DNA of 64,000 nt from Pycnopodia helianthoides. Lineage: Eukaryota; Echinodermata; Asteroidea; Forcipulatida; Asteriidae. Location: contig CM063251.1 of NCBI GenBank assembly GCA_032158295.1, forward strand, positions 21,821,933 through 21,885,932. The letters run 5' to 3'. The translations under genes were made by a program, and so were the position numbers. Below the pieces are notes generated by a model. That model was not told where the DNA came from, did not search any database, and worked only from the letters and a program-made list of their open reading frames with translations. The stretch's first letter is position 1; each line of letters starts with the position of its first letter. This document shows positions 1 through 64,000 of this stretch, in pieces.

Positions 1-436
1 TTTATATAGGAGTCCTATATAGATAAATGTACGTACTTGGGACATTTCACACAAAGCAAAGCTTCACAGTGTCGTTTCCAAATTAATTGTTTCTGCCCAC
101 TTCGTCCCAACTAAATAAGGTCTTGTCACGGCACGCAGGACAAGGTTGGTGTCTTCCACGTTGTTTATAAGTGTTTTTCTGTGTTCATTTGTGTTAAACT
201 TTTTTTTTCAAATGACAAGGATCTATGTGTGAGGATATAAAACAAATATTGAACGCATTTTGTTTGTGCATTTTGTTTGTGCAGAGTCGATCACTCGCTG
301 AAATCTGGCTTTTACATTTGAAATGGACTAGTCCAGACTTCACCTTGTAATCCTACTCCGGCGACAATGCACTCAAATGCATCCAATATTTGTATAATAG
401 TCTTCATCAACTGTTGACAGATGTGACATCTCTCAC
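1..436. other. Myosin-I intron, left edge
   Basis: Intronic sequence downstream of the P-loop exon. I see no exon, repeat or RNA gene in it. Confidence 0.5.
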
Positions 437-531
437 CTGTTTTTCCGGCACCACTTTCCCCAGAGATGATCACACACTGGTCCCTGTTTTTATCTCTCAT
501 ATCACGGTAGGCATCGTCTGTTATTGCATAA
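437..531 (-). CDS. MYO1B: Myosin-I P-loop exon
   Basis: Acceptor TTGTTCAG and donor GTGAGAG bound 95 bases. They encode [18 protein letters not shown] and the Walker A element GESGAGKT. The exon ends in phase 1, expecting Glu next, as in all myosins. Confidence 0.92.
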
Positions 532-3500
532 CTGAACAAACAAAGAATTCAACATCATTGGTAATGTCTAGCATTCCTCTGACACATACATTTGTAACGA
601 AAAAAGGAGCAACAAATTTCCAAGGAACTGTCCTTCGCCGACCATGCTGTTGACTGCTTTCACTTATGAACCAGCAACGACAATGCTTTATACAGCTACA
701 TGTACATGTAGTAGCAGGAAAAAACATTCCTTCTAAGAAAGCGCAGACAAGTGTATTTTTATGTCCAGCCATTTTTGTGTGCTATCGCATAATCTGCTTA
801 CTAAATTTCACCAACAGAGGGCGTATGCTCTCATTCTATCAGAGCCCTTTAATGTTCAACTTTTCTTGCCTTCAAGGTAGCATGCAAAGTTGCGAGATAA
901 CAAAGACTACCAGCCTGTAAACTGTTGGAAACCATGGTGACTGCTTGTGTGCCGCATGGACGTGTATTGTGCTTTGTAAACATCGTGATCACAATTTGGT
1001 CTGCCTTTACGCGGCACTTTCGCGGACGATCGGTCGATAAACCGTATAACTGGTAGAGGCTTAGAGCATAGCCTTGCATGTGAATTTCAAGGAGGGATCC
1101 CTGCATGGGATCACTTAATTTCGGTCAGTACTTTACATCTACATAGCAGCATTTGCAAGGGATCTTATCCAATCAGTAAACAGTGGAACAAGCTCTTTAA
1201 AGGGAAGGTATACCTTTGCCAATTACTCCAAAAACAAATGACCATCAAAACTTACTTAGTAAAGAGCATTGGAGAGCTGTTGATACTGTAAAACATTGTT
1301 ACTAGAAGCGACCCCTTTGAAGTAATGTAGTTTTAGAGAAAGAGGTAATTTTTAGAAAAGCACACAATTCTATGCAAAAAGAGAAGTTTTTTCTTTCAAT
1401 ATTTTCTTGCAACTTCAATGACCAATTGAGCCCAAATTTTCACAGGTTTGTTATTTTATGCATATGTTGGGATACACCAAGTGAGAAGACTGGTCTTTTA
1501 CAATTACCAAAAGAATATTCTGCCTTTAATTAAAGGAACCATTAGTTGTTTGAAGATGAAAAGACACTTCCACGCTACTCACATGTGAGGAGGCAACTCA
1601 TAGAGGTTCATTCCCCTGTATTCCTGGATCTTGTTGAGAGTGTACAGAGGAAGTTTCTTGTACGGATTGACTGAGACAACTACGCTTCCGATGTAGGTCT
1701 GTCAGATTAACAATTGAACAAACAAAAGAACAAAATGGTTAATACAATAAATTACAAGTAATAAACCACTTGTAAGGAAAACTGACTGGATACATTTTTT
1801 CTTCGTTCAACCCCAAATTATAATACATTACTGGAGGCTTGGATTCAGGACAAGAAGCGATTGAACAAAATTATAATTCCCAGACAGATAACACACACAG
1901 TGAGGCCGTGTCTGGATTGGCACCTACAGGTACGGCAACAGCTAGTCTTCCCCATGTGGTGAAGTATAGTCATCCTTAGCAACACCCTTAGTAACAGTCG
2001 TAGCCATAGCTGTAACCGCCAATTCAGATACGCCTCTGTCTCAGTATATCTCATTTCTACCCATTTTCAGCGCTTCCCATGGTTTCATTAATTTTCATTG
2101 TTTCTGCTTAAAGTTTGGCTATAAACAGAGAGGATGGATTCAGATCAATCCTTCTTTGCCAGCTTAAAAGGTAGGGTCATAGATTGGTAAATACTCCAAA
2201 AATTAATGGCCATAAAAACTTAGAGAAGCACTTCAGCTGTTGATAGTATAAACTATTTTGAGAAAGGATTCCCTTCAGAGTAATATGGTTTGCTTAATAT
2301 TTCACCCCAAAACATTTGAATATGAGAAGCGATGCATGCATGAATCGTTTCTCAGATTTCTGAGGGTTGATGTCTGTTCGTGAGTGCTGTGGCCAGAGAT
2401 GCAGTTGGTACCCGCTGGCACCTCGCTAAACGTGGATGGATTCAACGTTCTTGTGAAAATATGGTGACAGTTTTTTGCTGTTTTCTCAGCAAGTAGACAC
2501 TAAATATTCACATGTGACTTTTATTGTGTCTTTCTTTACAATTTTGCCGATAAATAAGCATTACCTTGACAACAACCATTCTATGACCTTAACTTTAGTG
2601 TACAGCTACTGTAAGCAACGCCAAGGGCAAGTATCAGACTCAGGAAATGAAGTGGTTTTTATTCAGCTGTAACCACATACTGTATCCTTGACTTCATCAG
2701 GAATCTATTTCCGTTTTTGTCACTGGTACATACATTTGTAATTATACGTACATAATTACGACTTGAAGATTTGCATCGTGTGCGAAGTAAGAAAGGAGTA
2801 GGCTTGCGGGTAACAATCAAGTACATGTAAATGAAATCTCTTAAAGGCAAAGTGTACCTTAAATTTTTGTTAACCGTTTGATTATTGTAATCCTATATAA
2901 ATGTAGATATACTGCATACAATAAAACTAACCTGTGAAAATTTCATTTCAAAAGGTGGTTGCGTTTTTGAGATATCGACAAAAATCTGGAGTGGTTATGT
3001 CCATGTAGGAAGAATAATCCGTTTGGAACACACAATCTGAGAAACGTTTCACGTTTCCCAGATGGAAATTTTTTGAATCCCTTTCTCTCAAACCACAGTC
3101 CTTAGAAACAAGGGAAATGTTTCTCAAAATGTGATACATTATCAACAGCTGCAGTGCTTCTTACCAATACCAAGGTCATTAATTAAGGTCATTCATTTTT
3201 GAAGCAATTACTAAAGGTATATCCTCCCTTTAAGGGAAAAGGTGTTGTTTCTGACAAAAACGTGTTTGAGACAGTGTAGAGTATAAAAGTTTCGATCGGT
3301 GCACTCTGATCGTCTTCAAGAGGATGCTGAGAAGCTTCCAGACTATACTTTTCATGCATCTCAACCATGGTTCTTCTCCGAACCAATACATCTTCCCAAA
3401 AAGAGATTTAATTCAAATTACATATTTGTTTTCGTTTACAGTAAATTATGTGCACACAATTATATGTGCAGATGATGCACATTGTGTATTACAGCACACT

Positions 3501-6389
3501 CATTGCATTGCACACACATGTCCGCACAGCTCAGTGTTTCATACACTCAGTATGTGGATGTGTTTCAAATCCCTTCACTGTGTGGCATCTTTTGTTCTCA
3601 GGTCCACACTTCGTATGTAACACTTGAACACAAGAACCTCAGTTGCCCTGCTCATGGCCTTGCTGCCCTTCTCAGGGTTTTGTTGCCCTTCTCAAGGCCT
3701 TGTTGCCCCCTTCAAATGTTCAGGACTGTACATGGTGATTTTCTAATAAAAGTGCCCTTTTGTCAAGGAAAATGGCCTTGTTTAAATTTTGTAATAGATT
3801 TGCACACATGCAAAAAAGCAGCGACCAACTTAAAGGCAGGGTGTACTTTTGGTGATTACTCCACAAGTAAATGACTATAAAAACTTACTTGGTAAAGAGC
3901 ACTGGAGAGCTGTTGATATTATAAAACATTGTCAGAAACGACCCCTTCCTTTTGAAGCAATGTAATTTTAGAAAAAGAGGTAATTGTTTCACCCCCAAAA
4001 TGAATCTGAGAATCTGACAGCACACAATTCTATGCAAAAAGGGTGTTAAATTTCTTTCATTGCAACTTGGATGACTAATTGAACCCAAATTTTCACAGGA
4101 TTGTTATTTTATGCATATGTTAGGATACACCAAGCGAGGATACTGGTCTTTGACAATTACCAAAAGTATAGTACCCTGCCTTTAACCCTCCCACTGTCTG
4201 CCCATTCAGTATCATCCCATGGATTCTTTTGAATGATACATGAACTGTGCCACCCTGCAATATACATGTAATACCATGTGGTGACTGCATACACATTACA
4301 CACATTGTACATTATTGAACTCACAGCTTTGTACAGTAAGGTGTGTCCTAGCACTAGACAGATGTGCAATGTATTTGCTTCATATTGATCTCTCAACATG
4401 ATGTACTATAACCGACATTACAACCTTGGCTAAGTGATAAAATGGCTGGATATGCTGGTGGAGAAAGGAATCACATAGCGATTATGCGGATTTTCGATCA
4501 ATAATGAACAGACAGCTCTTTCCCCATTTAAGTTAACATGAGATTGCAGTGTTTGATGATTTAGCAGGGATGTGATTTAGCGAATTATGCCACAAGAACC
4601 TGAAAAATGGATTGATGGAATGGGCTCTCCCTTAATCTAAGCCCAGAACCTCACAGATGTTACAATTCAGGAGGTTTACAGACTCTGTGCATTACCAGAA
4701 ATATAAAAATGACAGGTTTGGACATGATGTAAACTATTTCTTTGTCCCTTTAGTGACTGCTTTACTTCTTTCAAGGTATGTTTTTGAAGCCTCAAGGAGC
4801 TTTTGAGAAAAACCTGAAATCGGGAAACATCCTGAGAAATCACATGCCTGTTTAATCACTGATTCAGGGTTCTCCCCATGCACAAGCTAGTGTACCGATA
4901 CGCACAAATTGTGTGCCCATACGCAATTTGTCTTCTACATGTGTATTTAATTTTTTGAGGGGGGAGAGACTTACATGTACAGTGTATGATCAAATACACA
5001 AAAATCATCAACATCATTTAGAATGCCCCAGATTGCACAAAAGGGCTTTCAAAATCAAAGATAAACACCAAGTAAAAACATTCAGGGGACCTCGCTTCAA
5101 ATCAGCATGCTTAAAGGCAAAACTTCAACAATTTTGGTCCGGAATGCCCCCAAATTTTTTACAATTTCTGGGGAGAACCCCGCTGACTCAAGGTGTCAAG
5201 CTAAGAGGTCTGTGGGCAAGTTAACTCTTTGCTTCTTTGGTACATCTTCTCTAGCACTGTCGGCTTGTAACAAATTTGCAAACTCCCTCTGTGACTCTAA
5301 GGTGCTCTATGGTTTATTTGACACAAAAATATTGCACAAAAATTACACAAATCTGTCAAAATTTATGCAGGGTAGTCAAATGTACAGTTGACTAGCCCCC
5401 CTGGGACTCCCGGAAAAAAAGAACAAGGCCTGGAAGTTAAATATTAACTTAGCTATATAAATAGTTTTTTATTCTCTCTTTTTCTTCTCTCTGAGCATGC
5501 ATTGCCCAAGCATGTTGTTAAATTTTGCCGAATATATGGACTAATCTGTAGCACCATCGCACAGACTGCTGACTTTATTATCAATGGAATCGGCACTTTG
5601 CATGAATTGATTTGTGATTTTAAGTGCACAGTTTTGATAAGAGCTATGAGTGATTAAGCAAGCTAATGGAGACTGTACTAAGTGAAGGTGGGTATTATAG
5701 ATTTAAAGGGAGGGTATATTTTTGGTAATTACTCCAAAAATTAATGACTGTAAAAACTTACTTGGTAAGAAGCACTGCAGCTGTTGATAAATGTATAACA
5801 GTTTGAGAAACAATTCCCTTCTAAGGAATGTGGTTTTCAAAAAAATTTAATCTGAGAAACGTTTCTCAGATTGAGTATTCCAGTTACAGATTGTTTAATT
5901 TAGGTCTGAAAGTTTACTAATGATGAAATTCATACTAGAAACATTTTTTCTGTGAAATATTTCCATCTGAAATGAAGTCATATTCAAGAAAAATGTATTT
6001 GAAAACCTTTTAAAAAAAATATTTAAGGAAAATGTGTTTACATGCTGAAAATTGTGCCTGGTTTTACACTATTTTCTCCTAACTCACACAACGGATTAAG
6101 CCCAAATTGTCACAGGTTTGTTATTTCATGTATATGGTTGATCACACAAAACATGAACACTGTTTTGTCAGCTCTACCAATCCTGTATAATATTAAGTAA
6201 CTCTATTAAAAAACCACAACATTTCCAGTCCTTCTATCCACACACACTCACATAAATATCTTCAGCATCAAACCGTAGCTTGAGATTATCGATGAAGGCA
6301 TCTTCAGTGACAGGATCAAGGAGCACACAGTCCCCTACACCGACCATGTCATCAAGGATGGTCTTGGAGTGTCCGTTCTCACGTGCCAT
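437..6389 (-). CDS. MYO1B: Class I unconventional myosin, MYO1B-like, N-terminal motor exons (partial)
   Basis: Actin-based single-headed motor that links membranes to the cortical cytoskeleton. Three coding exons join in frame: 6252-6389, 1583-1698 and 437-531 (phases 0, 2, 1). The 116 complete codons start at an ATG at 6389. They contain the class I N-terminus ([14 protein letters not shown]), the [18 protein letters not shown] block, the NPYKKLPLY stretch, the YELPPHIYAI block, and the P-loop GESGAGKT, which ends exactly at the donor site with the first base of the next codon. The GVGD-VLL-P and NLK-RF-IYTYIG pattern fits MYO1A/MYO1B better than MYO1C/D/E as I remember them; the choice within class I is less certain than the class. 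The rest of the motor, the IQ motifs and the TH1 tail lie off the left edge. The gene is divergent from RNF180. Confidence 0.9.
532..1582. other. Myosin-I intron
   Basis: Contains one MITE of the AAAGG-GGTATAC family (1197-1529). Open frames here have no myosin or other recognisable similarity. Confidence 0.5.
1197..1529 (+). mobile_element. MITE, family A
   Basis: The left end (TTAAAGGGAAGGTATACC, then AATTACTCC) is the inverted complement of the right end (AATTACC, then CTGCCTTTAA). The internal sequence (CTTACTTAGTAAAGAGCATT, TTGAGCCCAAATTTTCACAG) recurs in several other copies in this window. The flanks suggest a TTAA target. Confidence 0.75.
1583..1698 (-). CDS. MYO1B: Myosin-I motor exon ([15 protein letters not shown])
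   Basis: Acceptor CTGACAG and donor GTGAGTAGCG bound 116 bases. They encode the conserved IGS-V-VNPYK strand-loop next to the nucleotide pocket and YELPPH, and end with two bases of an Ile codon that the next exon completes. Confidence 0.9.
1904..2034 (+). mobile_element. MITE, family J
   Basis: Inverted termini GGCCGTGTCTGGATTGGC and CGCCAATTCAGATACGCC. The interior includes GTCGTAGCCATAGCTG. A second, longer copy lies at 61226-61419. Confidence 0.6.
2164..2592 (+). mobile_element. MITE, family B
   Basis: Starts TTAAAAGGTAGGGTCATAGA and ends CTATGACCTTAA. It is collinear throughout with the copy at 55337-55787, including GTTGGTACCCGCT and CTCAGCAAGTAGACACT. Its left portion is related to family A. 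Confidence 0.7.
2841..3233 (-). mobile_element. MITE, divergent family A/B copy
   Basis: Left end TTAAAGGCAAAGTGTACC and right end GGTATATCCTCCCTTTAA form imperfect inverted repeats. The internal CAGCTGCAGTGCTTCTTACC is the complement of the family consensus. Confidence 0.6.
3642..3721 (+). repeat. 20-bp tandem repeat, four units
   Basis: Four imperfect units of the form GTTGCCCTTCTCAAGGCCTT follow one another without gaps. No coding meaning is apparent. Confidence 0.7.
3830..4185 (+). mobile_element. MITE, family A, near full length
   Basis: TTAAAGGCAGGGTGTACTTT at the left mirrors CCAAAAGTATAGTACCCTGC plus CTTTAA at the right. The interior matches the other A copies (GGTAAAGAGCACTGGAGAGC). 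Confidence 0.8.
5703..6196 (+). mobile_element. Chimeric MITE: family A left end, family C right end
   Basis: The left end is TTAAAGGGAGGGTATATTTT, as in family A. The right half (CTGAAATGAAGTCATATTCA, then GCTCTACCAATCCTGTATAA) matches family C at 50202-50577. The termini therefore do not pair well with each other. Confidence 0.55.
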
Positions 6390-6479
6390 TTTGGTCTTGA
6401 GGTTTGCCCCCCCTCAACAGACCCAGGCTACAAATCCTCAGAATGGGACTTTATGGTCAAGCACCTTGTAGTCCCCCCT
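6252..6479 (-). CDS. MYO1B: Myosin-I exon with 5'UTR and start codon
   Basis: A clear acceptor (TTTTTCCACAG) precedes 6479 and a donor GTGAGTGTG follows 6252. The first 90 bases are untranslated (they contain in-frame stops). The ATG at 6389-6387 begins [15 protein letters not shown] and the exon ends at phase 0 after DAEDIY. The acceptor implies at least one non-coding upstream exon at higher coordinates. Confidence 0.88.
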
Positions 6480-6524
6480 GTGGAAAAACAAGACAAATTG
6501 TAATGAAATTAAGACCATCAACAG

Positions 6525-6607
6525 TAGGGCTAGATGGTGGAGCACCAGCATAATAATCCGGAGGTCGCAGGTTCAAATCCCACTCTAGTCAACTTTTCCT
6601 TGTTCAA
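6525..6607 (+). mobile_element. tRNA-derived SINE head (family G)
   Basis: Contains a box-B-like GGTTCAAATCC after GGGCTAGATGGTGGAGCA. Related copies lie in the minus orientation at 17292, 30655, 40634 and 40850. The sequence is not a functional tRNA: there is no cloverleaf and the box A is disrupted. Confidence 0.55.
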
Positions 6608-6722
6608 CCAAACACAAATTAAATTGAACTACCCAAAACACCTTTTGCTACTTTAACTTTTCCTTGTTCAACCAAACATAATTAAATTGAACTAACCCAA
6701 AACACCTTTTGCTACTTTAATT
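6591..6722 (+). repeat. 66-bp tandem duplication
   Basis: Two nearly identical units beginning CTTTTCCTTGTTCAACCAAA and ending CACCTTTTGCTACTTTAA sit head to tail at the SINE 3' side. Confidence 0.75.
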
Positions 6723-7389
6723 TCTTCTTTGAGCGTCAGTAAATGGTTTCAATTAAACTGTAAAGCCTTTCATCAAAATGGGGGAGGGGGTGTTTCCATA
6801 CGTGCGACTTTTACATACAAATAAATTAAATACAGTCCTTCAATGGGCATTTGTTGACAAAATCTGCAGGATTAAATCCGGATGAAAAATCCTTCCTTGT
6901 GTAGTTTCGTTTGGTATGAATGTCTAAAGGCATGTTGTTTTTAAGAACTGTATAAAAGAATTTACACAAAGCTCCTTTTTTTTTACATGAATACACGTAC
7001 ATCATACTTGCTTTATTCTGAGCATGCTTGTCATTTTTATTATCAAGTAAGTTTTGTATAATGACCTAGAAACAAACTATAGTAAAAGGTTTACATATTT
7101 ATTTTATAATTACCCGGGCCACAACAATAAAAAATATGCAACAATTTCATCTCGGACGCAAATGTTGAATCTTCGGCATCCATTAATGAAAACCCACTGC
7201 AAAGTTTGTCTTCAAACCAAAGTAATTAAAACTATAATCCTGCATGCAAGCTATAGTAAAAAGGAATGACAACCCCCTATTTACTGCATTAATTCTTTTC
7301 AGCTCCATAAATCGAGCCCTCCATATTCTAATCAACATTTTACAGCATGTACACACTTTGTGCAAGACACAACAATTGGCAAATACATC

Positions 7390-7653
7390 TTAAAGGGATA
7401 TGTTACCTTGAATTGGGCTCTTTGGGCTATAAAAAAACATTTGTTATGAAATGAATAAGGTCCGCCATTTTGTGTAGTAAAAAAATGTGGTTATAATACA
7501 AAATGGTGGCCTGTGTTAGTTCACAAAGTAAAAGGAAAAACCACACAGTTTTGAGTAATAATTGCGTGGATCGTTATATATTCCATTATTCCATTACATA
7601 AGGAATGCTTTTTATAGCCCAAAGCGCCCAATCCAAAGGCAATGTGCCCTTTT
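7390..7653 (+). mobile_element. MITE, family D
   Basis: Begins TTAAAGGGATATGTTACCTT and ends GCCCAATCCAAAGGCAATGT plus GCCCTTTTA. GGGCTATAAAAA near the left mirrors TTTTTATAGCCC near the right. Copies or parts recur at 40114-40318, near 41960 and at 59090-59268. Confidence 0.65.
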
Positions 7654-9200
7654 AGTGTTATCAAGTACATGGTTTGTATATTATGAATACTGCAAACCAA
7701 CAGGTACTTACAGTCTATTGACCCACTCTATGCAAAGTTCACACTCTTCTGTGATCCTTTATGTTTGGCCTGCAGTTTTTATTGGGCAAATACTTATGTT
7801 ATCACCAGATTCATATCAAACAGAAAAGATTGCATATCAAACCATCCTCCCTTAAAACAAACACAACAAAATAATCACTTGGAATAAGACATACCAAACT
7901 GTGTATGTATACAACACATGTTCCTTGACACCCTTCAGGCATAGTGCTTTAAAGGGCACCAAGACATTTTCTCCTACATGTAGGTAAAGGGCACCTCCAT
8001 GAGAAAGGTGACAATTACTAATGGAATGTTTCAAGGGGCACCATGGCAATGGGCAGGTGCAATGGAGGCAATTGCCTCCACTGCCAGACCTCCAAGTGTC
8101 AGACCTGCAAATGACATGTTATCTATCACTAAACTGATTTTTAAGAACCACTCAAAGTACCTTGCAGTAAGCAGCGATTGTCTTTTAATGGCCAGTATAA
8201 TTTGTTTCACCCTTAATTCGAATCCGTCTTTTGCTTACAATAGACTGTGCAAGTCTTTCGCATATCGAAAATGAAAAAAAACAACTTGAACGAAGTCAAA
8301 TGAAATCAAATCTTCTTTTTGAAGTTCTATTTATACAAAATTTTGGAAAATAAAAATACCCATAGCAATTTGTTATAAATACAATTTCAATTTTCATGTT
8401 ATACAAATAATTTGTTAAAGTTAACAAAATTAAAACTTGGGCAAGGATGCTTGTTTTATAGAAACCCCATTTGCCAATCACGCCTGAATTGCATTGATTT
8501 AGTAATAAAATGAACGTCAGTTGGGCAAAATTCCCTGTTTACAAGAAACCGGAAACAGAGATCAAGTCTTATTCTTGAGTTTTATTTGTTGATTTGCTAA
8601 ATTCATCTTATTTTCATAAATCTCATGGCTAAATTTTACTTTCCCAACAATATAATATCATTCGTATAGCAATAAACTACATTAAACTAAAGAGTTTGAA
8701 GAAACAGAATGGTGCACACGTAAAACCTAGATTGAGGCCAATTTGGTCCCGGAAGTTGGAATACTTGAAAGACTTGCAAAGTCTATTATATGTATGTTAC
8801 TTTCTTTTTTCCTTATTGTTTGTGTTTTGTTACAATGTATAACTTTAATGTGTGTAAAAAAAAAAGCCCCCAAATTTGTTTCCTGTTCAACTTTTCACCC
8901 ACATCAACTAGTTTATGTTGGAGTACATAGCGTTGATTATCGTTTATTGTGGTCATTACCAGAAAAAGTTGTTCCAGTCAAATCCTTAACAAACACAATC
9001 ACAACACCCTGACATTTGAGTAAAGATTTTTGCAGTGTTTACACCTTATAGAATACTGCATGTACATCATATCTAAGTTTCATACAGGAACATATTGGTT
9101 ACTTATTTTAGAATAGTCCCTGGTACTACCTTGGATTTGGAAGTTAATTTAACCACATGAAGCCCCTACATTCTTGACTAGTTTTATGTTTAGGATTATA

Positions 9201-9334
9201 GGCCTGTTAATACTTCACGCAAAAGCAAAGTGAAGTGATTTTTCTTGCGTCACAATTGGAAAAAAAGGAGCGTACTAATTACTGCGTCACAAAAATTCAC
9301 TTTGTATTCACTTTTGCATGAAGTATGAACCGGT
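9201..9334. mobile_element. Small MITE, family M
   Basis: GGCCTGTTAATACTTCACGC at the left and GCATGAAGTATGAACCGGTC at the right are imperfect inverted repeats, extending inward through AAAAGCAAAGTGAA and TTCACTTTTG. Confidence 0.65.
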
Positions 9335-9787
9335 CTTTAGTCATCTATCAGAGCTAACACCACCATCACCAATTAACGTCATCCATCAATACAAGCCTAA
9401 AATCCCAGCTCACTGACCGGCCACACTCCCACTGATAAATGGTGACAGACCCACAAATTCAACCCAAATCAATAACTTCCTGTAATAATTCTCTCTATTG
9501 ATTCGTTAATCCCTGACCTGGAATGCATAACACATGTCCACTCTACCAACCCGAAGTACGCAAAACAGGTATACAGTCATTTTACTGTATGTATATACAC
9601 GAACATTATTGATTCTACCATCAAAAATATGACAAACAATAAAAACAAACTTTGATATTTCTAGAACACTTTGAGGGCCATTAGCAATATTACTTTAAAA
9701 AAAACAGGGTCTGAAACGTGAAATTATGTAAAATCAGGATTATTTTTCAAATTCTCTAAACCAAAATAGCATACAGTGCAGATACTT

Positions 9788-9930
9788 TTAAAGGAAGGGT
9801 ATACCTTTGGTAATTACTCTAAACACGAATGACCATAACATCTTACTAGGTAAGAACATAAAGCAAGGTCCTTGCTCTATGGTAAGAAGCAGCGAAGCTG
9901 TTGGTAATGTGTAACATTTTGTGGATGATA
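9788..9930 (+). mobile_element. MITE family A, 5' fragment
   Basis: Starts TTAAAGGAAGGGTATACCTT and breaks off after GCTGTTGGTAATGTGTAACA. The right end is missing. Confidence 0.55.
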
Positions 9931-10802
9931 CCAATGCCTACATCCTTACGGACTGCGAAGGGGGAACCCAGTTTCAGCCCAAGGAGTAGGTGGCAACGTG
10001 CCCCTGGTGACCTGACAGGTGATTTGGGTTGACAGCCTAAATCAGTTAAATGTAGCCCTCACCTTGAAGTGGCTGTCCGGCCTTCTGGGTAAGGCGATAT
10101 TTCATAAAAATAAAAAATATAAAAACATTATTTAATTTTACACTGGACCACTGGACCGAGGCCAGCGGTTTTAGTGTCAGGCCAGTAAACTCAAATCTAT
10201 GGAGTCATGAAGTACATGTATACTTAATACCCCAAAAGACATGAGATAAATTTTCTCTTACGTGTCTTAGTGCTTGCTCAAATAAAACCAGTTAAATGCA
10301 TGTTAAACTGTGTCAGGAATGTGTGTTTTTTTCGCTTTAGTTCTGGTCTTGTCAAAAACATTTCTGGTCCAGTAAACATTTTGAGCAACGAGCCCTGCGA
10401 TCTTATGGATTTTCCCCAAATATTTGAGCCCTGAATAGAAAGCTTCCACAACTTCAAAACAACTTATTTTTTTTAGTCTTGAAAGGTACCATGTTTCATT
10501 GTGTGTGTGTTTGTGTGTTATTAATAACTATGCTGGTATCACCATAATAGTCTGTGTGCAAGCAAAGAAACTCAACATGTTATACAATAGGCACAATTGC
10601 ACTTTTAAAGGACATCTATGCGAATATCAGTAAACATATGATAACTCAGCCTTGTGTTATCTTTCTTCATGGTTCCACAGATAGATAGCATTTCCTTCCT
10701 CCAATCATAGACTACTGGTAGTTGTCAAACACACAGACTAAACTGTCATATCGACATTGTCAAACAAACAAGAATTATGGGTTTTGAGGCATTGCATGGT
10801 GA

Positions 10803-10846
10803 GTCTCCTGACGATGACTAGAGCAAGCTAGTCGAAACGTTGAGAC
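10803..10846 (+). ncRNA. Hammerhead-ribozyme-like motif, unit 1
   Basis: Reading 5' to 3': stem I strand GTCTC (10803-10807); core CTGACGA (10808-10814), matching CUGANGA; one extra T; stem II GACTAG, loop AGCAAG, CTAGTC (six perfect pairs); GAAA (10834-10837); a minimal two-pair stem III (AC/GT); position-17 T at 10841; then GAGAC, pairing with GTCTC. This is the type I layout with a very short stem III, as known from Penelope-like retroelements and retrozymes, where dimers are the active form. The extra T next to stem II is atypical. Activity is inferred, not shown. Confidence 0.55.
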
Positions 10847-10863
10847 CAAAAAGAACTCACTCA

Positions 10864-10907
10864 GTCTCCTGACGATGACTAGAGCAGGCCAGTCGAAACG
10901 TTGAGAC
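10864..10907 (+). ncRNA. Hammerhead-ribozyme-like motif, unit 2
   Basis: Same layout as unit 1, 61 bases downstream, with identical stem I and core (CTGACGA, GAAACGTT). Stem II carries one A-C mismatch (GACTAG against CCAGTC). Predicted cleavage is after 10902. Confidence 0.5.
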
Positions 10908-11297
10908 CAAAAAGAACTCACTTTGCGGCAGTGCAGTTAATTACGAGAAGTCCCCCCGAACCACAAAGCTAAAGTAGTAGTCCAGGCCGATTTTCTACCT
11001 ACCGCCCAGTTAGTTAATAAGCAGGACAGTTCTTTTCAGAACTGAGAAGTCTCCCGAATTCCAAAAATCTACTCCGCGATAGTAGAATAGCAAGACAAGT
11101 TCTCTAAAGAACAAAATCTACACAGCAAAGTAGATATTTATACACATGGTGTTACTGCAAACCAAATGTATATCAAGAAGGATTATCAATCGATAACCAC
11201 TGCTTTTATTTGGGCTCCAACTTGGGCTCCGGCTTTGTCTGCATGATTGAAGCCCTCATATAAGGAAAGTGCAAATTTTTTAAAATAACTGACAAGG

Positions 11298-11660
11298 TTT
11301 AAAGGCAGGGTATACTTTTGGTAATCACTCCACAAGTTCATGACCATAAAAACTAACTTGGTAAAGAGCACTGGAGAGCTGTTGATAGTACATGTATAAA
11401 ACGTTGTTAGAAACGACTCCCTTTGAGGAAGAAGAGGTCATTTTTCATCCCAAAATTTGAATCTCAGAAAGGCTTCAGGTCTCAGGCATCTGAAAGCACA
11501 CAAATCTGTGCAACAAGTGTGGGTTTTTTCTCACATTATTTTGTTGCAACTTTGATGACCAATTGAGCCCAAGTTTTCACAGGTTTGTTATTTATGCATG
11601 TTGGGATACACCAAGTGAGGATACAAGTCTTTGACAATTACCAAAAGTATATCCCGCCCA
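11298..11660 (+). mobile_element. MITE, family A, near full length
   Basis: TTTAAAGGCAGGGTATACTT at the left and CCAAAAGTATATCCCGCCC at the right. The interior is collinear with the 3830-4185 copy. Confidence 0.8.
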
Positions 11661-13084
11661 AAAGCCCAAGCCATGGTTTCAAAAAATGTACAGTACACGT
11701 AGTTGCAGTCTAAAACAGAACAAACAAATGATCCATAAAGAAAACTAAACCTCGAACATGGAATTAATACACGTGCATAAATATAATTGTGTCAAGGCAA
11801 AACCAGGGGTCCTTTGCACCGTTTGCCCCTTGGATGTAAACTTCAAGTACTGTACGAACATGAAGTTCAAGGCCCAAATTTGTACAAAATGGAGTGAACA
11901 TAGTGCATACCCACAGAGGTGAACACTTGTGTGCAAGACTCTCTTCAGTGTACTTTGTACAAACATGTTTCTTTAAGCATGAGTTGCAATGTAAGGCACT
12001 TTTTAAAATTCATAGGATCACCAGTAAAGATAGAAATAAATATTTCAACTAAAATAACTAGTTTTAAAAACTTCTTCTCAAAATAACAACATCAATTGTA
12101 AATCTAAAAAAATAGAATAGAATTTGAAACTTGTTTACTTTATTACAACAGCCTAACAAGAGCCAATTAGTTACAGTATGAATAGGAAACAAGTAGAAAT
12201 GCTCAGTTTTAAAAGTGGGAGGAAAACCCCAATTGGGGAAAACCCAGGTAATCATGTAGGGACTGAAAACCCAATGCACGATTGGCTTCGGTCTGAGGTG
12301 GGATTTGAACCGGGCTCCACCTGTAGAGGTGAGGCAGGGAAGGAAACCGCTGCACCAATCTGATCCCACATGAAATGATCCAATCCTGCCAACAAGGAGT
12401 CCAAAGCTGATTCTTCCGTTATCTGATTGTTGTCTTGTTGCCTCTTTGTTTTGTTTTGTGTAAGTCTACATGTATGTGTAAAAGAGCTATTTTTCTAAAG
12501 TAATTTTTTGTACATTTTGTAGTTTTTAACTTGTAAACTTTGTAGCAATTTAGCCCACAGGCTACAAATGCATTGATTTAATAAACCAGAAATAATAAAA
12601 AATAATAACACAAATACATGTACAATGATGCAGATACCACATAAAACTCTACACCTACATGTAATAGCACACAAGCTTAGTTGTCGGCTCTTAACACATT
12701 TTCCCAACAAATCCAACCTTGACCAAATTTCTCGAGCAATTTATTTTGTTCACGATCACAGTGGTCTATTTTACCTGTTGTATGGTACTACACGTACATG
12801 TATGCTACAGTACACATCTAAAGCCCACCATCATAACTGCTGCACTCAAAACATGTTTTAGTATGGTGGGATAGTATTGACAAAAATACATGTATGTACT
12901 TGCTGAGAAGTATTTTCAATTTTGCAAATTATTATACCCTAGATCATTTCATCCAAAACTCTTCTATCCCCCCCCCCTCTTTTATTGAACTACCCATGAG
13001 CAAAAGTTGGGGCTTAAGCTAAAGATCACACAGGGCAAGCGAACCAAGTCATTATTATCTGTTCACTGCACACAGAGTGTGAGG

Positions 13085-13215
13085 ACAGGCCTTCATGAAC
13101 ACCAAAACTTTCTGATTTTATCAACCACCAAGATCATCAAAAAACTTGCACAGTAGTGGATGGACAGGCCTTGTGTACACCAAAACTTACTGATGTTATC
13201 AAACACCAAGATCAT
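13085..13215 (+). repeat. Tandem duplication, about 70 bp
   Basis: GGACAGGCCTTCATGAACAC and GGACAGGCCTTGTGTACACC start two imperfect copies, each ending in CACCAAGATCAT and a run of A and CTTG. Confidence 0.65.
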
Positions 13216-14965
13216 AAAAAAACTTGTTATTGTTTAAAACCTTTTTTCCTATATTGTCCTTTTCTGTACATAAACAGGGGATGTTATCTGATACAATAAG
13301 ATACAATTATACAAAATTATTTTTTGTGAACGTAATTTACGAATCTTCTTGGGTATTAAAAGGTGAAATTCCTGTATGCACATTTTCGCCATTTACAATG
13401 AAGACATCAGATTTTGATGTCCAACCACACAAAGGTGTAGTCAACTTTCAACAATCATCAATGACTCAATCAACAAAATGACATCACAATCATAAAAAGT
13501 ATAGGGTGTGTACATGATCTAGGATTATTAAAACAACTGTAATCAAATAGCACGAACATTAGTCATCACATTTTAATAAGGATATTAACGTAATGCTGGA
13601 CACCAAAGGCCCCTACCCTATTGCAAATTACGCTACTGTATATATAAAACGTACCCTATTCCAACCCTGTGTATTGCGTTAATCTGCGCGTCAAGCTTTC
13701 TTGAAGATAATTTTGTGAACAAACAGTGCTTGTGAAATACTGAAAATATATTCTGCATCATCCAGGATATGGGACACAGAAGTGCTACACATGTATTGTA
13801 TTTTTCTGTATTTGGCTCACGCTTGTGTGATAACTAATAATGTTGTAAATATCCATCATCTTTTCAATAAACTTCAACACACACAGACCTTCCCAAACTC
13901 ATGATTTCAAAAAACCTGACTCAAACCTTACAAACAAATCCAAACAGTGACTTTGCTTACTGACTGCAGAGTTCTCTGATATTGTGTATTTATGGAAAGA
14001 ATTTACCATAAAGAAAGAGGGTTAAATCAAGTTGGTTTATGAATGACTTCCTGAATGCATCATAGCAGGAAATAGTAGACAGTCCCCAATTGTCATACAA
14101 ATTGTGCGTTCCCACACCAGACTCTACATGTATGTACAATGTATGCAGTCAAAACAAGCACACTAATTAGCCCTACATGATGTAGACCTGACTGTGTACA
14201 ATTACACTTTTTATAAGTGTATAAAATGATTGTCTGTATCTATGGTAATTCCACAATAAACTGGGGCAACCTGAATGCATTTTCAACGAAAATGGGTACT
14301 CTGATTTTCTGTGTACATTTTCAGCATACAATGATGTGGCGTACCAGATTACATTTAAAATTTCTATTTAATATTGTTCACTTAGTGTAGCGTTCATACA
14401 GTAACCACATTTTTGTCTGCAGCTCTGATGTTTTCTTAACATTACTTATTTGACACAACTGGCAAGTCCAAGATAAAGATCTAAAGATCCAAAGGTCGGA
14501 GACCCAAAAATATGTTTTAGAGGTTGAACTGTCACCATGGCAACTGTATTGTTATCACACTTCGCTTCAGCAATTCATTTGATTCACTGCTTCTGGCTCC
14601 AAGATTCATCTAACATGTCCTAATGCCCTATTCACATTACAAAGCCAATTCACAAGAAATACAAAACCAGGAAATTTGCACGGATTTTGAATTCCACACA
14701 TAAAAGTTTATTTCCACACTACAATTACAAATTCCTGGGGAAAAAAAGAACCCTCAGCAGACCTGACACTTGGTATGTATGTTAACCCAAGGGTTATGTC
14801 GCTTCGAGTAGGGTAGCTACATGTAGTTCTGTGAAGTATTCCAAGGGTTAGCAACTGAAGTGTGAAAAGGTCAAACAGAGTTCCCCTACACTCATGTTAA
14901 GGGCTTTTAAAGAGGGGCTCCAAGGTCAAATTCAGTTTCGTAGAATAAAACCAATCTACATATTA

Positions 14966-15110
14966 TTTTGGTTTTACCCATACAGTGTACACTGATATGT
15001 AAAGCACTGACTACCCAGTACTTTACCCCGTCCCCAAGTCCTGTGAACAAAATCCACAGGCATATTACTCGAGTAAGATTCAAACCCAACTACCTTTGCC
15101 ATTCTAGAGC
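14966..15110 (-). mobile_element. tRNA-derived SINE fragment
   Basis: Resembles the copies at 31722-32065: CAGTGTACACTGATATGTAA, then CCACAGGCATATTACTC and a box-B complement (GATTCAAACCC), then TTCTAGAGCA. Confidence 0.4.
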
Positions 15111-15111
15111 A

Positions 15112-15229
15112 GGGGTGCGTTCTCGCGGCCGTAACCAATAACTGTTTCGATCATTGCCCAGTAGTTAACCAGTGGCAAAGTCAACCGAAACAGTTAGGCC
15201 TATTGGTTACGACCGCGAAAACGCACCCC
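15112..15229. mobile_element. 118-bp MITE with long inverted termini (family N)
   Basis: GGGGTGCGTTCTCGCGGCCG continuing TAACCAATA at the left is mirrored by TATTGGTTACGACCGCGAAA continuing ACGCACCCC at the right. AACTGTTTCG and CGAAACAGTT extend the pairing inward. Confidence 0.75.
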
Positions 15230-15539
15230 AGATGTCTGACCAGCGAGATTGCCTGGTAGCTAGAGGCAGTTTGGGTAGCGCAAAAATTTAATAGCATATT
15301 AAATCAGGCAAACTTAACACATCCAAATTATTCACCTCAATGACACCCAGAAACTCATCTGGTTAGCACCATGGTATGGTGAGTAGGGTCAACCATAGGT
15401 CAATACCTGTCAACCCATAGCTCTATGGACAACCCATACAACCATAGGGGTCTGTCAAAAGATACATTCATTAATAGATGTCACAGCATACATGTAGGGA
15501 TGTTATACGAATTAGATGATCAAGTAACTAATGTAACTA

Positions 15540-15960
15540 GGGTTAGAACATTTTAACTAGGTAACCGTTTAACTGTTTACGCATTGGTAATCCATTTCCA
15601 AGTTTCCTTATTATGGACAGTAAAAAGGAAAGAAAGAGGTTTTCCTTTTCATTTTTATGTTAGTCTCAGATGGTCTCAGACATTATCCAGGGAGAATATT
15701 GACATCCCCTTTTTTTTCTCTTTTTTAAAAATCCTAATCCCCTACAAATCTTACATTATTTTCAATCCCCCTACATTTTGTTATTAATTTTGCTTTGCAG
15801 CCACCCCACTGTGGTTTGTGGTTTTGTGACTGTAAAGACTGGGTTACAGTGCTCTATTTTTCAATCCTTGAAAGTGTGTCGACATTTGCTCCTTATACTG
15901 TGGGCTCATCGTTCTGATTGGGATCGGTAGAACCGGTTAAAAGGTTAAACAAAAGTCACA
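15540..15960 (+). repeat. Dispersed repeat family H, copy 1
   Basis: AACCGTTTAACTGTTTAC, GGGAGAATATTGACATCCC, TTACATTATTTTCAATCCCC and CACCCCACTGTGGTTTGTGG occur in this order. The same order is seen at 37680-38010. Confidence 0.6.
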
Positions 15961-17291
15961 AGTACCCTTTTTACCATTTAGGAAAAATAAACATAAAGGC
16001 ACAACTCTACAACTAACTTGACAATGTGCTGTCAACTCCATCCTGATGGCATTAGATTACTTCTCATTTCAGTTTGTCTGAGCATGGCCTGAGGCTAATT
16101 GTAGCTAAGTGGTCACTGATTGATTACCATGGCATAACAGACAGACATTAGCCAGAAATCTGCATGTACTCACTACAGAAGTCAAGTCTGATGCAGCAGA
16201 CAATTTAATACAAATACAGGTAGACAGTTCCAAGCAATCTCCAAGAAGAAACGTTTCAATTTTCTATCAGCCTTGTGCATACTACGTTGATTTTCCTAAA
16301 ATGGTTAAACGAAACATGTGACTTCCAACCATTTCTACCCATTTTAATCTGAACTATGAGCCAACCTGTAAAAGAGGCAATGTCAACACACTTTCCAGGA
16401 ATGATCAGGATAAATGGTAGAACACTATGGCCAGTCTTCAAAGTCACAAAACCACAGTGGCAGCATACAAACAAAATGTAAAAACAAATGGTATGGGGGA
16501 TCAAAAATAATGTGTTACATTTTGTACCAGATTAAGATAAAACACTTCCACCAACAAAAAGTGATGCCAATCAGTCCTCTTGGATAGCTTCTGGGGATAA
16601 CATTTTCAAGAAAAGGAGGTCCAAATGTTTTTTTTCACTGTCAGCTTAGTTTTGTATGAGTTGTTTTTACTATTGGCTTCGTTTAACTGTTAAGGCAATT
16701 TGTAAACGGATTCCAATGTTTTGGGGTTTTTTTTACTGTTGAAGAGGTAACTGCTTTAACAACCCAACCCTTCGATTTTCAGACAATTTTCTTTCTGAAT
16801 AATAAGAAACTGTTAAATAATGCAGAGCGACTGGTTGCTTAGAAGCTGCCAGAAAAAGTGCCTAGTGTGACAACTTCCTTTGGAAAGGGCATTTTTTTCC
16901 CTACTGAGACATACTGTAACGAGGAGTACCACTTAATAATCTGGGGTCTATTAAGGCCTGCTTCCATTGTTTTCACTCTGGTGTTCCACACCCACACTTT
17001 TTAAACTTGATTTCCAATCAAGTATGTCTTAAGCAGGTTTCTATAATACTTATACACATAACGCTCACCAGCTTATTACCACAGACAAATACCCAGGCAC
17101 ACTGGCATAGCAGTCTAATTAGGATAACAAATCATAAACAAACTAAAAATAAAATTTGCAAAAACATAGTAGCTTCACGTTCCAATCATAGCAGTCTTTC
17201 TCAAAGTCCTTTAAAACAAAATAATTTTTGTTTAGGTTCAACAAAGATATTGACTTGAGCAGAAACTGACTGTGTAAATTTTGATTAACAT

Positions 17292-17382
17292 GCCATTGCT
17301 CTACCGACTGAGCTACATGTATCTGGCCCTGTATTGGTGGTCTTCCTATTTTGTCAATATCTTAGTTCGGGGATGACAGAGC
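17292..17382 (-). mobile_element. tRNA-derived SINE fragment (family G)
   Basis: GCTCTACCGACTGAGCTA is a box A complement. It is followed by the family's shared tail TCTTCCTATTTTGTCAATAT. Confidence 0.5.
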
Positions 17383-17573
17383 AGTCTTTGACCTCTAGGC
17401 CTATGTGATGCATTCCCACACTGTGTCAACTTCAGTATTTTGCTCCTAGTCCTACCCCCAACCATCTAGCTGAGCCCTACTAGGTAACTACAGTTAGCTT
17501 TGCGAACAGAAGGATTTAGTGATTCCAAATTTAACAGTCCCTTTTCACTAAAAACAAAGGCAAAGATGTTGAT

Positions 17574-17759
17574 TTTGCCCAATCGGCAGCTTACACACAT
17601 GTAGTCTGCCAAATCTACAGAGCGCAAACTGCAGATTGCGCACAATTTTGCCCAATCAGCAGATTGAGCTGCCAAATCTGCAGAGCGCAAACTGCAGATT
17701 GCGCACAATTTTGCCCAATCAGCAGATTGAGCTGCCAAATCTGCAGAGCGCAAACTGCT
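17574..17759. repeat. 64-bp minisatellite, about three units
   Basis: Units run TTTTGCCCAATCAGCAGATT, GAGCTGCCAAATCTGCAGAG, CGCAAACTGCAGATTGCGCA. The last two units are identical where they overlap; the first is diverged. The open frame across it on the minus strand is a by-product of the 64-bp repeat. Confidence 0.8.
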
Positions 17760-19634
17760 GACACAATCGTACCTCCATATTAACCAGCAACATCTCCTGC
17801 ATACCTCATAAGAGTTTATAATTTATTATAGAGGTCTTTGATGGATTTTGGAGTAGTTTTTTTCACTTGTTGGGTTTTTTGTTGTTGAATTGAATCTTGC
17901 AAGTGAGACATTTTAACAAACTCGTCAAACTTTTCACTTACAAAAATAAAAATAAAATAAACAAGAACTTTTTTTTAAATCCCGACCTACCGACCTTATT
18001 TCAAAATAGCATGTAACTGGAAACTGAACATTCTTCTGTTCGAAGTTCTGGGTAAATGGTTACAGATATTAAGGAATGGTTGGATGGCATTCTACAATAG
18101 AATATTTTTATTAGCTACATGCATGGATCACTTACTCATAAACAAGTCCAAGGTTTTTGTAATTAAAATCAAATTATAAAGAAAACTATACACAAAGGCA
18201 CGATCAAGTTAGTTTTTGAACCAATTTTGTTTCGAATGAAGTTTGAATCCTACAAAAAGCTAACATTAGACCATTGACTATCAATCTATTCTTAGCATTG
18301 ACATTGTATAGAAGGTGCAAAATGTCGTAAATTATGCATACGGATTTAGCCTATACTAGTATTATTATAGTAACATTGATGGTAAGTGTGTTAAACACTA
18401 AATTAATAATGCAACTTGTTAATAGTTATGTAATACTAATATTAAGGTACCCATATGGATTGGAAACCTGGCGTAATGAAACGTAAATAACTGATTAACT
18501 AACTGAAATTTGACCACACAATTTAAGTTTGAAACTGTCATTGTCAAAAGTGGCAGTAATTTATAAATACAATTGTTTTTATAAATTAATTATTGCCATT
18601 TGCATTTGTGAAAAGTTTTCTTATCTTCATTCACTCAGTCCACTTCCACCCAGCCCAATCATCATGCCAATCTACGCTAATTTTCAGTATTTTTAATTTA
18701 AAAAATCATTGAACTATAATCATAATGGTTAATAAACTGAACTGAAAGTGAACTGTCGATAAACAATGAAATATATATGATATATACATATATATTTGTA
18801 TGTCACATCATTTTTATATAACAAAATATGTCAAAAATCCCAATGAATTTACAGGAACTGTACAATGTACATTGGGAATGTGTACACGAATGATTCACTG
18901 TTCAAATATTCAATCAATCACCATAAACTACGGTAACGTTCAGCCGACAAGGCCACTGCACAAGCACTGAAAAAATACCTACCCAAGAAGGCTGTCTTTT
19001 AAGAAGAGTTTAAACACCAGAAGATGACGATATCTGTCCACATCTGATGGAATAGAACATGCCTTGTTTTCTGACAAATGTGTTTATGTAAGATGACAAT
19101 CTAGGCAAATTTTGAGGCCGTATTGGCGACTAAAATGAAGCCGTACTTCAACGCAGGTGTGTATCCCATGGGGTTTGGGCGTGCAGAGCAGCAGTAGTTC
19201 AGTGTAATGCATTTCACATATTGTGTCCGCATCTGTTGCTTGCACTTCATTCCTGGGGAGGGACCGGGAACCAGTCTACACTTGAAACGTGTAAATAAAT
19301 AAAACTATCTAATGGCACGAGAGGGCGCGCTAAGAAGCAGAGCAGTTTTAGAGGGCGCTTTTATGTAAACAGGAAACAGAAAATAATAATTCAGAAATCA
19401 TTACCTGTCCCGATCCGCGTGACATGGGTAAGGAATGCATTGCAACAGCAAGTGTGTGAACGTGCTCGTAGATGGTTACATCATAATTGTTACATCATCA
19501 CTACTTACGTAAATATTTGTGTGACTAATGTGTTCATTCGAATTTATCAACGTCATCGATCATGATGACAACAAATCAACAGTAACACGTACGTTGTGTT
19601 AGCGAGTAAGTTTGCTTGGGGCGCGGTCCGGAGT

Positions 19635-20105
19635 GGACGTTGGTAAAACGCGGAACGATTGCGGAACGACGGAACGACGGAACGAATAATATACAATGTA
19701 ACAAATCGTATTGCACATACGTAGTTACCATGCCACACAAACGACTGACGAATTTGCTGAACAGACTCCATCGATTCCAGAGTATAATTATAACACTATT
19801 TGAAAATGATCCTTGTACTTACCTGTGCATTTAATTGCTTGAAGAATATAAGGCCCTTAAAATATATTTTATGTGTTTGGTTAATTATTTGTTTATTTAG
19901 CTCAATGGTCCGTCCAACGGAAGGCTCCAGCATGACACTTGACTTACTGACCTCTCTGCAGAAAGAGTGCTGTACAGATCTAGACTGTAAAAAACCATGT
20001 GATATACATGTACATGTACATGTATGTATTTACTGTGTACTCTGTAACTGATGTACATGTACAGACTAAATAGCATGTCACGTGATGTGAGGGGAAATCA
20101 ATGGA
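19635..20105 (+). repeat. Left terminal inverted repeat of the foldback element
   Basis: Begins with GGACGTTGGTAAAACGCGGA and short CGGAACGA iterations. It contains a minus-strand consensus splice donor (19811-19822), the palindrome TCACGTGA near 20080, and ends where the array unit begins. Confidence 0.75.
19811..19825 (-). promoter_or_regulatory. Outward-facing splice donor in the left arm
   Basis: On the minus strand the sequence is ATGCACAG|GTAAGTACAAGG, a near-perfect 5' splice site. The intron would run left, toward the myosin gene. Confidence 0.4.
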
Positions 20106-21137
20106 TGCATAATGCTTTGCGCAATGAAAAAAAGGGGGTACACGGACAGGCAAAATAAACTATCAAGGACGGGTTGCTCCACCAATTCCAATATACCAAA
20201 TTGTTCCTTAAGGTCTCCTCTTTCTTACTAGCTGTCCAAAATAGTGGAGCAACCCGTCACTGGGGTCGAAAAAACTGCGGAACGATTGCTTTAGCGTCTT
20301 TATCCACATTAATCTATTTATTATGTGCAATTTAGTGCGCGAAATGAAACAAAATGAAGGGGGTACATGGATAAGCAAAACAAAATATATCAAGGACGGG
20401 TTGCTCCACCAATTCCAATATACCAAATTGTTCGTTAAGGTCTACTCTTTCTTACTAGCTGTTTAAAATAGTGGAGCAACCCGTCAATGGGCTCGAAAAA
20501 ACCGCGGAGGATTGATAAGAATCTTTATCCAACATTAATCTACTTATTATACGGCAATTTAGTGCGCGAAATGAAACCAAAAAAGGGGGTACATGGACAA
20601 GCGAAAAAAAACTAGAAAGGACGGGTTGCTCCACCAGTTCCAATATACCAAATTGTTCCTTAAGGTCTACTCTTTCTTACTAGCTATTCAAAATAGTGGA
20701 GCAACCCGTCAATGGGCTCGAAAAAACCGCGGAACGATTGATAAGAGTCTTTATCCAACAAAGTAAACATAAAGAATTGCGCGAAATGAAACAAACTTAA
20801 GGGGGTACATGAACAGGCAAAATAAACTATAAAGGACGGGTTGCTCCACCAGTTCCAATATACCAAATTGTTCCTTAAGGTCTGCTCTTTCTTACGAACT
20901 ATGCAAAATAGTGGAGCAATCCATCACTGGGGTCGAAAAAACGCGGAACGATTGCTTAGCGTCTTTATCCAACATTAATCTACTTATTATTATGCGCAAT
21001 ATAATGCGTGAAATGAAACATAGTAAAGGGGGTACATGAACAAGCAAAAAAACTATAAAGGACGGGTTGCACCACCAATTCCAATATGCGAAATTGTTCC
21101 TTAATGACTCCTCTTTCTCACTAGCTATCCAAATTAG
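20106..21137 (+). repeat. Left satellite array, about 4.5 units of 215-227 bp
   Basis: GGACGGGTTGCTCCAC starts at about 20167, 20394, 20619, 20834 and 21060 (the last begins GGACGGGTTGCACCAC). Each unit contains ACGGGTTGCTCCAC and, about 75 bases on, its inverse GTGGAGCAACCCGT, then GCGGAACGATTG, which is also in the terminal repeat. Confidence 0.85.
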
Positions 21138-22375
21138 CAACTGGATGGCAGACCTGATCATGACAGAACAAAACACTGAGCAAAAAGATCATCTGGTATC
21201 TACTTGCATTTAAAGACTTCAAGAAGTGAAAAGACATGCCCAAGCCCTCAGAGTAAAAAGGATTACGATTTCCAGGGATGTTCCAGCAAGCTTTGTGTCA
21301 ACACTTGAGTTTCTTTCGAATGTCACCAGAAGTCTGTTCAGCACCAACCTTTCAGTGGGCCACCTTGGGAAACAATGTACATATCCTCAGAGTAACAACA
21401 GACAGATGGTGTTTTGCGAAGGCGATTGCCAAGATTGGTTCCATGTTGAATGTATAAATAAAGGAGGAAAGTTTCCAAAGCACTTCTTATGAGCGCTGCC
21501 GCTCTAAATAATCCAATACAGCAACAAAGTTTGGCAAGCAGTTTCAATAATTACATATAGTTGCCATGCACATTAGTGGTGCTGCAGGTCCAGACTGTAA
21601 TTCTTGCTATAGCCACATTAGCATGAAAAACTTGATGATTTTTTGAAAATGACATCCTTATATTGCAGACTTGAATGGATACTTTAATCACACGTATTAT
21701 AGCGATATTTGTTGTCGAAAGTTCTACACTTAAATCTGGCTCAGTCCAAAATATTTAACCCCTAGCTGTGTTCCGGAGTTGTACTCAATCCATTTATTCG
21801 TACAGCTTGAGTTTGTTGGATACATTACATAGACCTATAGACCTTCCTGTACTCAGTAAAAGGAACAATTTTGTCACAAAATAAAAATGTTTAATATAGT
21901 AATGTTTTCTTTCACCTTTTTTTATACATTAAATTTAAAAAAGGTATTCAGTATTTTTCATGACGGATCGGTTTATACCTGGAAAGAAGGAAACACAGGG
22001 GAGGCTGCGGAGGATATAGCCGACAAAAGTCTGCAATTACATTTACAGTTGATGTTTCGTCCTACAGCAAAAGCCGTTTTCTTTATTAAAAGTTCAAACT
22101 GTTGTTATTTCTCCCGCAAGGTTTATTTATCGGTCGTTGTTGCCCAAGATCCAAACTAAGGAAAGGATCAGAAGCTGCTTTGGTCTAAATGTAACATCAA
22201 AATCAAGGGGTCAGAATAGTGGTTGATCCGGGAAATTTGACATCATTGACGGAACTCCATCATTTTTAAATGCTGGTGAGATAGAAATATCCTTGAGCAA
22301 CACACCGTATGTATTTGCTTTGTTTTGTTTTCGTTTTATTTTTGATTTATGTTTATTTGCTGGTCCGTGTACCCC
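21138..22375. other. Unique centre of the foldback element
   Basis: Non-repetitive 1.2 kb between the oppositely oriented arrays. It holds the PHD-like fragment (21214-21492) and a 90-codon open frame at 21887-22159 (plus strand) that I do not recognise. No transposase motif is visible. Confidence 0.55.
21214..21492 (+). pseudogene. PHD-finger-like fragment inside the foldback element
   Basis: The open frame between stops at 21211 and 21490 ends with MVFCEGDCQDWFHVECINKG, the C-x-x-x-C...WFH-x-x-C half of a PHD zinc finger. An upstream Cys (QCTYPQ) could serve as an early ligand. The last two Cys ligands are absent before the stop. There is no ATG in this frame after the preceding stop, so it is an exon piece or a decayed gene carried by the element. 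PHD fingers occur in several transposon-encoded proteins; which one this is I cannot say. Confidence 0.35.
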
Positions 22376-24974
22376 CGATACTTTGCTCCTCTATTTTGGA
22401 TAGCTAGTAAGAAAGAGGAGACTTTAAGGAACAATTTGGTATATTGGAATTGGTGGAGCAACCCGTCCTTGATAGATTTTTTGCCTGTTCATAATAACCC
22501 CCTTTATTTTGTTTTATTTCGCGCAATTCTTTGAGTTTACTTTGTTGGATAAAGACTCTTAGCAATCGTTCCGCGTTTTTTTCGTCCCCAGTGACGGGTT
22601 GCTCCACTATTTTGGATAGCTAGTAAGAAAGAACAGACCTTAAGGAACAATTTGGTATATTGGAATTGGTGGAGCAACCCGTCTTTGGTAGTTTTTTTTG
22701 CTTGTCCATGTACCCCCTTTTTTTGTTTCATTTCGCGCACTAAATTGCCGTATAATAAGTAGAATAATGCTGGATAAAGACTCTTAGCAATCGTTCCGCG
22801 GTTTTTTCGACCCCAGTGACGGGTTGCTCCACTATTTTGGATAACTAGTAAGAAAGAGGAGACCTTAAGGAACAATTTGGTATATTGGAATTGGTGGAGC
22901 AACCCGTCCTTGGTAGTTTTTTTCCCTTGTCCATGTACCCCTTTATTTTGTTTCATTTCGCGCACTAAATTGCACATAATATATTTAAGTAGATTAATGT
23001 TGGATAAAGACTCTTAGCAATCGTTCCGCGGTTTTTTCGACCCCAGTGACGGATTGCTCCACTATTTTGGATAGCTAGTAAGAAAGAGGAGACCTTAAGG
23101 AACAATTTGGTATATTGGAATTGGTGGAGCAACCCGTCTTTGGTAGTTTTTTTTGCTTGTCCATGTACCCCCTTTTTTTGTTTCATTTCGCGCACTAAAT
23201 TGCCGTATAATAAGTAGAATAATGCTGGGTAAAGACTCTTAGCAATCGTTCCGCGGTTTTTTCGACCCCAGTGACGGATTGCTCCACTATTTTGGACAGC
23301 TAGTAAGAAAGAGGAGACCTTAAGGAACAATTTGGTATATTGGAATTGGTGGAGCAACCCGTCCTTGGTATGTTTTTTTTGCTTGTCCATGTACCCCTTT
23401 ATTTTGTTTCATTTCGCGCACTAAATTGCACATAATATATTTAAGTAGATTAATGTTGGATAAAGACGCTAAGCAATCGTTCCACAGTTTTTTCGACCCT
23501 AGTGACGGATTGCTCCACTATTTTGAATAGCTAGTAAGAAAGAGTAGACCTTAAGGAACAATTTGGTATATTGGAATTGGTGGAGCACCCCGTCCTTGAT
23601 AGTTTATTTTGCTTGTTCATGTACCCCCTTTATTTTGTTTCATTTCGCGCACTAAATTGCACATAATATAAAAAGTAGATTAAAGTTTGATAAAGACGCC
23701 AAGCAATCGTTCCGCGGTTTTTTCGAGCCCATTGACGGGTTGCTCCACTATTTTGAATAGCTAGTAAGAAAGAGGAGACCTTAATGAACAATTTTGTATA
23801 TTGGATTTGGTGGAGCAACCCGTCCTTGGTAGTTTTTTTCCCTTGTCCATGTACCCCTTTATTTTGTTTCATTTCGCGCACTAAATTGCACATAATATAT
23901 TTAAGTAGATTAATGTTGGATAAAGACTCTTAGCAATCGTTCCGCGGTTTTTTCGACCCCAGTGACGGATTGCTCCACTATTTGAATAGCTAGTAAGAAA
24001 GAGTAGACCTTAAGGAACAATTTGGTATATTGGAATTGGTGGAGCAACCCGTCCTTGGTAGTTTTTTTGCCTGTTCTTGTACCCCCTTTATTTTGTTTTA
24101 TTTTGCGCACTAAATTGCACATAATATAATAAGTAGATTAATGTTGGATAAAGATGCTAAGCAATCGTTCCGCGGTTTTTTCGAGCCCATTGACGGGTTG
24201 CTCCACTATTTTGAATAGCTAGTAAGAAAGAGGAGACCTTAATGAACAATTTGGTATATTGGAATTGGTGGAGCAACCCGTCCTTGATATATTTTTTTGC
24301 TTGTTCATGTACCCCCTTAAGTTTGTTTCATTTCGCGCAATTCTTTATGTTTACTTTGTTGGATAAAGACTCTTAGCAATCGTTCCGCGGTTTTTTCGAG
24401 CCCATTGACGGGTTGCTCCACTATTTTGGACAGCTAGTAAGAAAGAGGAGACCTTAATGAACAATTTGGTATATTGGAATTGGTGGAGCAACCCGTCCTT
24501 GATATATTTTTTTGCTTGTTCATGTACCCCCTTAAGTTTGTTTCATTTCGCGCAATTCTTTATGTTTACTTTGTTGGATAAAGACTCTTATCAATCGTTC
24601 CGCGGTTTTTTCGAGCCCATTGACGGGTTGCTCCACTATTTTGAATAGCTAGTAAGAAAGAGTAGACCTTAAGGAACAATTTGGTATATTGGAATTGGTG
24701 GAGCACCCCGTCCTTGATAGTTTATTTTGCTTGTTCATGTACCCCCTTTATTTTGTTTCATTTCGCGCACTAAATTGCACATAATATAAAAAGTAGATTA
24801 AAGTTTGATAAAGACGCTAAGCAATCGTTCCACGGTTTTTTCGAGCCCATTGACGGGTTGCTCCACTATTTTGGACAGCTAGTAAGAAAGAGGAGACCCT
24901 AATGAACAATTTGGTATATTGGAATTGGTGGAGCAACCCGTCCTTGATAGTTTTTTTGCTTGTCCTTATACCTC
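22376..24974 (-). repeat. Right satellite array, about 11 units, opposite orientation
   Basis: The same unit in reverse complement. GGTTGCTCCACTATTTTG recurs roughly every 215-230 bases from 22597 to 24858. Some neighbouring units share private variants (for example GGAGCACCCCGTCCTTGATA at 23583 and 24702), suggesting block duplication. The long open frames here are repeat read-through, not genes. Confidence 0.85.
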
Positions 24975-25429
24975 GTAAATTGTTTTCCTTCACATCACGT
25001 GACACGATATTCAGTTTGTACATGTACATCCTAAATATACAGAGTACACTTTTCATACATGATCTACCTTACAACGGCGGACGTAATGCAACTTCAGCAC
25101 TTGTTCAGTGCAGAGGTCAGTGAATCAAGTGTCATGCTGGAACCTTCCGTTGGACGTCGTCCATTTTAAACAATTAATTAACCTAACACACAAATTATAT
25201 TTGAAGGGCATGTTTTTCAAGCAATCAAACGCACTGGTAAGTACAAAGGATCATTTTGAAATACTATAAGGACTTCTTTGATCAGTGGAGTCTGTGCAGC
25301 AAATTCGTCAGTCGTTTGTGTGGCATGGTAATGAGAAACTACGTACGTGCAATATGATTTGTTACATCGTATATTACTCGTTCCGTCGTTCCGTCGTTCC
25401 GCTATCGTTCCGCGTTTTACCAACGTCCC
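24975..25429 (-). repeat. Right terminal inverted repeat of the foldback element
   Basis: Inverted counterpart of 19635-20105. It keeps TCACGTGA at about 24996, the CCTTCCGTTGGACG block at about 25143 and a plus-strand splice donor at 25237, with small indels relative to the left arm. Confidence 0.75.
25232..25246 (+). promoter_or_regulatory. Outward-facing splice donor in the right arm
   Basis: GCACTG|GTAAGTACAAAGG on the plus strand is the mirror of the left-arm donor. RNF180's first coding exon has a good acceptor 709 bases downstream (25945), so a non-coding exon ending at 25236 could splice into it. Confidence 0.4.
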
Positions 25430-25945
25430 TCTGGAGTAGTCAAGTCAAGGGCTCCATCCATGATCCATGCTACGACCGTCAAAGCCAAAATTTCAAAAAG
25501 AGGAGTACAGCGCGCGCATTGTTCTTGGGTCGAGCACCTCCATGGGTCGAGGTACAGTAGAACTAGTTTTACCTTCATAAACCAATCAACAATGACATGA
25601 TTGAGGCATGGAGGTAGAAATACCTCCATGATTGAGGTGAAAATTATGATTGAATCATGATCACTGCGTTTTGGAGAAGGGAAAACAATGACGAACTGAC
25701 TCCCGCATTCAAACTGAGTGCCTTCTATTTATCCAAATATAAATATATCGCTAACGGTTGAAAGAAGCCTTCTGTCTCCTGGGTTTAAAATAGTGTCAAA
25801 GTCTATGTCATATATATTTTATACAAGTGTGAATTGATTGACCCTTCCTTTCCTTTACATGCCCTAATTAATGATGGTGAGAGGAAGCAAAAGACATGAA
25901 CTGATTGCTGGTTTATTTTTCTTTCTGATTGTTTTAATTCGACAG
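25430..25945. other. Interval between foldback element and RNF180 coding start
   Basis: Unique sequence with no gene seen. It ends in a pyrimidine-rich tract and acceptor (GTTTTAATTCGACAG) at 25945, implying an upstream non-coding RNF180 exon. Confidence 0.5.
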
Positions 25946-26193
25946 TAATAAACCTTAGTTTTACAATTGAACCACCGATAATGGCATCAGGTGCAAACAC
26001 CCTGCAACAATCTTCCTTCAAGTGTCGCAAGTGTAGACAATTTCTTTTTACTGAAGACAGCGTTCTCCCGTCCACACCTGCCAAAGACTTAAACTTGACG
26101 ACAACCAATCATCAATGGAGTGGCGCTAGTGGTGCATTGTGGTACATCAGTGATGATGCCAGACCATCCTGGATCAAGACTGCAATTGAGGAG
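25946..26193 (+). CDS. RNF180: RNF180 exon: 5'UTR end and N-terminal Cys motif
   Basis: The acceptor at 25945 gives 35 untranslated bases and then ATG at 25981. The 71 codons include [10 protein letters not shown] and [10 protein letters not shown]. The donor GTACTTTTAG is in phase 0. Confidence 0.85.
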
Positions 26194-29100
26194 GTACTTT
26201 TAGGCCCCCAATTTTTTTTTTATGTTTAGTGTCCCTGCCCGCTTCCTTTATTGAGGCCGCCTCCTTTTTTTAATTGTTTTTTTCAAGGATCAATTTTTAC
26301 GATCTTTGATGAAAAAAATCAATTCTAAAATACATACCGAAAAAAACACACAGAAAAAAGCTGGCAACCATCTTGAAAAATAGCCCAGCCGTTTGTCTTA
26401 AAAAAGGTGTCGGGCGGCCATTTAAAAAATATTTTAAAAAAAAGCCTGCCTCCTCCTTTTTTTCAAAAAGACAGGACGCTAAGCATGTCTTTACTTTTAT
26501 TTTGCCTTATCATAAAGGGCAGCTACAGATATGGCAATATAACCCAGCATACATTGTCTAGCAAAAACTGCTTTCAAAGCTCAAACATTTCAATCTCCTG
26601 CTTATTTATCTGAACTTGTTCACCATTTCTCCCCTGCTAGGACTTTACGTTCATCACAACAATCATTGCTTAACACTACTACTAGGGCTTCTTCCATTTT
26701 TTATGGTCAAAGATAATTTTCTTATGCCGCTCCATTTCTTTGGAATAGTCTTCCTGTGCATATTCGCCAGGCTAGTTCTTTACATTGTTTTAAGTCTCTG
26801 TTAAAAACTGGTTTGTTTGAATGTGCTTATTTGTAATCTGCTTACTAGTAATGTTTCTTTCACTTATTGTATATTTTATTGTTCTCTTTATGCGCTTAGA
26901 GACTTCTGCATTAGGCGCTTTACAAATGTCTTAATTATTATTATTATTTATAATATGGGCTAGAAAATACCACTTCTCAACTTGCCCTGTAGGCTACTAA
27001 AAACTATGCAACCTACTTGTTTATAATGCTCATATTTCTTCCTTTTCCGATGTGAATAATACACAAATGTATTAATTTTTGAGTGAGTGAAAGCAACTTT
27101 ATTTGACCATTTAACCGGCTGTGATCGCTACCATTTTAATACATCAGAAAGATACATGTACATTCATGACAATACATGTTTGAGATCTGTGTTATTAAAA
27201 CTTCTCGGGCAAGTAAGTTTACTAGCCCGGTGGGCTACTTTACAACAAGCTTAAGCGCAAGGCCTGTATGGAGTCAGCATTGGTTACTCAAAAATAAATA
27301 TTTCTCAAATTTGTACATGTGTGCCAGACTCCATTCCTTGACAAAATTCTTAAGGATCCGTTAGTGATCAATCTGAAAAGTGGCCTTTGTCCATGCATTT
27401 ACAGCAAAGTGCATTATATTTAAATATTGCTATGCCACATACCACAGGGTAGATCATGGTACTAATCATTAATTGCATGTTTTTTTTTTTTTACAGTCGC
27501 AGTGGACAAGAGGAAAGCTAGCTTGTCCAAAATGCAGAGGTCGCCTTGGGTCATTTGACTTTCTGATCCCTAGCATAAGGCACCATCCGGATCGCCAGGG
27601 GCCATGGTCCAGTGTTCACATCAGTGGGAGTCGTGTTGATCGTGAACTGCCTAAATCTCGACTAGCAAAACTGAGAGGTGGTGTCCGGGAGCAAGACCCC
27701 CAAGTTCAAGATCATGCATCATCCTCCAAATTAAAAGACAGTTCCGAGATGAGTGTCATTAACTTAAATCCAAATGAAGATGGTGCCCTTCCCATAGGTT
27801 CCTGGTACTTGAATACAAATGAGCTGGATTCCAGATCCTGCAAGGATTCTGAAATTGACATAGATGAATCTGTATCATTCTCATTTCCACCAACAAGTAG
27901 GAAAACACCTTCGTCTTCGGTTGAGCCTAAAATCTATAATCAACTTGGGTTTAGGCCAGGCTATAAAAACACAGAGCAATCCAAAACTAGATCTTATGCC
28001 TCTAATGCTAACCCTGTTGGGGAGACACAGTCTGTCTCCTGTAATTCAATGCATAATGGACCATTAACTGATACAGGTAGCACAGACTACTTTTATCGTA
28101 TCCCCGCTGAAGAGGTATCGGATGGCAATACTGAATTGCATTCTTCATGTGGTAGTTTCATTAATTTATCACTGCCATCCAAAGTATCAAGAAACTCACG
28201 ATCACACAATATCAGAACTCAACCAAGATCAAGACCAACCACCCTCCGAACCTCATTCAGGGGCAGCTCATCTGAACAGACTATCCAGAAACGGTTATCA
28301 GTGGTTGATCAAAACACGCTTGATATTGGTAACGAATTGGATTTTCTTGACGAACTCTTGTTGGAGCTGGAGCGAGAGTCTTCATCATTGAGGGCCGAGA
28401 ATGACTTCAACCAGCTTGTTGATGACTTGGACACTTACAGTCAACAAGAGGGTGAGGATAGTTCACACAAAACTCAGTTCAAAACTTAATGTGCGTGTGT
28501 TAATTTAGATCAACATTCTATTAGAGTACATCTAATGAAATTGCATCTGTTCAAGCAACACTCAGGCAAACCCCTTCTCTTATCGATGAGTGTACTGGGT
28601 TCTTTTACATGCATTACACAACACACGGGTCCAACGGCTTTACGTCCCATCCGAAGGTAAATCAATAATGGTTAAAGTGTCTTGCTTAAGGACTCAAGTG
28701 GCAAGACCGGGACCCGAACCCCCACTCTGCTGGTCAGAAACACCAGAGCTTGAGTCCAGTGCACCTGACTACTCGGCCACGACACCCCATAAATACAGAC
28801 ACGACACGTCAGATACAGCTGAACTATGCAGTTTTTAGGTTTGGGTTCCTCATGTTTGCTTATTTCATCTTGTTAGTTGTAAAATAAAACTATGCAGTAA
28901 AATTCACGCCACAAATTTTTGGTGGAAATCCCTTTTCAAAATAGGCGATGCTGAAATGTTTTGGTTTTTGTTTACAAACAATGACGATTGACTAAAACAC
29001 AATTAATGTTTAAACATTTGGTCATCAATATGAAGCTTCTGCAAGTTCAGACAACGATTTCCAGGGTAATGGAACTCATCATAACACCGAGGGGACGTCA

Positions 29101-31378
29101 GCTTACCTGCAACGGGCCATCCTAAGAGCTCAGAAGAAAGAGAAGAATCATCGAAAGAATGAGAAAAGGAAACTGCGAAGACGAGAGAGATGGATGGAAG
29201 AGAAGACGATGGAAGACCATGAGCTCCTGATGGAAGAACAGGTATGCATACCAAGCAACCTAACGATGTTTGTTTCTCATAACCAACATTTCTTCACAAG
29301 AGAGATGAATTCAAATGGTGTCATATTTTCTTACTTCCTTTACTATGCAAAGCTTAAAATCTTAAAGGAACATTACAGAATTGGTTTTTGCTAACAAAAT
29401 AGTTGCTGGCAGTGTAATCCACCATATACATAAACTGACAAACCTGTAGAAGTTTGAGATCGATCGGCCATCTGGGTCACGAGAAAATAGTGAAAAACCA
29501 ATTACACATTTGCATGAAATCATAAAGATTCAACAAATGAATAAAACGCTCACTGAACGATAAACTCCAGTCGGAAAATTAGTTTATTCCTTTCTCATCA
29601 AATATGGCATTTCAGAAAGAAATATTTTGAGGGATGTTTTCTACTATCATCATCATTAAACCGTGTAAGTTTTATGTAAATCTGTGATCAAAAAGTACAT
29701 TTTACAAACAAAATTCTTACCAATTCTGTAATGTTCCTTTAAGGGTCATTTAGAGTTATCAATTTTATAAAATTTTGATCTTTTTACGATCTTTTTTTCA
29801 AATTTGATTTTTAAATATTAGACTATTTAATGTATCCTATACACTGAAGAACAAAGTAATGCCTCATATGAAGCAGATATTTTAAACTAAAATGTTCTCC
29901 CAGCTCAGGAGTTTTCAATGGCTTTTTTGGGCTTCCATCCATGCAACTTTGCTGTTGAGAAAATGTTTGCCGTCTCGCATCGGCACGGATTTCGATTCTC
30001 AAAACAAGGTTGACCAATAACAATAGACAGCACAGATATCACAGACGATTTAAAAAAAACGATAGGTATTTTTCCGCTTACAAATGTTTTATTAATTTTT
30101 TAAAATTTTAATTGTAAACTGAATTTTGATTTTCTGTTATTTCTTTTGACCCACAATTTCCAAAAAAAGTTTTAAACATTTTTAAACATTGATTATTCTG
30201 GATAGCCCCTCTCATTCACACTCTTGATTTCCCATCTTTCCTTCAGAATCTTGACTGCGATTCGGCAAAGATAATGTCCCTCATGAGTGTCCCAGAGTCA
30301 GGTATGTCCCTCCGTGAGGCAACAACGTGCCCAGTTTGCCTGGACTTGTACCTCAACCCCAACGTGTGCATGCCCTGTCAGCACATCTTTTGTGAACCCT
30401 GCTTACGCCAGCTTGCCCAGGCTGTGCAGTCGCCCACTACACCATGCCCTCTCTGCAGAACTGTCATTCAACATGTTAAGGCACATGAAAGTGAGTTCAT
30501 ACAAATCTTGATAATTTTTATAAATCCTTGTAGACCGTGCAACCCTCTCCTTGTTACGAAACCATCCTGCCATCCAAAAAATATTACTCTCTGCATAGGA
30601 GCTAAATATATGTAATAAAATGTCATTCTTTTGCAATAAACTTTTGGGTTGAAAAAAGAAAAATTTACTAGAACGAGACTTGAACCTGTGACCTCCAGAT
30701 TAACGTGCAAGCACTCTACCAACTGAGCCATCTAGCCCTTATGTTGGTATTCTCCCTATTTTGTCATTATCTTTGTTTGGGGTGCCAGTCAGTATAACTA
30801 GGGATCACACAGTTACAGGTTAAATGGCTTCTTACCCAGTCACTTTCCCTTGTGGTTTATAACTTTTGTAATACACGATGGCTGTTCATTTGGAAAAGCC
30901 TACAGTCGCATTTAAAATGGAAAAAGTCTCATTATTAGATTTCATACTGTTTGCTAGAGATAGATTCTATTACTCCCAAGTATATTTAATTAACACTCTT
31001 GAGGTTGTATGGTCTAATGTCAGTAGTTGCTTAAAATAAAAACATGAATTAATATTTTTGTTTGTCTTAGCGCTGACAACTGCAATCCAAGAAGCCTTCC
31101 CCCATATGATAGCCGCCCGCAAACAGAACGAGAGAAAAACACTTAACAAGTCCTACCCTCTCCCTGGTGACGCATTAAACACCCCTACGTCAACATGGTT
31201 CAACCACATGCCGAGGGGTCACACCAGGAGACACAATACAATGGGACTGCACCATTCCAGATGGAGAGGTAGACAAGAAGTTGGGGTGGTGTGGCAGATT
31301 GGGGCAGCCTGTGTACTGATGACAGCTCTTGTTGGGCTTACAGGTGTTTTTCTGTCTTCTATCATGCTGTATTCATGA
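25981..31378 (+). CDS. RNF180: E3 ubiquitin-protein ligase RNF180 (Rines), complete
   Basis: RING-type E3 ligase, tail-anchored in the ER or nuclear envelope. Five exons join in frame: 25981-26193, 27497-28451, 29051-29241, 30247-30490, 31071-31378 (636 codons). In order they encode an N-terminal CRKC and WIK...[21 protein letters not shown] (paired Cys motifs, as in vertebrate RNF180), a long Ser-rich linker, a basic helix ([14 protein letters not shown]), a RING-HC (CPVCLDLY...[10 protein letters not shown]...CPLC), the [17 protein letters not shown] block and a C-terminal hydrophobic segment ([20 protein letters not shown]) ending nine residues before the stop. Vertebrate RNF180 is about 590 residues, so this is slightly longer, mostly in the linker. 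The order and motifs leave little doubt. Confidence 0.93.
26573..26945 (+). mobile_element. 3' end of a CR1/L2-type LINE in RNF180 intron 1
   Basis: One frame reads [29 protein letters not shown], stop, [36 protein letters not shown]. This is the conserved C-terminus of non-LTR reverse-transcriptase ORFs, with one TAA where Ser is expected. It is followed by AGGCGCTTTACAAATG and a TTATTATTATT tail, so it is a 5'-truncated, dead insertion in the sense orientation. Confidence 0.8.
27497..28451 (+). CDS. RNF180: RNF180 exon: second Cys motif and Ser-rich linker
   Basis: A 14-base T-rich tract plus TTACAG precedes [19 protein letters not shown]. The frame runs through a low-complexity Ser/Asn/Asp linker. 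I place the donor at GAGG|GTGAGG (phase 1) because it joins the next exon in frame. Without splicing the frame stops at 28489, giving a RING-less protein. Confidence 0.85.
28558..28788 (-). mobile_element. tRNA-Ser/Leu-derived SINE (family F) in RNF180 intron 2
   Basis: Read on the minus strand it begins GTGTCGTGGCCGAGTAGTCA (box A) and has GGGTTCGGGTCCCGG (box B), then the family body ending near AAGGGGTTTGCC. Four other copies in this window share the orientation. Confidence 0.75.
29051..29241 (+). CDS. RNF180: RNF180 exon: basic coiled region
   Basis: Acceptor TGCAAGTTCAG, then DNDFQGNG and the charged helix [20 protein letters not shown], matching the RRERW block of vertebrate RNF180. 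Donor CAG|GTATGC, phase 0. Confidence 0.85.
29362..29742. mobile_element. MITE, family O, in RNF180 intron 3
   Basis: TTAAAGGAACATTACAGAAT continuing TGGTTTTTGCTAAC is mirrored by ATTCTTACCAATTCTGTAAT continuing GTTCCTTTAA, flush with TTAA on both sides. Confidence 0.8.
30247..30490 (+). CDS. RNF180: RNF180 exon: RING finger
   Basis: Acceptor TTTCCTTCAG. It encodes the whole RING-HC: Cys pairs CPVC, PC-x-H, FC-x-x-C and CPLC, with all eight zinc ligands present. Donor GAAA|GTGAGT, phase 1. Confidence 0.93.
30655..30795 (-). mobile_element. tRNA-derived SINE (family G) in RNF180 intron 4
   Basis: The minus strand reads GGGCTAGATGGCTCAGTTGG, TAGAGTGCTTGCACG, GGTCACAGGTTCAAGTC. Boxes A and B are both good. 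The shared tail TATTCTCCCTATTTTGTC is at the plus-strand right. Confidence 0.7.
31071..31378 (+). CDS. RNF180: RNF180 last coding exon: tail anchor
   Basis: Acceptor [29 protein letters not shown] is the family signature; the hydrophobic anchor and a TGA at 31376-31378 end the protein. An AATAAA at 32381-32386 is a candidate poly(A) signal about 1 kb downstream. Confidence 0.9.
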
Positions 31379-31502
31379 CTGCAATATTGTGCCACTTCAA
31401 AGTGTTGACAAAAGGGACCTCTGTGTACCTTTTGGGCACAAATTCTCAATTGGGCAATAATGCTTTTTTCTGTTAGTTACTTATAATAATCTTTAGTGAA
31501 AA

Positions 31503-31660
31503 TGGACCCTTTGCATATGACGGCACAAGCCCAAACAGCGCACGCCCTCACTGAGGTCAAAGGAAGACCTTTCATTGACTGAGAGTTGTGCGTGGTGCGT
31601 ACACGCTTGCACGTTTCCATTGTTTGGCTTCAGCAATGGCGGCCAATGCAAGGGGTCTAT
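31503..31660 (+). mobile_element. MITE, family E, copy 1
   Basis: GGACCCTTTGCATATG at the left and CCAATGCAAGGGGTCTAT at the right are inverted. Collinear with 36323-36477 (CCTCACTGAGGTCAA, GTACACGC, TTTCCATTGTTT). Confidence 0.7.
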
Positions 31661-31721
31661 TGTAAACACCTTGCTTTTTTAACTTCCAGCAAATTGGACA
31701 GCCTTTTATGATGTTAGCGTT

Positions 31722-32065
31722 ATCCTTGCACTGATGCATGATTAACACTGTATGCTCAGCACTTTCAGAGTCCTGTCGGGGAAAGAAAATCCACTGGCAC
31801 ATTGGGTTGGATTTGAACCAACAACCCACACCCCCTCCCGCCCATTCTAAGCCTTGACCGCTAGTCCACTAAGTGTGTCTGGTGACAAGAAGCCAGTTTG
31901 AATCCTACACCCTTGCACTGATTTATGATAAACACTGTGTACTCTGCTTTCCGAGTTCTGCATGGAAAAATCCATACACTACTCATGTTAAGTTTCAACC
32001 GATGACCGTTGCTGCTGTCAAATTCTAGAGCAGACATCTTAACACTAGACCACTGAGAGGCCAAC
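31722..32065 (-). mobile_element. Two tandem tRNA-derived SINE copies
   Basis: Two related blocks, each beginning CTTGCACTGAT, then GATTAACACTGTATGCTC or GATAAACACTGTGTACTC, and ending with tRNA-head complements (GGATTTGAACCAAC and ACTAGACCACTGAGAGG). Confidence 0.55.
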
Positions 32066-33010
32066 CTATTTCTAAATCAGGGTTAAAGTCTTGTGCCACA
32101 TTTTGACCATGTATATGCAACAACTATTGTGTGTGAAATGAGCTTGATCAATTTTAACGTCAAAATAAATGAATTACTATTATTCTGTTTTTATTTTAGA
32201 TTGACAGACAAAGTGTCATTGCATATTTTTGAATTGAACATTAATGGACTATTGGATGAAATCAAAAGTGATGTAAAGTTTCAATTGAAGAGTCTGAAAA
32301 GTTAATGCCAACAAATTTATAAATTTTATATAATATGCAATACTGTCACGTAATTGTTTTAAAACATGAAGTAAAGGGTGAATAAAGTATGCTGCAATTT
32401 TTCTTTGAATATTTTGTTTTCAACCACATTTTTAAGTGAAACTTGAAATTATGCAAAGTAGGAACAGATATTAAAGATAACTTTGTGGTAACACGGTAAT
32501 AGAATAAGATCTCTTTTGACCTCTATTGTTGTGCGCAATGGATGTGTGTATGGTTGAAACGGAAGTAAAACAGGAGGGATAAACAGGTGTTTTTAGACTT
32601 TTCCACAAACAAAACAGGCTCCATTTAACACATACAGTTTAGAATAATAACAATCCCAATCCATTTATTATATCTACACTGATTTACTTTGCACTGTACA
32701 TATTTAAAACAACAGTTTTTTTTAAATTCTGCATTCTAGTAGCACCTCTATTTTTCAAAAATTTTAATTTCCATAATATTTTGAGTGAAATAAAATAAAT
32801 ACAAACATTTATAAGTGTAAGGTACACCTTATCTGTCTTTTGGCAGATCATTTCAGTAAAAACTCTTTATTTTATTTTAAATCACATGAATTTGTGGTGT
32901 TTGGACCAGTGGTCTAGTTAAAATCAATATCTTGGTTGAAAAGTTGGACATAAAAACATGCTACAAGTATACTTTAACTTTTTTCCAGCCATAATACAGA
33001 TTATGCAACC

Positions 33011-33379
33011 TTAAAGGCAGGGTATATACTTTCAGTTAATTGTCAAAGACCAGTATCCTCACTTGGTGTATCCCAATATGTGCATAAAATAACAAACCCA
33101 TAAAAATTTGGGCTCAATTGGTCCTCGAAGTTGCAAGGAAAAAAACACCCTTGTGCATTGAATTGTGGGCTTTCAGATGCCTGAGAAAGCCTGAAGCCTT
33201 TCCCAGATTCAAATGTTTGGGTGGAAAACTACCCTTTTCTCTGAAACATTGTTTCAAAAGAGTCGTTTCTAACAATGTTTTATAATATCAAAGCTCTCAA
33301 GTGCTATTCACCAAATAAGTTGTTATGGTCATTAATTTGTGGAGTAATTACCATAAGTACATGTATACCCTACCTTTAA
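33011..33379 (-). mobile_element. MITE, family A, near full length, inverted
   Basis: TTAAAGGCAGGGTATATACT at the left and TACATGTATACCCTACC then TTTAA at the right. The interior is the reverse complement of the 11298 copy. Confidence 0.8.
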
Positions 33380-33803
33380 ACATCTGACATATTTTTGTAC
33401 TTAAAAACAACCTTTTATTACAAGTAAGATTATACCACATTTTTCTTTGGGGGGGGGGTTGAGTCTGTACTGAGTGCTTAATGTTCATTTATTTCATTTC
33501 CAAGCAAAAATAGTAAACTCTTAAACATGTGAGTAAATGTTATCAAACGTTGTTTGTATTTCGACAAATTTTTCAATCAAAAGTCAGTTAATAATGAAAA
33601 TTTATATCGTATACAACACGTCACATCTCTTTTTCAGAAACTTCAAGAACCACTTAAGGGGAGGGTGGGGATTCTTATTGATTATGGAAGACACTAACAC
33701 AGTCGACTCTCATTATAACAAGATTGCTGGGACTGGGCAAATACAAGGAAATCAGCTGAAAAGTTGCATGCTTGATAAGAAGGCGTCTGTTGTTGGACAC
33801 TTT

Positions 33804-33943
33804 TGACCCCTTGCATAACATGCAGCACACTTACATGCGTCTATCCTGTCCGCTGTTTGGGGAATGAAAAATGTACACAAAGGAATTTACTCCCACAATG
33901 GTGCGCATTTTGCGGAGGCGTGTTCCGCATCTGCAAGGGGTCA
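33804..33943. mobile_element. MITE, family E-like, 140 bp
   Basis: Perfect 12-base termini TGACCCCTTGCA and TGCAAGGGGTCA. The interior differs from the other E copies. Confidence 0.6.
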
Positions 33944-34554
33944 ATACAACCTGAAGAGAAGATATACTTCAACAATCAGTGAATTCACCATCCATGGGAG
34001 ATGAAGGGGGGGGTCACACATTTTTGGAAGATTAAAACAAAAATGAGTAAAGTGCCTTTGTCATTTCTCCATTGTAATGGGGATGGTGTCAAATGCCATA
34101 TGACCTTGTTGCAAGGAGCAAGTTGTCCATTTAAAAGGTGTGCATGATACAACCTTTTGACTAAACTGAGTTACAAACTTGTAACACCAATAGTGGCGGC
34201 GGCGCCAGACATGTTAATCTGGGGATGGGGGGGGGGAGCTTAAATTAAAGGGGGGACAAACATTTTTGATGTAATTTTGTACTGCTAAAAAGGTATTGAC
34301 TTAACACAATGACAGACTTACACCAGCGTTATTCTTGAGCTTTGGTAAAGCGAACATAATTGCATTAGTGTGGGTGCAATAGTTTGGGGTTAAATTTAAT
34401 TTCGGCCGCCACTGCTGATCACTGATGCAATACATTTACCAACAGTCTTGAAGTACTGCACAACACATTGATGTAAATGTACAGGTGTAAATAAAGAAAG
34501 CTATTGCATGAGAGCCATTTCCAGGAATCCACACACATCTTTCCAGGTATTCAT

Positions 34555-35192
34555 TCACATGTTTGTAGGTGTCTGTAAATCCTGCATGTCCGCATCCATG
34601 CTATCTCCGAGCCTGGTATCAACCGTCAGCCCTTCATGTATCCTCTTCTTCCCAAGACCCTTGTCAATGCGGGGTGTTAAAAGATTTTCAGTTTCCATCA
34701 ACTCCTCCTGGTCCAGGCTGTTCGAACCACGGCTCTGTTGCCGTGTCCTTAGCAACAAACCCTCCTGGCTTTCATCCTCGGCCACGTAACCGTCCGGCAA
34801 CTGATCCGACAGGCTGTTCCCTCTGTTTGCCTTACCCAGGCTGTCTTTTCTCTTCACCTTGTCCACCAACTCCATGAAATCGAAATGCTGAGAGTTGTTT
34901 TCTGTCGGGGAGGGGAGTGCGCTGGAGGTGTTGGAAGACGGATTGCTTGTGGAACGACTGTACAGGGAGCCGTCAGACTCACGACCGAATGACAACGGCG
35001 TCGGGAGCACCCTTCGCGGAGTGAAGGTGTTGAGTTGGTAGGACTGGCGTGGGGTGGTGCTCTCCGGGGTCAGGGCACCATTTTGCGTAAAGCGTTCCAA
35101 GAAACTGTCAATCTGTTTGAGGGAGAGGCAATTGTGCAGTGTCTCTAGAGGCAAGATGGATGGTACTTGCATTTGATGGTCAAGTGGTATTC
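34555..35192 (-). CDS. PPIP5K: PPIP5K last coding exon
   Basis: Acceptor [30 protein letters not shown] is conserved, followed by a Ser/Thr-rich tail and TGA at 34557-34555. An ATTAAA on the minus strand at 34400-34395 is a candidate poly(A) signal. Confidence 0.92.
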
Positions 35193-38100
35193 CTGTGAGT
35201 GGGTGATGAGGTCATAAAACGAGAGATATCAATAGTTTCAATTAAGCCAAAACATCTAGCCCAGTTTCATAGAGCCACTTAGGCAAACAATTTTGCTCAA
35301 CAATTTTCCCCATGCAAAACTTAGCAGGAAACCAGTTACTGACAGTACATGTGGAATGGTATAGTAACCTTATCCTGGTAAGCATTTTGGTTCAGCTACT
35401 TTTTGTGCTTAAGCAGCTCTATGAAATTGGGCCCCAGTTTTTACAAAAATCATTTAAACATAGCATACAAAATTATGAAAATATTCAACAAACATTATTT
35501 TAAAAATCTGACCCACCTATCTTATTGTTTTAGCCCATTAAGACAAACATACTTTTATTTTAATACATTATAAACACCCAAGAAGAATAAAACAACAAAT
35601 TTCTTGCTGTGTAACATTTTTCCCAAGTTGAAAGATCTTGTCAATTACCCCTATCAATATTTGGCAACACTTTCACACCACTGTGAGCTTACCTTGTGCA
35701 GAGAAATGCGAGGCTCTCCTAAGCAGCTCTTCTTGGCTGACAACCCAGTTAGCATCACCAGGATTGTCCCCATCTGCCTGACGGAGGTTAGGGGCACTCT
35801 GGACTCCAAGCAACCCCTTACTGCTCTTGTCTTGCTGATGGTCTGAAAATGAAACAGGTAAATGTACTTTGCAACAATTTCATTTTTCAGGGATGAGATT
35901 TGAAAATATTCCTGAAAATGACTTGTTGGGTCAAGGTTCCCACTTATTCAAGACCCAGACTCTCCCAGACGTTTACAATTCAGGAGGTTTGCAGACTCTG
36001 TGCATCACCAGAGAAACAAAACTACAGGTTTTGACATAATATGAACGATTTCTGTTGCCCTTTTGGTGGCTGTTTTACTTTTTCTAGAAAATTGAAAGGC
36101 TCCAGGAGATTTAAAGAAAATCCCGAAATCAGGAAAATCCTGAGAAATCACACACCTGAGCTTTTGCAGTAGGGGTGGGTAAAATTTTCCTCAGTCAGGT
36201 GTACTCCATTTGGAGAATGCCTCTTAGCTTTGGGGACAGCTACAGTATACTGCATTATCAGTAATAGCTTCATTTTTCAAAGCGGCCCCAGAATTATTGT
36301 GAAATAATAAGGTGCAGCCTCAATAGACCCCTTGCATATGGTGCCACAAGACCCAAACAGTGCCCTCACTGAGGTCAATGTAGACCAATCATTAGCTGAG
36401 AGTTTTGCACGGAGTGTACACGCATGCACCTTTCCATTGTTTCACCTCACCAATGACGGCCAATGCAAGTGGTCTATACCAAGCATCCACATTACAGATT
36501 TTCTCAAGCTTTCAAGCTACATTGATTGAGGCTTGTTTCATACTTCGCCCCAAAACGAGACAAGTGAATCAAATTTCCTCCCACAAACATTGGGAAACCA
36601 GCATGTACAGATTGTCTACATTATTATATATTTCTGGTAAGGAAACCAAGGATGCCTCATAAGTGAACTTAATCACTGTAGCTCGCAAGCCAGAGGAAAC
36701 CTGTTAACAAGGGTGCTTGCTATGTGAACCAGAAACACTGGGGTTAACCCATACTCTTCAACGATAAGTGTTCTTGGTTCTTTTACGTGCACTACCAATC
36801 CTAGTACATGGGACCTATGGCTTAATGTCCCATCCGAAGGACAAAGCAATTATGGTAAAGTATCTTGCTCAACGACACAAGTGCCACGACGGGGACTCGC
36901 ACCCACACTCTGCTGATCAGAAACACCAGAGCTTGAGTTCGGTCATGACAGGCCACATCATGAACCTTTGCTTCGCAAGTTTGTATAACTACCTTTCTAG
37001 TTTCCTTATCAGAAACGTGTAACAATAAAATGCACAGCATACCCTTTAATGACAAATCATCATGCTCAGCAATGTCTGTCAGTGTGTTGAAGCTTGCCCT
37101 TGAGGGAATAGATGCTGGTCCAGAACTGGGTCGACTACTCTCTTTAATGCTGATGCCAACTCTCATGCTAGGTACTTCCATCCTTGTGTCTAAATCCCCT
37201 GTCAATGTCATTCCTGCCTTCCTCTCCCAGCTTTCTTGGTCCAAGGCAGTCTCAGATGATGTAGGGGTGAAGTCATCGTTGTTCACTGTGCACTGAGGAC
37301 TGTCACTGGTGGTTGTAATATTGCTGAATGTCGAGTCCTCATCGTTTTCGGAAAGTGGGTCTGTTGGTGAACTGTCTCCCTGGTTACAAGGAAAAGAGCA
37401 ACCAATATTTATTCTTCTGTGCAATTCTACGACGACCCAGTTACAATGATCACAGGTGTCAGAAATCTGCATTTCCGAATGATTTTGGTGATTTCATATG
37501 ATATCTAGGGTTGGGATGTTTAACCGCTTGACTAGGGTTGATAAGATACCTAGGGTTGGGATAGTTAACCGGTTAACCAGGGTTGATATAATATCTAGGG
37601 TTGGGCTATTTAACCGGTTAACTAGGGTTGATATATCTAGGGTTGGGATATTTAACCGCTTGACATGGGTTTATACGTCTAGGGTTGGGATGTTTAACCG
37701 TTTAACCGTTTAACCGTTAAACTGTTTAACTGCAAACAAACAATGAAATCCTATTTAACAGTTAAACGAAGGCGACAGTTAAAAAAAAAAAATTCCTTTT
37801 TCATTATACAAATGTTAGCCCCAGACACTATCAGGGAGAATGATTGACATCCCTTCTGTTAGTGGAATGTTTCTTATCTTAATCTGTTACAAATTTACAT
37901 TATTTTTAATCCCCTACAATTTCTTCTACATTTTGCTATGTACTCCACCCCACTGTGGTTTATGGTTAAGACTAGGTTACAGACTTCTATTTTTAATCCT
38001 ATAAAGGAGTATCCTACAACCATCTTGAGTTGCTACTTTGCAATATGTCTTTCTTTCAACAAACTTACATCCTTACAGACAGACCGATAACCACCGAATG

Positions 38101-41100
38101 TAGGGAGACTGTCAAAGTCGCACCCCTTGGCCCCAGGGCTGAAGTGAAGCTCCACTCGGAACCGTTCATCAGACATTGGTTCTTTGCTCGGGTCTTCATA
38201 CAGCATGAGAACAATCTGTGTCATGTAGTTGAGTTCCTTGACTTCTCCTAAGTATTGCATTGCACGGGCCCACTGAGAGTCGCTCATCTCCTGTGGAAAA
38301 TGAACAAACATTCAATCAAATTTGTGAATTTGTCAGGGGCTGTCCTTGTCCTATAAAAGCTATCACTTAAACACCACTAAGTTTAGCACTCTGATGTTTG
38401 GACTCTGATAAAATTGGTATGCATGGCCACATGAAGGGAGTGGCTTAGTGAGATGGTTCCACACCCATCAAACTCGAGCAGAACCATGAGATTGATTTAA
38501 AGGATTCAAGATGGCTAGGATTTTCTTAAATCTTATTATTTTACCATGGTTTTTATGAGAGCTCTGTGCAAATAAATGACCTGTGGTAAAACTATCACAA
38601 CACTCTTTTCTACATAATAATTAAAAAACACACATAATTCAATAACTTTTTGGGGTAAAAAAAGGCTTGTTAGGCCTATAGGTTTTTCTTGGTCATGTCA
38701 CTTGTGTCCCTAAGCCAGACACTTAACTATAATCACTTCTCTTCACCCAGGGGGTAGCGGTGCCTGTGAGGGCAGAGACATTTCTTGTGATTGATTTAGC
38801 TTGGTGCACCGCATATTAGGCAGCACAGGATATATACTCCCAAGGAAGCTGAGATGGTTTAAGGAATGAAATAAATGGCCCAGTGACCGGGGGGCGTATT
38901 AATGTTGGAGCGCCATGAGAGCCACTGAGTGACGGATTTGAACCCTATATAAGAAGCCACTATTATTATTATCATTATTACAACAGAAATGTACCAAACT
39001 CACACTGCAGAGTTTGCCGTATCTGAGACAGGAGAGAAGGGAGTGGATGTGACTCTCACTGGTGAAGTACAGCCTGGTCCTGACGTGCCTGTCTGGGGAC
39101 AGAACCCCCTTGGAGTATTTCGGATTCAGTCTGAATGTGGTTTCCTCCTCGCTGTTGATACGCTGAAGATCTGCTCTGACCTTACGGAGGAGGGGTGTAC
39201 AGATGCTTGTACCAATCTCTAGTTTCTCTTCTGCAGTGATGCCGTATTCCTGTTGGAGTTTTTTTTTAACAAAAATGATTTAAAGGCAGGGTATACTTTT
39301 GGTAATTGTCAAAGACTTGTATCCTCACTTGGTGTATCCCAACATATGCAGAAAATAACAAACCTGTGGAAATTTGGGCTCAATTGGTCATCGAAGTTGC
39401 AAGAATATAATGTAAGAAAAACAACCTTGTTGCATAGAATTGTGTGCCTGAGAAAGGCTTCAAAGCCTTTCTCAGATTCAAATAATTTAGAGAAACTACC
39501 TCTTTCTCAAAAATTACATTACAAGTTCAGAGGGAGTCGCTCCTCATAATTTGTTATACTTTTAGCAGTTCTCAGGTGCTCCTTACCAAGTAAGTTTTTT
39601 ATGGTAATGTATTTCTTGAGTAATTACCAAAAGTATCCACTGCCTTTCAAATAACTCGTCACGTCAGTGCAAAAATGTTGTATCTATCACAAAAATGCTC
39701 TGTGCTCAAATGTTGCATCTCGGTGCATACTTGTTTTGAGTGTTTTGGCTATTTTAAGTGAGATACAAAATGTTGAACATTTTGAAGTTAGAAAGATAGT
39801 ATTTAAGTTCTGAGGTTTTAAGGGAAAAATTTGTTAAATTAACACCAAGAATACTTCAGTATGATACCTGATAGACTACTTGTAACTGACTTGTTGTAAA
39901 GATACTTTTATCTTTCTGCAATAAAAAATTTATTGGGAACACTGGGAAAAGTCCATGAATTAATGCAGATGTTTTTATTACAATTAATCAAAAGTTCTTC
40001 CATACTTTAATAGCACTTCGTCACTTTTGCTCAAAATTTAACATGTTTGACTGAGATCCAGGTACTTCGCTTCTATTTTTAGTGCAGCGTGCTATTGTTT
40101 GAAGTAAGTTTGATTAAAGGTACACGTTGCCTCCACAAATTGGCCGACTGTGTTAGTTCACGATGTAAAATGAAAACCAAGCAACTTCAAGGCATATTTG
40201 TGTGGATCATTGTATTCTATTTTTAAATCATCTTTCTAACCATATGCATTTATAACAAACAGTTACAAACGCTTTTTATAGACCAACTCGCCCGATCCAA
40301 GGCAACGTGTTCCTTTAACTATCAGTGCAGATGTCCGACATTCACACCAGCTATCTCACCTGTGGTATTATAACATCGGCCAATAGCTGAGCTCCTAGGT
40401 ACAAATTCCCCATCTCAGTAAAACCTAAGGAGCTGATAATCTTCTCATTGTGTAAGAGATCATACTTGATGCAGTCGTAGATGTCTGGTATCTTCGTTAT
40501 ATCAAACACACCCAGTTTAGTCTTGAAGTCCTTCTCCAGCTTGGCCCAGCGCCGCAGCATTAGATCCAAGGACTCATTGTGGTACAACATCATCTCTGTC
40601 AAAAGGTAACAGGATCGGTAGGTTGAACAAAGAAAAATTGACTAGAGTGGGATTTGAACTTGTGACCTCCGGATTAACGTGCAGGTGCTCTACCAACTGA
40701 GCTATTAAGCCCTAATGTTGGTGGTCTCCCTATTTTGTCAATATCTTTGTTCGGGGTGCCAGTCAGAAGCCATTCAACTTTTAACTGCTGTATAGCCACG
40801 GATCACACCCAAGTTTATGATACAACCTGGGAAGCAGCAGCAGAGAGTCACCTCCAGAAAAGTTGACTAGAGCAGGATTTGAACCTGTGCCATGCCAAAG
40901 CTTTACCAACTGAGCCATCTACCCCTAATGTTGGCAGTCTCCCTATTTAGTCAATATCTTTGTTCAGGGTGCCAGTTAGAAGTGATTCTAACTAGGTTAG
41001 TTTCCTTAGTGATTTATTGCTTAAGGGTTAGTAATCTTTAAAAAAATAATAATGTATCATTATTTTGTTGGTTTTATTTATTCCCTGCGGGGGAGAACCA

Positions 41101-44100
41101 ACAGGCAACTCATACAGGATTCAAACCCACAACCCTCCAAAGCTTAACCAAAATTGATCAGTTTCAATTTATGAGCTCATCGATTGTAAAGTTTATGACA
41201 GTGCCTTATCTTCCAGAAAAATATTTCCTTTGAGAAAATGGCATTTGAGGAGAATCACTGTTGCTTTATTTTTAACTGAAGCATTTTAAATAGGAGGGCA
41301 ACATGAACATGCCAAAAATGCCTCACAAATGTTTTTTTTTTAAATATGGCTTTCAGTTAAACACCTCAATTGATCAAATGTTTCTCTGGTCAGTTCGATG
41401 GTGTTTGTTGAAAACTTGAGAATGGGAATGATTTTACTCTCCCCCCAAAAAATGTTTTTCCCTTAACAGGGGATGTTGCCTTCAAATATTTCAACATTTT
41501 GCTTTTTAGAATTGCCCCTTACCCCTTTCTTTACCCCGCACAAAAATATCTACACTTTTCTTTGTAATTAGTGAGTAGTGATTAAAAAAAAAAAATTCTT
41601 TGAAATACAACCAGCAGATTATATCGTTCGCCATTACATGGAGTAAAACAATTCATTCTACATGTACAAAATAGCAGATCGTATTCTGTCATAAAATAAC
41701 CCAAAAACCGCACAGTTTCAAGGGATATTTATGTGAATCCTTATATTTTAGAAAAAATAGAATAAGCTGTTGCAAACTGCTTGTCAACCTTTTAGCCTTT
41801 GAGAAAGACTCTGCTAGGGTCGAAACGTCAGGCCATTAATTTTTTTTTTCATTTTTCCTTATATTCTACTTTAAAAATATCCTTCCAACCATAATCATTT
41901 TAAAACAAATGCTTTTTTGAGCCCAAAGCACCCCATCCGAAGGCATCATGCCCCTTCAACCCCTTAGTTGTTTGTTACCTTCACGTGATTTTTCGTCCTC
42001 CAAGCACTTTCTGATCTGCTTCGTCATGCTCTTCATAAGTTTATGAATCTTTTCACACATTTCTGTTGGATTCTCGATGCATGACAAGGAGTGCTGTAGC
42101 GATCTACTGCCAGTTGGAGATAGCTGGACAAGAGAAGAAACATCAATTTCATTGAGTTTAATTATTTATTTGCCCTAGCAAGCTTCTAAATACGTTGACC
42201 AATCTGGGGGTCATTTCATACAGCTGTGAAGCGCACAAACCTACAGAGTCTATAGGTAAGTATGTTTGTTTGTTTATTTTCAGTTGTACAACAACAAAAG
42301 TACAACAATATTGATAACAAGTATAAACAAAATAATAATACAATTTTTTTTTATAAATTAAGTACAAATGAGGTGGCAATCAGAGAAATCTTCTTATAGT
42401 GTAGCTCCCAAACTGCTGTGAAATGCTGCACTGGGTTAAAACAAAATGAGTAATACATAAGTTATAGTAACCCTAAATTAAATAAAGCACAATTATTAAG
42501 ACAATTATTGTTGAAGAAAGACTAAAGATGTGAACGATTGCCAGCAGCCCATATGAACAGTTTTGAGCTAGATCTTCTTTTAAGGATTCATGTAGAAAAC
42601 GCTCAGTTCTTGGACTTGTCTTATAATTGTTTGCAAAGAATCAAGGTCTTCTCAGAATTGTCAGTTTTTGTCATCAAAAATGCCTCTGAATGATTTAAAT
42701 GAGTGTTTGTTTATTTTGATTTGTTTTGTTTGGGTTTTTAAGAGGGAGGTAATATTTTCTCATATGACCAGTTTCTTGCCTGCCAGAAAATGCCCTGGAA
42801 TGTACAAGGTCACTTTCTTTTGTTAAAAAAGATAACATGGTCCAAAGCCTAGAGAAAGTCTGTACGCTGAATCAATGTTAAGTACCTCCTTTTTGTCCTC
42901 TTCAGTGAAATTATCTTTCTTTCGGAATCGTTCGTACAGCATCTCCTTCACTCTGTAGAAAGGAAAAATTGAAGAAATTCAAACCACAATCCACGCTAAG
43001 CAAAATACAAGCTGCTGTGTTGATAAGACAAAATGAGGTATGTCACCCAAAACAAAGTATGCCGATATTTTGAAGAGTTTTGGGCCCAAATTCATCAAGC
43101 AGATAAGCAGAAAACATGGCTAAGGGTCATTCCGTGTCAATTCAACACGTTTTTGGACCTGACCGTCACGGATTAAAATGAAATTTTGTGTGCTGATTGG
43201 ACCCAATGAGAAACTGAAATGTACGTGTACATTTGAACATGTACAATGCGTACATTTTAATGTTCAAATAATCATAACTCAAAAACTGTAAGAGTGCCCA
43301 TCCAAATTTTTTTCGAAAATGTTGCTTACATCTTAAGCTAAAAATGGAAAATAAATTACGCATTTTGAAAAATACGCATTTTCGCAAATCAAGGTCAAAG
43401 GTCATATTTTTGCGTAACTTTGTTGTGGTATGCGGTATAATTATGATTTTATGTTATCAAATGTTGGCCATTTCAAGAGCTTTAAAATGATGTAAATTTT
43501 ATCTCTGTAGGTGCTTTACTTTTGGAGATATGAATGTCCAAACATAGCAGGTCATGCTAATTAGTCAAAAGTTCGTTAACCCATATCTCAAAAAATAATC
43601 AACCGAACGACAAAAAATTTCAGTTCTGGGGGTTTCTCATCGAGTCCAATCAGCACACAAAATTTCATTTTAATCCGTGACAGTCAGGTCCAAAAGCGTG
43701 TTGAATTGACACGGAATGACCCCTAACCAAGTTTCTTTGCTGTGCAAAAAATGAGAGGGACACCAGTTGTAACAATGAAAACTCAATAGAATTTTGGCTG
43801 GCTACCTGTTTCTGCTAAGCAAGATTATTCTGTGCTTAGCAACTATTTTTAGTTTGCTTACAGGCTTTATGAAATTGGGCCCTGGACCCAATTTCACCAA
43901 AGCTGTTAACAGCTTGAAAAAAAGCAGACTGTGTATACTTTAGCAAAAAATGCTTGTCAACAAAAACTATCCCTCACAAACAACTAAGAAGATTTGGCGG
44001 CGTGTGCGGGTTCACAACGGATTTCAATGTGGCTTCACTCATCTTCACCCAAGAATTGTAAGCAAATTAGCATCCATTTTGTGTTACTCGTGCTCGCTAA

Positions 44101-47100
44101 GCAGTGGTTATCGAGTAAGGCTTCTGCTAACAGATGCCTCGAATATAAATATAGGCCCTGAATCAAAATACATGTATAATCCAGGAACTGGAAATAGGGA
44201 ATCAAAATTTGCAGGAATTAAAAAAAAAAAACACATCGTGGCTTGCTCCTACACGTATATGTATCGCTCAAGTACACAACTTTTACATGTAAACCAGGAA
44301 GTCAATATTCACAACAGAGTCATTTTTAGTCATTGCTGACAAAAAGGGCTGAAACAAGATTCCACATTTTATAAAACATAAAACATGGAGTTATAGATAT
44401 AGACTGCAAGGTAACTCAGGGAACAGTACCATCAGCTCTAGACAAGTTGATCCAAAGAGCTTATTTAATGTATATTCAAATAAAATAACAGCCTTTTTTT
44501 CACCAGATATAACAAATATGCTGAATTCAGATAAAGAAATTTATTATCCGTACAAAAGACACCCTGAACCATCTCTGGCTGACATGATGTTCTGAATTGA
44601 ATGTATATATAAAAACTTCAAATGGTCTGAATTGGTATAAACCTATTGCATGCAATTTGCAGCTACTCATTTGCCATTTTGGGGTCTTAATAAACACATA
44701 AATGTATAAGATCCTGGTGTGCTGGATTGGCTGGGTCTAACAACCCATATTTTATCGAATGCAAACAGATACTGCACACACTGCCAGACCCCAAAATAGC
44801 ACAATAGTAGATAAAGAGAGCATTTGCAAGAGATCTTTTGATAACGATATGAAAATCGATGCATCAGTGCAGAAATGTTGAAATCCGTTTTTTAAAAAGG
44901 AATTGTGTGTATTGTATACCGTGCGGAGAGACTTGCACTTTGGTGCCACAGGGTTTGGCGCCACACGGTGCTGTGGCACAATATGCAACCAATCAAGCCA
45001 GGAACACTGGGGCGAACCCCTTCTCTTTACGATAGTGCACTGGGTTCTTTTACATGCATTACACAACACACGTTACCTATGGCTTTACGTCCCATCCAAA
45101 GCACGCAGCAATAATGGTTAAGTGTCTTGCTTAAGGACACAAGTGTCAAGACTGAGACTCAAACTCACACTCTGCTGATCAAAAACACCAGAGCTTGAGT
45201 CAGGTGTTCTTATCAACTCGACCAGGAAACGCCACAATGAATGAGGTTTGACATTTGTGCACTTTGAAACGCACAGAATTTACTCTTAACTTTTTAAATG
45301 ACTGGCCACGCGGACCATTTTACTAGTCCCCCAGCTTTTTCACTCATCCATAATTCATGATAATTAGGGATGCTTTTCAACACTGAACTAGCCAGCCGGT
45401 CCTCTTGGAGTAAATTTTGACTTGTCCTCAGGTGTTTTAATTGGTATTTAGCCGGTAGACTACTGTTAAGGAAGAACGCTGTCACACATGTTGTATAAAG
45501 GCTATTTTCTGGCAAGCATTTTGGCACTGACACAAGGAATGTTGCATAAAGGGTACTTGAAATGTCCCCACTGAAAAAATACTTACATTGATTTCCTATC
45601 GGCACAAACTTCATTTGAAGAAAATTAACAATCTCAAAACAATGTGTTTGTTTGGGTTTTTTTTTTTTGCTACTTTGTTTCTTGTGGTGTTTTATTTTCA
45701 GGAATTTGACCTATTTCATGAATTAACTTAAGATAGAATAGTTCTCAACATCTAGAATGTTTTAAGACATCTCATCAATATCATGACTGATGTTTCTGTC
45801 GTCTTCACGCTTAATGCCATACTACCATTTCAGAGAAGTGACCGATTCTGGCAAGGGGGCATGACAATTTTTTGGCAAAAAACTACTTTGATCCACAAAC
45901 TTCCAAAGTACTTGCACGAATTACTTGTAAATGTTCCATAAAATGACTAGCTCAGTTCAACAGATTACATGCATTCAAAAATGTATAAAAACATATTTAT
46001 TTGTAGGATCACAATGAAGTGACTGTAGTGACTGGTGGAAATGAATTACTAATAAGTAACCTTTGTAAATCAATTAACATTGTTGTGAACAAAACAGTAT
46101 TTTGTGTAAACTAATACTTGGGGCTCTGCTGAAAAATATGGTAAGATAATAATGACAAAAATTGTGGATGCATGTGAGTGTATTGTCCCAGTATATAATC
46201 ATGAGGTGAAATCTGGACTATTTCATTTCATTTTATGGGTGAAATAGAAAAGCCACAACTCATCAAGTAATTATATTCAGCGACAATTCACAAATGAAAT
46301 GTATTCAACAGTTGTTGTATATAACTCACACACAGATCCTTGTCATTAGAAACGTGTTCACAATAAACAAAAAATAGACACGGGAACTAGTCCATCCAAC
46401 CCTCTGAAAATTCCACAAACCCCTTCTAAACAACATGGACGACTCAACAGAGACATAAAACTTGTCTGCCGTGACATGACCTTGCCTCGTTTGGATAAAC
46501 AGGCAGAAAACAATTATTTTTAAAATGCACTGCGAAGTGTCCATCAACTATCTATATTGGACGAGGGCCGTCAAATATATAGTTTTGGAGCACCGTGGCA
46601 ATAAATACATGGCAAAAGAATGGATGGCTTGTATCGTTTGTTCAAGGACAAGGATCTGTGTGTGTGGAATATAATAAATATAATTTATCAATCAAACCAA
46701 TGAGACACTTAAAAATGTTAGTAAATAAATAAAAATGATTCGGAGGTTGTGGGTTCAAATTCTGGTCTAGTAAATTTTTCTCTGTTCATGTCCAAACTAT
46801 GTATTCATTTTTATCAGAGTTAATTGAACTGTTATAAATCTTTTTGTAGGACATTTATTTAAGAATCTCTTATTGACAGATCTCAGTTTTTGGAGGTGTG
46901 AACGCTGGATTGTTATCTTTAATTTGAATTCCGCGATGAGAGACGTTATGATCATGTGGACAATGTCCCCCTGAAAATGAATGCTTGACACCCAAAAGTG
47001 GATTCATCTATGAGTCATGGCAATGGGTGATAAATTCATCTTACACGAAGCGGTTTTGATCATCGTCAATGCAGGTTATCAAATAAGTACACACATCATC

Positions 47101-50100
47101 ATCCAAACACTGCGTCAATCTGTGAGAACAATCCATTTAAAAAAAGAGGGGGGAGGGGGACACATGTTTATTACTACTACAGTTTCAATTTTGATATCTC
47201 GTCCAAAAAACTCTTTAAAGGATTGTAAAATATGTTTGATTTTCTTGTTTTTAATATTGTTTTAATGACTATCGCAAGATAGGTTTCAAATTCTGCTTTA
47301 AAAGTCTGGTAAGTTTACAGAGCAGGTGGAATTTCACATGTGTACATGTGTGTAACATTCAATTTAGCCTGTTGGTTTCGACAAATTGATGACAAGCTTT
47401 TTTGTCATACTGATGCTGAAATGTCAATGGCTTCATTTTGTAACGAAAAAGCCAAGTTTCTTTTTGAGTAACCAAACTATATTGCTGATTGGAAAGCAAT
47501 GTTTCATCAGCCGCCATTCCATGTTTATATTATTTAGTGCCTCCAGTGCCCAATTACATGGCGATGGTCACACTTTTGGCCACCCATAAATCACATAACA
47601 GAATTGTTCCATGGTTCATGGTGTTTTGTACACCCAAGGGGGCAAATGGCACCGGAGGCGAAGCCGAGGGTACCATTTTCCCCCGAGCGGGTACAAAACC
47701 CATGAACCCCATCACGGAGCGTGCAACAATTGTTTTGTTATACCATGGTGATAGATTCCTCTTCTTTCAAAGCAATCTGTTGTCATCTTCCAACATCATG
47801 CTAACAAATGGCGGTCTTTGACAGAAATTTATTGCTTCAGTGTTCCCTACGGCACATCACACAGGAGTGTAGATCATTTTACCTCGTACCAGCCTAATTA
47901 CAACCTCGAACCCAGGGGTCATTTCTAATATTATACACAGCGCTGGAAATGGCCAACAATGGACACAATCAAGGTAGTGTACCCCGTGGGGTACATCACT
48001 GAGGATCCCCTGTGCCATACACGCGTCTTTGTATCACATGACATGATTGGTTCTCGACCAATAAAAATTCACAATCTATTAACGTGGTATAACAAAATTC
48101 TATGGACCATAAGTGCTGAATTTCACTGTACGCCATAAAATTGACCCTGTTCTACTAAGAACCAAATCAGATTGACATGTTTAAAAAATATCATGGATGT
48201 GTGTCTATTAACTTGAGCTAGATGATGATACAGATGTGAACTTTTCTTTTTGAAAGGAATTTGTAATGTCGTCAACAACCATTGAAATGAACAGCATGTA
48301 CGTTTCACTTGACAAAAATGTGTACTCATCTGCATGACAAAATGAACAGACAAACAAACCCTTTTGTTTGAAAAACATAATTATTTCTGTTGGGAGGGAA
48401 GTATTTGTAAAGAGAGGGGGAGGGGGGTAGGTAGTCAGGAGAATCAAACTCTAAACTGGATGCTGTACAGTGATGTGATTTTAGTACCTCTGATGCAGAA
48501 TGCGAGCTCGAACTTCATTACACAAACTGTTAGGGATTAAGAAGAAACCGCATCATCAAAGCAATTGGTTTGAAAATGAAATAGATGACGTCACCTTGAG
48601 CATTCCAGGGCATTTCCTGGCAGGCAAGACACATGAACCACACCACTAATATACCTAGGAAGTGTTTACCATTTTGTATTAAAACTTCAACATGTATTCA
48701 TAAGCACCTGCGACAGTTCATTCATTCTGATTGGTCGAGAGGAGATTACATTGCCATGTTTAGTTGTGCGATATGACCACGGTGACGAGTGTTTAAGCGT
48801 GGCCAGAGGAGATGGACTCAAAAAGGGCACTATAGACGATTGAATGGAGCACAAAAATTTCAGGGTCCAATTTGAGTTCGTAGGTCGCATATTTGGCTCG
48901 TGACAGCTTGAAACTTAAGCGCGCAAGGAAAATAACTTATCTCAGCAAAATGAGCTGTGAATTTGCCTGCAGGAAAATCGAGGGGGATTATCATCAAACT
49001 TCTTCAACCGTTAATTTTTAAATTTTTAAATAACACTACAAAATTTAAAACTTCCTATATCAACATAGTGGTATCTTGCCTGCCAAGAAATTCATGAGGG
49101 CACTCTTTATGTCAACAAAGTGACCCAATGACATGGTCTATAAAACAAATATCTAGCACACATAAAAGTAACAGAATTCAATTTAAAACGTCCCCTTACA
49201 TTGTGAAAAAAAACAAGAAGGTGTTTGCTACATTACTTACTTTCCTTGCAGAGTGACCGAGTCTTTCTCGTGGTCTAGTAAGCCATTTGTGTTGGCACTC
49301 TTCACCATCTGTACCAGGATAGGGGTAAGTTCTCCCTCCAGGGCCAACATACCCTGCGGCCAAGGAACAAAGACAATTGGTGGTCAATATCAGGGGTGTG
49401 ATTGTAGAACAATGACTAATCATAAACAATGGGTTGTATTATACAATTGTTGCAGGCTGTGATGGTACAAAATAAAAAGGGGATTTTTTTGTCCTCTTTT
49501 CTATGTTGTTACAGTTGTTGTTGTTACTATTATTTATCATTACTATATATTTCTGGTTATGAAACCAAGGATGCCTCATAAGTGAACTTAATCACTGTAG
49601 CTCGCAAGCCTGAGGAAACCTGTAAACAAGGGTGCTTGCAATGTGAACCAGAAACACCAGGGTTAACTCCTACTCTTCCACAATAAGTGTTCTTTTAAGT
49701 GCACTACCAATCCTAGAACTAGAAATATGGTGAAGTATCTTGCTTATGGACACAAGTGCCACTACCAGGACTCGAACCCACACTCTGCTGATCAGAAACA
49801 CCAGAGCTTGAGTCTAATGCTCTTAACGACATTGCAGTTGTTGTATAATCTAATTTAGTTAATTTGAATAGAACCAATGTTTCCTAACACTCATATTGGT
49901 AGGCTTTACATACAACCCTTCTTTGTCCAGACAGAACACTAACCTTTGTAAATGCTGCAGCAGTCATCTGTACCCGCCCTTCATCCGATGCATAGATCTT
50001 TAGATCATGGCGGTATGTACTATGAAGACGTAATAACCCACAACCAGGGAACCCAGCATACTCCCCTAAATAGTAATGGAAACATCACAATAGTAATTTG

Positions 50101-53100
50101 CTTAAAACAAAAAGTCTTTGTTTTTTTCTTCTTGCTTTCTAACCTCAAATGTGTCTCATCCATAGGAAACAAATTGCACTGTTTATTTGTTTTGTTTGAC
50201 GTTAAAGGTATCATACAGGATTGGTAAGGATACTAACAAAAAATTATTTAATTTTAGTCTGATAACTGATTATGAAGTTCGTACCAGAACTATTTTTTTT
50301 GTGAACCATTTCCCTCTGAAATGAAGTCATATTCGAAGAAAACCTACAGAAAATACAACAGCTGATTGCAGTTGTAACAATCAAAATTAATGTCAATGTG
50401 TGTAAATGCTGAAAATTGTGCATGGTTTTCCACTATTTTCTCTTGACTCGCACAACGAATTAAGCCCAAATTTTCACAGCACAGACTTGTTATTTTATGT
50501 ATATGGTTGATCACACAGAACATGACCACTATCTGCGACTATTTTGTCAGTTCTACCCATCCTGTTTAATACCTTTCAGATATAAAAAATAAAACAGAAC
50601 TCAATTGTATTCAACTTGATACTATAAGTATGAATACAGACGGCCTAATACACATCTCAATTATAATTCCTATGAAGTTAAGAAGAGGTGCTGTAAAGTA
50701 ACAGAACTTTGCGCAGCTAGATAGCAGAACAATTACAGTCAAAATCCATTGTTCTCCAAAATTTTTATAACAAAGGAACTCAACCCAGTTTAAATGTTCA
50801 AACACAGTTCCAAAGTACATGGACGGTACACATAGAGTCTGCTAGTGGTTATCAGATCTGTTCTTACCTTGGCCACCAGGGTATATACAGCGGAACGCTC
50901 TACCCAGTTCCTCGGCCTGATCACGCCCAGCTGGTGTCAGCTCACCACCCCACTTCAAAATCAGCAACAGGGAAGGATCAGCTTTACAATCTGCAACCCC
51001 ACCAAAACAAAAAAAGGGTGGTTCAACTTGTAAATGCTACCAAAACCACAGCGTATGACATACAGTTGACTACACTGTACCTATACCACACCTACACCAC
51101 AAGAAGAATGCAAACATGAGTTGGTTCCTCTGAAAACAGCAGATTCACAAAGGAGCAAAAATTGAGGTTAAACCCAATACGTTTGGCTTACCAGAGATGA
51201 CGTCTTGGTCTTTCCTTGTAGATCTTTTCTTAGGGCAACCTTTAGGAGGAACACAAACTTAAAAATGCAGCAACTTGGATTTGAACCTTTTGTGACCTCA
51301 TTGTACCTTGAAAAAACACTAGAGTTACATGAGGATAACCCAAAGTTAACCCAGAACTAACCCAGAGTTACCACTTTTCTTTATTGCCAGCTAGAAAGGA
51401 GAGGTGAATAGAGGATTACAGCAGTCAGTCCACTTTTTTGACATGTCCCCAAGCCCTTCCTGTTCCCATACGCAATGAAATCCTCTGAGCATTATTAGTA
51501 CTACTATTAAATATTTCTGGAAGTAAAACCTAAAATGCCTCATCAGGAAACCTGTAAACAAGGGTGCTTGCTATGAGAACCAGAAACACTAGGGTTAACC
51601 CCTGCTCTTCAATGGTTAGTGTTCTGGGTTCTTTTACGTGCACTACCAATCCTAGTACATGGGACCTACAGCTTAATATCCCATCTGAAGGACAAAGCAA
51701 TTATGGTAAAGTATCTTGCTCAAGGATACAAGTGCCACGACCGGGACTCGAACCCACACTCTGCTGATCAGAAAAACCAGAGCTTGAGTCTGATGCTCTT
51801 AACCGCTCAGCCACGACATGCCACAAAGCATGTGATACCTCTACACCAAACTTTAACCCTTTCCATCCCTAATTCCTCTGTAATCCATGGCATGGTTTTG
51901 CTTGAATTTTGTGAACTCGTTGGGCTAAACAACCCATTCTATGCAAGAAGGTGTACCGATCTATTCAAGAAGGTGTACCGATCTATTCAAGAAGGTGTAC
52001 CGATCTATTCAACAAAGGCTTTAATAACATCTCCGATACTTAATTTTTAAGCCAGAGGACTCATTAATATAGACACTAAAACAATTGAATGGTTCCAAAA
52101 ACCAAAGGTATCCTTTGCCTGTAAACATGTACACTATGTTCATAATGTTTACCAAGAAGCAACTGCCACCAAAGTGAAAGTGTACCTCAATGACACCAGG
52201 GGGAGTTTGAGAGCAATTGAAGGTGGTTACCCATCCTTACCTTGAGAAACAAATCCAGACTGATCAAGATCTATGTAAAGTAAAATAGGCATCAGGCCTA
52301 TACATTAGTCTGGGTGTGAAGGTTATCTGCACTCAACTACGTCAAATGAGGTTACACAAATTTAAACTTCAGAAATTGATTTGGGGGTACAGACCTTGTA
52401 CACACGATGCCACTGATCTGGTGAAAAAAGAGTTTAATGCTAAGGAGGTGGTGAACATAGGCGTACGACCCAGGGGATGCAGGCAAATGCACTCCAAAAT
52501 TCCGGCAAAACAGAGGGAAAAGTTCTAGCACAGCAAGAAGGGAAAAAATTGACGGACAGAGGAACTAATACCCGGAATTAGTCATTGGTACTTGTTTTTT
52601 ATCCGTGTAAAATTTTGGGCAGGTCAACCCCTCTGCCCCCTTTAACCAACGAGTCCCCATACGCCCATGGTGGTGAAGGAATAGACATATTTGATTATGC
52701 TGCCATGTTTGGAATGAATCACAAAATGTACGGGAACCAATCTGTTAAAATAGTCGGCTTCAAGTCCATTGTTGATGGGAAAAATATAAACGTATGTTTC
52801 GTTCACCTACAGCTTATTCTAACCTACTGCTGATGTTTCCCGAGTAGAATTTGAAACTATGCAAACTGGAAAAGCAAAATTGCGGCGGATCAGAATGGAT
52901 CCTGGGGTTAGCAACCGGATGTTTGGATAAAAAAAGGCATTATTTGTTTTTTTGTCTCTTCGCTGCTCGTAAAACAACTTCCTCAATGTTTAGTACGGTG
53001 AATTGTTATTAAATGTATCTATTTAATGTTTTGAGCATGTTTTTTTGTTTTTACATAAGTTTTATTTTGCTTTAAATATGATTCTACAAATGAACTGAAA

Positions 53101-56100
53101 ATAAGTGAAGATTGGAGCATACTGATCAAAGCATGAAGTTGTGACACCACCAGCTCTTTTCAGAGCCACAAAAGTTTTAAGAATTGTCTAGAAACGTTGT
53201 GCTACTGCAAACCTCTGATCAACATTTCTCTACCTTTTTCACGGTGAGTGCCTGCTCATATTTTCTCACAAGACAACATCGAATCCCGTTGCTTATTATG
53301 AGAACCTTCGTTGTCTTTCCTTTGACAAGTCAGGGTTTCATTTTGTCAATGATATTTTCAAAGGAAAAAGATTACTCCAGAAGCTCAAAAATATTTTTCT
53401 AAAATAGTCCCGCGGGTAGGCACAGAACATTTTTCGGAAACATGAAATGGTTAACAAAATTCACTGTGAGGTATCAGTGAACAATTTTTACTCCCCTTTC
53501 AATTGCAAGCAAAATGCAGCATAAAAAAAAGATCACATGCAAATCAATATCAAGATTATTGCCTTTGAACATAAAAACATGTATGTGTTTCAAGAAAAAC
53601 ATTTAAAATCGTTGCATTAAATTGTTAAACCTTGAAATATTGTACTTTTGGAAGACAAATGTGTTCAACAATGCATCTTATTTTATTTTTTTAATCAATC
53701 AGTAAAAAGAAATTGTTTTTCCTTGAGTGGTCAAGTTGCTAGTGCTTTGGTCAAGTTATACAGCAGTTAAAATGGTAATTGTTTTTCAAACTTTATTTCT
53801 GAAATGAAATGTCTGATTCAATCACATATACATCTGTCAGCTAGTAAGTTCATCCATATACAAAACTATTCATACATACATACATCCATCCACACACGGT
53901 TCAACCACAAGTGAATAAATCCACAAACGAATCCATCCACTAACACTACAAATTAATACATCCCTGCATGAATTCATCCACTATCCACAAACTAATCAAT
54001 CCACACATGTTCCATCCGCAAATGAATAAATCCACAACTGAATCCATCCACAAATACAACAAATGAATCCATCCACACATAAATCTGTCCACTATCCACA
54101 AATGAATCCATCCACACATAAATCTGTCCACTATCCACAAATGAATCCATCCACACAAGAATAAACTCACAAAAAATCCTACCAAACAAAAGGCACGGCA
54201 AACCAACATCAAACAGGGAGAATATCCTCTTGGTAAAATGGAACATGCGGACATCAATTACGTAAAACTGTAATCCTCTTTTGGGTTACACTTTCCAAAA
54301 TACGTTTTCTTTATCCACAAGATTAAATATGTTAAAGACAAACCTAAAAATAATTACTTCAAGAGTATAGAAAAGCACTACACTTCACACAGATTTTGGA
54401 TAACAGTAAATACTCTATGGCGCTCAATCTTCAAGAAAATCCACAAGTCTTGAAGCTCAGAACTTTTACTGGACCAACTTTTCTTCTTTTTTTGTTAAAT
54501 GCCTACGATATTTCTTTCTTTTTTGTATTTGCTGTAAATTGTTAAATCAAGTTTTTGTCTTTTTTTACCCTAGACTGCATGAATTCTGTGGTTGTGGGGT
54601 TACTAGCCAAGTGCTACAATAACTGGACTCTGGCCAGTGGTCAATTGAGGTTTTCAAGTCCTGCTTTAAAAAAACAATTCCTTACGAAGAGGGTTGGGAT
54701 GGTTGAAGACAGAAACGGATTAAATGCACAAATGTTTAGAAATGTATAATATAAGGGGAAAAACTCAACAGGCAAAGAAAGAAAGAAAAATCACAGACCG
54801 GATTTAAAAGATGGACGACGTCTTCTATATGCAGGGCCATGGAAGATGTTTGGCAGAGAGTTTCGAGCCAGAAGCATAAACACTAAACATAAAAGTGGGG
54901 AGGGATTAACATTTAATTTGTTTCAGTTAAACTTAATTAAGTAGTTTGAACTTTCTAAAACAATTATGACAATAAAATATTCTCTTCATCTCGCTTGTTT
55001 AAAACAAATTAATTATATTTGTTTATTGGAGAAAAACAAAATGTTGATTTTTGGTGGAGAATAACAAACCCTAATCCTCTGGCTCATATGGTAAAATATC
55101 AGAAAATTTGTTGGGGATAAAGAATAGAATGGTCGTATTTTTGTTGCCATACACTACGTATGAAAAAGCACTGTGTACTTTCCAAAGACCTCTGAAGGGA
55201 TTCGAACCCCAAAGACGTTCTACACTGTAGAACATATGTCTCAACTGCTATAGCAACAGGCTTGCACATTGCAAGAGACCAGCTTGAATCCTTTAGAATA
55301 TGAACCCGAGACCTTCCATATTCTTGTGCAGATACGTTAAAGGTAGGGTCACAGATTGGTAAATACTCCTAAAATTAATGACCATAAAAACTTACTTGAT
55401 GAGAAGCACTGCAGCTGTTGGTAGTATTTTATTTTGAGAAAGGGTTCCCTTTGAAGTAACATTGTTTGGATAATTTTTCACCCGAAAACATTTGAATCTG
55501 AGAAAACTATTCATGCATGAATTGTTTCTCATAATTTTTGAAGGTTGGTGTTCATTTGCGAATGCTTCAGCTAGAGATGCGGTTGGTACCCGCTATTACC
55601 TCGCTAAAACACGGATAGATTCGAAACTCTTGTGAAAATACTGTGAAATTTGTTTTCAGTTTTCTCAGCAAGTAGACACTGCATTTGGCTGAAACTTTCA
55701 CGTGAGACTTTAATTGTAGCTTTTAAAATTTGATTTTGCCTATAAATCAGCATTACATTGAAAAAAAAACAATCTATAACCCTACCACTGAGAACCAAGA
55801 CTACTGACCACAAGGGGCCACCTTGAATGCTATCTGAAACTGCTAATGTACCTGCATTCTTAAGTTGATGTCAAAACTCCACCGGACCACAAAGCTTGCC
55901 AAGTGACTAGAGGCCATCCTGAACCCAGAACTTTTATATTTTTGCTCAGATAGCTTAACAACAATGACCAATGACAAGGAGCTGACCCAAACTGCATTTT
56001 ACAATCCTGGCCAAAATGCTTGGGCCACCTGGCAACAAACATACCCTCTCCCATCCCCCACTCAATGTTATTAAAAAAAATATATATTTGTTTAGGATTA

Positions 56101-57697
56101 TTTTCCCATGTTAAGATTGGATTAATAGGATTTTGAGTCACAGTGGTTAGGTTCACTTTGATTAAATCCTGGCCATTTTAGAATGAGTTGTCTTGTCCTC
56201 TGATTTCAATTGTTCTTGCCTTTCTGGTACTGTTCCATTACATCATTAGTAACGGAACAGTAACAAAAGTTACTTTCTTGTATTGTTGCAATATAGTTGA
56301 AATCTTGGCAGAATAAATCATAACAATGAGTATAACAATAATCATAACAGTAACCTCCCTAGCTGGAGCACAGACCATGCAATAAGAGACAAAATCGATG
56401 GGGGGCCAGGGGGGCCCAACGAGTTATGACCAGGATTGTAGATTAGATGTCTTGACCCGTAGACCATCGAGCTTCCCTCTTGCTACTGGGCAGGTTTCAG
56501 AAAGCACACCGAGTACAGAGTGCCTTCTCATACATCAGTGTAGGTTAAAAGCCTTTAAGTTATTACGCACACTCTCTTCCACTGGATATCAAATGCTGGG
56601 TATAGTTGTCTTCAGATGCATTCTTTGATAAAAGGTAATTTAATCTTTTCAATAAAATTGTTGTTATTGTGTATGAACTCCGATCTGGTACAAATTGAAT
56701 GATAACATATGTACAATTTTACAACCAAACTAATATTGGTAAGATTTTTAGTACTTCGGAAGCTTCTGAAAAAAAGTTAAAAATTAATTACATTGTAAAT
56801 TTGATAGGCTGCAAAGTTTCTTCTTTAAAAAAAATCATACCCAAAAGAATTTTGACCTGAAGGAACTCAGAACCACGTAGTCTACAGTAACCTGACACTC
56901 AAACATTGGGATTCTGATGAGACTCGTTATGCCTCATTCCAGTCCTAGGCTTGATTGATTAGGCCCAGCAGCGCTGAATCAAACGAATCCAGGCAAAACC
57001 TGGGAATGGGATTAGGGAGAATGGAAGGTGTCGGTGAGAGTAAAAGCATACAATGGGAAGACAAAGCACTACTCAAGGCTTTGGGCCAGGCAAACTGTTT
57101 ACAATAAACAACAAAAACAAAAACATCAGCAGGCATGGATTGTATAAGGCAAGCTGCACGCACATCAAAGCCAAATCATTACCAAAACAAATATAAACTC
57201 ACTCAACACACACGAAAAGTCAACTGTAAAATTGTTCCACAGGGGAAGCACCCAATACCAAAGTGATCGTTTTCTATTCACAGGTGTTTGAATAAAAAAG
57301 TTGAATTTCAGTTGCAAGACTTGCACACTGAAAGACAAGGCACAAACAATGGTAAAATCTTAATTTACATATTGTCAATTATGTATTCTGAAGTTCTCAA
57401 TTTGGTACAGATTTGTTTAAAATCAGAAATGTTATTATATGAATGTTTAATGTTTAACCCTTAATAAGCTAAGTTTGTATTTTTAATTAGCAAATGATAA
57501 TTAGTTTGAGTGAATGTGTGTGTGTGCGTGTGTGTGTGTGTACACACAGAAGGGCATATGTGGGGTCCTGACAACAATGGAACAATGGACCCCACAAGGT
57601 CATTTCAATAGGAACAATTGGGCCCCACAAGGGAATTCTTCAGAAAAGGGAATAATAGAACAACAATAGCAGTACCCCACAAACCGGATCCGTAAGG

Positions 57698-57768
<71 letters not shown>

Positions 57769-60700
57769 GTGTGTGGGATGTGTGTACACACAGAGGGCAT
57801 ATGTGGGGTCCTGACAACAATGGAACAATGGACCCACAAGGTCATTTCAATAGGAACAATTGGGCCCCACAAGGGAATTCTTCAGAAAAGGGAATAATAG
57901 AACAACAATAGCAGTACCCCACAAACCGGATCCGTAAGGATGTGTGTGTGTGTGTGTGTGTGTGTGTGCTATTTTGCTTCAAGGAAAATCATAAAGTAAA
58001 TATTATTTTACAAAGAAATGCAAAAAAAGTTTCCTTCAAACAATGATTTTGCTTAAATCCTTCGGCTAGCAAAAGATTTTGCCGTAGGTCTGGACCTCCA
58101 ACAAAATTTAGCAATGTTTGAGAAAATCTCACTAGGGACCTTGGACAGTCCAAATATTGTTGTCCTCTCACGCAAATTGCAAACTAAAATATTTCACAAC
58201 CTTTCTAAAATTAAGCCAGGGAGCCCTGCTAAATTGCAGTCATGTGAAAAGGGCTAATCTAAAATGTGTTAACTACCCCACACATTTGTATGTACTTGTA
58301 CATTTTTGTGTGTGCTATGTTATACACTCTGGACTAGTGTTTATGATTATGCTAGGTAAGTGACTGATCAAACCTTGCTAGTCTACCCTACCATGGGTGT
58401 CAGCCAAGTTACTTATTCAGTATACAGCATTCTAGTAAGAACTAGTGATTCCCCTGACTAATCAGGGCTAGGTAGACTAGGTCTATGCACAAAATGTATT
58501 ATTGGTGAATATGGAATAGGTAATTGAACCAAACTACTGTACATAGCATGCTCCTAAACATATTTGCATATCATAAACAATAAACATTTTTGAGTGTTTG
58601 TAAAGTCTAGATGCACACCAAGACTCTGCTTACCGAAGGCAAAACAGCAACGCATATGGCAGCAGAAATATTCTTGCATAATGAATTTCACAGGTTAGCG
58701 TGGACCTTTCGCTTGTGCATGTGTGTACTCATAATACTAAGCTAAAATCATACATTGTACAAGAACCCTGTCTTCGCATCGTCTACTATACTGCAGCATG
58801 CAGGGCGAGGTCTATGGGTGGTATGGCCGCAGGGCTTTGCTGCTGCTGGTACGTCCCTGGATGCCCGGACGGACCGAGACGTGGGGACTTGCTACTTAAT
58901 TATTTAACATATGTTTTTTCTTCTTTTTTCATTCATTTATTAACTGGGTATTTATTGGAATACAATAAACAGATGGTAATCGTAACATTTTTAGTAAAAT
59001 AATTGCTCAGTCGTAGTTCAACAGCTGCGCCTGGAAATAAGACTTATAGAATTTGTCCGCCATTTATGAATCTTGACTCCCATAAATGGCAGAGCGTTTT
59101 GTTTTGCGAAAGTTATCAAAAGCGAAGCATTTCTACATTGTTCTAAGGCACGTTTGTGTGGATCATTATATTCTACTTTTTAAACATCTTTCCGACCGTG
59201 CTCATTATACATCAAATGCTTGTTATAGCCCAAAAGCGCCCAACCCGAAGGCAACGTGTTCCTTTAACTCATGTATGTAAGGTGACATGATGTAGTGTTT
59301 TTCTCAATTTATCATCCCTGCCGAATCCTCCAAAATCCTCCATAACTCATCACCATCATGTTTGCACTAATAGATCAGACTGGTATGTCTGTCCAAATGG
59401 TAAACACTATGTGTGCCTGCAGCACATTCCACATCATCAGACACCTTCCTGAATCTTATTTTGAATTTCAAAACCCTACATGGATGTGTGGTAAGCATTG
59501 TAGGCCCCTATACCATGTGGCTACTTTTGGGCTTGGGCGGGGATCGAACCCACAACCACTAGCCCACCAAGCTTACCTAGTGTCAAGTAGGTAAGTTTGA
59601 ATCTTGTAACTACAGGCAGGTACCTCAAACAATTAAACTTCCTGACTAGGATATTGGAGAATTAGGGTCCATTAGGGTTAACCCTCCTACTGTCTGACCA
59701 TTCAATATTATCCAATGTGGTTTTGAATGATAGATATGATATCATGCGATAAGATATCATGTGGTGAATGCATCTCCACAGTACAGTTGTGCCACCATAG
59801 ACAACCCCCTGCAATTCCAAACGTTTGGTCAACTCGTTGGAAGATGATAGGAGGGTTTTGATGATGGAATGGAAGGAAAAACTGTCTGTGTGACTACATA
59901 TTTGAACTGTTGTAAACCATGAATAAAATGAATAGTATTTTATGAAGTTGGCTTTCAGTGTATGTCAGTGTTAGAATGTACAGGTGTTAAATTCCAAGTG
60001 TCGACCTGAAAACAAAAGATGTACACAGAATGTAGGACCTTGACACATACTGTTGAATATTTCTTGTCAGCAGAAGGTTTTCAAGAATAATTAAACCTAA
60101 TTTTGTTTTGGAAAAAACCAAAAACAAGGGATCAGTTGTAAACAAAAAAAAATGCTCAGAGAACAGTTTTTGATGGTACGGATTGATTTTTAAGAATATA
60201 TTGATACAGTTGTTAACAACAAGAAAGAAAAAAAAACATTTCTTAGAAAGAGGTCCTTGCCCTATGCTTAGACGTGTGAGTTTTCTTGTCTGTAATGGAT
60301 AATGTTCATCTGAAGCTCTTGAAAAAAAAAAAAAAAAAAACACCCTAGTTTTAAAGGTTACACTTGGGCATGCGCTTTTTAAACTCAGCTTGCATGAACA
60401 TTAGGAACAACACAGCAACATAAACACTACAAATCCACACCAATAATCCCCTGAAATCAACATTTTGAGTTTTTTCAGCGCATGAAAAGAATAATAAACA
60501 GGGTTGGTGACATGGATAGGAGTGCTTTTGTTTTTAAACCACAGCCAGGGGTGAAGGGGGAGAGGGGGGTCAAATTTCAAAGAGCTGCAAAGCAAACAGA
60601 AATGTGCTGAACGGAATTTTAGTGCAACAGAATGATTCCATGTGTACCAGCTAAACTTCCCGTGTATCTACATCTACAAATAGCTGGTTGCTGTTACTCT

Positions 60701-63700
60701 ATTGAAGCACAGGTTTCCATTTCTAAGAGCTCATTGAATTAGGCCCCTTGAGGAGAAAAACAAAGCAATACTTAAAGCCTTGGGGGAGGGAGAGGGGGAG
60801 GCAGGAGGGGGGTAAAATTGTGAGTTGGGGAGTTGAGGGAGGGGGAACCTGTAGCTGTAAACCGAGAGAACTTGTGACCCACCTGAGGATGCTGTGATAG
60901 ACAGAAGGGGAGAGAAGATAAGAATTGAGAAATAGGGAGTGAACAGTGACACACATAGACCCACTTTGCCCTGACGTCACACATGACTACTGTCTGCCCC
61001 ATGGTCTGCCATTTTGGGAGTCAAATTTGCAGGTAAAGATTTGGTGCTTGTCTTGCTGCATGCGCATTGATTATAATAAAAACTGCACGGTACCGCGCAG
61101 GGAATCCAACTCCCAAAATAGCACAATCACGATTTAACACGGGTGATGACGTCAGGTGAATTGGGTCCATACATTCACAATACTCATACGAGACCCAACA
61201 AAATACGACTTGTACAACCAGATAAGGCTTTAGGTTGTATCCGAATTGGCGGCTGCAGCTACGGCTACGACTGTTGCTACGGTCGTATCCGGACTGGCGG
61301 CTGAAGCTACGGCTATTGCTTAGGGCATTGCTAAGAACATCCTATACTTCAATACATGACACATGTATGACGACGCAGAAATCTAGCAGTAGCCATAGCT
61401 GCCAATTCGGACACGGCCTAACACTCTTTCACCCTTCACAACCCCATTCTAAATGAATGAGTACTTCCCAGAGGAGTCTCAGTAGGGTTTTATAGGGAAG
61501 AAACTCATATGGCTTAAAGCATTCCTGAACCACCTCGAGCTGTAATTTGAAAACAACTTTCCAGTTACTCTGAGTATCAAAGACATGAACTCTTAGAAAA
61601 ATAATTGCAACGAGATATGAACAAATAGTAAAGTCAGTTCTAAATCAATGCAATTAACTATAGTCTTCATCATCTACAGGATTTTTTGAAGAAGAGGATG
61701 GGAATCAATAGAGCTTGAGTATGTGTAGACTTGCTACAGTGATGATTACATTTCAACTCTCATCTCAGCCCTTCACACTGCCCAGAGTATGGTGTTGACT
61801 TTTTTAATTTAGAGACTTTTATATTTCGTTGTTTATTGTGACCACCCCATGCCAAATTATATTAATTGATTAGCAAAAGTTGAAATGACGACTGAACCAA
61901 AGCCAAATGCAGCATGCAAAATCAAGTGCCACCCAAACACATGTTAATTCCAATTATCATGAAAGTGTTGCATTCTTGGCATCTAGCAAAAAGCCTTAAA
62001 GGGGCACTGTCGTCATGATTATAGTCTGCTTGTGGCTGGACATGGAAACATGAACTCTCACCCAGTTACTACACGCTCTCACGTTGACCATCACATCACA
62101 AATAAAAGCTTTTAAGGGCGCCATCATTATTATCGCGCGCATGAGAGTTCAGAATTTAATGTCTGGCCACAGACTCGCTTTGATCACAACGACAGTGCCC
62201 ATTTAATACTCCATGACACATTATGTATTATTGCTTATTACTTTTCATCCATTTATGGCAACAACAAAAACAAGAAAAATAGCCACTGAAAGTCCCAAGC
62301 ACACCCTAGGGAGGGTTAAACTACTGGACTAGCACTGCTTAAACCTTCTCTAAACCTTTCCACTGGTAGTTTTCATTGAAGTCGATTCAGATTGACAAGG
62401 TCATAACAATTTTGCCTCTTTCTCAAGCTCGGTTTTGATCTTATTTCTACTCATACTTTCAGGTGTAGCTCTTGCCAAATTCAAACAAAACTCTTGGCAG
62501 GAATTCAAGAGATGTCTGCTATGTTTTTGTTGTTGTTTGTAGTTGTTTTTTGCTGTTGTTGTTTTGTGCTGCTTTATAAAACATTTCTAAAATTCTACTT
62601 TTACAAAAATTCAAACCAGGAAGCTTCAAGCCATTGGCAAAGGAGCTCAGAAAAGTTTGAAGGTGATTAGACTGAAAGAGTTAACATATATTAGAAGAAA
62701 AGATAAAAATATGCTAGAAACAAAGCAGCATTTAGTAGGAGCAGAAAATGCAGGATGGTCGGAGGGGGGGGATTTGCCGTATTTTGCACCGCATGAGGGC
62801 ACTTTAAATGGCAAATGTTCTTGCATCACAATTACAGTTTTATCTTATTTTGACTGCCTGTATGCTTGTTTTCTTGTACCAATGGCCATATTAATAATAG
62901 TAATAATAATTAAAACAATGAGAAGAAAGAAGAAGGAAAACACAAAAAAAGTTTGCTTCGCATAACATAAATTTGGTCCAAACACGCCCTAACATGGTCA
63001 AAAATACTGCGAATTTATAAGGCCATTTTCCTTACATTGCTTTTTTTCTCTGGATTGAAATAGACAAGACAGATCTTAAAGTCAATCAAGCAATCACTTA
63101 CTAGATGAATGATTTCAAATTGTTTGTTTCTTGGAATTTTCAAAATTTAAATCACAACTACACCATCTTTTTGTACAAGAATAGACAAATTGTGATGCTC
63201 CGCGCCAAAACCTGGCACTTCCTGCCAAAATTCGTAACTGGGTTTATTTACTCATCAAATAAATGAGAATAAGAACTTTTAAATATCACACAATTTAGGC
63301 CAATGTAAGTATTTCTCAATGTATATGTTTTAGACATCACATCAAATTGATATCAAGGCTGATGTTTCAGTTGTCTTCACTTCTAATGCCATTTCACCTT
63401 TTATAAGAACTGCCTGATTTTGGCATGGGGGTGTCACAAAGGGTGCTACTAATGGTGAAATACCGTTTGGCAATGCACAACTTCTTAAAGCTTCCACCAG
63501 GAAGACACAATACATGCGCTGGACACCTTACATGTCAATTCATACTCGACACAAATGCAGAATGAAACTGGGTTATCATGAATGTGCAGAGAGTGACTGA
63601 AACAAGTTTGAAATTCCATCAGTAATTGAGAATCTGTTTTTGACGCCACTGATCACAATGAATGGCACATGAAATCAGCCTTAAGGCCACCAGGGCCTGA

Positions 63701-64000
63701 AGAACAACTTGACATCATCACCTTAGAAGGACTTACATGTTTTAGCCCAGGAAGTTGGACTCCAAAGGAGTCAAATTTTTGGTGCAAACTTCCAATTTAT
63801 AACAGTTAGGCTACAGTTTCCTTCACATTTGCAATTGCGTTGAGTATGAATCCTGTCTGAAACTCCCGCATTCAGGCAAATGTCTTGTAGCATTCTTACC
63901 TTCTTCGCTGCTGGAGTGGCGTGGCTGCCCATGAGGCTGATACTTAAACTGCACCTTACGGTTGATGCCAGAGAAGTGGCCGTACATCTCCAAGACGGCC
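34555..64000 (-). CDS. PPIP5K: Inositol hexakisphosphate and diphosphoinositol-pentakisphosphate kinase (PPIP5K/VIP1), C-terminal two thirds
   Basis: Bifunctional enzyme making and breaking inositol pyrophosphates (IP7/IP8). Fourteen exons join in frame to 861 codons plus stop. Present here: most of the histidine-acid-phosphatase-like domain, from [16 protein letters not shown] through [124 protein letters not shown] and [12 protein letters not shown]; then a Ser-rich tail with [12 protein letters not shown] and [20 protein letters not shown], both conserved in vertebrate PPIP5K. The ATP-grasp kinase half and the RHGDRTP active-site motif lie beyond 64000. Two small exons (51192-51239, 48488-48526) may be alternative. 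Confidence 0.95.
35261..35435. mobile_element. MITE, family I
   Basis: CCAGTTTCATAGAGC at the left and GCTCTATGAAATTGGGCC at the right are inverted. The interior has AAACTTAGCAGGAAACCAG and GTAAGCATTTTGG. A second copy, interrupted, is at 43080-43883. Confidence 0.7.
35693..35842 (-). CDS. PPIP5K: PPIP5K exon ([12 protein letters not shown])
   Basis: Acceptor CATTTTCAG, donor GTAAGCTC. 150 bases, phase 1 to 1. [10 protein letters not shown] corresponds to the conserved SSSAPNLQDYAR block of vertebrate PPIP5K. Confidence 0.88.
36323..36477 (+). mobile_element. MITE, family E, copy 2
   Basis: ATAGACCCCTTGCATATG at the left and CCAATGCAAGTGGTCTAT at the right are inverted. Collinear with 31503-31660. 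Confidence 0.75.
36667..36958 (-). mobile_element. tRNA-derived SINE (family F)
   Basis: Same body as 49547 and 51515: GTAGCTCGCAAGCCAGAGGA, CACTACCAATCCTAGTACAT, CACACTCTGCTGATCAGAAA. The tRNA head at the right is decayed. Confidence 0.7.
37043..37379 (-). CDS. PPIP5K: PPIP5K exon, acidic/Ser-rich tail
   Basis: Acceptor CTTGTAACCAG, donor GTATGCTG. 337 bases encoding a disordered segment ([29 protein letters not shown]) ending in phase 1. Reading frame continuity with both neighbours supports it. Confidence 0.85.
37498..37740. repeat. Minisatellite, about 45-55 bp units
   Basis: Five units carrying CTAGGGTTGGGATGTTTAAC followed by CGGTTAAC variants, ending in iterated TTTAACCG. Lies in a PPIP5K intron next to a family H repeat. 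The GGGTTGGG runs are not telomeric repeats. Confidence 0.8.
37741..38010 (+). repeat. Dispersed repeat family H, copy 2
   Basis: GGGAGAATGATTGACATCCC, TTACATTATTTTTAATCCCC, CACCCCACTGTGGTTTATGG, in the same order as 15540-15960. Confidence 0.6.
38069..38290 (-). CDS. PPIP5K: PPIP5K exon ([16 protein letters not shown])
   Basis: Acceptor TTTTCCACAG, donor [29 protein letters not shown] through [12 protein letters not shown], phase 0 at both ends; this closes the phosphatase-like domain. Confidence 0.95.
39004..39249 (-). CDS. PPIP5K: PPIP5K exon ([19 protein letters not shown])
   Basis: Acceptor CTCCAACAG, donor [23 protein letters not shown] to RYGKLCS, 82 codons, phase 0 at both ends. The acceptor has an A-rich rather than pyrimidine-rich tract, and a MITE starts 30 bases upstream of it. 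Confidence 0.93.
39280..39650 (-). mobile_element. MITE, family A, adjacent to a PPIP5K acceptor
   Basis: TTAAAGGCAGGGTATACTTT at the left and CCAAAAGTATCCACTGCC at the right; the interior is as in 33011-33379. Its left edge is 30 bases from the exon 39004-39249 boundary. Confidence 0.8.
40114..40318 (+). mobile_element. MITE, family D
   Basis: TTAAAGGTACACGTTGCCTC and CCAAGGCAACGTGTTCC then TTTAA are inverted and nearly perfect. The interior shares GTGTTAGTTCAC and GTGTGGATCATTGTATTCTA with other D copies. Confidence 0.8.
40360..40595 (-). CDS. PPIP5K: PPIP5K exon ([14 protein letters not shown])
   Basis: Acceptor CTTTTGACAG, donor GTGAGATAG. Includes [16 protein letters not shown], where vertebrate sequences as I recall have LYHSETLELMLRRW, and [12 protein letters not shown]. 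Ends IIPQ in phase 0. MITE sequence begins about 40 bases past the donor. Confidence 0.95.
40634..40770 (-). mobile_element. tRNA-derived SINE (family G)
   Basis: Minus strand: GGGCTTAATAGCTCAGTTGG, then GGTCACAAGTTCAAATCC; tail GGTCTCCCTATTTTGTCAAT on plus. Confidence 0.7.
40850..40990 (-). mobile_element. tRNA-derived SINE (family G), second tandem copy
   Basis: Same family as the preceding copy (GACTAGAGCAGGATTTGAAC, CTTTACCAACTGAGCCATCT, then AGTCTCCCTATTTAGTCAAT), with a deletion in the head. Confidence 0.65.
41461..41962 (+). mobile_element. Family D MITE right part with a second hammerhead-like relic
   Basis: The right end GCACCCCATCCGAAGGCATC ATGCCCC is family D; the left end is uncertain. 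Within it 41794-41835 reads AGCCTTTGAGAAAGACTCTG CTAGGGTCGAAACGTCAGGC: stem I AGCC/GGC-like, stem II GACTC..GGGTC, and GAAACGTC, but the CUGANGA box is degenerate (TTTGAGAA). The right end is about 15 bases from a PPIP5K donor. Confidence 0.45.
41979..42123 (-). CDS. PPIP5K: PPIP5K exon ([13 protein letters not shown])
   Basis: Acceptor TCTTGTCCAG, donor GTAACAAAC. Encodes [29 protein letters not shown] and ends DEKSRE in phase 1. Confidence 0.92.
42886..42952 (-). CDS. PPIP5K: PPIP5K exon ([19 protein letters not shown])
   Basis: Acceptor TTTCTACAG, donor GTACTTAAC. 67 bases, ending in phase 0. Confidence 0.9.
43080..43883. mobile_element. Family I MITE interrupted by another MITE
   Basis: TTGGGCCCAAATTCATCAAG at the left and GGCTTTATGAAATTGGGCCC at the right are the family I termini. 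The two halves are separated by the 599-bp insertion at 43124-43722. Confidence 0.7.
43124..43722. mobile_element. 599-bp MITE with termini of about 100 bp
   Basis: GGGTCATTCCGTGTCAATTC continues through TCCGTGACGG-like sequence to ATTTTGTGTGCTGATTGGAC at the left. All of this is mirrored at the right (GTCCAATCAGCACACAAAAT to GAATTGACACGGAATGACCC). It is flanked on both sides by CTAA (43120-43123, 43723-43726), a 4-bp target duplication. Confidence 0.85.
44998..45235 (-). mobile_element. tRNA-derived SINE (family F)
   Basis: Body GGGTTCTTTTACATGCATTA, GGCTTTACGTCCCATCC, CACTCTGCTGATCAAAAACA; the head at the right is decayed. Confidence 0.7.
47594..47741. repeat. Long imperfect hairpin with GC-rich loop
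   Basis: GGTTCATGGTGTTTTGTACA, then GGGGGCAAATGGCACC, is followed by the loop GGAGGCGAAGCCGAG and the inverse arm GGTACCATTTTCCCCC, then GGGTACAAAACCCATGAACC. AGAATTGTTCC and CAACAATTGTTTT extend the outer arms. There is no protein-coding sense; it may be the palindromic core of a transposable element. Confidence 0.6.
48488..48526 (-). CDS. PPIP5K: PPIP5K 39-nt microexon
   Basis: Acceptor CCCTAACAG, donor GTACTAAA; 39 bases, phase 2 to phase 2. Inclusion yields [18 protein letters not shown]; skipping yields GKVKEM. Inclusion recreates the QRVK seen in vertebrate PPIP5K, so it is probably real, but it could be a cassette. Confidence 0.6.
49241..49353 (-). CDS. PPIP5K: PPIP5K exon ([17 protein letters not shown])
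   Basis: Acceptor TGGCCGCAG, donor GTAAGTAATG. Ends in phase 2 after SVTLQG. Confidence 0.92.
49547..49838 (-). mobile_element. tRNA-derived SINE (family F)
   Basis: Same body as 36667-36958 (ATATTTCTGGTTATGAAACC, CACACTCTGCTGATCAGAAA) with box-B complement GGACTCGAACCC. Confidence 0.7.
49944..50065 (-). CDS. PPIP5K: PPIP5K exon ([19 protein letters not shown])
   Basis: Acceptor TATTTAG, donor GTTAGTG. The core phosphatase-fold block is nearly invariant among animals. Ends in phase 0 after AAFTK. Confidence 0.93.
50202..50577. mobile_element. MITE, family C
   Basis: TTAAAGGTATCATACAGGAT continuing TGGTA is mirrored by TACCCATCCTGTTTAATACC then TTT. The interior matches the right half of 5703-6196. 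Confidence 0.75.
50868..50990 (-). CDS. PPIP5K: PPIP5K exon ([14 protein letters not shown])
   Basis: Acceptor GGGGTTGCAG, donor GTAAGAAC. Encodes [20 protein letters not shown] to CIYPGGQ. A possible alternative acceptor nine bases in (GTAAAG) also keeps frame. Confidence 0.92.
51192..51239 (-). CDS. PPIP5K: PPIP5K 48-nt microexon, basic peptide
   Basis: Acceptor TTCCTCCTAAAG and donor GTAAGCC enclose 48 bases, phase 1 to phase 1, encoding [16 protein letters not shown]. Skipping it keeps the frame. PKKRSTRK resembles a monopartite nuclear localisation signal. There is no protein-level proof of use, but the site lies exactly where the insertion fits between flanking exons. Confidence 0.55.
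51515..51825 (-). mobile_element. tRNA-derived SINE (family F), best head
   Basis: Minus strand: GTCGTGGCTGAGCGGTTAAG, AGCATCAGACTCAAGCTCTG, GGGTTCGAGTCCCGGTCGTG. This is a clear Ser/Leu-type tRNA head with boxes A and B, then the family body. Confidence 0.8.
51945..52012 (+). repeat. 22-bp tandem repeat, three identical units
   Basis: AAGAAGGTGTACCGATCTATTC-type units repeat three times without mismatch. Confidence 0.85.
54040..54160. repeat. Tandem repeats of about 38 bp, C/A-rich
   Basis: AATGAATCCATCCACACATA followed by AATCTGTCCACTATCCAC recurs. A looser ATCCATCCAC periodicity extends from about 53850. Confidence 0.75.
55337..55787 (+). mobile_element. MITE, family B
   Basis: TTAAAGGTAGGGTCACAGAT at the left and ATCTATAACCCTACC at the right; collinear with 2164-2592. 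Confidence 0.75.
57541..57970. repeat. Recent duplication around TG dinucleotide tracts
   Basis: About 160 bases from GGGCATATGTGGGGTCCTGA to ACCGGATCCGTAAGGATG occur twice (about 57547-57698 and 57787-57941) with only two small differences that I see. Each copy ends in a (TG)n tract; the first tract is about 75 bases. A third, shorter TG run lies just before 57541. Confidence 0.85.
59085..59268 (+). mobile_element. MITE, family D, 3' part
   Basis: GGCACGTTTGTGTGGATCAT and CCCAACCCGAAGGCAACGTG then TTCCTTTAA match the right half of family D. The left terminus is missing. Confidence 0.6.
60958..61167. mobile_element. MITE, family L
   Basis: GACCCACTTTGCCCTGACGTC and GACGTCAGGTGAATTGGGTC are inverted, and CATTTTGGGAGT and ACTCCCAAAATAG extend inward. 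Confidence 0.65.
61226..61419 (+). mobile_element. MITE, family J, second copy
   Basis: TTGTATCCGAATTGGCGGCT at the left and GCCAATTCGGACACGGCC at the right. An internal duplication of GTATCCGNNTGGCGGCTG lies in its left half. Confidence 0.65.
61996..62206. mobile_element. MITE, family K
   Basis: TTAAAGGGGCACTGTCGTCA and ACGACAGTGCCCATTTAA are inverted; GGCTGGACAT and ATGTCTGGCC, and TGAACTCTCA and TGAGAGTTCA, extend the pairing. Confidence 0.75.
63900..64000 (-). CDS. PPIP5K: PPIP5K exon ([13 protein letters not shown])
   Basis: The exon continues past the window edge. It ends HSSSEE in phase 1 before donor GTAAGAATG. Confidence 0.93.

Follow-up and report, generated by a model that had tools for sequence, protein, structure and literature searches.

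A tandem-array foldback element in Pycnopodia helianthoides is very probably an internally deleted MULE transposon

A palindrome of tandem arrays closing around a short core raises the question of whether it is a mobile element and, if so, which transposase moves it. We analyzed such a locus in a 64,000-nucleotide stretch of the sea star Pycnopodia helianthoides (hereafter, the window). We are highly confident that it is a non-autonomous, internally deleted, cut-and-paste foldback transposon of the MULE (Mutator) superfamily, most probably of the Rehavkus lineage. The element occupies positions 19635-25428, one base fewer than the 19635..25429 of a preliminary description, and is organized as terminal domains of about 480 bp, opposed arrays of a 215-231-bp unit, and a 1.24-kb core:

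19626..19634, unstranded: left target-site duplication GTCCGGAGT, adjoining the terminus and matching the right copy at 7 of 9 positions
19635..20126, plus strand: terminal domain A, starting with GGACGTTGGTAAAACGCGGAACGAT and holding four CGGAACGA subrepeats (local alignment)
20127..21137, plus strand: array A, about 4.5 units of 215-227 bp, types D-L-A-G (TRF, unit typing)
21130..21489, plus strand: transposase 3'-end remnant, residues 967-1086 of 1093 (tblastn, PF00628)
21138..22382, plus strand: core, the transposase 3' end and a 3' non-coding stretch (core comparison)
22383..24972, minus strand: array B, about 11.4 units of 215-231 bp (TRF, unit typing)
24973..25428, minus strand: terminal domain B (local alignment)
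25429..25437, unstranded: right target-site duplication CTCTGGAGT (local alignment, target-duplication comparison)

The terminal domains, initially described as facing repeats of about 450 bp, indeed align as inverted repeats (19627-20133 against 25435-24951, score 524), with 81% identity across the first 480 bp. The opposed, unequal arrays of a single unit were likewise recovered. TRF reported a period of 227 bp and 4.5 copies for array A (20127-21137), and a period of 230 bp and 10.8 copies for array B (22543-24972), which extends to 22383-24972 with a 455-bp dimer period, giving about 4.5 against 11.4 units. BLASTN minus-strand matches (83-91% identity, the longest of 1534 bp, far beyond chance) established their opposite orientation. 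The two arms are composed of different unit subtypes, those of array B reading B-A-A-F-C-B-C-E-C-E-I from the terminus inward. The PHD-like fragment noted in the core also held up, as a match to PF00628 (E = 1.9e-5, 25 bits against a cut-off of 24 bits).

Such a structure need not be mobile: host satellite DNA could have been duplicated locally in inverted orientation, or the assembly could be in error. The preliminary description had named the lack of any other copy and of any empty allele as grounds for this reading, and had proposed a search for other copies as a check. Array matches numbered 173, and grouping those listed by hand yielded 20 entries, including the window. Among the matches listed, the same 479-Mb genome carries at least 19 further copies, with the same ends in different flanks. 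Perfect 9-bp target duplications border 16 of the 17 insertions for which both ends were located, and 13 of the 17 have the exact terminal 25 bp at each end. Because the dispersed copies share their ends and not their flanks, we rejected the immobile reading for the family, and we assign it next to no probability for the window. In its favor are the flanking 9-mers of the window copy, the one exception among the 17, which match at only 7 of 9 positions; the doubtful assembly of arrays at two related loci (C17 and C4a); and the outcome of a search with the joined flanks of the 17 insertions, which recovered no spanning empty site in the 310 kb searched. The window copy has two mismatches in its target duplication, yet in its termini it is 100% identical to another copy, C12. 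The family shows the features of the foldback class, namely dispersed copies with target duplications and long inverted ends containing tandem subrepeats.

The ends are also conserved across the family. Among 17 other entries, 14 have an A terminus that matches terminal domain A of the window at 99.2-100% identity; the exceptions are C7a (96.6%), C3b, whose orientation is arbitrary, and C4a1, whose end was not located. For terminal domain B, identity is 99.1-100% in 13 of 18 entries, the others being C1a (97.9%), C11 and C4auto (both 89.3%), C3b (again of arbitrary orientation), and C16 (end not located). The minima of these comparisons are pulled down by the unlocated ends (C4a1 at A, C16 at B) and by both ends of C3b, which has no core. 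Within each copy possessing both ends, A and B are 76.1-81.3% identical to each other. We therefore rejected an insertion age based on the 81% identity between the two ends of the window copy: each end is conserved across copies and the A-B difference is about equal in every copy with both ends.

Which transposase, then, belongs to these ends? Two long copies, of 23.3 and 15.5 kb, carry a gene that is absent from the window. In the 23.3-kb copy (C11), an open frame of 1093 amino acids (L011:3172-6450) combines a MULE transposase, an Ulp1/C48 region, and a C-terminal PHD finger. The Pfam scan of this frame returned PF10551 (E = 4e-10) and PF02902 (E = 6e-13), as well as a PHD finger at residues 1049-1090 that falls under its cut-off (E = 0.0088, 16.5 bits); D298, D364, and E480 lie in conserved columns. 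The PHD finger exceeds its cut-off in four of eight scanned relatives (P0002, P0004, P0005, and P0020). The only organisms named among the protein matches are Mytilus edulis, Clavelina lepadiformis, and Didymodactylos carnosus. Three further searches added nothing: an NCBIfam search returned 0 families, exact-pattern scans of viral contigs gave 0 matches, and none of the 18 candidates obtained with only the PHD piece as query was scored.

Window positions 21130-21489 match residues 967-1086 of this frame (tblastn, 85.8% identity, E = 1.2e-60). This remnant contains a single in-frame stop and takes in the final part of the C48 match along with the greater part of the PHD finger. Given this match and the gene in the long copies, the window copy is therefore a non-autonomous deletion derivative. 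The preliminary description had seen a unique core without a transposase: a complete gene is indeed missing, but what the core retains is the 3' end of the transposase gene of this very family. Comparing 20 cores, we found the same deletion in 15, including the window, and three more have an extra insert. These 18 cores are mutually 97.6-100% identical, and 90.2-90.9% identical to the two long copies. The best explanation is that all but roughly the last 127 codons of the gene were lost in a single event and that copies of the deleted form proliferated afterwards.

The element might instead be moved by a transposase of another superfamily (hAT, or the P type as in Galileo) and might simply have captured its PHD piece. 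Foldback shape is known with different transposase classes, according to excerpts of the published accounts (PMC3169594, PMC3688188), which gives this reading some footing. However, the PHD piece is collinear with the MULE-C48-PHD frame inside copies that have the same ends, and the 9-bp duplication fits the 8-11 bp given for MULEs in the part of the literature consulted (PMC6446971). Up to E = 1, Pfam revealed no P-type or THAP domain in the full-length frame. We thus regard a different superfamily as very improbable. The family belongs among the MULEs because a full-length relative that shares its ends encodes a MULE DDE transposase and because its duplication falls in this size range.

Within the MULEs, the closest published match is Rehavkus, as judged by described traits rather than by sequence, and Tetris is the architectural twin. 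The preliminary description had pointed to sea urchin TU and Drosophila FB/Galileo; the foldback class stands, but the nearest relatives are MULE/Rehavkus and Tetris, not the P-type Galileo. TU and FB have the foldback shape, with much shorter unit lengths; a literature search for sea urchin TU led only to the Tetris paper. Our family displays a 9-bp target duplication, a PHD finger, and terminal tandem arrays (here at both ends). Rehavkus, in the sections of its description drawn on here, has a 9-bp duplication, a PHD finger in its transposase, and a minisatellite by the 3' terminus, and differs in unit length and in element size (15.5-23.3 kb here); C48 goes unmentioned in those sections (PMC6446971). 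The Rehavkus inverted repeats measure 26-400 bp, and the terminal domain here measures about 480 bp, and more with the arrays counted. The same excerpt lists arthropods and annelids as hosts, Rehavkus-1_TC being from Tribolium castaneum, and uses Rehavkus as an outgroup of MULEs (PMC6446971).

It is also possible, although we lean against it, that the family stands apart from Rehavkus and represents its own CG-1/MULE/C48/PHD branch of the MULEs, with an architecture acquired independently. The relative P0020 joins CG-1, MULE, C48, and PHD in one protein, and the excerpted Rehavkus descriptions mention neither C48 nor CG-1; against this, published Rehavkus elements, as far as those excerpts go, likewise combine tandem arrays in the termini with a PHD finger and a 9-bp duplication. 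Among the titles and abstract openings of the best-ranked literature matches, we found no MULE-Ulp1/C48-PHD or CG-1 architecture.

The remaining comparisons likewise follow portions of the published accounts. Tetris of Drosophila virilis has a terminal domain and tandem units of about 220 bp in its inverted repeats, a 37-bp stretch common to terminus and unit, duplications of 8-10 bp, and one allelic pair with different unit numbers (PMC4079207). It differs in that no coding copy is reported there, and in that it also forms long satellite arrays, of which there are none here among the matches listed (PMC4079207). Tm1 of root-knot nematodes shares foldback-type composite inverted repeats, a 9-bp duplication, and a MULE (Phantom-like) transposase, but has units of 13-15 bp and a FLYWCH-bearing protein of 496 amino acids (PMC3169594). 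Galileo has long inverted repeats, tandem units of about 210 bp in one subfamily, and two ends that change independently, but a P-type transposase with a THAP domain (PMC3688188, PMC3573991). Foldback elements such as Tetris have been known from descriptions that lack the transposase; here, a single assembly contains long MULE-C48-PHD gene copies, a multiplied deletion form, and target duplications that define the ends, and thus ties the 220-bp-array architecture directly to a PHD-bearing MULE protein inside one genome.

How might the deleted copies move? The transposase predicted from the full-length relative comprises MULE, SWIM-like, Ulp1/C48, and PHD regions. We infer from the sequences that this protein would be supplied in trans to the window copy, and that it most likely recognizes the terminal GGACGTTGGTAAAACGCGGAACGAT end together with secondary sites of sequence CGCGGAACGATTG that recur from unit to unit in the arrays; it would then pair both ends and insert with a 9-bp stagger. 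The long copies themselves may not be the source that moves the window copy, because their terminal domain B is only 89.3% identical to that of the window. Every array unit contains a 13-bp copy of a terminal motif and its own 15-bp inverted repeat. The 13 bp common to unit and terminus are suggestive only, because a match of 13 was also reached in 2 of 500 shuffles. A role for the 15-bp inverted repeat as a conserved hairpin was unsupported: the repeat is perfect in 249 of 372 units, and the changes listed affect one side only.

Finally, the preliminary description had suggested ongoing array expansion. Copies with nearly identical cores and arms of different length support a foldback element whose unequal arms continue to change in array length. 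With unit numbers varying around almost identical cores, the first steps that turn a transposon end into a satellite-like array can be followed from one copy to the next. We propose that each arm gains and loses whole units or small blocks independently of the other, mostly retaining its outermost and innermost unit types, and probably through unequal exchange or gap repair. A more speculative and rather unlikely idea is that array length is reset at transposition, for example by gap repair slipping between repeated transposase sites, with the core copied faithfully; each insertion would then receive its own pair of arm lengths, and the family would rewrite its number of binding sites at every jump. 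The copies C3a and C21 illustrate the extent of the change: their 2.07-kb cores are 100.0% identical, and their arms comprise 7 and 9 against 22 and 17 units. A smaller step is visible in arm A of C1b and C19, where a single two-unit block sets two otherwise similar arms apart; of their 13 paired units, 8 are identical.

The window (C9:21821933-21885932 of a 479-Mb, 742-contig assembly; 38% G+C, 0 N), which we read as eukaryotic, contains a foldback-type element composed of the following parts, from left to right:

19635-25428: the whole element, 5794 bp
left end: terminal domain A
about 4.5 units, + orientation: array A
1.24 kb, between array A and array B: core
about 11.4 units, orientation opposite to array A: array B
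right end: terminal domain B

These counts bear out the preliminary description, which had reported opposed arrays of very different length. Read inward, the element ends give GGACGTTGGTAAAACGCGGAACGAT. The 9-mers immediately outside (19626-19634 and 25429-25437) are GTCCGGAGT and CTCTGGAGT, alike at 7/9 positions. They are mismatched at 2/9, yet terminal domains A and B are both 100% identical to those of C12, another copy in the same genome, and the core is 99.8% identical to the C12 core. This could reflect conversion from a different haplotype or some later rearrangement.

Other copies, for which the preliminary description had proposed a search, were present in the assembly. Querying the genome with the array returned 173 matches, of which the best candidates alone were scored, so that copy numbers are lower bounds. 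Hand grouping among the matches listed gave at least 20 entries including the window, and hence at least 19 besides it (C17, which has two cores, was counted once). For 17 of the 20 fetched entries we could place both ends; at C396 the element runs off the contig, no element ends were found in the fetched C16 locus, and C4a1 has its left flank in common with C4a2. Identical 9-bp flanks were observed in 16 of the 17 insertions with both ends, the window being the sole imperfect one, and by eye the flanks of different loci had no common sequence. The terminal 25 bp were exact at both ends in 13/17.

We extracted 20 cores, two from C17 and none from C3b. Fifteen of them measured 1275-1279 bp and had a deletion in common with the window, three measured 2072-2073 bp and carried an extra insert, and two were long (C11, 16.6 kb; C4auto, 11.0 kb). 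In the coreless C3b (L020, G000 C3:9598493-9604584), the arrays meet head to head inside one unit, the junction falling on the 15-bp inverted repeat of that unit, and the copy is flanked by a perfect 9-bp duplication. At C4a (L021-L024, G000 C4:15087714-15111176), two near-identical copies lie in tandem, including the left flank, and differ in arm length; these are perhaps two haplotypes set in tandem by the assembler. Between the two C17 cores (L029-L030, G000 C17:4164345-4179271), the array is full of small deletions, resembling unpolished long reads. Given these assembly caveats, unit counts from C17 (noisy sequence) and C4a (tandem) were not relied on.

The two long copies carry the gene that is largely missing from the short cores. 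One of them is:

C11:8915138-8938458: element with a 1093-residue open frame (counted between stops; its first Met is residue 38)

Its frame matched the Pfam families MULE (PF10551, E 4e-10) and Ulp1/C48 (PF02902, E 6e-13), with a weak C-terminal PHD match (E 0.0088; 16.5 bits, cut-off 24 bits). In C4auto the same gene is split over two frames that overlap, and it is altered close to its C-terminal end. About 5.7 kb of the C11 core (positions 5863-11557, L010-L011) is missing from C4auto, representing either an insert in C11 or a deletion in C4auto; inspection of its end sequences revealed no obvious inverted repeat. The window core aligned with residues 967-1086 of the C11 protein; the aligned part is 85.8% identical and contains one in-frame stop. 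This match upholds the PHD-like fragment of the preliminary description and identifies it as the terminal part of the transposase gene of the family rather than a captured host gene.

In an alignment with ten relatives, D298, D364 and E480 of the C11 protein, as well as a C-x-C...C-x-H stretch at 621-631, occupy invariant or nearly invariant columns; we read the former as DDE and the latter as SWIM, for which the relative P0005 gave a hit just below the cut-off. An N-terminal CG-1 domain scored above the cut-off in four of the eight scanned relatives (P0020, P0023, P0033 and P0034) and below it in P0002 and P0004; none was reported by the Pfam scan in P0001, P0005 or the C11 frame. Relatives with an organism named by the source were P0004 (Mytilus edulis), P0033 (Clavelina lepadiformis) and P0015 (Didymodactylos carnosus).

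Among the 18 shorter cores, identity was 97.6-100%; against the corresponding stretch of C11 and C4auto it was 90.2-90.9% (gaps not counted in either comparison). The window core was 99.8-99.9% identical to those of C12, C22 and C4a. The window's terminal domain A was 99.2-100% identical in 14 of 17 other entries, C11 among them (99.8%). Its domain B was 99.1-100% identical in 13 of 18, and 89.3% identical to C11 and C4auto. Within one copy, A and B matched at 76.1-81.3% (17 copies with both ends). Each arm has thus been passed on largely as a separate lineage. Typing of 391 units (C17 excluded) agrees: in arm A, type D comes first in 15/18 entries and type G last, at the core, in 15/18; arm B of the shorter copies draws mainly on types B, A, F, C, E and I, and that of C11 and C4auto on S, T, H and N. 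For 253 of 311 units (C17, C11, C4auto and C4a1 excluded), the nearest relative belonged to a different copy; for 48 it came from the same arm, and for 10 from the other arm.

Comparing arm lengths across copies, as the preliminary description had proposed, gave a range of 3 to 22 units among copies that have one core and both ends, counted by anchors and taking in partial units. The cores of C3a and C21 are 100.0% identical after rounding, with a one-base length difference, but arms A and B hold 7 and 9 units in C3a against 22 and 17 in C21. Arm A of C1b differs from that of C19 by one two-unit block, with 8/13 paired units letter-identical. Between the window and C12, arm A differs by two units and arm B by one, and 7/14 paired units are identical. 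Thus, unit number changes by whole-unit steps between copies with hardly changed cores.

Units measure 215-231 bp, and every unit contains a 15-bp inverted repeat, GACGGGTTGCTCCAC...GTGGAGCAACCCGTC, perfect in 249 of the 372 units with both repeat arms found (C4a1 and C17 excluded). The listed changes were one-sided, and there was therefore no sign of a selected hairpin. Most window units also contain CGCGGAACGATTG or a one-base variant, and the same 13 bases begin 14 bp inside the terminus of domain A. As 2/500 shuffles equalled this 13-bp identity, the match of terminus and unit is suggestive, not proof.

The family comprises dispersed insertions with 9-bp duplications, in which the deletion form has multiplied and arm lengths differ, and its coding relative, C11, has a nearly identical A end. 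We propose that a MULE protein, acting in trans, would cut at the GGACG ends, and that the repeated CGCGGAACGATTG copies may be its secondary binding sites. Galileo offers a precedent: the THAP domain of its transposase is reported to bind extra sites in the tandem repeats (PMC3688188). The shared core deletion could have arisen through faulty gap repair; short shared stretches at its junction (core alignment, by eye) are compatible with this. Either unequal exchange or repair during transposition might account for the variation in array length.

Rehavkus follows the same plan as the window family: it is described with 9-bp duplications, a PHD finger and a minisatellite that precedes the 3' inverted repeat (PMC6446971). 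In Tetris, units measure about 220 bp, the terminal domain has 37 bp in common with them, duplications are 8-10 bp long, and in one allelic pair the alleles carry three and four units (PMC4079207). Tm1 combines foldback ends with a Phantom-like MULE (PMC3169594), and Galileo gains and loses tandem units separately at its two ends (PMC3573991). The kind of element is therefore already known; among the papers listed in our searches, we found no description of a foldback family with a long member carrying MULE, C48 and PHD together.

Elsewhere in the window, two 61-bp tandem units at 10802-10922 contain CTGACGA...GTCGAAAC, reminiscent of a hammerhead-type motif; no Rfam family matched there at gathering scores. 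At 37496-37730, a tandem array whose 45-bp unit includes TAGGGTTG leads into GTTTAACC repeats; this stretch is telomere-like in appearance only. Two weak tRNA-family matches, at 30665-30737 and 40864-40924 on the minus strand (30.8 and 32.1 bits), are possibly tRNA-derived repeats, and an open stretch at 38902-39279 on the minus strand matched histidine phosphatase branch 2 (PF00328, E 1.9e-11). Shortly to the right of the element begin the exons of a probable gene (about 26000-31400, plus strand), presumably RNF180-like, with a Pfam RING finger at 30193-30612.
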